Assembly: GCF_000568255.1 (NCBI RefSeq) | Contig: NZ_KK037166.1 | Location: 1,401,119-1,446,262, forward strand | Length of the DNA: 45,144 nt | Direction: 5' to 3' | Origin: Kutzneria sp. 744 | GTDB taxonomy: Bacteria; Actinomycetota; Actinomycetes; Mycobacteriales; Pseudonocardiaceae | Translations under genes and position numbers: made by a program | Shown: one piece after another, positions 1 to 45,144 of the stretch | Layout of the letters: every line of letters starts with the position of its first letter | Position numbering within the stretch: the first letter of the stretch is position 1 | Notes under the pieces: generated by a model | The model's database searches: none | The model's input: the letters and a program-made list of their open reading frames with translations, nothing else | Told to the model about the DNA's origin: nothing

Positions 1-39
1 CAGGTTGAACCCGTTCCCACGAGGCCGAAGCATACGTGG

Positions 40-255
40 TCAAGCCAGCGCGGCGATCATCCTGCCGACGAGAGCCAGGAACAACAGCGTGCCGAACACG
101 AGGGCGACGACGTCCAACCGACGGATCGGGCGGGTGCGACGCAAGGGCAGGCCGGGTTCGGCGGCCTTCTCGGCCAGCACGGTCCGCACGACGAGGACCG
201 CGAGCCAGATCGGGCCCAAGACGGCGGCCAACACGACGAACGCGGTCTCGCTCAC
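40..255 (-). CDS. Small two-TM membrane protein, last gene of glycan operon
   Basis: A 71-residue protein with two hydrophobic helices (about residues 5-27 and 48-68) joined by a short basic, proline-containing loop. No family was recognised. Its ATG overlaps the stop of the upstream acyltransferase by 4 nt (252-255), so it is almost certainly translated as the last visible gene of the surface-glycan operon. The stop is TGA at 40-42, and the 39 bases beyond it hold no recognisable gene start. The conserved overlap and membrane character suggest an accessory membrane role in glycan export or assembly, which is inference only. Confidence 0.72.
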   Translation of the reverse strand: MSETAFVVLAAVLGPIWLAVLVVRTVLAEKAAEPGLPLRRTRPIRRLDVVALVFGTLLFLALVGRMIAALA

Positions 256-779
256 GGGCCGACCTTTCGCGCCGGGGAGCCGACATAGACGCCGGGTTCG
301 AGGCAGTCTCGGGTTACGACGCTACCGGCCCCGATCACGACATCATCGCCGACGGTGACGCCGGGCAGGATCATCGCCCGAGCGCCGATCCACGCGCGGT
401 CGCCGATCTTGACGCTGCGGCCGCGAGGAACCTTGGAGACGCCGCCGTCCGGGGTGCGGTCGTGGTGGGAGGTCACGATCATCACCTGCGGACCGATCTG
501 GCAGTCACGGCCGATCTCGATCGGGGCGACGGCCTCCAGATAGAGCTCACGGTTGGCGAAAGTGCCGGCACCGATACGGACATGCCGCATCGGGCCGAGA
601 AGCTTGGCACCGGGGAAGATGTTCGGGGTGTCGATCCTCGTGCCGAACGCCCGGTAGCCGAGCCACCGCAACGGCCGTGGGATGAGGTTACTGCCGAGCA
701 CAGTGTTGACCAGCACGCCGAGCGTGGCGGCCCACAGGTCGATGCGGGCCTCGCGGATCAGCCGCCGGGCGAGGCTCAT
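252..779 (-). CDS. Hexapeptide-repeat (LbH) acyltransferase
   Basis: 175 residues. The C-terminal two thirds carry the repeating [I/V]-G-x-x hexapeptide pattern of left-handed beta-helix acyltransferases (IGAGTFANREL, IEIGRDCQIGP, VKIGDRAWIGA, VTVGDDVVIGAGS), ending in the typical GVYVGSPARKVG tail. A TSHH stretch near residue 105 supplies the His usually used as catalytic base in WcaF/LacA/NodL-like O-acetyltransferases. The N-terminal segment is a short amphipathic or hydrophobic stretch. The ATG overlaps the previous stop by 4 nt (776-779). It probably acetylates a sugar of the glycan built by the neighbouring glycosyltransferases; the acceptor and acyl donor cannot be read from sequence. 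Confidence 0.88.
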   Translation of the reverse strand: MSLARRLIREARIDLWAATLGVLVNTVLGSNLIPRPLRWLGYRAFGTRIDTPNIFPGAKLLGPMRHVRIGAGTFANRELYLEAVAPIEIGRDCQIGPQVMIVTSHHDRTPDGGVSKVPRGRSVKIGDRAWIGARAMILPGVTVGDDVVIGAGSVVTRDCLEPGVYVGSPARKVGP

Positions 780-2503
780 CGCTTTCCTTCCTTACGTTGC
801 AACAGTTGGCTGTCGCCTTCGGAAGCTACGCGTTCGTAGTAGCCGTCGGCGATCAACCGGTCGGCCAGGGCCCCGGTCCAACCGGGCGGGGCTCCGAAGT
901 AGACAGTGCCGTAGGCGTCCTGGGCATGGTTGATCACCAAGAAGTCCAGCTTGGCCTTGAGGACACAAGATTCACCGTTCGGGAAGACGGTGCAACCGTC
1001 CTCGGCGGACACCTGGCGCACATCCCCGACACGCTGCCACTCCAACGGGGCATACGACACCACCGTGCCGATGCTCTGGCCGTCGCGGGCAAGGTCGTAG
1101 GCCTTCTGCACAACGTCCACGTCGGCCTTGGTGAAAGCAACGTACGCGTCGTTGCCGCCACGAACGGCGACGGTGGCCAGGATGGACAGGCCGAGGGCGA
1201 TTCCCGTGAGGTAGGACCGTTTGGTGAGGGCGTCCAGGGCAATGCCGCCCAGCACCGCGAAGAACGGGAGGGCGAACAGGTAGCAGCGGATGAAGATCTC
1301 GCCACCGTACGGCTGCAACACGGCGAGCCCGAACGACGCCAACGCGAGGGCCGGCAGCACCAAGGATTTGCTGCCCCTTCGCCGCAGCACGAGGAATCCG
1401 GCGGCCGCCAACAAAGTCGCCCCGCCCATGATGCCGATGCGGGTCAGGAGGATCGCCTGACGGCCGGCGTTGCCGACGAAACGCTGGCCGATGCCCTGGC
1501 TCACCGAGGAGTTGAGATCACCGATCGAACCGGTGATCACGCTCAGCTGCCCGATCCAGAACTCCCGCGCTGCCAACACGAACCAACCGACCGCGAGGGC
1601 CAGCACCACGACCGGCAGCCAACGCGGCCACAGCCGACCCCACAGCACCAACACGATCAGCAGGCCGCCCAACATGTACGGCGTCAGCTGGTGGGTCGGG
1701 GCGAGGGCCATGGCCAGCAGCACCACGAGCCCCTCGGCACGGAGCCGGTCGCCGGCCGAGTTGTTGGGTGCCGGGGGCCGCTGGATGTCGGCGCGAGGAA
1801 CAGCCAGGGGGCTCGGGCTGACCAGGTGCTGGAAGGTGATGGCCAGCGCGGCCAACAGCAGGATGTACGTGGTGCCCTGGGGTGAGGCGTAGTCCTGCTC
1901 GGTCCAGTTGGCAACCAGGAAGATCCAGGCCGCGATCCACGACGCCCGACCCGGGCCGACGACGGCGACGGCGATCGCCCGCACGCCCAGCACCGCCAGC
2001 CCCGACAGCAGCACCGGCGCCCAGTTCAGCAGCACCGACGTGTCGTGCAGGCCACTGGCCTCGGTCAGAAACGCCAGCAGGGCGAAGAAACCGGGCCAGC
2101 TGAACCTCGTGTCGAAGTCGTGCAGGACGTCGCCGTGCGCGCCGATGTAGTTGGCGAAGCCGGAATGCAGCCAGGCCACCGGCAGCCGGGCCGCCGGTTC
2201 CACCGCCGGCTGGAGGCCGTACACCGCGAAGATCGCCACCACGGTGATCAGCGTGAGCACGGCGGTTCGGCGGTTCTTCAGCAGCTCGATCGTGAACGCC
2301 GCCACCAGCAGGGGATACGCCACCATCAGCAGCGGGGACAGCGCCGGCACCAGACCGAGGCTGCCCAGCGTCGTCGGGTCGATCTCGCGGAAACCGATGA
2401 GCCAGCACAGCACCGCCGCACCGGTCAGCATCTGCGGCCGCCAGTCCTTTGTGTACTGTCGGCTTCCGGTCTCGACGGGGCGCTCGACAGTCATGAGAGT
2501 CAC
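776..2503 (-). CDS. Polytopic membrane protein, GT-C-like glycosyltransferase candidate
   Basis: About 575 residues with roughly twelve hydrophobic segments and a soluble C-terminal tail of about 100 residues. A long first extracytoplasmic loop carries an acidic HDFDTRFSWPGF stretch, the position where GT-C lipid-linked-sugar transferases keep their acidic catalytic residues. I chose the GTG at 2503 because it overlaps the upstream stop as GTGA, like every other junction in this operon; an in-frame ATG at 2494 is the alternative. Codons upstream of 2503 read through the flippase gene in another frame and are not part of this gene. It may be a polymerase, ligase or GT-C enzyme of surface glycan assembly; the exact reaction is unknown. 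Confidence 0.8.
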   Translation of the reverse strand: MTLMTVERPVETGSRQYTKDWRPQMLTGAAVLCWLIGFREIDPTTLGSLGLVPALSPLLMVAYPLLVAAFTIELLKNRRTAVLTLITVVAIFAVYGLQPAVEPAARLPVAWLHSGFANYIGAHGDVLHDFDTRFSWPGFFALLAFLTEASGLHDTSVLLNWAPVLLSGLAVLGVRAIAVAVVGPGRASWIAAWIFLVANWTEQDYASPQGTTYILLLAALAITFQHLVSPSPLAVPRADIQRPPAPNNSAGDRLRAEGLVVLLAMALAPTHQLTPYMLGGLLIVLVLWGRLWPRWLPVVVLALAVGWFVLAAREFWIGQLSVITGSIGDLNSSVSQGIGQRFVGNAGRQAILLTRIGIMGGATLLAAAGFLVLRRRGSKSLVLPALALASFGLAVLQPYGGEIFIRCYLFALPFFAVLGGIALDALTKRSYLTGIALGLSILATVAVRGGNDAYVAFTKADVDVVQKAYDLARDGQSIGTVVSYAPLEWQRVGDVRQVSAEDGCTVFPNGESCVLKAKLDFLVINHAQDAYGTVYFGAPPGWTGALADRLIADGYYERVASEGDSQLLQRKEGKR

Positions 2504-3738
2504 GCAGCGATCTCCAGTCGTCGGCGCAGGCTCAAGGCGGCGACGGCGGCCACGGCCAGTTGCACGGTGAGGAACCCGACGGCGAGTGGAACCAGGCCGC
2601 CGGTCGGCAGCAGCGCCGCCACCGGCAACATCACCGCCGCGCCCGCCAGTTGGAAGGCCGCGACCGGCATGCCCCGGCCGTCGGCCTGGAACACGCCCAC
2701 GGCCAACAGGATGAGCAGCCGAGGCGCGAAGCCGATCAGCACCAGCATCAACGCGGTGCCGCCCAATTCCACGTAGTCGGGACCGAAAATGCTCAGCAGC
2801 GGCCGGGCGAGCACCACTCCGACCACGATCATCGGCCCGAAGAAGACCGCCAGCCTGCTGCCGGCCAGCCGCACGAGCTCCCTCGCCCGAGCCGGCTCCG
2901 TCGCGATCCGCACCACCAGCGAGTTCACGAATCCGGTCGCCGCCACGTCCACCGCGTTCACGGCGGTCCAAACCACGAAGAACACCGCCCCCGGCACCGG
3001 TCCAAAGCGGGCCGTGACGATCAGCGGCACCAGGTAGTACATCAGCGACTGGCCGATCGAGGCCAGGTAGGTCGGGCCCAGCAGGCTGACGACTTCGCTC
3101 CTGGTGGGCAGGATTCCGGGCTCCAGACGCCGATCACGCCGTCGTGAGGCCGTCACGACAACAACTGTCGCCCCCAGCACCGCAAGGATGGTCGGCACCG
3201 CCCACGACAGCAGGATGCCCAGCGCCCCAAGGGATGCCGCCAGCACCAGCACCGCGATCCGGCCCAAACCGAAGCCCAGGTTCTTCACCAGCACCGCGCC
3301 GGCCCGGTCCAGCCCGGTCAGCACCGGGTCCTGGAACTGGAGCACCGCCCAGGCCAGCGTCACCACCACGAACAGCGGCGCACCCCAGCCCGGCACCGCC
3401 AATGCCGCCTGCCGGCCGGCCGGGAAGGCCAGGAACACCAACGATCCCAGCAGGGCCCCGGCCATCACCACCGCGTACGTCCACAGCAGCAGCTTCCCGC
3501 TCCGGCCGCCCGCCCTCGGCAGCCAGCGCAGCACCGCCGGGCCCAGGCTCACCTGCGTCACGCCCGACACCAGCAGGAAGCCTGAGGTGAACGCCGCCGT
3601 CAGGCCCACTTCCGCCGTCGGCACGAGCCTCGCCGAGATCACCCATCCCAGCAGGCCCGCCACCGACGTGAACGCCGCCCCGGCCGACAGCGCGATCCCG
3701 TCTCGCACCATCCGGCCGTCGTCGACCGTCGCCGTCAC
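2500..3738 (-). CDS. MOP-superfamily polysaccharide flippase (Wzx/RfbX-like)
   Basis: 412 residues made almost entirely of about twelve hydrophobic helices with short loops, in the pattern of MATE/Wzx exporters (starting ALSAGAAFTSVAGLLGWVISARLV). This family flips lipid-linked glycans or exports small molecules. Flanking glycosyltransferases favour the glycan flippase role. The GTG at 3738 overlaps the previous TGA by 4 nt; an in-frame ATG lies nine codons downstream. It lacks the longer C-terminal helices of MurJ. Confidence in superfamily is high, in substrate low. Confidence 0.87.
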   Translation of the reverse strand: MTATVDDGRMVRDGIALSAGAAFTSVAGLLGWVISARLVPTAEVGLTAAFTSGFLLVSGVTQVSLGPAVLRWLPRAGGRSGKLLLWTYAVVMAGALLGSLVFLAFPAGRQAALAVPGWGAPLFVVVTLAWAVLQFQDPVLTGLDRAGAVLVKNLGFGLGRIAVLVLAASLGALGILLSWAVPTILAVLGATVVVVTASRRRDRRLEPGILPTRSEVVSLLGPTYLASIGQSLMYYLVPLIVTARFGPVPGAVFFVVWTAVNAVDVAATGFVNSLVVRIATEPARARELVRLAGSRLAVFFGPMIVVGVVLARPLLSIFGPDYVELGGTALMLVLIGFAPRLLILLAVGVFQADGRGMPVAAFQLAGAAVMLPVAALLPTGGLVPLAVGFLTVQLAVAAVAALSLRRRLEIAA

Positions 3739-4076
3739 TGGTTGCCCCGCATGATGTGATGCACCAGCGGGATCATGCTCACCAGCGCAAACCCCAGCAG
3801 CGCCCGCTCCGGATGCCAGTACCCCAGCGACAACATCGCCTGACTCAACAGGATCGACAGGGCGAGGCTCACGCCCACTGCCACCGTCCAGACGAAGGAT
3901 TGGTTCCAAGGCCGGACATACGCCGCCACCGCCCAGCCGGGGACAGTCAGTGCAAAGAGGACGGTCAGCGCCAATCGCCACGGACCGCTCACGCCGATGA
4001 GCACCGAGAGCGCGGTCAAGGCGGCGATAGAGAGCAGAACGATGGCGGTGGTCTTACGGTAAGCGAGGTCGGTCAT
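3735..4076 (-). CDS. Four-TM small membrane protein
   Basis: 113 residues with four hydrophobic helices (about 10-28, 33-52, 62-82, 86-106) and little loop sequence. No family recognised. Both ends overlap neighbours by 4 nt, so it is embedded in the operon between the tandem glycosyltransferase and the flippase. Many actinobacterial glycan operons carry such a small integral protein beside the flippase; a subunit or chaperone role is inference. Confidence 0.78.
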   Translation of the reverse strand: MTDLAYRKTTAIVLLSIAALTALSVLIGVSGPWRLALTVLFALTVPGWAVAAYVRPWNQSFVWTVAVGVSLALSILLSQAMLSLGYWHPERALLGFALVSMIPLVHHIMRGNQ

Positions 4077-6220
4077 TTCCCACCCCGCAACAGCTTCAGC
4101 GGCGTCGGCGCGGTCTCCTCCGCCGCACGAACGGCGGCGGTGGCCTGAGGCTCGGGCAGGCCGAGACGGCGGCGCGGCCCGGTCAGCAGGCCACGCAGCA
4201 GCGCGAACGGACCGGCGATCACGCCATGAAGCTCCGCTTTGGACAGTTCCGGCGGGAAATCCGCGCCACGGCCCCGGTTACGGGCCGAGTCACCGGCCAG
4301 GAAGTGCCTGATCCCGCCGGGCATCCGGCGGGCGACGGCCAGGAGCTCGACCGGGCGGCGACCGACGTACACGGCGAACAGGGGCAGCAGACCGGTACCG
4401 TAGCCGCGCATCTGGCCGATGAGCTCGTCCAGGCCACGGCGATGCTCGTGCCGCACAACGGCATGCGGGGTGTAGACCAGCACGCCACTGTTGCGCAGCA
4501 GCCGAATGAACAGCTCCAGGTCCTCGCCGGACTTGGTGGCGCTGCCGGCGCCGAGCAGAGGGTCGCAGCCGCCGAGCTCACGGTAGGACATCGCCCGCCA
4601 CGCCATGCTGTTGCCGGAGCCGAACAGGCCGGCGGCGAAGGGGTACAGGGGCCCGGTCCGCGCATCGTCCGAACCTGACGCGCCATGGGCGTCGAACCTG
4701 GTGCGGCGGAAGCCCTTGCCGAAGCCGCCCCACTGCTCGAACCATTGCTGCGCGGGCGTTTCCAACGCGTACGGCAACACCAGCCCGGTGACGCAGTCCA
4801 CGGCCGGGTCGAAGAACTCCGCCACCAACCGGTCCAACCACAACGGGTCCACCACGGCGTCGTCGTCGGTGAAGGCGATGATCTCCCCGGACGCCTCGGC
4901 CGCGCCCCGGTTGCGGGCATTGCTCAAGCCCCGCACGGGTTCCGGCACATAGCGGACACGATCGTCGGAGGCGGCCAACTCTTGCAGCGCACGGACTTCC
5001 GGCCGGTTGTCCACCACGATGACCTCAAGCCGCGGATACTCCGTCGCCAACACCGAGCGCACGCACCGCGCCGCCAACTCCGGCCGACCGGCGCTGGGCA
5101 CGACCACCGTCACCGACGGCGTGGCGAACCGCTCGTCCTCGGTGGCCGGCAGATCCCACAAACCGTCGGGCTCCGCACCGGCGGCGACCGACACCTCCCC
5201 CAGCACGGTCAGCCCGTCACGCACCAGAACCCTTGCCGGATAAGGGAACCGTGGGGCGTCCTCGACGGATCGGTCCCACTCCCCCACCGACACCGGCCCT
5301 AGTTCACGGTCGGCGCGGACCAACTTCCCCCGGGCGTAACCGGCGGCGGCGAACAACACCGACACGACCAGGGCGAAGGCGCCGGCGACGTGCAGTCGCA
5401 GCAGCTCGCGGAAGAAGGCGGCCGGGATGATCCGGGTGGTGTAGGCGCGCTCGGTCGACAGCGCGTCCCCGGCTCCGACCAGCCGCGACACCGCGGCCTT
5501 GGAGATTCCCTCGCCCCACGACCGTCTTCGCAGATACGACCAGCTCAGGCGGTCGCTGCTGACCCGATGCCGCACCAGCGCCCGCGGCTCGAACACGATC
5601 AGCGCCGACGGGTCGTGCTGCCGCAGCCGGATGCACAACTCGGTCTCCTCGCAGCCGACCGGCACCGTGCCGACCCGGCCCATGTCCTCGGTGAACCCGC
5701 CTACGGCCTCGAACACCGTGCGGCGGAAGGACATGTTGCAGCCCATGAGGTTGCGGACCTCGGCGAGCTGGACCGGTTGCCCCGTATAGGTGCAGCCCAC
5801 GACCCAGTCCAGCTCACCGCGATCCGAGGCAGCCGGCAAGGTGACGGGCCGCTCGATCGGCCACAGCGGTGTCGCCGCACCGCCGACGGCCGCGACCAGG
5901 GGGTTGTCGTACGGGGCGAGCAGCAGCTCAAGCCAGTCGGGCGAGGCCGCGGACGCGTCGTCGTCGAGGAACACCACGATGTCGCCGACGGCATGGGCCA
6001 GTGCCGTGTTGCGCGCCCCGGACAGCCCGCGGCGATTCTCGTTGGCCAGCACGGTGACGCCGGCGATGCCGGCCGCGCGGGCGGCCAGCGCGGGATTGTG
6101 GTCGATCACCAGCAGCAGCTGGTCGACCGGAATCGTTTGCGCGGCAACGGATTCGACGGCCGTGACAATATCGGGCCAACGCCGCTCGGTGTAGGCGCAG
6201 ACGACGACCGTGACCGTCAC
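4073..6220 (-). CDS. Tandem double-domain GT2 glycosyltransferase with central TM segment
   Basis: 715 residues from the GTG at 6220, which overlaps the previous stop by 4 nt. Two complete GT-A domains of family GT2 are present. Domain 1 (about residues 3-260) begins VTVVVCAYTERR and has FLDDD at 85-88. A hydrophobic stretch (about 278-296) follows. Domain 2 (about 368-640) begins VTVVVPSAGRP and has FTDDD at 450-454 with an EDLELFIRLL motif, typical of the ED base region. Both nucleotide-sugar/metal DxD sites look intact, so the protein may add two sugars in succession or make a disaccharide repeat. Domain 1 has the matching GCEETELCIRL motif. Substrates are unknown. Confidence 0.9.
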   Translation of the reverse strand: MTVTVVVCAYTERRWPDIVTAVESVAAQTIPVDQLLLVIDHNPALAARAAGIAGVTVLANENRRGLSGARNTALAHAVGDIVVFLDDDASAASPDWLELLLAPYDNPLVAAVGGAATPLWPIERPVTLPAASDRGELDWVVGCTYTGQPVQLAEVRNLMGCNMSFRRTVFEAVGGFTEDMGRVGTVPVGCEETELCIRLRQHDPSALIVFEPRALVRHRVSSDRLSWSYLRRRSWGEGISKAAVSRLVGAGDALSTERAYTTRIIPAAFFRELLRLHVAGAFALVVSVLFAAAGYARGKLVRADRELGPVSVGEWDRSVEDAPRFPYPARVLVRDGLTVLGEVSVAAGAEPDGLWDLPATEDERFATPSVTVVVPSAGRPELAARCVRSVLATEYPRLEVIVVDNRPEVRALQELAASDDRVRYVPEPVRGLSNARNRGAAEASGEIIAFTDDDAVVDPLWLDRLVAEFFDPAVDCVTGLVLPYALETPAQQWFEQWGGFGKGFRRTRFDAHGASGSDDARTGPLYPFAAGLFGSGNSMAWRAMSYRELGGCDPLLGAGSATKSGEDLELFIRLLRNSGVLVYTPHAVVRHEHRRGLDELIGQMRGYGTGLLPLFAVYVGRRPVELLAVARRMPGGIRHFLAGDSARNRGRGADFPPELSKAELHGVIAGPFALLRGLLTGPRRRLGLPEPQATAAVRAAEETAPTPLKLLRGGK

Positions 6221-7032
6221 GACGCGCGGTCTTCCGCCAGGTCGAAACGGGGCGTCGGCAGGTGCGGCCGCAGGGTGGTGATGCCCGCTCTGCGGGCCCG
6301 CCCGAGCAGCGTCGCCCGTCTCCGCTCGGCGAGAAGCGTCTTGAGCACCCGGAAGCCGTCGCTGAAGGTGCGCAGGTTGCTCTCGCCGTGGATGCGGCGG
6401 CGCTCCACGCTGGGCACCTCGGTGATCGTCAGTCCGGCGGCGACGACCCGGCAGCTGATCACCGTCTCGATCTCGAAGCCGTCGCCCCACAGCAGGCCGT
6501 CGCCCCGCGCCACGCGCTCGACGGCCGGCAGGTCCAGCACCGGCACGATGTCCCGCCAGAAGGCGTTGTAGCCGTAGCACAGGTCGGAGAACCGGGTCCG
6601 GAACAGCACGTTGGACATGCCGTTGAGGCCGGCGTTGCCCAGGTTGCGCAGCGGCGTGATGTCCTCGCTGCCGCCGGCCGCGCCGTAGCGGGTGCCCTTG
6701 GCGAAGTCGGCGCCGGCGGTCAGCGCGGCCAGGAAGTCCGGGATCTCCGCCGGGTCGGCCGAGCCGTCTGCGTCGAACATGACGATCACGTCGCCGGTGG
6801 CGGCGAGGAAGCCGCAGGCCAGCGCGTTGCCCTTGCCGCGCCGTGTCTGCCGCACGACCCTGATGCCGGGTAACAGCCGGCGCGAGGTCGCCACGGTGTC
6901 GTCGACCGAGTCCCCGTCGACCAGGACGACCTCGTGCACGTCGGGTAACTCGGGCAGCACCCGCTCCAGGTTGCGGGCCTCGTTTCGGGCCGGGACGACG
7001 ATGGTCACGGTGGGGCGTTCAGTACGCGTCAT
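6217..7032 (-). CDS. GT2 glycosyltransferase, DPM1/GtrB-like (polyprenyl-phosphate sugar synthase type)
   Basis: 271 residues. It begins VTIVVPARNEARNLERVLPELP, contains LVDGDSVDDT (nucleotide binding), RRGKGNAL and the MFDADGSADP DxD motif at about residue 90. The RxGKGxAL plus DADGxxxP combination is typical of dolichol/undecaprenyl-phosphate mannose or glucose synthases. No C-terminal TM segments are present, so it is a soluble or peripheral enzyme. It is the first gene of the operon; the promoter must lie in 7033-7281. A likely role is making a lipid-linked sugar donor for the GT-C-like protein downstream, which is inference from context. Confidence 0.88.
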   Translation of the reverse strand: MTRTERPTVTIVVPARNEARNLERVLPELPDVHEVVLVDGDSVDDTVATSRRLLPGIRVVRQTRRGKGNALACGFLAATGDVIVMFDADGSADPAEIPDFLAALTAGADFAKGTRYGAAGGSEDITPLRNLGNAGLNGMSNVLFRTRFSDLCYGYNAFWRDIVPVLDLPAVERVARGDGLLWGDGFEIETVISCRVVAAGLTITEVPSVERRRIHGESNLRTFSDGFRVLKTLLAERRRATLLGRARRAGITTLRPHLPTPRFDLAEDRAS

Positions 7033-7281
7033 GGTCTGAGTGCCTGCCTCGACGAACGGGTTTCGGACGGCATGTCCCGAATAATGCTGACGAGTGAACG
7101 TGACGTCCAGAGGTGACGTTAAGTAACTACCGGATCGGACGCGTGAACGCGGAATGAACCCCCAGCTCGCCCGGCCATTAACCCCAGCTGACGACGGTTG
7201 TGACCCTGTTCACGTCAAGAGTGCCGGCGATCGGAGGTAACGTCTGGGCCGGGAAGCCGATACCGCGGATGTGAGGGCGCG
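7033..7281. promoter_or_regulatory. Divergent intergenic region of the glycan operon and GT2 gene
   Basis: This 249-bp gap separates two divergently transcribed glycosyltransferase genes and must hold both promoters. It is noticeably less GC-rich than the coding DNA. A heptamer GTGACGT occurs twice 13 bp apart (7100-7106 and 7113-7119), and a related TTCACGTCA lies at about 7209-7217. CCCCAGCT occurs twice (about 7160 and 7181). These look like possible regulator half-sites. I could not assign -35/-10 boxes with confidence. Confidence 0.4.
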
Positions 7282-8112
7282 ATGAGGGCCGCGACGCCTG
7301 CCGTTTCCGTCTGCGTGCCCGCCTACCAGGCGGAACGCTTCCTTGGCGCGACGATGCGCAGCGTGCTGGCGCAGAATTTCGGCGACTTCGAGCTGCTAGT
7401 CCTCGACAACGCGTCGACCGACCGCACCGAAGTTGTTGCACATTCATTCGACGATTACCGCGTACGGGTGATACGGAACCCCCGGGTTCTCCCACTGGCC
7501 GAGAACTGGAACCTGGCCGTCCATTACAGCCGCGCGCCGCTGGTGAAACTTCTGTGCGCGGACGATCTTCTCCGACCCGATTGTTTGCGGTTACAACATC
7601 AGGCGCTAATCGGCCGGCACGATCTGTCGCTGACCGCCTGCCGGCGTGATTTCGTCGACGACACCGGCCGCAGGCTGGTCGCCGGGCGCGGGCTGCGCGG
7701 ACTGATCGGCCGGCACGATCGGACGGCGGTGGCCCGGCGGATCGTGCGTGACGGCGGAAATCCGGTCGGCGAGCCCGGGTCGGTGCTGTTCCGGCGGGAG
7801 CACTTCGAGGCCGTCGGCGGCTTCGACGGCCGGCTGAGCTTCCCGATGGACCTCGACCTGTGGCTGCGGATGCTCGACCACGGCGGCTTCCACGGCATGG
7901 CCGACAGCCTGGCCGCCTTCCGCGTCCGGCCCGGCTCGCTGTCCGGAAAGGCCGGTCGGGCCGAGTATGCCGAGCAACGCTCGTACACCCGCCACATCGG
8001 CGGCGTTCGCCCGGTCGACCGGGCGCTGAGCTCCGTCAACGCGCCGGCCTCGCGGCTGCGCCGGCAGGGTCTGTTTCTCCTGGCCGGCCACTACGCACGG
8101 CAATCGGGCTGA
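7282..8112 (+). CDS. GT2-family glycosyltransferase with a TTA codon
   Basis: 276 residues starting VSVCVPAYQAERFLGATMRSVLAQ, with LDNASTDRT and a metal-site variant LLCADDLL (DD in place of a strict DxD) at about residues 93-100, and GGFDGRLSFPMDLDLWLRML near residue 180, the usual acceptor/base region of GT2. GAGGG lies just before the ATG. Codon 104 (7591-7593) is TTA, the rare leucine codon that ties translation to bldA tRNA in many actinomycetes. The first 400 bases are also less GC-rich than neighbours. It diverges from the glycan operon and ends at a strong hairpin. Confidence 0.87.
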   Translation: MRAATPAVSVCVPAYQAERFLGATMRSVLAQNFGDFELLVLDNASTDRTEVVAHSFDDYRVRVIRNPRVLPLAENWNLAVHYSRAPLVKLLCADDLLRPDCLRLQHQALIGRHDLSLTACRRDFVDDTGRRLVAGRGLRGLIGRHDRTAVARRIVRDGGNPVGEPGSVLFRREHFEAVGGFDGRLSFPMDLDLWLRMLDHGGFHGMADSLAAFRVRPGSLSGKAGRAEYAEQRSYTRHIGGVRPVDRALSSVNAPASRLRRQGLFLLAGHYARQSG

Positions 8113-8124
8113 TCGATGGCGGGC

Positions 8125-8150
8125 CTGCTGCCCGGCCGAACGGGCAGCAG
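8125..8150. terminator. Bidirectional hairpin terminator between convergent genes
   Basis: Perfect 10-bp stem CTGCTGCCCG / CGGGCAGCAG with a 6-nt loop, 12 nt after the GT2 stop and 21 nt from the stop of the convergent aldo/keto reductase. There is no T-tract, as is common in high-GC actinomycetes. Confidence 0.75.
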
Positions 8151-8171
8151 ACTCGACACCACAGGCCTCAG

Positions 8172-9158
8172 CTACGCCAGCAGCTTCTCGATCAGGGCGA
8201 GTTCCTCGTCGCTGAAGTCCAGGTTGGCCGCCGCGCCCACGCTGTCCTCGATCTGCCGGACGCTGCTCGCGCCGACCAGCGCCGAGGTCACGCGGCCGCC
8301 GCGCAGCACCCAGGCGATGGCCATCTGCGCCAGCGTCTGACCACGGCCCTGGGCCACGTCGTTCAGCGCCCGCACCCGGTCCAGCTGCCGCTCGACGCCT
8401 TCGCTCGTCAGGAAGGGGCTGTCGCCGGCCGCGCGCGAGTCGGCCGGGATGCCGTTGAGGTACCGGCCGGTCAGCAGGCCCTGGGCCAGCGGCGAGAAGG
8501 CGATCGAGCCGGCGCCCGCCTCGTCCAGCACGTCGAGCAGGCCGTCCTCCACCCAGCGGTTCACCATCGAGTACGACGGCTGGTGGATCAGCAGCGGCGT
8601 GCCCAGCTCCTTCAGCACCGCCGCCGCCTCTCGGGTCTGCTCCGCCGAGTAGTTCGACACGCCGACGTAGAGCGCCTTTCCTTGCTGCACAACGGAGTGC
8701 AGCGCGCCCATGGTCTCCTCGATCGGCGTCTCCGGGTCCGGCCGGTGGTGGTAGAAGACATCCACGTAGTCCAGGCCCATGCGCCGCAGACTGGCGTCCA
8801 AACTGGACACCAGGTACTTGCGGGAGCCCCACTCGCCGTACGGACCGTCCCACATCAGGTAGCCGGCCTTGGTCGACACCAGGATCTCGTCGCGATACGG
8901 CTTGAGGTCGTCCGCGAACAGCCGGCCGAAGTTCTCCTCCGCCGACCCGGGCGGGGGGCCGTAGTTGTTGGCCAGGTCGAAGTGCGTGACGCCGAGGTCG
9001 AACGCGCGGCGCAGGATCGCCCGCTGCGTCTCGATCCGGTCGACGCCCCCGAAGTTGTGCCACAGCCCCAACGAGACCGCCGGCAGCTTCAGGCCGCTGC
9101 GGCCAACGCGGCGGTAGGGCATGGCGCGGTAGCGCGCTTCATCGGCGACGTACGGCAT
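8172..9158 (-). CDS. mgrA: Aldo/keto reductase, L-glyceraldehyde-3-phosphate reductase (YghZ/MgrA) type
   Basis: 328 residues from the ATG at 9158, which has AGGAG seven bases upstream. The N-terminal YRRVGRSGLKLPAVSLGLW, the THFDLANNYGPPPGSAEENFG block (catalytic Asp and Tyr), STKAGY (Lys) and FYHHRPDP (His) match the YghZ/GPR branch of the AKR superfamily, which reduces L-glyceraldehyde-3-phosphate and methylglyoxal with NADPH. The C-terminus has the usual cofactor motif SALVGASSVRQIEDSV. It is soluble and cytoplasmic. A -10-like TAGGCT lies at about 9197-9202 on this strand, next to the first copy of the 17-nt repeat. The physiological substrate is not certain. Confidence 0.9.
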   Translation of the reverse strand: MPYVADEARYRAMPYRRVGRSGLKLPAVSLGLWHNFGGVDRIETQRAILRRAFDLGVTHFDLANNYGPPPGSAEENFGRLFADDLKPYRDEILVSTKAGYLMWDGPYGEWGSRKYLVSSLDASLRRMGLDYVDVFYHHRPDPETPIEETMGALHSVVQQGKALYVGVSNYSAEQTREAAAVLKELGTPLLIHQPSYSMVNRWVEDGLLDVLDEAGAGSIAFSPLAQGLLTGRYLNGIPADSRAAGDSPFLTSEGVERQLDRVRALNDVAQGRGQTLAQMAIAWVLRGGRVTSALVGASSVRQIEDSVGAAANLDFSDEELALIEKLLA

Positions 9159-9206
9159 TCGACACTCCTGATCACCACGGACAACTCCGTGTCGAAGCCT
9201 AACCCG

Positions 9207-9305
9207 CCGCGAGTCCCGCTCTCGGGGCAACCGGATGGAACTCTCGCCTCCGCGGGTCGAGTTTCCGGAACTCGACATTCAGCTGCTGGAGAGCGGGACT
9301 CGCGG
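9207..9305. repeat. 99-bp element with 17-bp perfect inverted terminal repeats
   Basis: The 17-mer GAGAGCGGGACTCGCGG stands at 9289-9305 and its exact reverse complement at 9207-9223. Between them is a second inverted repeat, GTCGAGTT-5 nt-AACTCGAC (9256-9276). The whole forms a nested cruciform between the Crp/Fnr stop codon (2 bp from the right copy) and the aldo/keto reductase promoter. A third copy of the 17-mer is at 44895-44911. It could be a transcript-end hairpin for the crp-like gene, a dispersed intergenic repeat, or a MITE-like element; no target-site duplication is evident. Confidence 0.65.
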
Positions 9306-9306
9306 T

Positions 9307-9963
9307 TCAGCCCGGTCGCCAGCCCGGGTCGGCGAGCTTGCGTTCCAGGGCATCGGCGTCGACGATGTGGTAATAGCGGCGGTCGGTCAGCAGCACGCCT
9401 TCCTGACGCAGCAAGGCAAGGCCGTACTCCACGGACTTCGGCGAGGCCGTCACGAGCTGGGCCAACTCCGCCTGCGTGACGCCGCGCACCACCCAGCCGG
9501 CCCCGGCCCGCTCGCCCAGTTCCCGAGCCAGGTCGAGCAGCTGCCGCGCCAGCCGGGCCGGCACGTCGAGGGAAGCCCGGTACTCCTGGCGCCGATCGGC
9601 CAGGGACAGCCTGTGCCGCAACAGATCCGTGACGAAGCGCAGCACCTCGGGGTCCTCGTCGGCCAGGGCGAGAAAGCGCTGTCCCTCGACGTGCACGGCC
9701 CGGCCGTGGGTGCGGGCGACGATGCTGGCCGAGCGGCTGGCGCCGGACAACACGCCCATCTCGCCCAGCACCGCGCCGGGACCGTAGAAGCCGAGGATGG
9801 AGTCGACGCCGTTCTGGCCGGGCAGCACGATCTTCACCGAGCCAGCCTCGATGAGCAGCACCTCGTGGCTCTCCTCGCCCGCGCGGCACAGCAGCTCCCC
9901 GCCGCGGAACGCGGCCGGCCGCCCATGCGCCCGGAGCTTGGCCCGCACGGTCTCGAAGTCCAC
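9307..9963 (-). CDS. Crp/Fnr-family transcriptional regulator
   Basis: About 218 residues from a GTG at 9963; an in-frame GTG at 10047 would add 28 low-complexity residues and is less likely. The N-terminal cyclic-nucleotide-binding beta-roll is clear (GGELLCRAGEESHEVLLIEAG, then GAVLGEMGVLSGASRSASIVA near residue 75, the phosphate-binding cassette). It is followed by the dimerisation helix and a Crp-type winged HTH (VTQAELAQLVTASPKSVEYGL, about residues 165-190). The recognition-helix segment SPKSVEYGL departs from the usual SRETVxR, so its target will differ from the E. coli CRP site. Effector and regulon are unknown. Confidence 0.88.
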   Translation of the reverse strand: MDFETVRAKLRAHGRPAAFRGGELLCRAGEESHEVLLIEAGSVKIVLPGQNGVDSILGFYGPGAVLGEMGVLSGASRSASIVARTHGRAVHVEGQRFLALADEDPEVLRFVTDLLRHRLSLADRRQEYRASLDVPARLARQLLDLARELGERAGAGWVVRGVTQAELAQLVTASPKSVEYGLALLRQEGVLLTDRRYYHIVDADALERKLADPGWRPG

Positions 9964-10057
9964 GCCCCCGTTGCTACCAGGTCGGCCGCCTTCCGGGGAA
10001 CGACACGGCGCACCCTTCCCCCGAGCGGCGGCGTATTTTCCGCCCACGCGGGGGGCG

Positions 10058-10981
10058 TCACGGCACGGCGTGCCCCCGCGCGGCGGTCCATAGGCGGTAC
10101 CACTCGACGCCGGTCATCGCGGCCGCCTGGGCCTCCGCGTCGGCGCAGGCGCGGATGCGGTCGGGGTTGGCGGTGCCGATCACGGGCTCGATCCGGGCCG
10201 GGTGGCGCATGAGCCAGGCCAGCACGATGGCCTCGGCGGTGGTGCCCTTCTCCGTCGCCATGGCGTTGACCAGGTCGTACGCGGCCTCGTCGGCGGCGGC
10301 TCGCGAGGCGCCGCTGTAGATGCCCCGGGCCAGGGAGCCCCACGCCTGGATCCGGACGTCGTTGGCGCGGCAGTACTCGACGGTGCCCTCGGTGAAGCTC
10401 AGGCCGCTGCCCTCGGGGTGGTTGACCAGCACCGCGGACTCGACCCAGTCCCGCCGGTGCAGGCTCATCTCCAGCTGGTTGGCCACGATCGGCTCGTCCA
10501 GATGCCGTTGCAGCAAGGACATCTGCGCGGCGGACATGTTGGAGACGCCCAGGGCCCCGACCTTGCCGGCGGCGCGGAGCTCCCCGTACGCGTCGGCGAC
10601 CTCGGCCGGCTCCAGCAGCGGGTCGGGCCGGTGCAGCAGGAGGACGTCCACCCGCTCCACACCCAGCCGCCGCAGGCTGGCGTCGACCCGCTCCAGGATC
10701 GCCGGCTTGGACAGGTCGTAGTAGGTCTGCAGGCCGCTCTCGCCCAGCCGGATCCCGCACTTGGTCTGGATCAGGACCCGTTCCCGCAGGCCCGGGTCGC
10801 GCCGCAGCACCTCGCCGAACACCTGCTCCGCCTTGCCGGCCCGGTAGATGTCGGCGTGGTCGAACCAGCTGACGCCGATCTCCAGCGCCGCGTGCACCGC
10901 CCGCTCGGCGAGGTCGACGTCGGCGCCGGTGTACGGGGCGTCGTCCCAGGTTCCGCCGAGGCCCATGCAGCCGTAGATCAT
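10058..10981 (-). CDS. Aldo/keto reductase, YdhF-like
   Basis: 307 residues from the ATG at 10981, with GGGGA seven bases upstream; a GTG two codons earlier (10987) is possible but sits too close to that SD. The AKR residues are visible: GVSWFDHADIYRAGKAEQ (Asp, Tyr), IQTKCGIRLGE (Lys) and VDVLLLHRPDPLLEP (His). The block ERVDASLRRLGVERVD is typical of the YdhF/YcsN branch. It is cytoplasmic and NAD(P)H-dependent. It diverges from a GntR gene, which may control it. Substrate unknown; the sugar-catabolic surroundings suggest a sugar aldehyde or ketone. Confidence 0.88.
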   Translation of the reverse strand: MIYGCMGLGGTWDDAPYTGADVDLAERAVHAALEIGVSWFDHADIYRAGKAEQVFGEVLRRDPGLRERVLIQTKCGIRLGESGLQTYYDLSKPAILERVDASLRRLGVERVDVLLLHRPDPLLEPAEVADAYGELRAAGKVGALGVSNMSAAQMSLLQRHLDEPIVANQLEMSLHRRDWVESAVLVNHPEGSGLSFTEGTVEYCRANDVRIQAWGSLARGIYSGASRAAADEAAYDLVNAMATEKGTTAEAIVLAWLMRHPARIEPVIGTANPDRIRACADAEAQAAAMTGVEWYRLWTAARGHAVP

Positions 10982-11086
10982 CGTCACGTCCCCGACTCTA
11001 GAACGGAGACCGCGCGCCTGCTGGAGAGGCACTTCCGGCCCGGCTATCCTGGATCTTCCGCCACCGACCCTGAGGTTCCGCGAAGC

Positions 11087-11839
11087 ATGAGCGACTCGTC
11101 CGCCGTCCTGCCGGGGTATCCGGACCCGCTGTGGATCCAGGCGGTCACCCTCGTGCGCGGGGAGATCGAGCGCGGGATCCTGAAGCCGGGCATGCGCCTG
11201 GCGCCGGAACGCGAGCTGTGCCAGCAGCTGGGCATCAGCCGGGTCACGCTGCGCCGCGCGCTCGGGCACCTGGTCGAGGAAGGCGTGCTGAGCGCGTCTC
11301 GGGGCCGCGGCTGGTACGTGAGCCAGGCGGTGCAGCCACGCAAGGAGTGGCCCAACACCCTGGAGTCGTTCACCGAGACGGCCGCTCGAATGGGCCTGCG
11401 ACCGCGCTCCGAGGTGCTGCAGAGCCGGGTCGATCCGGCGACCATCGACCAGGCCGAGCAGCTGGGCATCGCGCCGGGCACGCAGCTGTTCACGCTGGAA
11501 CGGGTGCGGCTGCTCAACAACATGCCGATCGGCCTCGACCTGACCCGCCTGCCCCTGGCGCTGGCCCCGTACCTGTCCACGCTCGACTTCGGCGAGCGGT
11601 CCCTGTACGCGGCGCTGGCCGAGGCCGGCGTGGAGCCGGTGCGGGCGGACTCGACCATCGAGGCCACCAAGGCCGACGACCGCACCGCCCGGCACCTGGA
11701 GATCGAGCCGGGCGAGCCGATCCTCGTCATGCACCAGCTGGCCCTGAACGCCGGCCAGGAGCCGCTGTTCACGTCGACGATCCGCTATGCCGGCGAGCGC
11801 TACCGCCTGCGCACGTCGTTCAGCCGGACTACGGGTTGA
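11087..11839 (+). CDS. GntR-family regulator with UTRA effector domain (GntR1)
   Basis: 250 residues. The N-terminal GntR winged HTH spans about residues 12-80 (RLAPERELCQQLGISRVTLRRAL), followed by a UTRA ligand domain (about 90-245) as in HutC/DasR-type repressors that sense sugar phosphates or related metabolites. It is a close paralogue of the GntR at 20403: blocks such as WPNTLESF-x-ETA-x-RMG, the ISRVTLR recognition helix and the C-terminal STIRYAG-x-RYRLRTSF are shared. It diverges from the YdhF-like reductase, and its 3' end overlaps the convergent dehydrogenase gene by 11 nt (11829-11839). No GGTAT operator was found in its own upstream region. Confidence 0.9.
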   Translation: MSDSSAVLPGYPDPLWIQAVTLVRGEIERGILKPGMRLAPERELCQQLGISRVTLRRALGHLVEEGVLSASRGRGWYVSQAVQPRKEWPNTLESFTETAARMGLRPRSEVLQSRVDPATIDQAEQLGIAPGTQLFTLERVRLLNNMPIGLDLTRLPLALAPYLSTLDFGERSLYAALAEAGVEPVRADSTIEATKADDRTARHLEIEPGEPILVMHQLALNAGQEPLFTSTIRYAGERYRLRTSFSRTTG

Positions 11840-12756
11840 CCAGCACGCCCTTGACGAAGTCGGGGCCGGCGGCCGCCATCGCGGCGAAGGCCTCGTCGAC
11901 CTGGTCGAGGGTGTACCAGTGGGTGACCAGCGGGGCGTAGCTGAAGCGGCGCTGGGCGATCAGCTCCAGGGCGACCGCCATGGCGGCGATGGTGCGGGTG
12001 CGGTCGGGGCAGAAGCCGTTGACCACGGTGACGGCCTTGTACCAGAGGTCCATGTCCATCTTGGCGTCGCCGGTGTGGTGGTAGCCGACGACGTTGAGCG
12101 TGCCGAACGGCCGGACCAGGCGGCCGGCGGTGGCCAGGCCGGGCGTCACGCCGGTGGCCTCCAGCACCACGTCGAACCGGGTGCCGAGGTGTTCGTCCGG
12201 AACCTCGTCGGGCGCGAAGGCGAGGTCCGCGCCCAGGGCGAGGGCCCGCGCGCGGCGGGCCGGGTCGGGGTCGACGCCGACGAGCAGACCGGGGGCATGC
12301 CGCTTGGCCAGCTGCACCAGAACCCAGCCCCATGAAGCCGAGACCGACCACGGCGGCGCGGCTTCCGGCGGCGACCGGCGACCGGGAAAGCGCTTCCTCC
12401 AGGACGGCGACCGGCTCGCCGAGGGCGTGAGCGGGCTCGACACCGGGCGGAACGGGCAGCAGCGCGGCACTGTCCATTACGGCCAGTGACGCGAAGCCCT
12501 CGCCGCCGAGCCCGGTGACGAGGTCGCCGACGTTCCACCGGGTCGCCTCGGAGCCGACGGCGGCCACTCGCCCGGCGATCTCGTGGCCGAGACGCATCGG
12601 CGCCGCGCTCGGATCGTGGTCGCGCCAGGCCGAGAGGTCCGACGTGCAGACACCGCAGGCCAGCACCTCGACCAGCACCTGGTGGTCGGCCGGCGTGGGA
12701 TCGGGCCGCTCGACGACCTCGGACGTGCGCGGTCCGACCAGCTGGCTGAATCTCAT
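11829..12756 (-). pseudogene. Zinc-less MDR alcohol dehydrogenase-like gene with a 1-nt frameshift
   Basis: Starts at the ATG at 12756 (GGAG six bases upstream). Frame 1 encodes an MDR N-terminal domain (LACGVCTSDLSAWRDHD, MRLGHEIAGRVAAVG) and runs to the nucleotide-binding motif VVGLGFMGLG. The other reading frame then continues exactly where the family continues (VLVQLAKRHAPGLLVGVDP, GTLNVVGYHHTGD, ending VKGVLVNP at 11829). One extra G in the G-runs at 12323-12331 accounts for the shift. The four-Cys structural-zinc loop is absent, as in many sugar-alcohol MDRs. It is either a recent pseudogene or a sequencing error; everything else looks intact. It diverges from the ABC importer and shares its GGTAT sites. 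Confidence 0.82.
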
Positions 12757-12770
12757 GCTCGTCTCCGAGT

Positions 12771-12785
12771 GGTTTGAAGTGGTAT
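12771..12785. promoter_or_regulatory. GGTAT-type operator repeat upstream of the dehydrogenase gene
   Basis: GTGGTTT and GTGGTAT stand exactly 10 bp apart in direct orientation, 15-30 bp before the dehydrogenase ATG, with further GGTGGATTGGT downstream of them on the plus strand. The same half-site recurs at 12903-12928, 20343-20358 and 24794-24799, suggesting one regulator, probably a GntR of this locus. Confidence 0.5.
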
Positions 12786-12902
12786 GCGGTGGATTGGTGA
12801 CCTGTCGCACGCCGGAACCCTGCCCAGGATGCTCTCATCACGGTTTCATACCGTCACTACTCTGTTCAGCCGCTAGACAGTACCGTGCCGTCTGTCCACT
12901 CT

Positions 12903-12928
12903 GGTATGCCGTGGTATGCATCTGGTAC
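12903..12928. promoter_or_regulatory. Triple GGTAT/GGTAC direct repeat upstream of the ABC operon
   Basis: GGTAT (12903-12907), GGTAT (12913-12917) and GGTAC (12924-12928) repeat every 10-11 bp, placing them on one face of the helix 33-58 bp before the permease ATG. Further upstream lies an inverted repeat ACGGT-5 nt-ACCGT (12840-12854). The core TGGTAT matches each arm of the palindrome before gntR2. Likely operator of the transport operon; promoter boxes could not be assigned. Confidence 0.55.
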
Positions 12929-12960
12929 GTCGTCCGTCAGGGCGTGAAGGGAGCCGAGCC

Positions 12961-13935
12961 ATGCGCACCGTGCTCAGGAAGCTCGGCTTCTACCTGCTCA
13001 CGGCCTGGGTCGCGATCAGCCTGAACTTCCTGATCCCCCGGGTCATGCCGGGCGACCCGGCCGAGCACCTGATCAACCAGTTCCACGGCAAGCTCGGGCC
13101 GGCGGCCATCCAGGCCCTGCGGGTCCTGTTCGGACAGCCGGACGCCAGCCTGTGGACCCAGTACCTCAACTACTGGCACAGCATCCTGACCGGCGACTTC
13201 GGCATCTCCTACGCCTACTACCCGACCGACGTGGGCACGGTGCTGGGCCAGAGCATGTTCTGGACGCTGGGCCTGATCACGGCCTGCACCATCCTGGGTT
13301 TCGTGATCGGCACCGGCCTGGGCATCCTGGCCGGCTGGAAACGCGGCACCTGGCTGGATTCGCTGATACCGGTGACCACGTTCCTGTCGTCCATCCCGTA
13401 CTTCTGGTTCGCCATCATCATCGTGCTGGTCTTCTCGATCACGCTGAACTGGTTCCCGCTGTCCGGCGGCTACTCGGTCGACACCACCATCGGCTTCAGC
13501 GGCGACTTCATCGCCAGCGCGCTGTACTACGCGGTGCTGCCGGCGGCGACCATCGTGATCACCTCGGTCGGCGGCTGGCTGATCAGCATGCGCAACATGA
13601 TGGTGACCACGCTGTCCGAGGACTACGTGCGGCTGGCCGAGGCCAAGGGCCTGTCCCGGCGCCGGGTCATGTACAAATACGCGGCCCGCAACGCGATGCT
13701 GCCGTCACTGTCGGGTTTCGCGATGTCGCTGGGCTTCGTGATCGGCGGCTCCATCGTCACCGAGGTGGTCTTCAACTACCCCGGCCTCGGCACCACGCTG
13801 TTCAAGGCGGCGCAGGCCGCGGACTACCCGCTGATGTCGGCCATCTTCCTGCTGATCACGATCATGGTGCTGGTGGCCAACCTGCTCGCGGACGTCGTCT
13901 ACGTGTTCCTCGACCCGAGGACGAGGGAGGGCTGA
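12961..13935 (+). CDS. ABC importer permease, DppB/OppB type
   Basis: 324 residues from the ATG at 12961, which is preceded by GAAGGGAG. It has an N-terminal TM helix, the family motif NFLIPRVMPGDPAEHL, five further TM segments and the coupling-helix (EAA) motif region EDYVRLAEAKGLSRRRVMYKYAARNAMLPS at about residues 220-250. This fold belongs to the peptide/opine/nickel uptake permeases, a family that also imports beta-linked oligosaccharides such as chitobiose. First gene of the transport operon; the next gene starts 2 nt after its stop. Confidence 0.93.
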   Translation: MRTVLRKLGFYLLTAWVAISLNFLIPRVMPGDPAEHLINQFHGKLGPAAIQALRVLFGQPDASLWTQYLNYWHSILTGDFGISYAYYPTDVGTVLGQSMFWTLGLITACTILGFVIGTGLGILAGWKRGTWLDSLIPVTTFLSSIPYFWFAIIIVLVFSITLNWFPLSGGYSVDTTIGFSGDFIASALYYAVLPAATIVITSVGGWLISMRNMMVTTLSEDYVRLAEAKGLSRRRVMYKYAARNAMLPSLSGFAMSLGFVIGGSIVTEVVFNYPGLGTTLFKAAQAADYPLMSAIFLLITIMVLVANLLADVVYVFLDPRTREG

Positions 13936-13937
13936 TC

Positions 13938-15934
<1,997 letters not shown>

Positions 15935-15938
<4 letters not shown>

Positions 15939-16951
15939 CCGCACCGGTGTTGGAGGCCGTCGACGTCACGAAGCACTTCCCGGTGCGCGGCCTGGTCAAG
16001 CGGGGCGCGGGGCGGGTCGTGCACGCCGTGGACAACGTGTCGCTGAAGCTCTACTCGGGCCGGATCACCGCCCTGGTCGGCGAATCCGGCTCGGGAAAGT
16101 CCACCCTGGCCCGCCTGCTGGCCCAGCTCTACCCGCTGACCAGCGGCGAGATCCGGCTGCACGGAAACCCCGTGCAGGCCACCAAGGGCAAGGCGTTCCG
16201 CGAGCACGTCAGCAAGGTGCAGCTGATCCTCCAGGACCCGTTCGCCTCGTTCAACCCGGTCGCCTCGATCGCCAGCACGCTGCGCCGCGCGGTGTCCATC
16301 CACCACGCCGGCAAGGGCGGTGACGAGCAGCTGGCCGTGATCGACGACCTGCTGACCCAGACCAATCTGGCGCCGCCACGGCAGTTCACCCAGAAGTTCC
16401 CGCACGAGCTGTCCGGCGGCCAGCTCCAGCGGGTCTCCATCGCCCGCGCGCTGGCGGCGAGCCCCGAGGTGTTCCTGGCCGACGAGCCGGTGTCCAGTTT
16501 GGACGTCTCGATCCGGCTGGGCATCCTCAACCTGTTGCGGCGCTTGACCGAGGAGCGTGACGTGGCCATGCTCTACGTCACCCACGACATCGCCTCGGCC
16601 CGCTACTTCGCCGCCGACACCGCCGTGATGTACGCCGGCGAGATCGTGGAGACCGGCCCGTCGGAGACCGTCACCCAGCAGGCCGCGCACCCGTACACGC
16701 AGCTGCTGATCTCCTCCGCGCCCGATCCGTCCCGCACGGATGTCAAGCGGGTCAAGGACATCGGGCAGCCGCCGAGCCTGATCTCCCCGCCCAGCGGCTG
16801 CCGGTTCCACCCGCGCTGCCCCTTCGCCATGGCCCGCTGCAGGGAAGAAAAACCGCCGCCCTTCGAACTCGCCGACGGCCACACCGCACGGTGCTGGCTG
16901 TACGCGGACAACCCTGAGCCCGCCGCGTCAGAAAGGCCCGATGCGCAGTGA
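15935..16951 (+). CDS. ABC importer ATPase, DppF/OppF type
   Basis: 338 residues with Walker [10 protein letters not shown] (about 50-58), a Q-loop in [12 protein letters not shown], signature LSGGQLQR, Walker [13 protein letters not shown], switch YVTHD, and the C-terminal oligopeptide-type motif [15 protein letters not shown]. It would pair with the ATPase half of the fusion protein to drive one importer. It overlaps the genes on both sides by 4 nt. Confidence 0.93.
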
Positions 16952-18597
16952 CCACCCCGGTTCAGCTCACCAGAAGGAACCTGTTGGCGGGCATGCTCGC
17001 CACCGCCGGCGGCCTCGCGCTGGCCGCCTGCTCGCCCGGCGGCTCGTCGTCGTCGGCCAACGGCCTGACCGTCACCGTCGCGGGCCAGTCCGACAACCTC
17101 ACCCAGGTGTTCAACCCGTTCCTGGAGAACACCGCCCTCGGCGTGACCTACAACGGCTCCTTCATCTACGAGCCGCTGGTGCAGATCAACACCGCCGACA
17201 TCGGCAAGGACATCCCGTGGCTGGCCAAGTCCTGGGAGTGGTCGGACGACAACAAGACGTTCACGGTCACGTTGCAGGACAACGTGAAGTGGTCCGACGG
17301 CAAGCCGTTCTCGGCCGATGACGTGGTGTTCTCCTACCAGATGCTGAAGAAGTACCCGGCGCTGAACCTGCAGGGCGTGCCCGACAACGAGGTCAGCTCG
17401 CCGGCGCCGAACAAGGTCGTGTTCACCTTCAAGGACCCGTCGCAACAGCTGTTCCCGAGCATCGTGTCGGCGCCGATCGTGGCCAAGCACCTGTGGGAGT
17501 CGGTCAAGGACCCCACCACCTACCAGGACCCGAACCCGGTCGGCACCGGCGCGTTCAAGATCGGCACGTTCTCGCCGCAGAGCCTGCTGCTGACCCGCAA
17601 CGACGACTACTGGCAGACCAAGGCGGCCATCGCGGCGATCCGCTTCGTGCCGTACAAGGACAACTCCACCATCACCAACGCGATGGTGCAGGGCCAGGCC
17701 GACTGGGCCGGCGCCTACATCGCCAACGCGGACAAGACCTTCACGTCCAAGAACAAGAACTACCACTTCTGGGCGCCGCGGGCCGGCACCGACGGCCTCA
17801 TCCCGAACCTGGAGCGCTGGCCGCTGTCGGACATCGCGGTGCGCAAGGCGATCAGCCTCGGCGTGAACCGCAAGCAGGTGGCCGCGGCCAGCGGCGAGCA
17901 GCCGGCGACCAGCGTCACCGGCCTGCCGCTGCCGACCTACAAGTCCTCGGTGGCCAAGGCCTACGACGGGGTCGGCTTCGTCGAGGACAAGAACAAGGCC
18001 ATGCAGACCCTGGAGGCCGCCGGCTACGCCAAGGCGAGCGACGGCTACTACGCCAAGGGCGGCAAGCGGGTCGAGTTCAGCTGCAGCTTCCCGGCCTCCT
18101 ACACCGAGATCGCCGCGCGCGTGCAGGTGCTGGTGTCGCAGCTCAAGGACATCGGCATCAAGTTGAACATCGACACCACCACCGTGGACGACATCAACCC
18201 GCGCACGGCCAAGGGCGACTTCGACTCCACCATGGGCTATCCGGTGAGCCCGACGCCGCGGGCGTTCTCGTTCTACAACGACACCATCAACCCCAACCTG
18301 TACTACCCGATCGGCCAGTCCACGCCCTCGTTCCAGAACATCGAGCGGTTCAAGGACGACGAGGCGGCCGAGCTGTTCAAGCAGTACCCCCTGGCCACCA
18401 CCGACGAGCAGCGGCAGCAGATCCTGGACAAGATCGAGAAGGTGTTCGTGGAGAAGCTGCCGTGGATCCCCATGTTCTACTGGGGTTCCTACAGCAGCTG
18501 GAGCACCGCCAAGGTGACCGGCTTCCCCGACGAGAACAGCCCCTACTTCACCGCGGTGCCCAACGTGGTGGTGGCGCTGAGGCTGAAGCCGGCGTGA
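16948..18597 (+). CDS. Family-5 extracellular solute-binding lipoprotein
   Basis: 549 residues from a GTG overlapping the previous stop. The N-terminus has a twin-arginine signal (TRRNLLAG) followed by a lipobox LAAC with Cys28, so it should be exported folded by Tat and lipid-anchored. A low-complexity Gly/Ser spacer follows. The body has the SBP_bac_5 landmarks ([59 protein letters not shown]). Family 5 binds peptides, nickel and also oligosaccharides such as chitobiose (Vibrio CBP) and cellobiose. The gene neighbours point to a sugar ligand. Confidence 0.92.
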
Positions 18598-19358
18598 CCG
18601 CCGATCTCGCCGTCATGGCGTACACGGTGCTCGATCAGGCCCGCGCCGATCTCGACGGCACGTTGGCCCGGCTGGCCGAGATCGGCTACCGGGGCGTCGA
18701 GACCTACGGCCTGGTCGAGCACTTCGGTCCGGCGCGGGTACGGGGCGCGCTGGACGCGGCCGGGCTGGCCGTGACGAGCGCGCACGTGCCGTTCCCGGCC
18801 GGCCCGGACGCGGAGTCCATCCTGGACCAGAACCAGGAGCTGGGCGCCGAGGTCCTGGTGTGGAGCATGGAACGGGAGGAGTTCGACTCGCCGGACGCGA
18901 TCAAGCGCGGCGTGCAGCGGGTGAACGTGGCGGCCGAGCACGCCGCCGCCCGGGGCATGAAGATCGCCTACCACAACCACTTCGCCGAGTTCTCCCAGTT
19001 CTTCGACGGCGTGCAGGCCTACGACCTGTTGTTGGCATCGATGGACGAGCGGGTGCTGCTGGAGCTCGACGCGTACTGGGCGGTCCTCGGCGGCGCCGAT
19101 CCGGCCGAGATCCTGACCCGGCTCGGCGACCGCGTTCGGTTCATCCACATCAAGGACGGGCCGGCCCTCAGCTACGAAGACGACGTGATGGTGCCGATCG
19201 GCGAGGGTCGGATCGACTGGCGCACAACGCTGTCCGTGCCGTCCGGGCTGCGCTGGCACATCGTCGAGCTGGAACGGCTGCACATCGACACGTTCGAGGC
19301 GCTGCAACGCAGCTATGACCACCTGGTCGGCAACGGGCTCTCGTTGGGGGCGCGATGA
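18594..19358 (+). CDS. TIM-barrel sugar phosphate isomerase/epimerase family protein
   Basis: 254 residues from a GTG overlapping the solute-binding protein stop by 4 nt. It has the AP-endonuclease-2 barrel pattern: [10 protein letters not shown], metal-site residues in [10 protein letters not shown] (His), [13 protein letters not shown] (Glu/Asp), [11 protein letters not shown] (His, Asp) and the final HIVELE glutamate. Members interconvert ketoses or act on inosose and 3-keto sugars. Translational coupling to the importer argues that it works on the imported sugar or a derivative. The exact reaction cannot be read from sequence. Confidence 0.87.
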
Positions 19359-20344
19359 AGGTGCTGTTCCTGGGCGGGGCCGGCATGATCGGCTCCGCCT
19401 GCGCGGACGAGGCGGTGGCCTCCGGTCTGGACGTCACCGTCGTCACGCGCACCGAACCGAAGCGGCAGCCGCCGCCCGGGGTCCGCGCGCTGCGGGCCGA
19501 CGTCCGGGACGCCGAGCAGCTGCGGCACGCCCTGGACGACGAGGACTTCGACGCGGTCGTGAACTGGGTCGGCTTCACGGTCGACGATGTTCGTGCGCAT
19601 CCGGAGGTCTTCGCCGGGCGCACCGGGCAGTACGTGTTCATCAGCACCTGCTCGGTGTTCGCTAGGCCGGTGCCGCAGCTGCCGGTGACCGAGTCGACGC
19701 CGCGCCGGCAGCCGGTGTTCGGCTATCCCCGCGGCAAGATCACGTGCGAGGTGTTCCTGGAGAACGCTTTCCGGGACAGCGGCTTCCCGCTGACGATCAT
19801 CCGGCCGGCGCACGTCTACGACCGGACCGTGGTGCCGGTGCTGGCCGGCTGGACCGCGATCGACCGGATGCGGGCCGGCAAGCCCGTCGTCGTGCACGGC
19901 GACGGCACCTCGCTGTGGACGTTGATGCACTCCCGGGATTTCGCGCGGGCCTTCGTGCCGCTGCTGGGCAACGGGCACGCCGTCGGCGAGAGCGTGAACG
20001 TGGTCTCCGGGGACATCCTGACCTGGGACCAGATCCACCTGGAGCTGGCGTCCGCCGCCGGCGTGCGGGAACCGGCGCTGCGGCACCGGTCCAGCGAGAC
20101 CATCGCCGAGGTGCTGCCGGGCTGGCGGGACGTGCTCCAGGAGGACTTCCGGCACTCGATGTTCTTCGACACCGGCAAGCTGCGGTCCCTGGTGCCGGAC
20201 TTCGCGCCGGCGGTGTCGTTCGCGGAGGGCGCCCGGGAACTGGTCGCCCACCACGACGAGGAGCCCCGGTTGCGCTCGGTCGACGAGGAGCTGAATTCCG
20301 CGTTCGATCGCCTCATCGAGCAGACCGATACAAGACCAAAGTAA
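19355..20344 (+). CDS. NAD-dependent epimerase/dehydratase (extended SDR)
   Basis: 329 residues. The Rossmann motif GGAGMIGS is at residues 8-15, an active-site YPRGK (YxxxK) near residue 127, and IRPAHVY afterwards, as in UDP-hexose epimerase-like SDRs and the atypical NAD-binding sugar enzymes. It overlaps the isomerase gene by 4 nt and is the last gene of the ABC operon. It probably oxidises, epimerises or dehydrates the imported sugar; nucleotide-sugar use is not demonstrated. Confidence 0.87.
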   Translation: MKVLFLGGAGMIGSACADEAVASGLDVTVVTRTEPKRQPPPGVRALRADVRDAEQLRHALDDEDFDAVVNWVGFTVDDVRAHPEVFAGRTGQYVFISTCSVFARPVPQLPVTESTPRRQPVFGYPRGKITCEVFLENAFRDSGFPLTIIRPAHVYDRTVVPVLAGWTAIDRMRAGKPVVVHGDGTSLWTLMHSRDFARAFVPLLGNGHAVGESVNVVSGDILTWDQIHLELASAAGVREPALRHRSSETIAEVLPGWRDVLQEDFRHSMFFDTGKLRSLVPDFAPAVSFAEGARELVAHHDEEPRLRSVDEELNSAFDRLIEQTDTRPK

Positions 20345-20358
20345 TACCACTTGGTATT
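20343..20358. promoter_or_regulatory. Perfect 16-bp palindrome, likely GntR operator
   Basis: AATACCA-CT-TGGTATT, two perfect 7-bp arms, begins within the last codon of the SDR gene and lies 31-46 bp before the leader ORF start. Each arm contains the TGGTAT core found as direct repeats before the ABC operon. Position and symmetry fit autoregulation of gntR2. Confidence 0.7.
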
Positions 20359-20388
20359 CTGGTCACCCGCCGACAGGAGGTACAGCCG

Positions 20389-20406
20389 ATGCAGGGGCCC
20401 GTGTGA
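20389..20406 (+). other. Five-codon leader ORF (MQGPV) before gntR2
   Basis: A consensus AGGAGG (20375-20380) sits 8 nt before an ATG that opens a five-codon ORF ending in TGA (20404-20406). That stop overlaps the GTG start of gntR2 (20403) as GTGA. The gntR2 GTG has only a weaker AGGGG (20393-20397), so ribosomes loading on the leader may reinitiate on gntR2. The pentapeptide itself need not have a function. Confidence 0.5.
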
Positions 20407-21164
20407 CCGCCGAACAGCCGGTGCTGCCCGCCGCCTACCCGGAGCCGCTGTGGACGCAGGCGGCGTCGCTGCTGCGCACGCGGATCGCGGACGGCGAGCT
20501 GCGCCCCGGCGCGCGGCTGCCACCGGAGCGGGACCTCTGCCAGCAGCTGGCCATCTCCCGGGTGACGCTGCGCAAGGCCCTGTCCGCGCTGGTCGACGAG
20601 GGTGTGCTGCGCTCGGCCCACGGCCGCGGCTGGTACGTCACCTCACCCGAGCGCGGCGACTGGCCCAACACCCTGGAGTCGTTCTCCGAGACCGCCCGCC
20701 GGATGGGTCTGGCGCCCACGTCCACCGTGCTCCGCGCCGCGGCCGCCCCGGCCAGCTTTGACGAGGCCGAGGCCTTCCAGATCGCGCCCGGCACCCCGCT
20801 GTTCCGCCTCGACCGCGTCCGCCTGCTCGACGGCGTGCCCATCGCCGTGGACGAGTCCGTGCTGCCCACCGACGTCGCTGAGGACTTCGGCCGGCTGGAC
20901 TTCACCACCGCGTCCCTCTACGAGATCGTCTCCGGCCGCGGTTTCCAGCTGGCCCAGGCCGACACCACCATCGAGGCCCGCCCGGCCACCGCGGCCGTCG
21001 CCGAGCACCTGGACGTGCCGGAGGCCACGCCCATCCTGCAGATGCGCCAGGTGGTCCGGGACCGCTCCGGCCGCCCGCTGCTGTCCTCCACCATCCGGTA
21101 CGCGGGCGACCGCTACCGGCTGCGCACGTCCTTCACGAGAAATGCAGGAACGGAGCAGACATGA
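20403..21164 (+). CDS. GntR-family regulator with UTRA domain (GntR2)
   Basis: 253 residues from the GTG at 20403. GntR winged HTH at about residues 12-80 (RLPPERDLCQQLAISRVTLRKAL), then a UTRA domain whose C-terminal ...STIRYAGDRYRLRTSF is nearly identical to GntR1. It begins a second operon with the SIS and kinase genes (4-nt overlap at 21161-21164). The palindrome at 20343-20358 is its most likely autoregulatory site; ligands of UTRA repressors are often sugar phosphates such as GlcN-6-P, which would suit the downstream enzymes. Confidence 0.9.
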   Translation: MTAEQPVLPAAYPEPLWTQAASLLRTRIADGELRPGARLPPERDLCQQLAISRVTLRKALSALVDEGVLRSAHGRGWYVTSPERGDWPNTLESFSETARRMGLAPTSTVLRAAAAPASFDEAEAFQIAPGTPLFRLDRVRLLDGVPIAVDESVLPTDVAEDFGRLDFTTASLYEIVSGRGFQLAQADTTIEARPATAAVAEHLDVPEATPILQMRQVVRDRSGRPLLSSTIRYAGDRYRLRTSFTRNAGTEQT

Positions 21165-22171
21165 TCGACGGCTTCATCGCCTACACGCGGGCCCGCGCCA
21201 CTCAGGCGGCGGACCTGGCGGCGGCGGTCGACCGTCTGGCCGGCTCGGTGGCGGAGCTGGCCTCTGGGGGTCGTTTTTCCGGTCCTGGACCGGTGTTCGT
21301 GGGGATCGGGGCGAGCCTGGCGGCGGCGTGTGCGCCGGTGTGGGCGCTGCGGTCGCGGGGGATCCACTCGTGGCGGCTGGGGGCGGGTGACCATCCGCTG
21401 CCGTTCCCGCCGAGCACGCATCCGGTGTTCGGGGTGTCGCAGAGCGGGCGCAGCGCGGAGACTCTGGCGGTACTGGAGACGATCCCGTTCGCCAAGCGGT
21501 ACGCGGTGGTCAACGTGGTGCCGTCGCCGATCGCGGACCTCGCGTCGGGCCTGGTCGATCTGGGCAACATCGCCGACAGCTACGCCTCCACCATCGGCTT
21601 CACGGCCACGGTGGCGGCGCTGGGGCTGATCGCCGACGCCTGGCACGGAGGCAAGATCGACGACGGTTGGGCGTGCATCGGCGACGTGGTGGCGACCATC
21701 GACCGCGACCAGGGGCCGCGGATCCGTGCGCTGGCCCCGTTGTTCGCCGCGGCGACGTCGGCGGACTTCGTCGGGGCGGGGCCGTTCGTGGGGTCGGCCG
21801 AGGCCGGCGCGCTGCTGTTCCGTGAGGTGGCGCGCATTCCGTCCACGGGCATGAGCACCCGCCAGTACCTGCACGGCTCCATGGAGTCCGCGGGTGGCGG
21901 CGTGCACGTGCTGTTCGGCGGCGACCGCGAGCTCGCCGCCGCGGAGACGCTGGCCGCGGCCGGTCATCCGACGATCCTCGTGACCAGCGAGGACATCGAC
22001 GCCGGCCCGCTCGTGCACACCGTGCGCCTGCCGGCCCTGTCTCCCGCACAGGCCGCCATCGCCCAGATCGTGGTCGTGCAGATCCTGGTCGAGGCCGTCG
22101 CCGCCCTCCGCGGCGTGGCCATCGAGGAATTCGTGTTCCACAACAACGACATCAAGGTGCCGGGACTATGA
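21161..22171 (+). CDS. Double-SIS-domain sugar isomerase / aminosugar deaminase-like protein
   Basis: 336 residues. The first SIS domain carries VFVGIGASLAAAC and the phosphosugar loop SQSGRSAET at about residues 93-101; a second SIS half starts near residue 190 (FVGAGPFVGSAEAGALLFREV) and includes the GlmS-like HGSMES. This architecture is that of the GlmS isomerase half, AgaS and NagB-II glucosamine-6-phosphate deaminases, without a glutaminase domain. Coupled by 4-nt overlaps to gntR2 and a BadF-type kinase, it could convert a phosphorylated aminosugar to fructose-6-phosphate plus ammonia. Isomerase-only activity is the alternative. Confidence 0.82.
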   Translation: MIDGFIAYTRARATQAADLAAAVDRLAGSVAELASGGRFSGPGPVFVGIGASLAAACAPVWALRSRGIHSWRLGAGDHPLPFPPSTHPVFGVSQSGRSAETLAVLETIPFAKRYAVVNVVPSPIADLASGLVDLGNIADSYASTIGFTATVAALGLIADAWHGGKIDDGWACIGDVVATIDRDQGPRIRALAPLFAAATSADFVGAGPFVGSAEAGALLFREVARIPSTGMSTRQYLHGSMESAGGGVHVLFGGDRELAAAETLAAAGHPTILVTSEDIDAGPLVHTVRLPALSPAQAAIAQIVVVQILVEAVAALRGVAIEEFVFHNNDIKVPGL

Positions 22172-23064
22172 GAGTTGTGGTCGGGGTCGACGTCGGAGGC
22201 ACGAAGGTCGCGGTGCGGGTCGCGACGCTGGACGGGAAGGTGGTGGGCGACCACCAGTGGCCGGCGGACGCGTGGTCGGCGACGCCGGTGGGGGCGGCGG
22301 CGCGGTGGCTGCGGTCGGTGCTGTCGCTGGCGGTGCCGGAGGAGGACGAGATCGTCGCCGCGGGCATCGGGGCGCAGGGGTGCGACACGCAGCAGCACTG
22401 CCACGAGCTGGCGGAAGCGCTTGGGGCCCTTGGGGTGCGGGCGACGGTGGTCAACGACGCGCAGCTGCTGGTGCCGGCGGCGGGACTGGAGCGCGGCATC
22501 GGCGTGATCGCCGGCACGGGCTCCATCGCCCTCGGCGCGGACGCCAACGGCACGGCGCTGTACGCGGGTGGCTGGGGATGGGTGCTCGGCGACGAAGCGA
22601 GTGCGCCGGCCATTGTCCGGGAGGCGACGAAGGCGGCCCTGGCGGCGTACGACGATCGCCGGCCGGATGACGGCCTGATGCGGGCGCTGCTGGAGCACTA
22701 CGCGGTCCCGGACCCGCCGGCCCTGGCGCGGGCGGTCAACGATGTGCCGACGCCGGAGAACTGGGGTCCGGGCGCGGCGGCGGTGTTCGAGGCGGCCCAC
22801 GGGGGTTCGACGTTGGCGGCGCGGGTGGTCGACGAGGCGGCCCGAGGCCTGAAGCTGTTGGTGTGTCAGCTGATCGCCCGCGGCGCGGTCGGCGACACGG
22901 TGGTGGCGGCGGGCAGCGTGATCGTCAACCAGCCGCGCCTGGCCGAGCGGTTCCGGGCCCGGCTGGCCGACTTCTACCCCTCGCTGTCGCTGCGACTGCT
23001 GGACGTGCCGCCGGTGGCCGGCGGTGTGGTCCTCGCGCTACGAATGCTTACGCCCCAACACTGA
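22168..23064 (+). CDS. BadF/BadG/BcrA-type ATPase, N-acetylglucosamine/glucosamine kinase-like
   Basis: 298 residues of the ASKHA fold. Phosphate-1 motif VGVDVGGTK (residues 4-12), an acidic catalytic region VVNDAQLL, phosphate-2 motif VIAGTGSIALG, then GGWGWVLGDEASA, the signature of NagK/GspK-like sugar kinases in this family. Expected reaction: ATP-dependent 6-phosphorylation of GlcNAc or GlcN in the cytoplasm. The ATG overlaps the SIS stop by 4 nt. Its own TGA abuts the convergent GH9 stop in the sequence TGATCA (23062-23067), leaving no intergenic space. Confidence 0.86.
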   Translation: MRVVVGVDVGGTKVAVRVATLDGKVVGDHQWPADAWSATPVGAAARWLRSVLSLAVPEEDEIVAAGIGAQGCDTQQHCHELAEALGALGVRATVVNDAQLLVPAAGLERGIGVIAGTGSIALGADANGTALYAGGWGWVLGDEASAPAIVREATKAALAAYDDRRPDDGLMRALLEHYAVPDPPALARAVNDVPTPENWGPGAAAVFEAAHGGSTLAARVVDEAARGLKLLVCQLIARGAVGDTVVAAGSVIVNQPRLAERFRARLADFYPSLSLRLLDVPPVAGGVVLALRMLTPQH

Positions 23065-24756
23065 TCACCGCAGCAGGGACGCCGCCAGCAGGAACCAGGC
23101 GGAGTGCGGGATCCACTGCTCGGCCCAGCGCCACGCATTGCCGGCGGCCACCGGGGCGGGCGGCATGAAGTCGATGTCGTGCTCGTCGGCGAACCCGGCG
23201 GTGATGCCGTTGAGGATGCCGCCGGGCACGTTCTTGAAGATGGCGTGGTACTCGGGGGTGTTGCGGCCCCGGCCCTGCAACATGCAGCTGTCGAACGGGT
23301 TCAGGCCGAGCACCCAGTGCACCTGGTCGTCGGCCAGCACCTGAAGGCGCTCACGCAGTTCGTCGTCGCACTCGGGCTGGGCGGCGGTGACCAGGGCGGC
23401 GTAGGCGGCGGAGCAGATGCCGGCGTTCTCGCCCTGCCACCAGTAGCCGGTCTCGTTGCCGTGCGGGAAGAAGAAGCTGGTGCGCGGTTCCTCCCCCTTG
23501 GGCTGCACGTACTGCCGGTTGACGCCGAACGGGTTGTCCACTTCCTCGTTGAGGCGCACGGCATCCCGGGCCAGCGCCAGCGCGGTGACGCGGGCCTGGG
23601 CGGCGACCGGGGAGTCGGGGCAGACCTCGGCGAAGCGGAGCAACGCGATGATCGGCAGGCCCGGCTCGGCGGCGTGGAAGAACGGCCGGCCCTCGACGTC
23701 GCCGACGAGGTAGCCGAAGCCGGGACCGTTGGTGTAGCGGGAGATCAGCGACGTGGCCCGGGATTCCGCCGCCGACACCAGGCTTTCACCGGCATTGACC
23801 AGCTCCGCGGCGGCCAGCAGGGCGCAGTAGTCGTCGATGACGCTCTCGGTGCCGTCGAAGCTGTACTCGGTGTTGTGCTCCCGCAGGTGATCGAAGCCGC
23901 GGCGGGCCGTCCGCAGGTACTCGGCCTGGGTGAAGTCGCCGCTGACCTCGGACATCGAGGCCCGGGCCAAGGCGGCGACGGCCAGACCCCCGCCGTGACG
24001 GAAGGCGGCCTGCCAGCGCTGGGTGCGGACGCTGTCCTGGAGCGGAGCGTTGATCACGCGCTCGTCGAGGTTCTTGGTCAGCGCGTCGAAGATGCCGGTG
24101 TAGAAGTAGCCCTCGGGCGCCTGGAAGCGAACCAGGAAGTCGGCGCCGTGCAGGCCCTCGTCCCGCAGCTTCGCCCCCAGCGCGTCGGACAGGGCCGGGT
24201 CGGTGGCGCGCAGGTTGTCCCGGGCGGCGAAGAAGGCCCACGCGCACAACGGGATCTGCTGCGGGCTCATCATCCGCGTGTACGTGAGGTGGCTGAGGAA
24301 CTTGCTGAAGTCGCCGGAGGCGTCCAGCCAGCCGCCGCGGGCGTCGACCGTGCGGCCCGAGTCGTCGTCGTAGAAGCGGGCGGCGCGGTCCTTGCGGTCG
24401 ATCTCGCCGGTGGAGCGGACCGCGCGGAAGTAGTTGACGCAGTCGGACATCGCGGTGGCCGGCACGGCCTTGTCGGCGACGGCGAACGGCAGCGAGCGCT
24501 GAAGTCCTTCCGCCGTCCCGATCTCGACCTGGTACGTGCCTGGCTCGCGGGCGCTGCTGAAGTCGAGACGGCGGAAGGAGCCGACCGACCAGCGGTCCAC
24601 GGTCACCTCGGGACCCGGCGTCAGCTCCAGCCGCGTGCCGTCCGCGCCCACCAACGCTGCCGAGCGAATCTCGGTGGGTTCGGTGTGCAGCAGCACGGCC
24701 TTCTTGCTGCCGGCGGAGTCGTAGCCGAGGTGACTGGTCAGGATCGTGGTCGGCAC
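23065..24756 (-). CDS. Cytoplasmic GH9 glycoside hydrolase (exo-glucosaminidase/beta-glucosidase type)
   Basis: 563 residues from the GTG at 24756. An N-terminal Ig-like CelD_N domain (about 5-95) precedes the GH9 alpha-barrel. The catalytic motif reads GGWLDASGDFSKF at about 141-153 (the DASGD variant of DAGD, with Asp145 and Asp149), and the general-acid region is near QGENAGICSAAY. There is no signal peptide, so it acts inside the cell on an imported oligosaccharide, unlike secreted cellulases. Known intracellular GH9 enzymes of this type include the Vibrio glucosaminidase in the chitobiose operon. It has an apparently leaderless promoter overlapping a GGTAT site. Confidence 0.87.
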   Translation of the reverse strand: MPTTILTSHLGYDSAGSKKAVLLHTEPTEIRSAALVGADGTRLELTPGPEVTVDRWSVGSFRRLDFSSAREPGTYQVEIGTAEGLQRSLPFAVADKAVPATAMSDCVNYFRAVRSTGEIDRKDRAARFYDDDSGRTVDARGGWLDASGDFSKFLSHLTYTRMMSPQQIPLCAWAFFAARDNLRATDPALSDALGAKLRDEGLHGADFLVRFQAPEGYFYTGIFDALTKNLDERVINAPLQDSVRTQRWQAAFRHGGGLAVAALARASMSEVSGDFTQAEYLRTARRGFDHLREHNTEYSFDGTESVIDDYCALLAAAELVNAGESLVSAAESRATSLISRYTNGPGFGYLVGDVEGRPFFHAAEPGLPIIALLRFAEVCPDSPVAAQARVTALALARDAVRLNEEVDNPFGVNRQYVQPKGEEPRTSFFFPHGNETGYWWQGENAGICSAAYAALVTAAQPECDDELRERLQVLADDQVHWVLGLNPFDSCMLQGRGRNTPEYHAIFKNVPGGILNGITAGFADEHDIDFMPPAPVAAGNAWRWAEQWIPHSAWFLLAASLLR

Positions 24757-24792
24757 CGCACCGACGGTAGCCCACGGCCCGCCTTGGTTCAA
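24756..24792 (-). promoter_or_regulatory. Leaderless promoter of the GH9 gene
   Basis: On the minus strand, TTGAAC (24792-24787) and TACCGT (24769-24764) are separated by exactly 17 bp. The GTG begins 8 nt after the -10, so transcription should start at the start codon. No Shine-Dalgarno is present. A GGTAT half-site (24795-24799) abuts the -35 upstream. Confidence 0.7.
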
Positions 24793-24820
24793 CTGGTATG
24801 GCTCTGGACTTACCTTTGTA

Positions 24821-24858
24821 TTGTCGACGCCGCCCATTCTCGGTAGCGTCGGTGGCTG
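24821..24858 (+). promoter_or_regulatory. Leaderless promoter of the ThuA-like gene
   Basis: TTGTCG (24821-24826), 17-bp spacer, TAGCGT (24844-24849), then a GTG at 24858, 9 nt on. This mirrors the divergent GH9 promoter, and no Shine-Dalgarno is seen. The shared region between the two -35 boxes holds the GGTAT half-site and a TTACC at 24810-24814. Confidence 0.65.
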
Positions 24859-25595
24859 TGAAGCTGCGCGCCATCCCGTCCACGCTGGTGCTCGTCGACG
24901 GGACCGATCTGCACCACGACCTGATCGGCGCCGCACTGGCGCTGCAGGAGATCGTCACCGAGGCCGGGCTGCCGGCGGCGCGGGGCGTCGGCGTGCACCG
25001 CTTCGCCGATCCCATGCCCGCCACCGCCGAGGCCGACGTCTATGTGTTGTACCTGTCCGGGCCGCGGTTCGACCCGGCCGAGCAGCAGGCGCTCTCCGAC
25101 CTGGTGGCCGCCGGCAAGGGCCTGGTCGCCATCCACGCCAGCAACCTGTTCGGCTTCGGCCCCGGCGGCATCGAGGCGGACCGCGCCGGTGTCGACCTGG
25201 TCGGCTCTCGCTACCTCTCGCACGGCGACGCCGGCTCCGAGGGCCGGTTCGAGGTGCGGGTCAAGGCCGGACACCCGGTCACCCGCCACCTCGGCGACTT
25301 CGCCATCGACGACGAGTACTACCTGATCGACTGCCGGCCCGACATCGAGGTGTTGGCCGAGCGGGACACCCCGGCCGGGCCGCAGCCCATCGCGTACGTG
25401 CGGGAGCACGGGCAAGGCCGGGTCTGCTACACGGCGCTGGGCCACGATCCCCGCGCCTGGGGCAATCCCTGGTTCCGACAGCTGGTCCGGCAGGCCGTGC
25501 TGTGGACGGCCGGCGTGCCCGAGCAGGACATCGAGACCTGGTCCACCCGCTGGCCGCTGGGCAACGGCCGCTTCGTCGACCGGCCGTCCACTTAG
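24858..25595 (+). CDS. ThuA-like (trehalose-utilisation/GATase1-like) domain protein
   Basis: 245 residues from the GTG at 24858, chosen because a promoter leads directly into it; an in-frame ATG at 24798 would lie upstream of that promoter. It has the ThuA fold pattern: ADVYVLYLSGPRF, LVAAGKGLVAIHASNLFGF (nucleophile-elbow region without the Cys of true amidotransferases), SRYLSHGDAGSEGRFEVRV, HPVTRHLGDF, DDEYYLI and YTALGHDPRAWGNPWFRQLV. ThuA proteins take part in 3-keto-sugar and disaccharide pathways; their chemistry is poorly defined. Divergent from GH9 and presumably co-regulated. Confidence 0.83.
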   Translation: MKLRAIPSTLVLVDGTDLHHDLIGAALALQEIVTEAGLPAARGVGVHRFADPMPATAEADVYVLYLSGPRFDPAEQQALSDLVAAGKGLVAIHASNLFGFGPGGIEADRAGVDLVGSRYLSHGDAGSEGRFEVRVKAGHPVTRHLGDFAIDDEYYLIDCRPDIEVLAERDTPAGPQPIAYVREHGQGRVCYTALGHDPRAWGNPWFRQLVRQAVLWTAGVPEQDIETWSTRWPLGNGRFVDRPST

Positions 25596-25607
25596 GACAC
25601 GGTTGAG

Positions 25608-25651
25608 GGCGGGGTCCCGACCCGCGAGGGGCGGTCGGGACTCCACCGCCC
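25608..25651. terminator. Bidirectional terminator hairpin between thuA-like and lacI-like genes
   Basis: Inner stem GTCCCGACC (25614-25622) / GGTCGGGAC (25633-25641), 9 perfect pairs with a 10-nt loop, extended by GGGCGG / CCGCCC flanks (25608-25613, 25646-25651). It lies exactly between the stops of two convergent genes. Confidence 0.8.
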
Positions 25652-25652
25652 G

Positions 25653-26678
25653 TCAGGCCGCCGGCGGCGCCGTCGAGTCGCGCACTATCAACTCCGTGGC
25701 CAGCTCCACGTGCAGCGCCTCCAGCTGATGCCGTTCCAGCAGCCGCATGAGCAGGGTGACGGCCATCCGCCCCATCTCCTCCAACGGCTGCCGCACGGTG
25801 GTGAGCAGAGGCCGCGTGGCACGGGCGAGGTCGATGTCGTCGAAGCCGGCGACCGACAGGTCCTGTGGCACGCGCAGTCCCAGGCGGGCGGCGGCGGACA
25901 TGGCGCCGACGGCCATCTTGTCGTTGAAGCCGATCAGCGCGGTCGGCCGGTCGGGCAGGCCGAGAAGCTCGGTGGCCAGCCGGAAACCCTCCTCGGTGGT
26001 GGGTTCGCCGCTGCGGATCAACGCGGGCGGGGTGAGCACGCCGACCTCGGCCAGCGCGGCGGCGTGGCCGGCGCGGCGGGCGTCGGCGGCCAGCCAGTTG
26101 CCGGGGCCGGCGATGATGCCGATGCGGCGGTGCCCGAGCTCCAGCAGGTGCTGGGTGAGCCGCCGGGCGCCGGTGAAATGGGCGGCGGAGACGGCGGCGA
26201 TGTCCCGGGGCAGGTTGGTGCGGGGATCGATGACGACAAAGGGAAAACCGGAGCCGCGCAGGGCCAGCAGCTGCTCACTGGGCTCGGGCGGCAGCAGCAT
26301 GATGGCGCCGGCGACGCCGCTCATCAGCGACAGTCCGGGCAGCACGGCCTTGCGCTGGGCGGCTTCACCGGCGTTGAGCAGCAGGCGTCGGCCGTGCAGG
26401 TCGAGGGTCTCGGCCACCGAGGACACGATCAGTCCGAAGTAGTCGCTGAGCACGTACGGGCAGTGCACGTACACCGCGCCCTCGGCGATCCGGTTGCGGC
26501 GGGCGCGCGGCACGGGGGCGAGCCCGCCGAGGCGCTCGATGGCCGCCAGCACCAGGTCGCGGGTGGGCGGCGCGACGTCCTCGCTGTCGTTGAGCACGCG
26601 TGAGACGGTCGCGATGGACACCCCGGCGTCGGCCGCGATGTCCCGCACGGTGGCCCGCCCCCCGCCGCGCCTAGCCAT
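25653..26678 (-). CDS. LacI-family transcriptional regulator
   Basis: 341 residues from the ATG at 26678. LacI HTH at residues about 9-30 (ATVRDIAADAGVSIATVSRVLND) with the hinge region, then a periplasmic-binding-like sensor domain (about 70-335). It diverges from the secreted GH30 gene, so it most likely represses it until a breakdown product binds. Candidate operators are the 19-bp palindrome at 26742-26760 and the TGTTYCA repeats on both sides of the intergenic region. Confidence 0.92.
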   Translation of the reverse strand: MARRGGGRATVRDIAADAGVSIATVSRVLNDSEDVAPPTRDLVLAAIERLGGLAPVPRARRNRIAEGAVYVHCPYVLSDYFGLIVSSVAETLDLHGRRLLLNAGEAAQRKAVLPGLSLMSGVAGAIMLLPPEPSEQLLALRGSGFPFVVIDPRTNLPRDIAAVSAAHFTGARRLTQHLLELGHRRIGIIAGPGNWLAADARRAGHAAALAEVGVLTPPALIRSGEPTTEEGFRLATELLGLPDRPTALIGFNDKMAVGAMSAAARLGLRVPQDLSVAGFDDIDLARATRPLLTTVRQPLEEMGRMAVTLLMRLLERHQLEALHVELATELIVRDSTAPPAA

Positions 26679-26679
26679 T

Positions 26680-26699
26680 TGTTTCAGCCCCGTGTTTCA
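26680..26699. promoter_or_regulatory. Paired TGTTTCA repeats at the lacI-like start
   Basis: TGTTTCA at 26680-26686 and 26693-26699, 13 bp apart, directly before the LacI-gene ATG (26678). The same heptamer with one change occurs three times before the GH30 gene, suggesting a shared regulator with autoregulation. Confidence 0.45.
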
Positions 26700-26741
26700 T
26701 TTCGGCAGTCTAACTCCGCGCTCCGATTCAGGGCACACATT

Positions 26742-26760
26742 TGTGAACACCCGGTTCACA
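26742..26760. promoter_or_regulatory. 19-bp perfect palindrome, putative LacI operator
   Basis: TGTGAAC-5 nt-GTTCACA with two perfect 7-bp arms, ending 6 bp before a consensus -35 TTGACA (26766-26771) of the GH30 promoter. The spacing to a TTTGCT -10 (26790-26795) is 18 bp. The location fits repression or activation of GH30. Confidence 0.65.
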
Positions 26761-26810
26761 CGGCGTTGACAGTGCCGAGGAGCGACTGCTTTGCTGTCCG
26801 CGCCGGCAAT

Positions 26811-26838
26811 TGTTCCAGTTCTGTTCCATTTTGTTTCA
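26811..26838. promoter_or_regulatory. Phased TGTTYCA direct repeats before GH30
   Basis: TGTTCCA (26811-26817), TGTTCCA (26822-26828) and TGTTTCA (26832-26838) recur at 11- and 10-bp steps, one helical turn, in the untranslated leader downstream of the predicted -10. A regulator bound here would block elongation or initiation. Confidence 0.5.
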
Positions 26839-26856
26839 GGACCTCGGGAGGGGCCG

Positions 26857-28284
26857 ATGACGTCCCGTGCCACCGTCGTGGCGGCCGTCGCCGCGACACT
26901 CGCGCTCACCGCACCCTTGGCGGTCACCGCCGACGCTTCGCCCTGGACGGCGGTGTCGGTGTGGGAGACCACCGCGGACCAGAGCCGGTTGCTGACGCCG
27001 ATGCCGGGCACTGCCTTCGGCCGCGGCGCGGCCGGCAGCCAGACCATCAGCATTGACCAGACCAGGAGATACCAGTCCATCTCCGGGTTCGGCGCGTCGT
27101 TCACCGACTCGTCGGCCTGGCTGATCGCCAACTCGCCGCAGCGGGACGCGATCATGACCAAGCTGTTCGACCCGCGCCGCGGCATCGGCCTGGACTTCCT
27201 GCGCCAGCCCATCGGTGCCTCGGACTTCTCGCGCTCGCTGTTCAGCTACGACGACGGGCCGGCCGACCCGAAGCTGGCGCACTTCTCCGTGCAGCACGAC
27301 CAGGACTACATCCTGCCGATCCTGCGGCAGGCGCTGCGGCTCAACCCGCAGACCACGGTGATGGCCACGCCGTGGAGCATGCCGGGCTGGATGAAGACCA
27401 GCGGCTCGATGATCGGCGGCTCGGTCAGGACCGACGACCAGACACTTCGGGCATACGCGAACTATCTGGTGAAGTTCGTGCAGTCGTACCGAAAAGCCGG
27501 CGTGCCGGTGTCGCTGCTGTCGGCGCAGAACGAGCCCGAGTACTCCCCCGCCGACTATCCCGGCGCCACGATGACCGCCGCCGACCAGGCGAAGTTCATC
27601 GGCGACTACCTCGGGCCGGCCCTGCGTGACGCCGGGCTGCGCACCGGAATCCTGGCCTACGACCACAATTGGGACGACACCCAATACCCGTCCGCGGTGC
27701 TCGGCGACCCCCAGGCCTCGAAGTACACCAGCGGCGTGGCGTGGCACTGCTACGGCGGCAATCCCGACGCGCAGTCGGTCGTGCACGACGCCTACCCGGC
27801 CAAGGACGCGTACTTCACCGAGTGCTCCGGCTCGCAGTCGTCCGACCACGCCAACACGTTCTCCGACTCGCTGGTCTGGCAGACCCAGCACCTGATCATC
27901 GGCGGCACCCGGAACTGGGCCAAGTCCGTGGTGACGTGGAACGTGGCGCTCGACCCGAGCGGCGGCCCGACCATGCACTGCACCACGTGCACGGGTGCGG
28001 TCACTGTGGACAACGCCGCCGATTCGGTGTCCTACAACGCGGAGTACTACGTGCTCGGCCAGGCCAGCAAGTTCGTCAAGCCCGGGGCCGTGCGGATCGA
28101 CTCGAACACGTTCGGCGCGAACAATGTCGAGGATGTCGCCTTCCGCAACCCGGACGGCTCGACCGCGCTGCTCGTGCTGAACTCCGACGGGGCCGCCGCG
28201 CACACGTTCACCGTGTCCGAGCACGGCCGTTCGTTCAGCTACACCCTGCCCGCGAAGGCGGTCGCCACCTTCACCTGGCGCTGA
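26857..28284 (+). CDS. Secreted GH30 glycoside hydrolase
   Basis: 475 residues from the ATG at 26857 (GGGAGGGG upstream). Sec signal peptide with a likely cut after TADA (residue 27). The GH30 barrel shows ISGFGASFTDSSAWL, TPWSMPGWMKTSGSM, acid/base Glu226 in SAQNEPEY and nucleophile Glu322 in YFTECSG, then a C-terminal beta-sandwich ending YTLPAKAVATFTWR. Family members are glucosylceramidases, endo-beta-1,6-glucanases and xylanases; the FGASFTDSSA and NEPEY motifs fit the beta-glucosidase/beta-1,6-glucanase branch. It acts outside the cell and could supply oligosaccharides to the importer. Confidence 0.9.
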   Translation: MTSRATVVAAVAATLALTAPLAVTADASPWTAVSVWETTADQSRLLTPMPGTAFGRGAAGSQTISIDQTRRYQSISGFGASFTDSSAWLIANSPQRDAIMTKLFDPRRGIGLDFLRQPIGASDFSRSLFSYDDGPADPKLAHFSVQHDQDYILPILRQALRLNPQTTVMATPWSMPGWMKTSGSMIGGSVRTDDQTLRAYANYLVKFVQSYRKAGVPVSLLSAQNEPEYSPADYPGATMTAADQAKFIGDYLGPALRDAGLRTGILAYDHNWDDTQYPSAVLGDPQASKYTSGVAWHCYGGNPDAQSVVHDAYPAKDAYFTECSGSQSSDHANTFSDSLVWQTQHLIIGGTRNWAKSVVTWNVALDPSGGPTMHCTTCTGAVTVDNAADSVSYNAEYYVLGQASKFVKPGAVRIDSNTFGANNVEDVAFRNPDGSTALLVLNSDGAAAHTFTVSEHGRSFSYTLPAKAVATFTWR

Positions 28285-28293
28285 ATTCGCTCC

Positions 28294-28325
28294 GGGCCGG
28301 GCGGGCGAAGCAACCCGCCCGGCCC
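28294..28325 (+). terminator. Strong hairpin terminator after GH30
   Basis: Perfect 12-bp G/C stem GGGCCGGGCGGG / CCCGCCCGGCCC with an 8-nt loop, starting 9 nt after the GH30 stop codon. No T-tract. Confidence 0.8.
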
Positions 28326-28418
28326 CGACAGCGTCCGAGTACACAGAAAGAACTGTGCGATCCGCGCCTCGCGCGGGATGATCGAACAGTGGCTGTGTTA
28401 TCGGAAGGGCGTGGCGTG

Positions 28419-29684
28419 ATGAAGAGGTGGCCGGCGGCCGTTGTGGCCGTGACCGGACTGCTGGTGGCCGGGTGTTCCGGCGGGGCGACCGGCGGATCGG
28501 CGCCCACCAGCACCACACCCCCGCCCCCGCCGGCCAAGGTGGCGATCAGCCCGGCCGCCGACGGGCAGGCCGTGGCCACCGAGACGCCGATCAAGATCAC
28601 CGCTGACGGCGGCAAGATCACCGACGTCGAGATCAGCGGCGGCGAGCACGTCACCGGCAAGCTCAGCGACGGCGACAAGACGTGGACCAGCACCGGCGTG
28701 CTCAACGTGTCGCAGACCTACACGGTCGCGGCCACCGCGACCAACGCCGCCGGCAAGGCCACCACCAGCACCAGCAAGTTCACCACCGTCACGCCCAACG
28801 CCGTCGTGCACACGCACATCTTCGAGGGGGAGAACTCCACCTACGGCGTCGGCATGCCGATCATGCTCACCTTCGACAAGCCCGTGCAGAACAAGGCCGC
28901 CGTCGAGCAGGCCCTGCAGCTGACCACCTCGCAGCCGGTGGTCGGGGCGTGGGCGTGGACCGACGACACGCACGTCAACTTCCGGCCGCGCGAGTACTGG
29001 CCGGCCAACACCAAGGTCACCTTCGACGGGCATCTCAACGGCGTGCAGATCTCCCCCGGCGTCTACGGGGCCGCCGAGCTCACCCAGACGTTCAGCATCG
29101 GCGACTCCATCGTGGTCGTCGCCGGCACCGCCACGCACCACATGCAGGTGTACAAGAACGGGCAGCTCCAGTACGACTGGGCGATCAGCACCGGCAAGCC
29201 CGGCCACGACACCCCCAACGGCACCTACCTGACCATCGACAAGGGCAACCCGGTCGAGATGAAGCCGTCCGACATCGCGCCCGGCGGGCCCGGCTACTAC
29301 GACCTCAAGGTGCCGTGGTCGGTGCGCTTCACCTGGAGCGGCGACTACCTGCACGACGCCTACTGGTCGGTCGGGCAGCAGGGCACCGAGGACGTCAGCC
29401 ACGGCTGCGTGAACATGGCGCCCGACGCCGCTCAGGCCTACTACGAGGAAGAGCTGCCGGGCGACCCCGTGACCATCACCGGCAGCCCGCTGGCCGGGCA
29501 GCCCGGCGACGGCTGGACCGACTGGTTCGACAACTGGGCCACCCTGCTCGGCAAGAGCGCCACCCACCAGGCCGTGCAGGCCGGCCCCTCGGGCAGCTCC
29601 CTGGTCGCGCCCACCTCGGTCGCCGCGTCCACCGCCGTCACGCCCGCCGGCATCTCCGCCGAGAACAACGCCCTCGCCTCGTAG
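28419..29684 (+). CDS. L,D-transpeptidase lipoprotein (YkuD family with Ig-like domains)
   Basis: 421 residues. Lipoprotein signal with lipobox LVAGC (Cys19); a Ser/Thr/Pro-rich spacer; two Ig-like beta domains (about 40-120 and 125-230) as in mycobacterial LdtMt2; then the YkuD catalytic domain with HGCVNM, His328 and nucleophile Cys330. It makes 3-3 peptidoglycan cross-links on the outer face of the membrane. The ATG at 28419 is used; a GTG one codon earlier is equally well served by GGAAGGG. The C-terminal 45 residues are low complexity. The stop codon lies in the loop of a terminator hairpin. Confidence 0.93.
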   Translation: MKRWPAAVVAVTGLLVAGCSGGATGGSAPTSTTPPPPPAKVAISPAADGQAVATETPIKITADGGKITDVEISGGEHVTGKLSDGDKTWTSTGVLNVSQTYTVAATATNAAGKATTSTSKFTTVTPNAVVHTHIFEGENSTYGVGMPIMLTFDKPVQNKAAVEQALQLTTSQPVVGAWAWTDDTHVNFRPREYWPANTKVTFDGHLNGVQISPGVYGAAELTQTFSIGDSIVVVAGTATHHMQVYKNGQLQYDWAISTGKPGHDTPNGTYLTIDKGNPVEMKPSDIAPGGPGYYDLKVPWSVRFTWSGDYLHDAYWSVGQQGTEDVSHGCVNMAPDAAQAYYEEELPGDPVTITGSPLAGQPGDGWTDWFDNWATLLGKSATHQAVQAGPSGSSLVAPTSVAASTAVTPAGISAENNALAS

Positions 29685-29693
29685 GGCGAGGGC
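29670..29693. terminator. Hairpin overlapping the L,D-transpeptidase stop codon
   Basis: Perfect 9-bp stem GCCCTCGCC / GGCGAGGGC with loop TCGTAG, whose TAG is the stop codon. The convergent small ORF stops 6 nt beyond, so it may serve both directions. Confidence 0.7.
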
Positions 29694-29698
29694 GCGGT

Positions 29699-29911
29699 TC
29701 AGGCGCTCGCCATCGCCAGCACGATGGTGGTGAGCAGGATGCCGCACACCGTGGAGGCGAACAGCATGCCGGCGAAGACCTTGCCGGCCGTGCCGAGCAG
29801 GTTCTGCACCGAGGACAGGATGCGGCCCAGCACGCGGACCACGACGATGAGCAGCACGACGCCGAGCCCGAGGGCGATCGCGAACATGGAGGACAGATCC
29901 GAGCTGTTCAT
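29699..29911 (-). CDS. Small two-TM membrane protein
   Basis: 70 residues with two long hydrophobic helices (about 9-30 and 44-68) separated by RVLGRILSSVQNLLGTAGK. The ATG at 29911 has GGGAG at a good distance. No family recognised. It lies downstream of one or two very small ORFs and diverges as a group from the HTH/glycosyltransferase pair. Size and hydrophobicity could fit a small export, spread or toxin-like protein, but nothing specific supports any of these. Confidence 0.65.
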   Translation of the reverse strand: MNSSDLSSMFAIALGLGVVLLIVVVRVLGRILSSVQNLLGTAGKVFAGMLFASTVCGILLTTIVLAMASA

Positions 29912-30123
29912 GGCAACTCCCGGCGACTGCGGGTGATGCGGGTCAGGGACGGTGTGGGGACGCCCCGGCCGGCGAGGCCGGCCGCGAACCGGGTGAGGCG
30001 AGACGGATCCCGACCGGAGCGGGTCGCCGGCTTCCGTGGCGGGGCTCGTCGGGAGGCTGCCGTGCGCAGTAGTTCACCGAGTGGTTCATCATCCACCTCC
30101 TGAACTTCACCAAGCTCAGTCAA
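29908..30123 (-). CDS. Possible small basic protein (TTG start), uncertain frame
   Basis: A 71-codon frame opening at TTG (30123) and ending as a 4-nt overlap with the ATG of the small membrane protein, the junction style of this genome. The product has an acidic N-terminus and a strongly Arg-rich C-terminal half. There is no SD before the TTG. A competing frame (29943-30089, 48 codons) starts at an ATG with a perfect AGGAGG six bases upstream and slightly higher third-position GC. Only one of the two is likely to be real. Confidence 0.35.
   Translation of the reverse strand: MTELGEVQEVDDEPLGELLRTAASRRAPPRKPATRSGRDPSRLTRFAAGLAGRGVPTPSLTRITRSRRELP
29943..30089 (-). CDS. Alternative 48-residue ORF with consensus AGGAGG
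   Basis: AGGAGG (30101-30096) is followed by ATGATG; the second ATG (30089) is ideally spaced. The 48-residue product begins MNHSVNYCARQPPDEPRHG and becomes Pro/Arg/Ser-rich. It lies in a different frame from the overlapping 29908-30123 ORF. No family recognised. The strong ribosome site is the main support. Confidence 0.35.
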   Translation of the reverse strand: MNHSVNYCARQPPDEPRHGSRRPAPVGIRLASPGSRPASPAGASPHRP

Positions 30124-30146
30124 CTTCAGTCTGAACTTAGTGAAGT
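30104..30146. promoter_or_regulatory. Inverted and repeated AACTT motifs in divergent promoter region
   Basis: ACTTCAC (30104-30110) and GTGAAGT (30140-30146) form a 7-bp inverted repeat; inside lies a near-palindrome AACTTCAG-T-CTGAACTT (30122-30138). AACTT occurs three times here and again in GAACTTAACCTGAAG (about 30261-30275) before the HTH gene. This looks like an operator array for the adjacent HTH protein. The segment is unusually AT-rich for this genome. Confidence 0.5.
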
Positions 30147-30287
30147 ACTAGAGTAGGGCGCGACCCGCAGGTGGACAAGAGGGTTTCGACACGCTAGTGG
30201 ATGCCCTACATCGGTACACCTGGCGGATGGTGTACCGTGCCAGCTTCAGCGAGGTATGGTGAACTTAACCTGAAGGGGTTTACCGCC

Positions 30288-31370
30288 GTGCACCTGACCT
30301 CTCCCGCACCTGATCTCCCCAACCGCCTACGGGCGTTGCGGGAAGAAACGTGGCCCGGGCAGATCGTCACGCAGGCCCAACTGGCCGAGGCGTTCAGCGG
30401 GGAGCGGTCGACCAGCGTGCCCCTGATCTCCTCGTGGGAGAGCACCACCTCGCCCCGCACCCCACCGGTCAACCGGCTGGAGCAGTACGCCCGGTTCTTC
30501 GCCACCGCGAGGTCGGTCGAAGGCAGCGGGCAGCGGCTGCTCCCCTTGGCGGAGCTCACCGCGGTGGAGCGCGCTGGCTACGACCAACTGCTCGACGCAT
30601 TGACCGCACTGCGGCCGAAACAGCACGTCATACGCGCAGTCAACGCGGTTATGTCATCGCAGCTGCAGAACGGTCTGTGGTACTTCCCCGACACTTACGA
30701 CATCGTCATCGTCTGTGCCCGGCTACCCCGGGACCTGGTGCACTCCATGGGTTCCTACACGGACCCGAACGACCCCGACTACGTCGACCTGTACACGTAC
30801 GCGGATCCCGACGCCCTGATCGAGCTGTTCGGCCACATCCGCGCGGTCAACTCAGTCAGCCAGGTCGACTTCAAACGGGCCGACCAGCTCGACCGGGACG
30901 ACTACACCAAGCACCTGGTGCTACTCGGCGGCGTCGACTGGAATCGACTGACCAGAGAGCTGCTCCGGCGCGTAGATGTCCCTGTGGAGCAGACAACCCG
31001 GCCCAACACGGGCGAGCCCAGCGGCTTCGAGGTGACCGAGAACGGCAAGCGCATGTACTCGCCGGTCGTGCGTGGCGGCCAACTGCTGGAGGACGTGGCG
31101 CACTTCTACCGCGGCCAAAACCCGTTCAACGTGGCGCGAACCGTCACCATCTGCAACGGCATGTTCGGCCGTGGCACCTACGGCGCCGTGCGCGCCCTCA
31201 CCGACGTCAAATTCCGCGAGCGAAACGACGACTACGCCCGTGACCAGCTGGAACGGCACGGTGCTTACAGCCTGCTGATGCGTGTGCAGGTGGTGGACGG
31301 AGAAGTTCTGACCCCCGACTGGACCGTCGCCGAGACTCGCCTCCATGAATGGCCGGAGGCCACCACTTGA
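30288..31370 (+). CDS. Helix-turn-helix (XRE-like) protein with uncharacterised C-terminal domain
   Basis: 360 residues from the GTG at 30288, with GAAGGGG nine bases upstream. The N-terminal 75 residues look like an XRE HTH (LPNRLRALREETW, VTQAQLAEAF, VPLISSWESTTSPRTPPVNRLEQYARFFA), with an insertion GERSTS between the helices. The remaining 270 residues form an alpha/beta region with YDIVIVCARLP, YTDPNDPDYVDLYTYADPDALIELFGHI, HLVLLGGVDWNRLTREL and a C-terminal block with GMFGRGTYGAVRALTD. I recognise no family there; nucleotide- or deoxyribosyltransferase-like folds should be tested. It overlaps the glycosyltransferase start by 4 nt and is probably its dedicated regulator. Confidence 0.8.
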   Translation: MHLTSPAPDLPNRLRALREETWPGQIVTQAQLAEAFSGERSTSVPLISSWESTTSPRTPPVNRLEQYARFFATARSVEGSGQRLLPLAELTAVERAGYDQLLDALTALRPKQHVIRAVNAVMSSQLQNGLWYFPDTYDIVIVCARLPRDLVHSMGSYTDPNDPDYVDLYTYADPDALIELFGHIRAVNSVSQVDFKRADQLDRDDYTKHLVLLGGVDWNRLTRELLRRVDVPVEQTTRPNTGEPSGFEVTENGKRMYSPVVRGGQLLEDVAHFYRGQNPFNVARTVTICNGMFGRGTYGAVRALTDVKFRERNDDYARDQLERHGAYSLLMRVQVVDGEVLTPDWTVAETRLHEWPEATT

Positions 31371-32575
31371 CCCACGCCATCACCGCGGCGAGCCTCGACC
31401 ATCCCGTGCTGCACCATGGCTCGCACCGCAACCTGCTGACTCTGGTCGCCGAGCCCCGGCTCGGGACCTGCGAGGTCGACGCGATCATCGTGCCCACCTC
31501 GCGCCCGGCCGGCTACCTCCGCCGGGCCGTGGAACTGGCTGCCAAGCTGCGCTGCACACTGGTCACGCTGAACAGCCAGCACTCGCGGGCCAGCCAGGCG
31601 CGCAGTCTGGCCTGGTCCAGCGGGGTCGACATCGCGGCGGTGGACATGCGGGACGTCTCCCCCGCCTTGTTGCCGGCCTTCGGCACGACCTCGTTGTTGG
31701 CCGGCACGCCCTTCGCCCGTGGCACGGACACCAGCCGCAAACGCAACATGGGGCTGCTGGTCGCGCGATTGGCCGGGTGGAAGCACGTCGTTTTCCTGGA
31801 CGACGACATCACCATTCCGGATCCCCAGCACCTCACCGACGCCGTGCGGCTGCTGCACCAGTTCGACGGGGTGGGTCTCACCGTCGGCGGATTTCCCGAC
31901 AATTCCGTGGTGTGCCATGCCCACCGCGAGACCGGCGGCGTTCAGGACACCTTTGTCGGCGGCGGGGCGCTGGCCGTGAACGCGGCCTCCTGTGAGTCGT
32001 TCTTTCCGGACGTCTACAACGAGGACTGGTTCTTCCTGCTCAACGACACCCGGCTGCGCCCGATCGCCAAAACCACCGGGCTGGCCGTGCAGAAGCCCTA
32101 CGACCCGTTCGCCAGCGAGCAGCGGGCCCGCACCGAGGAGTTCGGGGATGTGCTCGCCGAGGGCGTTTTCTGGCTACTCGACCAGGGTAAACGGGTGCAG
32201 GACGCGGACGAGGACTACTGGCGGAAGTTCCTGGCCAAGCGGCTCGACTTCATCAACGGCGTGTTGCGCCGGGTCGACGAGGCCGACGTGAGCCTGGCCG
32301 AATGTGAACGCATGAAATCGGCGCTGCGGGCCGCTCGCGGCCGATGCACGCTCATCACGCCGGACCTGTGCGTGCAGTATTTGAAGGCGTGGCGCACGGA
32401 TCGCGGAAAATGGCGTCGCCACCTGGAGAAGCAGGAACGGACCTTCACCGCCAAGAATCAGGACATGGATGAGGTGCTTCTGATGCTCGGCATTTCTCAG
32501 CCGAGCAGCTTCACCAACACGGTGCATTCCTCCAGGTTCTCGACCAGGGTACCGTCCGCCAGCCAATCGCGCTGA
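31367..32575 (+). CDS. Orphan GT-A glycosyltransferase coupled to HTH protein
   Basis: 402 residues from the TTG at 31367, which overlaps the HTH stop (TTGA) and has GGAGG six bases upstream; an in-frame ATG at 31349 lacks an SD. It has a GT-A start (EVDAIIVPTSRPAGYLRRAVELA), RKRNMGLLVARLAGWKHVV, the metal motif FLDDDITIPDP at about residues 145-155, GGGALAVNAAS and the YNEDWFFLL base region. The last 26 residues are Ser/Thr/Arg-rich and lie antisense over the 3' end of the GNAT gene (32497-32575), as if an original stop had been lost. Acceptor and sugar unknown. Confidence 0.82.
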   Translation: MTHAITAASLDHPVLHHGSHRNLLTLVAEPRLGTCEVDAIIVPTSRPAGYLRRAVELAAKLRCTLVTLNSQHSRASQARSLAWSSGVDIAAVDMRDVSPALLPAFGTTSLLAGTPFARGTDTSRKRNMGLLVARLAGWKHVVFLDDDITIPDPQHLTDAVRLLHQFDGVGLTVGGFPDNSVVCHAHRETGGVQDTFVGGGALAVNAASCESFFPDVYNEDWFFLLNDTRLRPIAKTTGLAVQKPYDPFASEQRARTEEFGDVLAEGVFWLLDQGKRVQDADEDYWRKFLAKRLDFINGVLRRVDEADVSLAECERMKSALRAARGRCTLITPDLCVQYLKAWRTDRGKWRRHLEKQERTFTAKNQDMDEVLLMLGISQPSSFTNTVHSSRFSTRVPSASQSR

Positions 32576-33000
32576 ACGCAGTCCACCCGGCCGAAGTCCC
32601 AGTCCTGATAGCCGAGTCGCTTGTAGAGCCGTTTCGCGCCCTCGTTCGACAGTTCCACGGCCAGGGCGGCCGACTTGTGCCCACGGTCCCGCAGGAGCTG
32701 CTCGGCGGTCTCGACCAGGCGGGTGCCGATGCGCTGGTTGCGGTGGCCCTCGAACACCTCAAGGTGGGTGATCAGGGGCGTGCCGGGCAGGTGCAGGCGG
32801 ATCTCGGGCTCCTCGGCCGGCTCCAGCCACAGGTAGACGCTGCCGACGGCCACGGGCCCGAGCCAGGCGGCGAGCAGCAGGCCACGGCCGCCGGACTGCC
32901 GGGCCAGCCGGTCACGGACGTAGCCGTCCTGGTTGCCCGCCGCGCCGAGAGCCGGCGCTTCGCCGAGGCGCACGGGGTGTATCTCCAGGTCGACCATCAC
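32497..33000 (-). CDS. GNAT-family N-acetyltransferase
   Basis: 167 residues. The acetyl-CoA loop is NQRIGTRLVE (motif QRxGxx) at about residues 90-99 after beta-4 THLEVFEGHR; the following helix and AALAVELSNEGAKRLYKRLGYQ complete the fold. It starts at GTG 33000 or ATG 32997; a promoter ends 5-9 nt upstream, so the message is probably leaderless. Substrate not predictable. Its 3' end overlaps the convergent glycosyltransferase by 79 bp. Confidence 0.88.
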   Translation of the reverse strand: MMVDLEIHPVRLGEAPALGAAGNQDGYVRDRLARQSGGRGLLLAAWLGPVAVGSVYLWLEPAEEPEIRLHLPGTPLITHLEVFEGHRNQRIGTRLVETAEQLLRDRGHKSAALAVELSNEGAKRLYKRLGYQDWDFGRVDCVQRDWLADGTLVENLEECTVLVKLLG

Positions 33001-33005
33001 GTCCG

Positions 33006-33034
33006 ACGGTAGGCGAGGCCGGGGCGCGCGTCAC
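33006..33034 (-). promoter_or_regulatory. Leaderless promoter of the GNAT gene
   Basis: On the minus strand, GTGACG (33034-33029) and TACCGT (33011-33006) are 17 bp apart. The GTG/ATG start codons follow within 5-9 nt, and there is no SD. Confidence 0.55.
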
Positions 33035-33057
33035 TGGTCCGACAGGGTGGGGCCCCG

Positions 33058-34074
33058 TCAGAAGACGATCAGGGCGCGGGGGCTGTCCAGGGTGCCGGCG
33101 GACAGGCGGGAGTAGGCGTCCTCGACGTCGTCGAAGGCGAAGCGCTGCACGTCGTTACGGAGAGCGCCGGCGGCGGCCAGGGCGATGACGTCGTGCAGGT
33201 CGGTGATCGAGGAGCCCTGGAAGGAGAAGACCTCGCCGTCCTTGGGCAGGGCACGGAGCAGCGGGGCCTCCATGCGGCCGCCGGCCGCGCCGACGAGGCC
33301 GAAGGCGCCGCCAGGGCGCACGGCGGCCAGGCCGGCGGCGATGGTGTCGTCGGTGCCGACGAAGTCGAGGACGGCGTCGGCGCCACGGATACCGTCGAGG
33401 GAGGACGCCGTGGCGTCCGCGCCGAGAGAGGTGGCGGCGGCCAGGCGCGCGGGGTTGGTGTCGACGGCGAGGATGCGGGCAGCGGTGAGCAGCCGCAGGA
33501 ACTGCACGGCGAAGGACCCGAGACCGCCGACGCCTGTCACGGCCACGGTGCCACCGGGATAGATCCGCGGCAGGGCCCGGCGAACGGCGTGGTACGAGGT
33601 GGCGCCGGCGTCGGTTAACGGTCCAGCCGTTACGGGGTCGAGGGACTCCAGCGGGATGAGGAAGCGCTTCCCGTCGACGAGCACGTACTCGGCCAGCCCG
33701 CCGTCACGGCCGTAGCCGCGGCCGGCAAGACCGTTGGGGCAGGCGGAATCCAGGCCCCGCTGGCAATGCCAGCACTGCCCGCACGAGTTCGGCGACACCA
33801 GGGCGACGGCATCGCCCTCGGCGAAGCCGGTGACGCCGTCGCCGAGGCCGGCGACCCAGCCGGCGGCCTCGTGCCCGAGCGTGAACGGCGCGCGCCAACC
33901 GAGGCGCTTGCCCAGCGCGGCCGGCATGTGCGGCAGGGAGATGTCCGTGTGGCAGAGCCCGCAGCCGGCCACCTTGACCAGCACCTGCCCCGGACCTGGT
34001 TGCGGCACCGGCACATCCACGACCTGCGGCGGCGTGCCCCACTCGGTGATCCGAAATGCGCGCATGTCGATCAC
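33058..34074 (-). CDS. Zinc-dependent alcohol dehydrogenase (MDR)
   Basis: 338 residues from the GTG at 34074, which overlaps the LysR stop (GTGA). Catalytic zinc ligands are visible in GCGLCHTD and LGHEAAG; the structural-zinc lobe CGQCWHCQRGLDSAC has all four cysteines; Rossmann motif GVGGLGSFAVQFL. This is a complete AdhP-like NAD(P)-dependent alcohol dehydrogenase, unlike the zinc-lobe-less homologue at 11829-12756. Co-transcription with the LysR gene suggests control by it. Natural substrate unknown. Confidence 0.92.
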   Translation of the reverse strand: MIDMRAFRITEWGTPPQVVDVPVPQPGPGQVLVKVAGCGLCHTDISLPHMPAALGKRLGWRAPFTLGHEAAGWVAGLGDGVTGFAEGDAVALVSPNSCGQCWHCQRGLDSACPNGLAGRGYGRDGGLAEYVLVDGKRFLIPLESLDPVTAGPLTDAGATSYHAVRRALPRIYPGGTVAVTGVGGLGSFAVQFLRLLTAARILAVDTNPARLAAATSLGADATASSLDGIRGADAVLDFVGTDDTIAAGLAAVRPGGAFGLVGAAGGRMEAPLLRALPKDGEVFSFQGSSITDLHDVIALAAAGALRNDVQRFAFDDVEDAYSRLSAGTLDSPRALIVF

Positions 34075-34937
34075 CGTACCGGGATTCGGCTCCCGGCGAT
34101 CTGCTCCAACAGGGCCTTCGCGGCCGGCGCGGCGCTGGCGCTGACCGCCACGGCCAGCCGCCGCACGGTGCGCGGACGCAGGGTCCGGATCGCCACGTCG
34201 GAGGGCTGCTCGGGCAGGCCGACCGTGGGCAGGATGCTGACGCCGAGGCCAGCGCCGACCATCTCCACCACGGCGCTGGGCTCCCGTGCCTCGAACGCCA
34301 CGTCCAGCCGCACGCCGACCTCGTGGGCCACCTCGTTGAACACCCGTGCGCAGCCGCCGGAGGACCGGATGAAGGGCTCGGCGGCCAATTCCTCATACGT
34401 GACAACGTCTTGCGCGGCCAGGCGGTGATCAGACGGCACGAGGGCGACCATCTCGTGGCTGTCCAGCTCGGCGGTGAGCAGGCCTGGCGCCGGCAGCGTG
34501 ACCACCCCGGCGTCGACCACGCCCTGGTCCAGCCAGTCCCGCACCTCGCTGTCGCTACCTTCCAGCAGCCGCACCGCGACCCGGGGATGGCGCTGGCGGT
34601 AGGTCCGCAGCTGCGAGGCGATGAGCGTGCCGGTGGCGCTCGGCAGGCTGGCCAGCCGCAGCGTGCCGGTGACCTCGCCGGCCAGCGCGGCGACCTCCGT
34701 GTGGATGAGGTCGAAGTGCCGCAACGCTTCCCGCGCGTGCCGGGTGACGATCTCGCCGACGTCGGTCAGCTTCACGCCGTCACGGCAGCGGGTCAGCAGC
34801 GGCACGCCGAGCTCCGCCTCCAGCGTGGCGACCGAGCGGCTGACCGCCGGCTGCGACATGCCGACGCGGTCGGCCGCGGCGGTGAATCCGCCGTGCTCCA
34901 CGACCGCGAGCAGGGCCCTGAGCTGCGACAAGGTCAT
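34071..34937 (-). CDS. LysR-family transcriptional regulator
   Basis: 288 residues. N-terminal LysR HTH (LSQLRALLAVVEHGGFTAAADRVGMSQPAVSRSVATLEAELG, residues 3-45) and a substrate-binding domain with GTLRLASLPS and LGVSILPTVGLPEQP. It lies upstream of, and overlaps by 4 nt, the alcohol dehydrogenase gene, and diverges from the SDR gene at 35021, the usual LysR arrangement. A putative operator lies between them. Confidence 0.93.
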   Translation of the reverse strand: MTLSQLRALLAVVEHGGFTAAADRVGMSQPAVSRSVATLEAELGVPLLTRCRDGVKLTDVGEIVTRHAREALRHFDLIHTEVAALAGEVTGTLRLASLPSATGTLIASQLRTYRQRHPRVAVRLLEGSDSEVRDWLDQGVVDAGVVTLPAPGLLTAELDSHEMVALVPSDHRLAAQDVVTYEELAAEPFIRSSGGCARVFNEVAHEVGVRLDVAFEAREPSAVVEMVGAGLGVSILPTVGLPEQPSDVAIRTLRPRTVRRLAVAVSASAAPAAKALLEQIAGSRIPVR

Positions 34938-34946
34938 CGTGCCCCC

Positions 34947-35013
34947 ATACCCGGACGGTTATGCCCGCATACCAGACAAGCCATTTCACGGTCGGTCACC
35001 ACAACCGTAGCGT
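34947..35013. promoter_or_regulatory. Divergent region with ATAC/GTTAT LysR-like box and leaderless SDR promoter
   Basis: ATAC-7 nt-GTTAT (34947-34962) followed by a second ATAC (34969-34972) resembles the ATAC-N7-GTAT LysR box. On the plus strand, TTCACG (34985-34990) and TAGCGT (35008-35013) are 17 bp apart, and the ATG at 35021 comes 8 nt later, so the SDR transcript is probably leaderless. Confidence 0.5.
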
Positions 35014-35020
35014 TATGAAC

Positions 35021-35734
35021 ATGACGAGGCGAATTCTCATCACCGGGGCCAGCAAGGGCATCGGCCGCGTGCTGGCCGACCGCGTCGCGGCCGGCGGCGG
35101 CGTGCCGATCGGCCTGGCCCGGACCGCGCCGGCCGACTTCCCCGGCGAGTTCCACGAGGTCGACCTGCTCGACCGGGGCGCGACCGCCGACGCTCTGGGC
35201 AAGATCGGCGACGTCGACGCCGTGGTCAACAACGTCGGCTTCGCCAAGCCCGACACGGTCGGCGAGATCGACCTGGACGACCTGGCCTGGGCCCTGGACG
35301 GCAACGTCCGCGTGGCGGTCCAGGCGACACAGGCCGCGCTGCCGGCCATGAAGGCCGCCGGCTGGGGGCGCATCGTGAACATCACCAGCATCGTCACGCT
35401 CGGCACGCCCCACCGCAGCGCCTACGCGGCCGCCAAGGGCGCGATGGACGCCCTGACCATGGTGTGGGCGGGCGAGCTGGCCGGCAGCGGCATCACCGTC
35501 AACTCGGTGGCGCCGGGCCCCACCGAGACGGAGATGTTCCGCCGCAACACCCCCGTCGGCTCGCCGCAGGAACAGCGGTCCCTGGCCAACCTCCCGGTCG
35601 GCCGCATCGGCCGTCCCGAGGAGGTCACGGCGGCGATCTCCTTCCTGCTGTCCGAGGACGGCGGCTACACCACCGGCCAGATCCTGCGCGTCGACGGTGG
35701 CGGCAGCATCGCCGCCGCGCACCGCGGCCGTTAA
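35021..35734 (+). CDS. Short-chain dehydrogenase/reductase (FabG-like)
   Basis: 237 residues from the ATG at 35021; an ATG two codons earlier (35015) is possible but lies too close to the -10. Cofactor motif TGASKGIG (residues 7-14), NNVGF, active site NITSIV...YAAAKG (Ser, Tyr, Lys), PGPTETEMF and the C-terminal GGYTTGQILRVDGGGS. A classical NAD(P)-dependent SDR. The stop overlaps the convergent gene's stop in the tetramer TTAA (35731-35734). It may be regulated by the divergent LysR. Confidence 0.92.
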   Translation: MTRRILITGASKGIGRVLADRVAAGGGVPIGLARTAPADFPGEFHEVDLLDRGATADALGKIGDVDAVVNNVGFAKPDTVGEIDLDDLAWALDGNVRVAVQATQAALPAMKAAGWGRIVNITSIVTLGTPHRSAYAAAKGAMDALTMVWAGELAGSGITVNSVAPGPTETEMFRRNTPVGSPQEQRSLANLPVGRIGRPEEVTAAISFLLSEDGGYTTGQILRVDGGGSIAAAHRGR

Positions 35735-37413
35735 CGGATGGGCTGGTCGCCGAAGGCCGCCAGGAACTTGTCCCGGAAGGCGCTCATCGGCCACAGCGGG
35801 GCGTGCGGGCTCGGCTTGAGCCCGTCGGTCCAGCCCCAGCCGGCGACCCGGTTGAGCACCGAGGGGTCCTTGGCCACGATGCTGATCGGCACGTCGTGGT
35901 CGGCCGCGGTGCCGCTGACCAGGGTCCCCGGCTGGTGGTCGCCGAGGAACACCATCACCGTGTTGTCGTCGCCGAAGTTCTGCAGGTACGAGATGAGCGT
36001 GTTCAGCGAGTACTGGATGGTCTCGCCGTAGGCCTGCTGCACCTTGGCCTGGTCCGGCCAGACGTCCTTGACCTGCTTGCCGTTGGCCGCCTGCGGCCCG
36101 AACATCGAGCCGTCGCCCATCGAGTTCCAGTCCACCATCTGCGGCGCCGGCGTCCACGGCACGTGGCTGGAGATCAGGTCGATCTCGCCGAACGCCGGGC
36201 CGGGCTTGGTCAGCTCGTGCTGGCGGATGAAGTTCATCGAGTACTGGTCGGGCATGGTGGCGTAGGAGAACACCGGGCCCTTGTAGCCGACGTTGCGCGA
36301 GTCGTAGACGCTGTCGTAGCCGTAGAACTGGCTCTCCGGCACCCAGTCGCGGGTGTTGGCCGGGTCGTCGGCGAAGGTGCGCCAGCCGGCGTCGTTGAAC
36401 GCGCGGGCCAGCGTGAACCGGTCGCCGTTGATCAGGCTGGTGTAGCGGTACTGGCTGTTGACGTCCACACCGGACTCCAGTGTGGAGTGGGCCAGCCAGC
36501 TGCCGCCGCCGAACGTCGGCGAGGTCAGGAAGCCGCTCTTGGCCGCGAATCCGGCCTGGGCGAGCTTCTCCGTGCCGTCGAGCACGGCGTCGATGGCGGG
36601 CGCGAAGCTGGAGTTCATCACCGCGGACCGGCCGTAGCTCTCCACGAACACCAGCAGCACGTTCTTGCCGCGCAGGCCGCTGAGCAGCTTGTCGTGGGGC
36701 TGGCCGACGTACGGGTCGGCCGCCACCTCGCGGGCGAACTCCCGCTGGTCGGAGATGTCCGCGCTGACCTGCCGCAGGTCGTTGACGGCCAGCGCGGCCG
36801 TGTTGCTGGCGGCCAGGGGTTGTCCGGCGGCGAGCTGCGCGCCGGTCGGGGCCAGCACGAGCCAGATCACCGCCATCAGCGCGACGCCGCGAAAGGCGCC
36901 GGTGCGGTGCTTGGCGACGTAACCGCCGAGGCGCGCGACCGACAGCGCGGTGAAGATGATCAGTCCGATCGCGACGACGATCACCAGCGCGGCGGCGACC
37001 CAGCCGAGGGCGTCGCCGACCTGGCCCTGCACGAACTCCAGGCCCGGGCCGAGGAACGTCCAGTCGTACACCGGGTCGAAGGGACGGTTGAGCGAGGCGT
37101 AGAAGCCCATGTTGGTCAGCTTGAGGATGGTCAGCACGCCCAGCAGGCCGCCGGCCACGATGCCGGCCGGCTTGCGCCACTTCGCCGGCAGCAGCAACAG
37201 CACCAGGATGCCGACCAGTCCCTCGACCGGGATGCGCACGAAGGCCAGCGGGGTCAGCTTGCTCAGGTCGTCCGGCGCCACCAGCGCGAACAGGACCAGC
37301 AGGAATGCGAGCACGGTGGCCGTGACGGCCAGGACGCGGCGCGCTGTCGACGGCGGTGTGCGGTCGTCGGTGCCCTCGTCGGGCTGCCGGCGAAGGCGCG
37401 TGAGGAGCGACAA
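35731..37413 (-). CDS. LtaS/sulfatase-superfamily membrane protein (phosphoglycerol transferase-like)
   Basis: About 560 residues from a TTG at 37413 (GGAAGGA seven bases upstream); an in-frame GTG at 37485 would add 24 residues. Four or five N-terminal TM helices precede a large extracytoplasmic alkaline-phosphatase-type domain. Metal and nucleophile regions are recognisable: LLVFVESYGRS (Glu), FGGGSWLAHSTLESG (candidate Ser/Thr nucleophile), DLISSHVPW and VFLGDHQPG (Asp-His). LtaS-like enzymes transfer phosphoglycerol or phosphoethanolamine to surface glycans or lipids. The exact transfer is unproven in actinobacteria. Confidence 0.85.
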   Translation of the reverse strand: MSLLTRLRRQPDEGTDDRTPPSTARRVLAVTATVLAFLLVLFALVAPDDLSKLTPLAFVRIPVEGLVGILVLLLLPAKWRKPAGIVAGGLLGVLTILKLTNMGFYASLNRPFDPVYDWTFLGPGLEFVQGQVGDALGWVAAALVIVVAIGLIIFTALSVARLGGYVAKHRTGAFRGVALMAVIWLVLAPTGAQLAAGQPLAASNTAALAVNDLRQVSADISDQREFAREVAADPYVGQPHDKLLSGLRGKNVLLVFVESYGRSAVMNSSFAPAIDAVLDGTEKLAQAGFAAKSGFLTSPTFGGGSWLAHSTLESGVDVNSQYRYTSLINGDRFTLARAFNDAGWRTFADDPANTRDWVPESQFYGYDSVYDSRNVGYKGPVFSYATMPDQYSMNFIRQHELTKPGPAFGEIDLISSHVPWTPAPQMVDWNSMGDGSMFGPQAANGKQVKDVWPDQAKVQQAYGETIQYSLNTLISYLQNFGDDNTVMVFLGDHQPGTLVSGTAADHDVPISIVAKDPSVLNRVAGWGWTDGLKPSPHAPLWPMSAFRDKFLAAFGDQPIR

Positions 37414-37531
37414 GCCGAGGTCCTTCCCTGCGGTGGTGGCGATGGTGCCACTCCAGCACACGGCCCCGGCTCGGCTTCGGTTCAATCCCGCGTTCGTACG
37501 CCACCCGTATGTGCCGGATGCCCGAAATCCG

Positions 37532-39190
37532 TCAACAGTTGGACGTGGCGCAGGGTCGACGGCTCAACGCGTCGAACAGGACGCTGCGGAAGTCGGCGCC
37601 GCTCAGGGCCTGGTAGGCCTTGCCGCCGGTGGCCGTGGCGAGCCGTTGGAGCACGTTCATGTCGGCGTCGGGGCCGAGCCCGATGCCGATGATCTGGATC
37701 GGCCGGGTCGGGTCGACCTGGGTCCGCAGCGCGGCGACCATGCCGTCGAGGTCCAGACCGCCGGTGGTCTCGTTCTTGCCGTCGGTGATCAGCACCTCGG
37801 AGTTGACCTTGGTGGCGTCGTAGCCGTCGCGCAGCGTCTGGTAGGCCTGCAATGCAGTGTCGTACAGGGCGGTGTTGCCGCCGACCAGGGTGGGCAGCGT
37901 CATGGCGGCCTGTTGCAGCGCCTGCCGCTGCGGCGACCCGGTGGTCCTGCCGCCGAGCGGGCCGAGCGGCACGAGCTCGTTCGCGTGCTCGGCGAACGTC
38001 CACAGGCCGACGGATGTGGTGTCGGGCATCAGCGACATGCCGGCCAGAGCACCGTCACGGGCGACGTCGATGCGGGACTGCCCGTCCGGCATGGGTTCCG
38101 CCATCGAGCCGGAGGTGTCGATCACCGCCAGGGTGCGGCCGTCGAGGTGGATGACGTCCCAGGCCCGCAGCACGGTCGCCACCTGGGTGGTGGTCGGTGT
38201 CGGCAGCCGGTTCGGCGTGTCCATCCGCACGCCCTGCCGCATCGACCACGCCGCGCGACCGCCCGGTTCGCGGAATCCGGCTTCGCTCAACGACTTCGCC
38301 GTCGTGTCGGATCTCAGCCGGCGCTCGAACGCGTCCGCGGCGGCGCTCGTTCCGCCCGGCTCCGCGGCCGTGGACACGCGCACCACCGGGTAGTCGAACA
38401 GCACCGAGCCCTCGGTCGGGTACAGGGCGACGGCCGGCACCTTCGAGCCGGCGTTGTGCGCGATCACCGACTGCTCGGTCGCCGTGAAAAGCGGTGCGGT
38501 GGCCGGGTTCTTCGCCATCAGCTGGTAGCAGGTGTCGATGTTCGCCTGCGTCGAGTCACGCAGCCGCAGCAGGGTGGCGATCAGCTCCGGCGGCGGCGTC
38601 CCGTTCTGCGCCGGGGCCATGCCCTCGGCCAGGCCCAGCGTCGCGATGCCCTCGGTGTTGGTCAGCGGGTCCGCGATGTCCACCGGCACGTCCGGGTCCA
38701 CCAGCCGCTTCCAGCTGACCGACGACTGCGGCCAGCCCAGCTTCGTCACCTCGTCCTGGCCGCTCACCACCACCAGCGGGGACGTCGCCAGCGAGCCCCT
38801 CGCACTGATCTTCGGCGTCACCCCCGGCACCGCCGCGTCCTTCTCCGCCGCCGTCGACGCCCAGAGCTGCGAGTCCGGTATCCACAGCGCCGGCGGGTCG
38901 ATCGGCTTCGTCGGCAGCTCCGCCACCACGTCCGCCGACTGCTCGGCCACCACCTCGACCTTGACGCAGGTCCCGTTCACCGCCGCGTGGTCGCGCTCGA
39001 AGCCGTCCGCCGCCTGCCGGGTCACCTGCTCCATCGCCGGCGTGACCGTCACCCTCAGCGGCAGCTCCCCGCCGCAGGTGCGGGCCGCGTTGGTGGCATT
39101 GGCCGTGACCACGGCGCCCACTGCCAGCACTGCGACGAGCACCGGCAGCACAAACCGCCCGCGCCGTGAACCCCGCCGATGCCGACGCAT
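37532..39190 (-). CDS. Exported solute-binding-like / von Willebrand A fusion protein
   Basis: About 552 residues from the ATG at 39190, chosen because the Arg-rich n-region and hydrophobic core (RFVLPVLVAVLAVGAVVTA) then sit at the N-terminus; an in-frame GTG at 39244 would add 18 residues. Residues about 45-310 look like a type-2 periplasmic binding domain (PPALWIPDSQLWA, KISARGSLATSPLVVVSG). Residues about 345-540 are a VWA domain with an intact MIDAS (VIDTSGSMAE, and downstream NTALYDT and ITDGKNE). No ABC partner is adjacent. Such fusions are known in actinobacteria but have no assigned function. Confidence 0.85.
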   Translation of the reverse strand: MRRHRRGSRRGRFVLPVLVAVLAVGAVVTANATNAARTCGGELPLRVTVTPAMEQVTRQAADGFERDHAAVNGTCVKVEVVAEQSADVVAELPTKPIDPPALWIPDSQLWASTAAEKDAAVPGVTPKISARGSLATSPLVVVSGQDEVTKLGWPQSSVSWKRLVDPDVPVDIADPLTNTEGIATLGLAEGMAPAQNGTPPPELIATLLRLRDSTQANIDTCYQLMAKNPATAPLFTATEQSVIAHNAGSKVPAVALYPTEGSVLFDYPVVRVSTAAEPGGTSAAADAFERRLRSDTTAKSLSEAGFREPGGRAAWSMRQGVRMDTPNRLPTPTTTQVATVLRAWDVIHLDGRTLAVIDTSGSMAEPMPDGQSRIDVARDGALAGMSLMPDTTSVGLWTFAEHANELVPLGPLGGRTTGSPQRQALQQAAMTLPTLVGGNTALYDTALQAYQTLRDGYDATKVNSEVLITDGKNETTGGLDLDGMVAALRTQVDPTRPIQIIGIGLGPDADMNVLQRLATATGGKAYQALSGADFRSVLFDALSRRPCATSNC

Positions 39191-39279
39191 GGCCTCGAAC
39201 CACCTCCGGAGGGGATTGTTGGCCCTGGACGTGCGATCCGACACCGCCGGACGGCGTGGTCAGCATCCAGCCGACCGGG

Positions 39280-41334
39280 TCAGCGGTCCCGGATGGCGTC
39301 GAGCAACTGCCGGGCCCAGTCGCCGTCCTCGCCGTCGATCTCGATCACACGAGCGAGGTCGTCGGCCGCGCGGTCCCGCTCCCCCACTGTGAACAGGATG
39401 ACCGCCCGGTTCACGAGGCCGTACAGGTAGTGCGGGTCCAGGTCGATCGCCCGGTCGAAATCAGCCAGCGCCTCGGGGAGGCGGTCCATTCGGCGCAGGG
39501 TCTCGGCGCGGGTGCCCAGGGCCCAGATGTAGGTCGGCCGCAGCTCGATGGCCTGGTCAAGGTCGCCAAGTGCCTCCTCGAACCGCTCGAGTGCCTGGAG
39601 CGTGGCACCGCGGCAGCCCCAGGCCCAGGCGTCATCGGGCTTGGCCGCCACCAAGCGGTCCAGGTCGGGCATGGCCTCGGCGTGGCGGCCCATGCGGCGG
39701 AGGGTCTCGCCGCGTTCGCCGATGTAGGTGACCACGCCGGGGGCCAGGTCGATAGCGGCCTCCAGGTCGGCAAGGGCGATGTCGAAGTGGCGATCGGCGC
39801 GGCGCAGAACGCCCCGCTCGGAATGGGCCAGCGCACGAGTCGCGGCCGGCAGGGAGTGGTCGTCGACGAGCAGGCCGATCAAGTCGAGGTAGGGCACCGC
39901 CTCGGCGAGTTCGGTGCCACGCCGGAGAACCTCCGGTGCGTCGGCGTCACGGCCGGCCTGGACGATCATCGGAACCCATTGCCGCGACAGGGATCGGCGC
40001 ACCGCGAAGGCCTCGACCAGCCCCACGAGGGCTTCGGGCAGCGCGGCGGCGCCGTTGGCGCACAGGCGGTGGTAGGCCTTCTCCAGATCCGGGGCGTCGG
40101 CGGCCAGGGCCAAGTGCCGCTTGCGCCACTCCCCCGGCTCGCGGCGGCGCAGGACGCGGAGCATTTGCGACCGAACGACATCGTGGTAGCGGTAACCGTC
40201 GGCCTGCTCCGTGACGAAAGGCTGTTGCAGCAACCAAGGCAGGTGATCCGTCGAGCCGGCGGCGACCGCGAAGACCTCGGAGGAGAAGCGGCGAGGCAGG
40301 GCGCCATGGAGAGCGGCAGTTCGGCGAGCGGGATCGGGCTCCCACTTCAGGAACCGTTCCACGGCACTGCCGCTGGGGTCGCCGACCTCGCTCACCTCTG
40401 CGGGCCTCGCTTCGGCGAGCATGGCCACCAGGACCGGCAGCTTGCCGGACAGGCTGAGGATGACCTCGACGACCCGCTCATCGGAAACGCCGCGGGAGGT
40501 GAGAAAACCGCGGGCCTCGGCGTCGGTGAAGACGTCCAGGGGCAGGTCCGCCCGGATGCCGAGGTAGTCGCCCCAGCGGTTCAGGTCCAGGGGATGCTGG
40601 CCGGCCACCACCAGCACGGCCTCGGGCGGCAGGGTGCCGTGCTCGCCGGCCAACAGGTCCCGAAGCCACTGGTCGAGGAAGGGCGAGGTCCGCTCGTAGG
40701 TGTCGAAGAACAGGGCCAGCGGCTTGCGCAGCGACGTGAGATCACGCAGCAGGGCCGGGGTGAGCACCTCGGCCGGCGACATCACCAGTTGCACGTCGTT
40801 GTGGTTGCGGAGCTTGCGGGTCAAAAAGACCCGCAGCTTGTCGATCTCCTCGGCAGCGGCCTTGGCGTCGATGGGCTTGGTGATCGCCCCGAGCCCCGGC
40901 ACCTCGCCCGCGACCCCGAGGCCGATCTTCACGGTGCCCCGGGTGAGCAGCGACGACAGGCCCTCGGGGGCGGTGGGATCGGCGTCCAGGTTCTGGCGGT
41001 GCTGCCGATACGCCGTCAGCCGCTTGGTGAACTCCTTGCACGGCCCCAAACCCGCCGCCAGCGCCTCCAGCGCGGACGGCAGGTCGTAGGCGGACTCGTC
41101 CACCTGTCCCGTGGCGAAGCCATGATCGGTGGCGACGCGGCGGAACTGCCTTACCAGGAACGACTTTCCGATGCCGGCGGCGCCGTGCACGCTGAACAGG
41201 AAGCGCCGGCGAGGGTCGTCCACGGGCAGCCGCAGGTTCTCCTCGAACAGGGCCAACTGCCGCTCGCGGCCGACGAACTCGCCGGCCTGCCGCCGGCGGA
41301 TCAGTTCCTGCAACGTCAACGGGCGCTCCGACAC
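39280..41334 (-). CDS. STAND-type ATPase with C-terminal TPR repeats
   Basis: 684 residues from a GTG at 41334. The N-terminal P-loop NTPase has Walker A GAAGIGKS (about residue 51-58) and Walker B PLALFFDTYERT (about 205-215). After a winged-helix-like stretch, the last 230 residues are at least four TPR units (RRMGRHAEAMPDLDRLVAAKPDD, LERFEEALGDLDQAIELRP and similar). STAND proteins act as signal switches in regulation, stress or defence. No effector domain (nuclease, TIR, protease) is visible. A -10-like TAGGCT ends 7 nt before the GTG, and the LCP gene ends 10 nt upstream. Confidence 0.87.
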   Translation of the reverse strand: MSERPLTLQELIRRRQAGEFVGRERQLALFEENLRLPVDDPRRRFLFSVHGAAGIGKSFLVRQFRRVATDHGFATGQVDESAYDLPSALEALAAGLGPCKEFTKRLTAYRQHRQNLDADPTAPEGLSSLLTRGTVKIGLGVAGEVPGLGAITKPIDAKAAAEEIDKLRVFLTRKLRNHNDVQLVMSPAEVLTPALLRDLTSLRKPLALFFDTYERTSPFLDQWLRDLLAGEHGTLPPEAVLVVAGQHPLDLNRWGDYLGIRADLPLDVFTDAEARGFLTSRGVSDERVVEVILSLSGKLPVLVAMLAEARPAEVSEVGDPSGSAVERFLKWEPDPARRTAALHGALPRRFSSEVFAVAAGSTDHLPWLLQQPFVTEQADGYRYHDVVRSQMLRVLRRREPGEWRKRHLALAADAPDLEKAYHRLCANGAAALPEALVGLVEAFAVRRSLSRQWVPMIVQAGRDADAPEVLRRGTELAEAVPYLDLIGLLVDDHSLPAATRALAHSERGVLRRADRHFDIALADLEAAIDLAPGVVTYIGERGETLRRMGRHAEAMPDLDRLVAAKPDDAWAWGCRGATLQALERFEEALGDLDQAIELRPTYIWALGTRAETLRRMDRLPEALADFDRAIDLDPHYLYGLVNRAVILFTVGERDRAADDLARVIEIDGEDGDWARQLLDAIRDR

Positions 41335-41344
41335 CCGATGAAGC

Positions 41345-42286
41345 CTAGTGGCCGCTGAGCACGTCCGCGGGCACTTCGGCGTCGGTGCGCAGGGCCTCGA
41401 ACAGGCGGGTGGCCTTGTCCTTGTTCCAGAGCACGACCGAGCCCGCGCCGGAGATGGTCGGCGTGCTGCCCACCGGCACCGTCGTGGTGACGAGGTCCTT
41501 GCTGGCCAGGGAGAACGCCAGGCTGGCCAGGTTCCAGACGTGGTCGCCGTTGTTGACGGTCAGCGCGCCGGGCACGCTCGACATCAACGGGATGATCTTG
41601 AACGGGTTGAACATCACGCCGGGGCTGGTGATCTTGGTGACCACCGCCGACAGGAACTGCCGCTGGTGCACCACGCGGTCCAGGTCGGCCGACGGCGTGG
41701 CCCGGGTGCGCACGTAGCCGAGCGCCTGCGCGCCGTCCAGGTCCTGGCAGCCGGGCTGGAGGTTCAGACCGGCCTTCGGGTCGACCATGGGCTTGTCGAT
41801 GCACATGTTCACGCCGCCGATGTCGTCGACCACGTCGGAGAAACCGCCGAAGCCGATCTCCATGTAGTGGTCGACGCGCAGCCCGGTGGCGCCCTCCACC
41901 GTCTGCTGGAGCAGCTGCGGTCCGCCGAAGGCGAATGCGGCGTTGAGCTTGTTCTTGCCGTGCCCCGGAATGTCCACATAGGAGTCACGCAGCATGCTGA
42001 CCAGGGTCGGCTTGCCGCTGGACGGCACGTGCAGCAACAGAATGGAGTCGGTGCGGGAGCCCGCGGCGTCGCCGGTGGCGAGCTGCTGCTTCTGCGCGTC
42101 GGTCAACCCCTCACGGCTGTCCGACCCGACCATGAGCCAGTTCGTGCCCGCGCCCGCCGCCGGGCGGCCGGAGTAGTCCTGGAGCGCGTCGGTCCGCTTC
42201 AACGAGAAGTCGGCATACACGAACACACCCAGCACGAGCAGGATCAGGACCACGACAACGATCCCGATGACACGCCCGATGCGCAC
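41345..42286 (-). CDS. LytR-CpsA-Psr (LCP) family cell-wall glycopolymer ligase
   Basis: 313 residues from a GTG at 42286 (GGAGG seven bases upstream). One N-terminal TM helix (about 6-26), then the LCP domain: NWLMVGSDSREG, GSRTDSILLLHV (pyrophosphate/metal residues), LVSMLRDSYVDIPGHGKNKLNAAFAFGG, and YVRTRATPSADLDRVVHQRQFL with the conserved Arg residues. LCP enzymes attach polyprenyl-linked glycopolymers to peptidoglycan or arabinogalactan outside the membrane. It could anchor the product of the glycan operon at 40-7032. Confidence 0.92.
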   Translation of the reverse strand: MRIGRVIGIVVVVLILLVLGVFVYADFSLKRTDALQDYSGRPAAGAGTNWLMVGSDSREGLTDAQKQQLATGDAAGSRTDSILLLHVPSSGKPTLVSMLRDSYVDIPGHGKNKLNAAFAFGGPQLLQQTVEGATGLRVDHYMEIGFGGFSDVVDDIGGVNMCIDKPMVDPKAGLNLQPGCQDLDGAQALGYVRTRATPSADLDRVVHQRQFLSAVVTKITSPGVMFNPFKIIPLMSSVPGALTVNNGDHVWNLASLAFSLASKDLVTTTVPVGSTPTISGAGSVVLWNKDKATRLFEALRTDAEVPADVLSGH

Positions 42287-42352
42287 CAGACCACCTCCGC
42301 TTTGTGGACAGACGTCAACAATAGGGACGTGTGGCGAGGCGCGCTGGTTGCG

Positions 42353-43315
42353 TTAGGGAACGCGCTGGGACAGAACCAGCGCGCCGGCCGCACCGAGGAC
42401 CGCGAGCACCGCGCCCAGCGCCACGAACGGCTTGCTGACGTCGGCCTCCTGCGTCTCGTAGCCGATCTGCTGGCCGAGCGAGGCGTAGATCTGCTTCAGC
42501 TTGTCGCTGGTGTCGGCCTTGAAGAACTGGCCGCCGGAGATGTCGGCCAGCTGGTGCAGCGAGTCGTCGTCGACCGGCACCGGCACCTCCTGGTTCTGCA
42601 GCACCACCACGCCGTCGGTGGTGCCGTAGGAGATGGTGTTGATCGGGATCTTGGCGTCCTTGGACTCCTTGGCCATCGCGAACTCGTCGCGGCCCGCGGT
42701 CTGCTTGCCGTCCGACATGAGCACGATCTGCGCCGGCGGCGCGCCGGCCGAGCCGCCGAGGCCGCGCTCGAACTGCTGGATGGACTGCAGGGCCGCGGCG
42801 ATGGCCTCGCCGGTCGCGGTGGCCGGCTGGAGCTGGATGGCGTCGATCGCGTCGGCCACCGGCTTGCGGGCCGTGGTCGGGCTGACGTCCACGGTCGCCG
42901 AGCCGCCATAGGTGACCAGGCCCAGGTTGACCCCGCCGGTCATGTCCTCCACGAACGACTTGGCCGCCGCCTGCGCCGCCTTGATCCGGGACGGCTGGAT
43001 GTCCGTGGCGTCCATCGACGGCGACACGTCGATCACCAGCATCACGGTCGCCCGGTTGCGCGGCACCTTCGCTTCGGCCATCGGGCCGGCCAGCGCGGCG
43101 GTCAGCGCGAGGAAGGCGACCAGGAACATCACCGGCGGCACCATCCGCCACCGGTTCGGCCGCTTCGGCGCCACCTTGTCCAGCACGGCCATGTTGGCGA
43201 AGCGCACCACGTGCCGGCGGCGGCGCCTCGACACCCAGAAGTACGCGCCGAACACCGCCCCCACGCCCAACAGCAGCGCGAACCACACCGGCGACGCGAA
43301 CGAATCGATCCCCAC
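42353..43315 (-). CDS. UPF0353 membrane protein with VWA domain (Rv1481-like)
   Basis: 320 residues from a GTG at 43315. Two N-terminal TM segments (about 8-26, 60-78) flank RFANMAVLDKVAPKRPNRWRMVP, followed by a VWA domain with MIDAS VIDVSPSMDATD and LMSDGKQTA, and a C-terminal TM helix. The RFANM-x5-VAPKRP-x-RWR block is that of mycobacterial Rv1481 and BatA/BatB-like proteins, which normally sit beside a MoxR ATPase and a DUF58 protein. Neither is present within the window, so here it is an orphan next to an LCP gene. Confidence 0.88.
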   Translation of the reverse strand: MGIDSFASPVWFALLLGVGAVFGAYFWVSRRRRRHVVRFANMAVLDKVAPKRPNRWRMVPPVMFLVAFLALTAALAGPMAEAKVPRNRATVMLVIDVSPSMDATDIQPSRIKAAQAAAKSFVEDMTGGVNLGLVTYGGSATVDVSPTTARKPVADAIDAIQLQPATATGEAIAAALQSIQQFERGLGGSAGAPPAQIVLMSDGKQTAGRDEFAMAKESKDAKIPINTISYGTTDGVVVLQNQEVPVPVDDDSLHQLADISGGQFFKADTSDKLKQIYASLGQQIGYETQEADVSKPFVALGAVLAVLGAAGALVLSQRVP

Positions 43316-43356
43316 GGACCCTAGTGAACCGCCCTCAACGTAAAACCCCGGTACAC

Positions 43357-43383
43357 GAGGCACATGCGGACCGCACGTGCCTC
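43357..43383. terminator. Hairpin downstream of imm1 gene
   Basis: A 13-bp stem with one mismatch (GAGGCACATGCGG / CCGCACGTGCCTC) and minimal loop, 140 bp beyond the Imm1 stop and just before the UPF0353 gene. A 12-bp perfect palindrome ACATTCGAATGT (43410-43421) lies between it and imm1 and may be a regulator site. Confidence 0.5.
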
Positions 43384-43521
43384 TGGGAGGCAACAACGAC
43401 GCTCATGTGACATTCGAATGTGCTTGAGAGCGGGCCCTCGTCCGCGTCCACACTGCTCGCCACCACGAGCCATTACGGAGCGTAGCCGTACCGATGGCTG
43501 CAAAGCCGCGTTGAGACGGGC

Positions 43522-43941
43522 TCAGCCTTCAGTGGCCTGCCACTCCGCGGCTGACGGCCGCTGACCACCGGTCGCGAGGTACTCAACCACCGCCGCCTGC
43601 ACGGTGGAGATCGGCACCTCGGAGTTCGGCGGAAACTCCGAGTCGGCAGTCACGTAGTAGTAGATGACCGGCTCGGCGTTGCTCGGCTCGACGCTCTTGC
43701 TGTACGACCCCCGGAAGTCGCCGTGCCCGGAGTATCGAAGCACGCCCTTGTCGCCGTCGACGCCTACGGACAGCTCCTGGCCCCACGGGTCGTCAGCGAC
43801 GAGAACCGTGATCAACACGGCAGCACCGTCGGGGTACTTCTCGCGCACAGCGTCCAACAACCCGGCCACGTCATCGGCGCTGGCGACCACCACCGGATCG
43901 TCGGCGTGCTCGGCGGTGTAGTAGGCGTTCAGCGTCGCCAC
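43522..43941 (-). CDS. Imm1-family immunity protein
   Basis: 139 residues from the GTG at 43941, preceded by AAGGAGGGG. It shows the Imm1 pattern: LNAYYTAEHADDPVVVASADDVAGLLDAV, VGVDGDKGVLRYSGHGD, VIYYYVTADSEFPPNSEVPISTVQAAVVEYLATGGQRPSAAEWQ, including the C-terminal EW that corresponds to the family's conserved Trp/Glu. Imm1 proteins neutralise deaminase-type toxins of polymorphic toxin systems. Its start overlaps the 3' end of the toxin gene by 13 nt, as expected for a toxin-immunity pair. Confidence 0.88.
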   Translation of the reverse strand: MATLNAYYTAEHADDPVVVASADDVAGLLDAVREKYPDGAAVLITVLVADDPWGQELSVGVDGDKGVLRYSGHGDFRGSYSKSVEPSNAEPVIYYYVTADSEFPPNSEVPISTVQAAVVEYLATGGQRPSAAEWQATEG

Positions 43942-44703
43942 GGTGGCTTCGCCCCTCCTTGGTAGGTCTTGGTGAAGTCGTTCGAGCCATGCACGGTCAG
44001 TGTGGACCCCGACGGGAGCAGGACCGGCAGTAGGCCGTCACATCCGAACTGACCAGGACACGGGACGTTGTTGATCACCACGTCTGCTGACGTGACCCCG
44101 TTGTTGCGCATGTGGGCGGCCAGCTTCATCTCTACGTCAGAGGCACGCGTGGGCAACCCGGGAGCGCCGAGATCCTGAAAGGCCTTCACCGACTCGGCGT
44201 AGTCCTGGTCCTCACCGCTGACGATCTGGTGGACCTGGCCGTCAGGGCCGATCCACCGTCCGTGTGTCTTCGGGCGGGGTGCCCCGCGTTCGCGTCGCTC
44301 CCGGGGGGAGCACATCCGGCGGCAGCTCGTCGCGAAGCCGCCGGATCTGCTCGGCCGCTGGACGACCAGCAGGCGCGGCACGCGGTTGCTTCGGGCTGGC
44401 CGGCTTCTCCGTCGCGCCGCCCGTGGCCCCGCTGCCGACCGGGCCGGAGTGGTCGAACCGACCGACCTCCCGCCGGACACCGTCCGCGGCGGCGTGGACG
44501 GCGTCACGGGCCTCGCCTACGGTGGCCAGGCCAAGGCGCAACGCCCTGATCGACTCGTCGTCGTTGGCACCGGTCAGGGCCAGCGCCAGCGCTTCCAATG
44601 CGGCCTGGAGGAGCTCGTCGGCGTCGCGAAGGTGATCGGCGGCGGCGCCGCACGAAGTGAGGACCTCACGTAAGCGGTCGGTGACCTCGCCGATGCTGGC
44701 CAC
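43929..44703 (-). pseudogene. DddA/SCP1.201-like cytidine deaminase toxin gene, frameshifted
   Basis: The N-terminal frame starts at GTG 44703 (GGGAG five bases upstream) with a helical segment (VASIGEVTDRLREVL ... AVHAAADGVRREV), a Pro/Ala-rich linker, and RRLRDELPPDVLPPG, then stops at 44242. The second frame carries the toxin domain: KTHGRWIGPDGQVHQIVSGEDQDY, ASDVEMKLAAHMRNNGVTSADVVINNVPCPGQFGCDGLLPVLLP, ending GGAKPPWRR at 43929. One surplus base in the G6 run at 44303-44308 would restore one frame. The zinc Cys pair PC-x5-C is intact, but the position of DddA's catalytic H-x-E reads D-x-E. The paired Imm1 gene confirms identity. It is a degenerate toxin, a frameshift-regulated one, or a homopolymer sequencing error. 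Confidence 0.8.
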
Positions 44704-44945
44704 CGTCGCTCCCTTCCCGTGAAGGTCTCGCGTACGCAGTGTGCCAGCAGCGGGCTGGATCGCGTCCATACGGCCCGGCGCCGCCGACGTCCTCATGCTC
44801 GGACCCGAAGCCACACTGGCACAGGCTGGTCACGTGCGTTGCCAGGTCCGCCGCCAACGCGCGTTGCGCACCGAAACCGTGTTTCGGTGTGCCGGAGAGC
44901 GGGACTCGCGGGGGTTGGACACGCCGGAGGGCAGGCTCGCGGGGG
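44704..44945. other. Intergenic region between toxin gene and edge gene
   Basis: 242 bp with no convincing ORF. It should contain the toxin-gene promoter and the 3' flank of the edge gene. A perfect hairpin CACCGAAAC-3 nt-GTTTCGGTG (44869-44889) is a plausible terminator for the edge gene. Next to it is a copy of the 17-nt repeat (44895-44911). CTCGCGGGGGT occurs twice (44906-44916 and 44936-44946). Confidence 0.5.
44895..44911. repeat. Third copy of the 17-nt repeat GAGAGCGGGACTCGCGG
   Basis: Identical to 9289-9305 and to the reverse complement of 9207-9223; with one extra leading G it is identical to 9288-9305 over 18 nt. Like the 9289 copy it lies just downstream of a minus-strand gene's stop codon (35 bp here). 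Confidence 0.65.
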
Positions 44946-45144
44946 TCAGCTGAGGCCACGGAGGCCGATGGTGGGGCTGGCGCGGCGGACCATGGCGGCG
45001 GGGTCGGTGGGCAGGACGTTGTTGAGGAACTCGTAGGCGTGCAGCTCGGAGGCGTCGCGGCGGCCGAGGTGGCGCCACCAGCTGGCGATGTCGTGCCAGC
45101 CGGGGGCCGACAGGGAGCCGCCGAAGTGCTGGACGGACAGGGCG
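44946..45144 (-). CDS. C-terminal end of an unidentified protein (runs off the window)
   Basis: An open minus-strand frame of 65 codons ending in TGA at 44946-44948 and still open at the window edge. Third positions are nearly all G/C. The product is Trp- and His-containing (LSVQHFGGSLSAPG, HDIASWWRHLG, HAYEFLNNVLPTDPAAMV, ending IGLRGLS). I do not recognise the family. A hairpin and the 17-nt repeat follow its stop. Confidence 0.7.
   Translation of the reverse strand, partial: ALSVQHFGGSLSAPGWHDIASWWRHLGRRDASELHAYEFLNNVLPTDPAAMVRRASPTIGLRGLS

What the first reader, a model, noticed from the sequence alone, without database searches (positions are those of the whole stretch)
12757..25595. 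Chitobiose/(GlcN)2-type utilisation locus built around a peptide-type ABC importer
A family-5 solute-binding lipoprotein with Dpp-like permeases and ATPases is followed by a SIS-domain enzyme, a BadF/GspK-like kinase and an intracellular GH9. The Vibrio chitobiose/(GlcN)2 operon combines a Dpp-type transporter with a GH9 glucosaminidase and a BadF-family glucosamine kinase. Here the set is extended by a TIM-barrel isomerase, an SDR, a ThuA-like protein and two GntR regulators, so the imported dimer may be a modified or keto-sugar. Most actinomycetes take up chitobiose with a family-1 (DasABC/NgcEFG) importer, so this would be a different route.
Basis: partly seen in the sequence, partly recalled or inferred. 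Interest (0 to 1): 0.7.

Follow-up and report, generated by a model that had tools for sequence, protein, structure and literature searches.

The report
Actinobacterial GH9 amino-sugar breakdown locus
A soil actinobacterium, probably a Kutzneria, carries genes that appear to import and dismantle an amino-sugar disaccharide much as marine Vibrio bacteria do with chitin fragments, but with a reshaped enzyme pocket, a different binding protein and an extra set of sugar-converting enzymes, so the real substrate may be a modified sugar.

Summary
The locus holds a family-5 binding lipoprotein with Dpp-type permeases and ATPases, then TIM-barrel, SDR, GntR, SIS and BadF genes; a GH9 without signal peptide lies on the other strand, divergent from ThuA. 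A zinc ADH also belongs to the set, but is frameshifted here. A palindrome before the second GntR gene, and its half-sites in the ADH/permease and GH9/ThuA promoter regions, suggest one regulon. The GH9's only PDB sequence relatives are three Vibrionaceae exo-glucosidase/glucosaminidases; SIS is closest to GlmS/NagB-II and BadF to NagK-type kinases. This supports amino-sugar catabolism.

Plain (GlcN)2 is less certain. The three residues placed around the C2 amino group in the Vibrio enzyme are changed in 50 of 50 actinobacterial GH9s examined, and the binding protein is not a CBP orthologue and keeps few CBP contacts. The 'extras' are conserved: ThuA+TIM+SDR occur in 15 of 47 actinobacterial GH9 loci, 14 of these with SIS and BadF, while the importer type swaps. 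But 13 of 47 GH9 loci show none of these partners nearby. Best reading: a GlcN-type pathway for a modified amino-sugar disaccharide; new variant of a known kind.

The parts
11087..11839 (+).
   Evidence: next to the ADH gene in L095, L096, L097
11829..12756 (-). zinc-dependent alcohol dehydrogenase gene, reading frame broken near 12,322-12,332
   Evidence: one-frame homologues in L095, L096, L097, L101, L102; 83% nucleotide identity to L095/L096
12763..12960 (.). ADH/permease promoter region with TGGTAT half-sites at 12780, 12902, 12912
12961..13935 (+). Dpp/Opp-type permease B
   Evidence: PF00528, 148 bits
13938..15938 (+). permease C fused to ATPase D, 666 aa in one frame
   Evidence: same fusion in S. 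sulfonofaciens L097 1244-3292
15935..16951 (+). Dpp/Opp-type ATPase F with oligo_HPY tail
16948..18597 (+). family-5 solute-binding lipoprotein; TRRNLLAG (Tat-like) and LAAC lipobox read from the sequence
   Evidence: PF00496 240 bits; best PDB hit 1zty 4.2e-56; family alignment A3
18594..19358 (+). xylose-isomerase-like TIM barrel with AtOGE-type metal and catalytic residues
   Evidence: PF01261; 8bvk 7.7e-21; alignment; residues from PMC10628242
19355..20344 (+). SDR, NAD-dependent epimerase/dehydratase family
   Evidence: PF01370; best PDB hit 7ys8 1.3e-10
20343..20358 (.). palindrome AATACCACTTGGTATT before GntR2, candidate operator
   Evidence: only exact copy in the 11.6-Mb genome; kept exactly in L015 and L016
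20403..21164 (+). GntR2, HutC/UTRA-type regulator
21161..22171 (+). SIS-domain enzyme, predicted GlcN-6-phosphate deaminase of GlmS/NagB-II type
22168..23064 (+). BadF/NagK-type amino-sugar kinase
23065..24756 (-). exo-acting GH9, no signal peptide, probable GTG start at 24756
24757..24857 (.). divergent GH9/ThuA promoter region with TGGTAT half-site at 24794
24858..25595 (+). ThuA-family protein, probable GTG start at 24858
   Evidence: PF06283; family alignment A4

Best explanation
A catabolic regulon for a beta-linked amino-sugar disaccharide, probably a modified one. A family-5 lipoprotein and a Dpp-type ABC importer take it up. The cytoplasmic exo-GH9 removes the non-reducing residue. BadF phosphorylates the released amino sugar and SIS deaminates the 6-phosphate to fructose 6-phosphate. 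ADH, SDR, the OGE-like TIM barrel and ThuA convert the other, oxidised or otherwise modified, residue so that it can enter the same route. GntR2 and/or GntR1 repress the set through the AATACCA-NN-TGGTATT palindrome and TGGTAT half-sites. Shown by computation: families, catalytic residues, gene linkage, shared motif. Inferred: every substrate and the order of reactions.
For: GH9 matches only the three Vibrionaceae exo-GH9 structures and keeps D140, D144 and E546 equivalents (50 of 50 actinobacterial sequences); VC0615 cleaves (GlcN)2 faster than cellobiose and not (GlcNAc)2 (PMC6096475). SIS profile: GlmS 2e-18, NagB-II 5e-16, FrlB-like 3eua 3e-10; E222, H238, K332 invariant in 24 of 24. BadF: NagK model matched by 21 of 21. 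ThuA+TIM+SDR in 15 of 47 actinobacterial GH9 loci, 14 of the 15 with SIS and BadF beside them. TIM keeps the AtOGE residues. Half-sites in three promoter regions. Three GH46 chitosanases in the genome, one 16.5 kb past the window; GH20 in 10 of 47 loci.
Against: No substrate is known. GH9 pocket residues at C2 differ from Vibrio. NagK and NagB-II scores are far below curated cut-offs (52 of 370 bits; 21 of 430 bits). 13 of 47 actinobacterial GH9 loci have none of the partners in the fetched stretch, and 9 of 35 GH9-bearing genomes have no SIS at 1e-15, 10 of 35 no BadF. In three genomes (G415, G419, G426) the SBP5-SIS-BadF set stands apart from GH9. Relatives carry a copper amine oxidase beside SIS that this pathway does not explain; this genome has none. 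The ADH is frameshifted here.
Confidence: 0.55

Rival explanations
1. Plain chitosan-dimer locus: (GlcN)2 (or GlcN-GlcNAc) is imported, split by GH9, phosphorylated and deaminated; TIM, SDR, ThuA and ADH serve a separate, co-regulated pathway.
For: Vibrio GH9 activity (PMC6096475); chitosanases in the genome; loci with GH9+SIS+BadF but without the trio, e.g. L044, L053, L055, L058, L061.
Against: C2 pocket changed in 50 of 50 actinobacterial GH9s; SBP contacts differ; trio tightly linked in 15 of 47 loci and sharing the half-site promoter with GH9 here.
Confidence: 0.2
2. Amadori (fructosamine) catabolism of frl type: SIS is a FrlB-like deglycase, TIM an FrlC-like epimerase, GntR an FrlR-like regulator, with amine oxidase in relatives for the freed amine.
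For: Same family mix as the frl operon (recalled); copper amine oxidase beside SIS in relatives; a Listeria SIS protein, 2aml, is the best single-sequence PDB hit.
Against: Profile and fold rank GlmS and NagB-II above FrlB-type deglycases (36.9 and 32.1 against 28.0); no FrlB model among the hits of 24 members; kinase is BadF, not PfkB; an exo-GH9 has no place; no amine oxidase in this genome.
Confidence: 0.08
3. Beta-glucoside or cellobiose-type locus: GH9 works as an exo-beta-glucosidase and BadF as a glucokinase, with the keto-sugar enzymes acting on a glucoside.
For: VC0615 also cleaves beta-glucosides (PMC6096475); C2 contacts of the GlcN site are lost; TIM resembles a 3-keto-glucoside eliminase; Thermotoga cello- and mannoside-type SBPs are next in line.
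Against: SIS with GlmS-type E, H, K has no role for glucose; best SBP hits are CBPs; GH20 neighbours in 10 of 47 loci.
Confidence: 0.12

Closest known systems
Vibrionaceae chitobiose/(GlcN)2 operon (CBP, Dpp-type importer, GH9, kinase, GH20)
   Same: SBP5 + PermB + PermC + two ATPases + exo-GH9 in a row in 19 of 20 Vibrionaceae loci (the 20th, L066, starts at a contig end); a kinase-size gene and GH20 follow (the kinase name is recalled).
   Different: Here permease C and ATPase D are fused, GH9 is on the other strand, SBP is another clade, the kinase is not close, SIS/TIM/SDR/ThuA/ADH are added, GH9 C2 contacts differ.
Streptomyces csnREFGHK chitosan-oligosaccharide locus
   Same: Actinobacterial ABC uptake of chitosan oligomers with intracellular hydrolase and kinase (PMC6097792, passages).
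   Different: Uses a ROK regulator and a GH4; neither is in this locus. GH4 occurs at three other places in this genome.
DasABC / NgcEFG chitobiose importers of streptomycetes
   Same: Uptake of amino-sugar dimers.
   Different: Family-1 importers for N-acetylated sugars (recalled; cited in PMC6097792 references). Here a family-5 importer.
3-keto-glycoside elimination pathways (AtOGE, C-glycoside eliminases, levoglucosan pathway)
   Same: TIM barrel with the AtOGE His132/His134/Asp163/His189/Glu233 equivalents next to oxidoreductases.
   Different: No Gfo/Idh oxidoreductase in the window set (it is present in relatives); GH9, kinase and SIS added.

Membership tests
exo-acting GH9 (VC0615/PBPRA0520/VP2484 group) | full-length similarity to the group rather than to endoglucanases | tested here: met
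   only 3h7l, 6gdt, 5dgq at E <= 0.01
exo-acting GH9 (VC0615/PBPRA0520/VP2484 group) | catalytic Asp140, Asp144, Glu546 | tested here: met
   50 of 50 actinobacterial sequences
exo-acting GH9 (VC0615/PBPRA0520/VP2484 group) | long alpha1-2 and alpha9-10 loops that close the site | tested here: met
   alignment runs through VC0615 112-162 and 404-442 with a 2-residue insertion as the only gap I see; by sequence only, no model
GlcN-specific GH9 glucosaminidase | C2-amino contacts Tyr148, Trp220, Tyr232 (VC0615) | tested here: not met
   Phe, Leu, gap in 50 of 50 actinobacterial sequences; Tyr, Trp, Tyr in 20 of 20 Vibrionaceae. PMC6096475 says these do not obviously explain the preference
GlcN-specific GH9 glucosaminidase | activity on (GlcN)2 | not testable with these tools
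   needs enzyme assay
Vibrio CBP (chitooligosaccharide-binding SBP5) | Asn204, Trp363, Asp365, Trp513 | tested here: not met
   Asn kept, Trp to Tyr, Asp to Glu, Trp513 in an alignment gap
Vibrio CBP (chitooligosaccharide-binding SBP5) | N-acetyl contacts Arg436 and Phe437 | tested here: not met
   Ser and Phe; the row varies among relatives
Vibrio CBP (chitooligosaccharide-binding SBP5) | orthology | tested here: not met
   own 11-row clade (99/100), Vibrionaceae six rows separate (100/100)
GlmS/NagB-II type GlcN-6-phosphate deaminase | GlmS-type catalytic Glu, His, Lys (E. coli numbering recalled) | tested here: met
   E222, H238, K332 invariant in 24 of 24
GlmS/NagB-II type GlcN-6-phosphate deaminase | curated model cut-off | tested here: not met
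   36 of 381 bits (GlmS subfamily), 21 of 430 bits (NagB-II)
3-keto-glycoside beta-eliminase (AtOGE type) | His132, His134, Asp163, His189, Glu233 | tested here: met
   YHNH in 18 of 18 rows, the others in all 17 rows that reach them
3-keto-glycoside beta-eliminase (AtOGE type) | Mn-dependent elimination activity | not testable with these tools
   needs enzyme assay
frl-type Amadori locus | FrlB-type deglycase | tested here: inconclusive
   GlmS and NagB-II rank higher; FrlB-type folds are still listed

The most novel reading that the evidence does not exclude
An undescribed actinobacterial pathway for an N-substituted or oxidised (keto/aldonic) amino-sugar disaccharide, in which hydrolysis by a GH9 with an opened C2 pocket, phosphorylation and deamination are combined with an ADH/SDR/OGE-like TIM/ThuA module (plus copper amine oxidase and Gfo/Idh enzymes in relatives), with interchangeable importers. 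ThuA would get its first role in amino-sugar breakdown.
Probability: 0.35. Interest if true: 0.65.

Novelty: new variant of a known kind. Interest (0 to 1): 0.5.

Why it matters
A 2018 review (PMC6097792, passage) states that GH9 glucosaminidases were not documented in actinobacteria in CAZy; here they are found in 47 actinobacterial loci among the 80 best of 237 related stretches. The uniform change of the C2 pocket gives a clean, testable prediction that the actinobacterial clade has another substrate, and bears on the open question in PMC6096475 of what sets GlcN preference in these enzymes. The constant company of ThuA, a family with little assigned chemistry (recalled), with an OGE-like TIM barrel and amino-sugar enzymes makes its role testable.

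Tried and rejected
MurQ etherase for SIS: no MurQ model among the hits, and GlmS-type E/H/K are present. Peptide or nickel importer: nickel- and dipeptide-binding chains score far below CBP (88 and 74 bits at best against 194). GH9 as cellulase: the own-genome cellulase-type GH9s score much higher with the Pfam model (514 to 216 bits against 57) and are not PDB relatives of this one. Own-genome GH9 paralogue (L008, 37%): different -1 site and a Tat-like leader; not a second copy. The predicted SBP structure is unusable (pLDDT 50.7), so the pocket comparison with CBP rests on alignment alone. The 9-mer ACTGGTATG is not enriched in the window as such (5 found, 2.9 expected, 19 of 100 shuffles reach 5); the motif claim rests on position (4 of 6 half-sites outside the palindrome lie in two promoter regions, binomial P 3e-8, 0 of 20,000 shuffles) and on conservation, and the motif was chosen after looking. 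With two mismatches the palindrome and its reversed control occur equally often in the genome. Aldo-keto reductase 10061-10981: found in L095 and L096 but in none of 11 other stretches scanned, so not counted as a part.

Errors of my own: I took the longest ORF for own-genome rows; L001, L003, L004 and L012, L013, L014 are probably wrong frames and were not used. In one search the label Dpp_trio was set by hand for L033, L039, L049 and L063; for L063 no stretch beyond the first was fetched. That tree is a quick one without bootstrap. My ORF caller hides or extends some genes; the tallies used are.
Full report
Observation. The window lies in an 11.6-Mb single-contig genome. Its nearest relatives are Kutzneria (GH9 89-90% identical in L015, L016), so it is probably a Kutzneria (inference). 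Pfam finds the named classes. The plus-strand run is permease B, permease C-ATPase D fusion, ATPase F, SBP5, TIM, SDR, GntR2, SIS, BadF; GH9 is minus-strand and divergent from ThuA. The GH9 protein starts directly with its Ig-like domain, as the Vibrio enzymes do, so no export signal is seen. The SBP has a Tat-like and lipobox leader.

Linkage. The GH9 scan of genome contigs gave 237 related stretches, of which the best 80 were kept; 47 are actinobacterial loci. A sample of 396 genomes of the phylum gave a match at 1e-30 only in the window's own genome, so the gene is rare. Among the 47: SBP5 in 9, ThuA 20, TIM 17, SDR 16, SIS 16, BadF 16, GH20 10; ThuA+TIM+SDR together in 15. Of these 15, five show SIS and BadF inside the stretch; for nine more the whole-genome searches place SIS and BadF at or just past its edge on the same contig (L019-L023, L025, L026, L042, L059); the last, L027, sits on a 9.5-kb contig and was not searched further. 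In L031 the SIS frame holds one stop and BadF is partial. In the family-1 type loci the order continues SIS-BadF-ADH (L101, L102). Against a fixed set: 13 of 47 loci (L018, L024, L028, L029, L030, L034, L036, L041, L045, L046, L047, L052, L054) have none of these partners in the fetched stretch, two of them on short contigs (L024, L041); 9 of 35 genomes searched have no SIS at 1e-15 and 10 of 35 no BadF.

Importer swap. The trio-plus-SIS/BadF set goes with an SBP5/Dpp importer in Kutzneria, Streptomyces sulfonofaciens and a Propionibacteriaceae MAG, and with a family-1-like importer and usually GH20 in Planotetraspora, Nonomuraea, Microbispora, Oerskovia, Actinopolymorpha and some streptomycetes. 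On a quick GH9 tree the SBP5 label needs four changes, so the pairing arose or was lost more than once. The SBPs of the window type form one clade of 11 rows apart from Vibrionaceae.

Copper amine oxidase. In 15 of 75 stretches (14 genomes) a PF01179 amine oxidase is found, mostly beside SIS, often with a second TIM barrel and a Gfo/Idh oxidoreductase. It is absent from the window, from L015 and L016, and from the window's whole genome. In three genomes (G415, G419, G426) the SBP5 set with SIS and BadF stands apart from GH9. This is the main fact that my explanation leaves open.

Active sites. Against VhCBP (PMC8449061, passages) the window SBP has, for E10, N204, S221, W363, D365, N409, F411, R436, F437, W513: Q, N, A, Y, E, P, S, S, F, gap. 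So it keeps a sugar-type site in part, but not the N-acetyl contacts as a set. In GH9 the catalytic Asp140, Asp144 and Glu546 are kept in 50 of 50 actinobacterial sequences (47 loci, two second copies, the window), while the residues placed within reach of the 2-amino group, Tyr148, Trp220 and Tyr232, are Phe, Leu and a gap in all 50; they are Tyr, Trp, Tyr in 20 of 20 Vibrionaceae, and Tyr/Trp in 12 of 13 others with Tyr or Phe at the third. The pocket is thus more open at C2. The paper itself doubts that these residues set the preference. SIS keeps E222, H238, K332 in 24 of 24. TIM keeps the AtOGE residues in every row that reaches them.

Regulation. AATACCACTTGGTATT (20343-20358) is the only exact copy in the genome, is expected 0.03 times in the window at up to three mismatches and is kept in L015 and L016. 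Of eight TGGTAT/ATACCA half-sites in the window, six lie in three intergenic stretches of 357 bases in all; without the palindrome, four of six. L015/L095, L016/L096 and L017/L097 have half-sites in the corresponding regions, and L015, L016 and L017 also have some elsewhere. The motif was picked after looking. Controls that do not support it are told under Tried and rejected.

ADH. The gene next to permease B is in one frame in L095, L096, L097, L101 and L102, but in the window its frame changes near 12,322-12,332. Sequencing error and real loss cannot be told apart.

Mechanism and novelty. The hydrolysis-kinase-deaminase branch follows from families and residues; the oxidoreductase-TIM-ThuA branch is inferred. 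The pathway works like the Vibrio (GlcN)2 system but fails two membership tests (CBP contacts and orthology, GlcN pocket). Papers: searches listed no work on actinobacterial GH9 glucosaminidases (titles and abstract starts only); a 2018 review says that they were not documented (PMC6097792, passages). Open-access papers only.

Noticed in passing
L017 14086-16041, L042, L056, L103, L104, L106, L107, L109, L110, L111, L112, L116, L118, L037, L038: AGAO-like copper amine oxidase, mostly beside SIS/BadF in relatives, often with a second TIM barrel and a Gfo/Idh oxidoreductase; absent from the window's genome.
   Followed up: partly
window 13938-15938: Permease C and ATPase D fused in one 666-aa frame; same in L097.
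   Followed up: partly
window 11829-12756: Zinc ADH gene with an apparent frameshift; in one frame in close relatives.
   Followed up: partly
G000:C1:3522719-3524422 (L008, L098): A second exo-type GH9 (37% identical) with a Tat-like leader and a changed motif, GGWYDAAADWGK, without the window's partner genes in the fetched 20 kb.
   Followed up: partly
G000:C1:1462808-1463461: GH46 chitosanase 16.5 kb past the window end; three GH46 in the genome.
   Followed up: no
window 25653-28284: A LacI-type regulator gene and, divergent from it, a secreted-looking gene that I read as GH30 (by eye, no family search), next to ThuA; both are also in L015 and L016.
   Followed up: no
window 10061-10981: Aldo-keto reductase (by eye) divergent from GntR1; a strong match in L095 and L096 only, of 13 stretches scanned.
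   Followed up: yes
L020 11741-12349 and nine other loci: GNAT acetyltransferase next to GH9 in 10 of 47 actinobacterial loci.
   Followed up: no
L060: An exo-type GH9 in a Hadesarchaea MAG, 44% identical to the window's.
   Followed up: no
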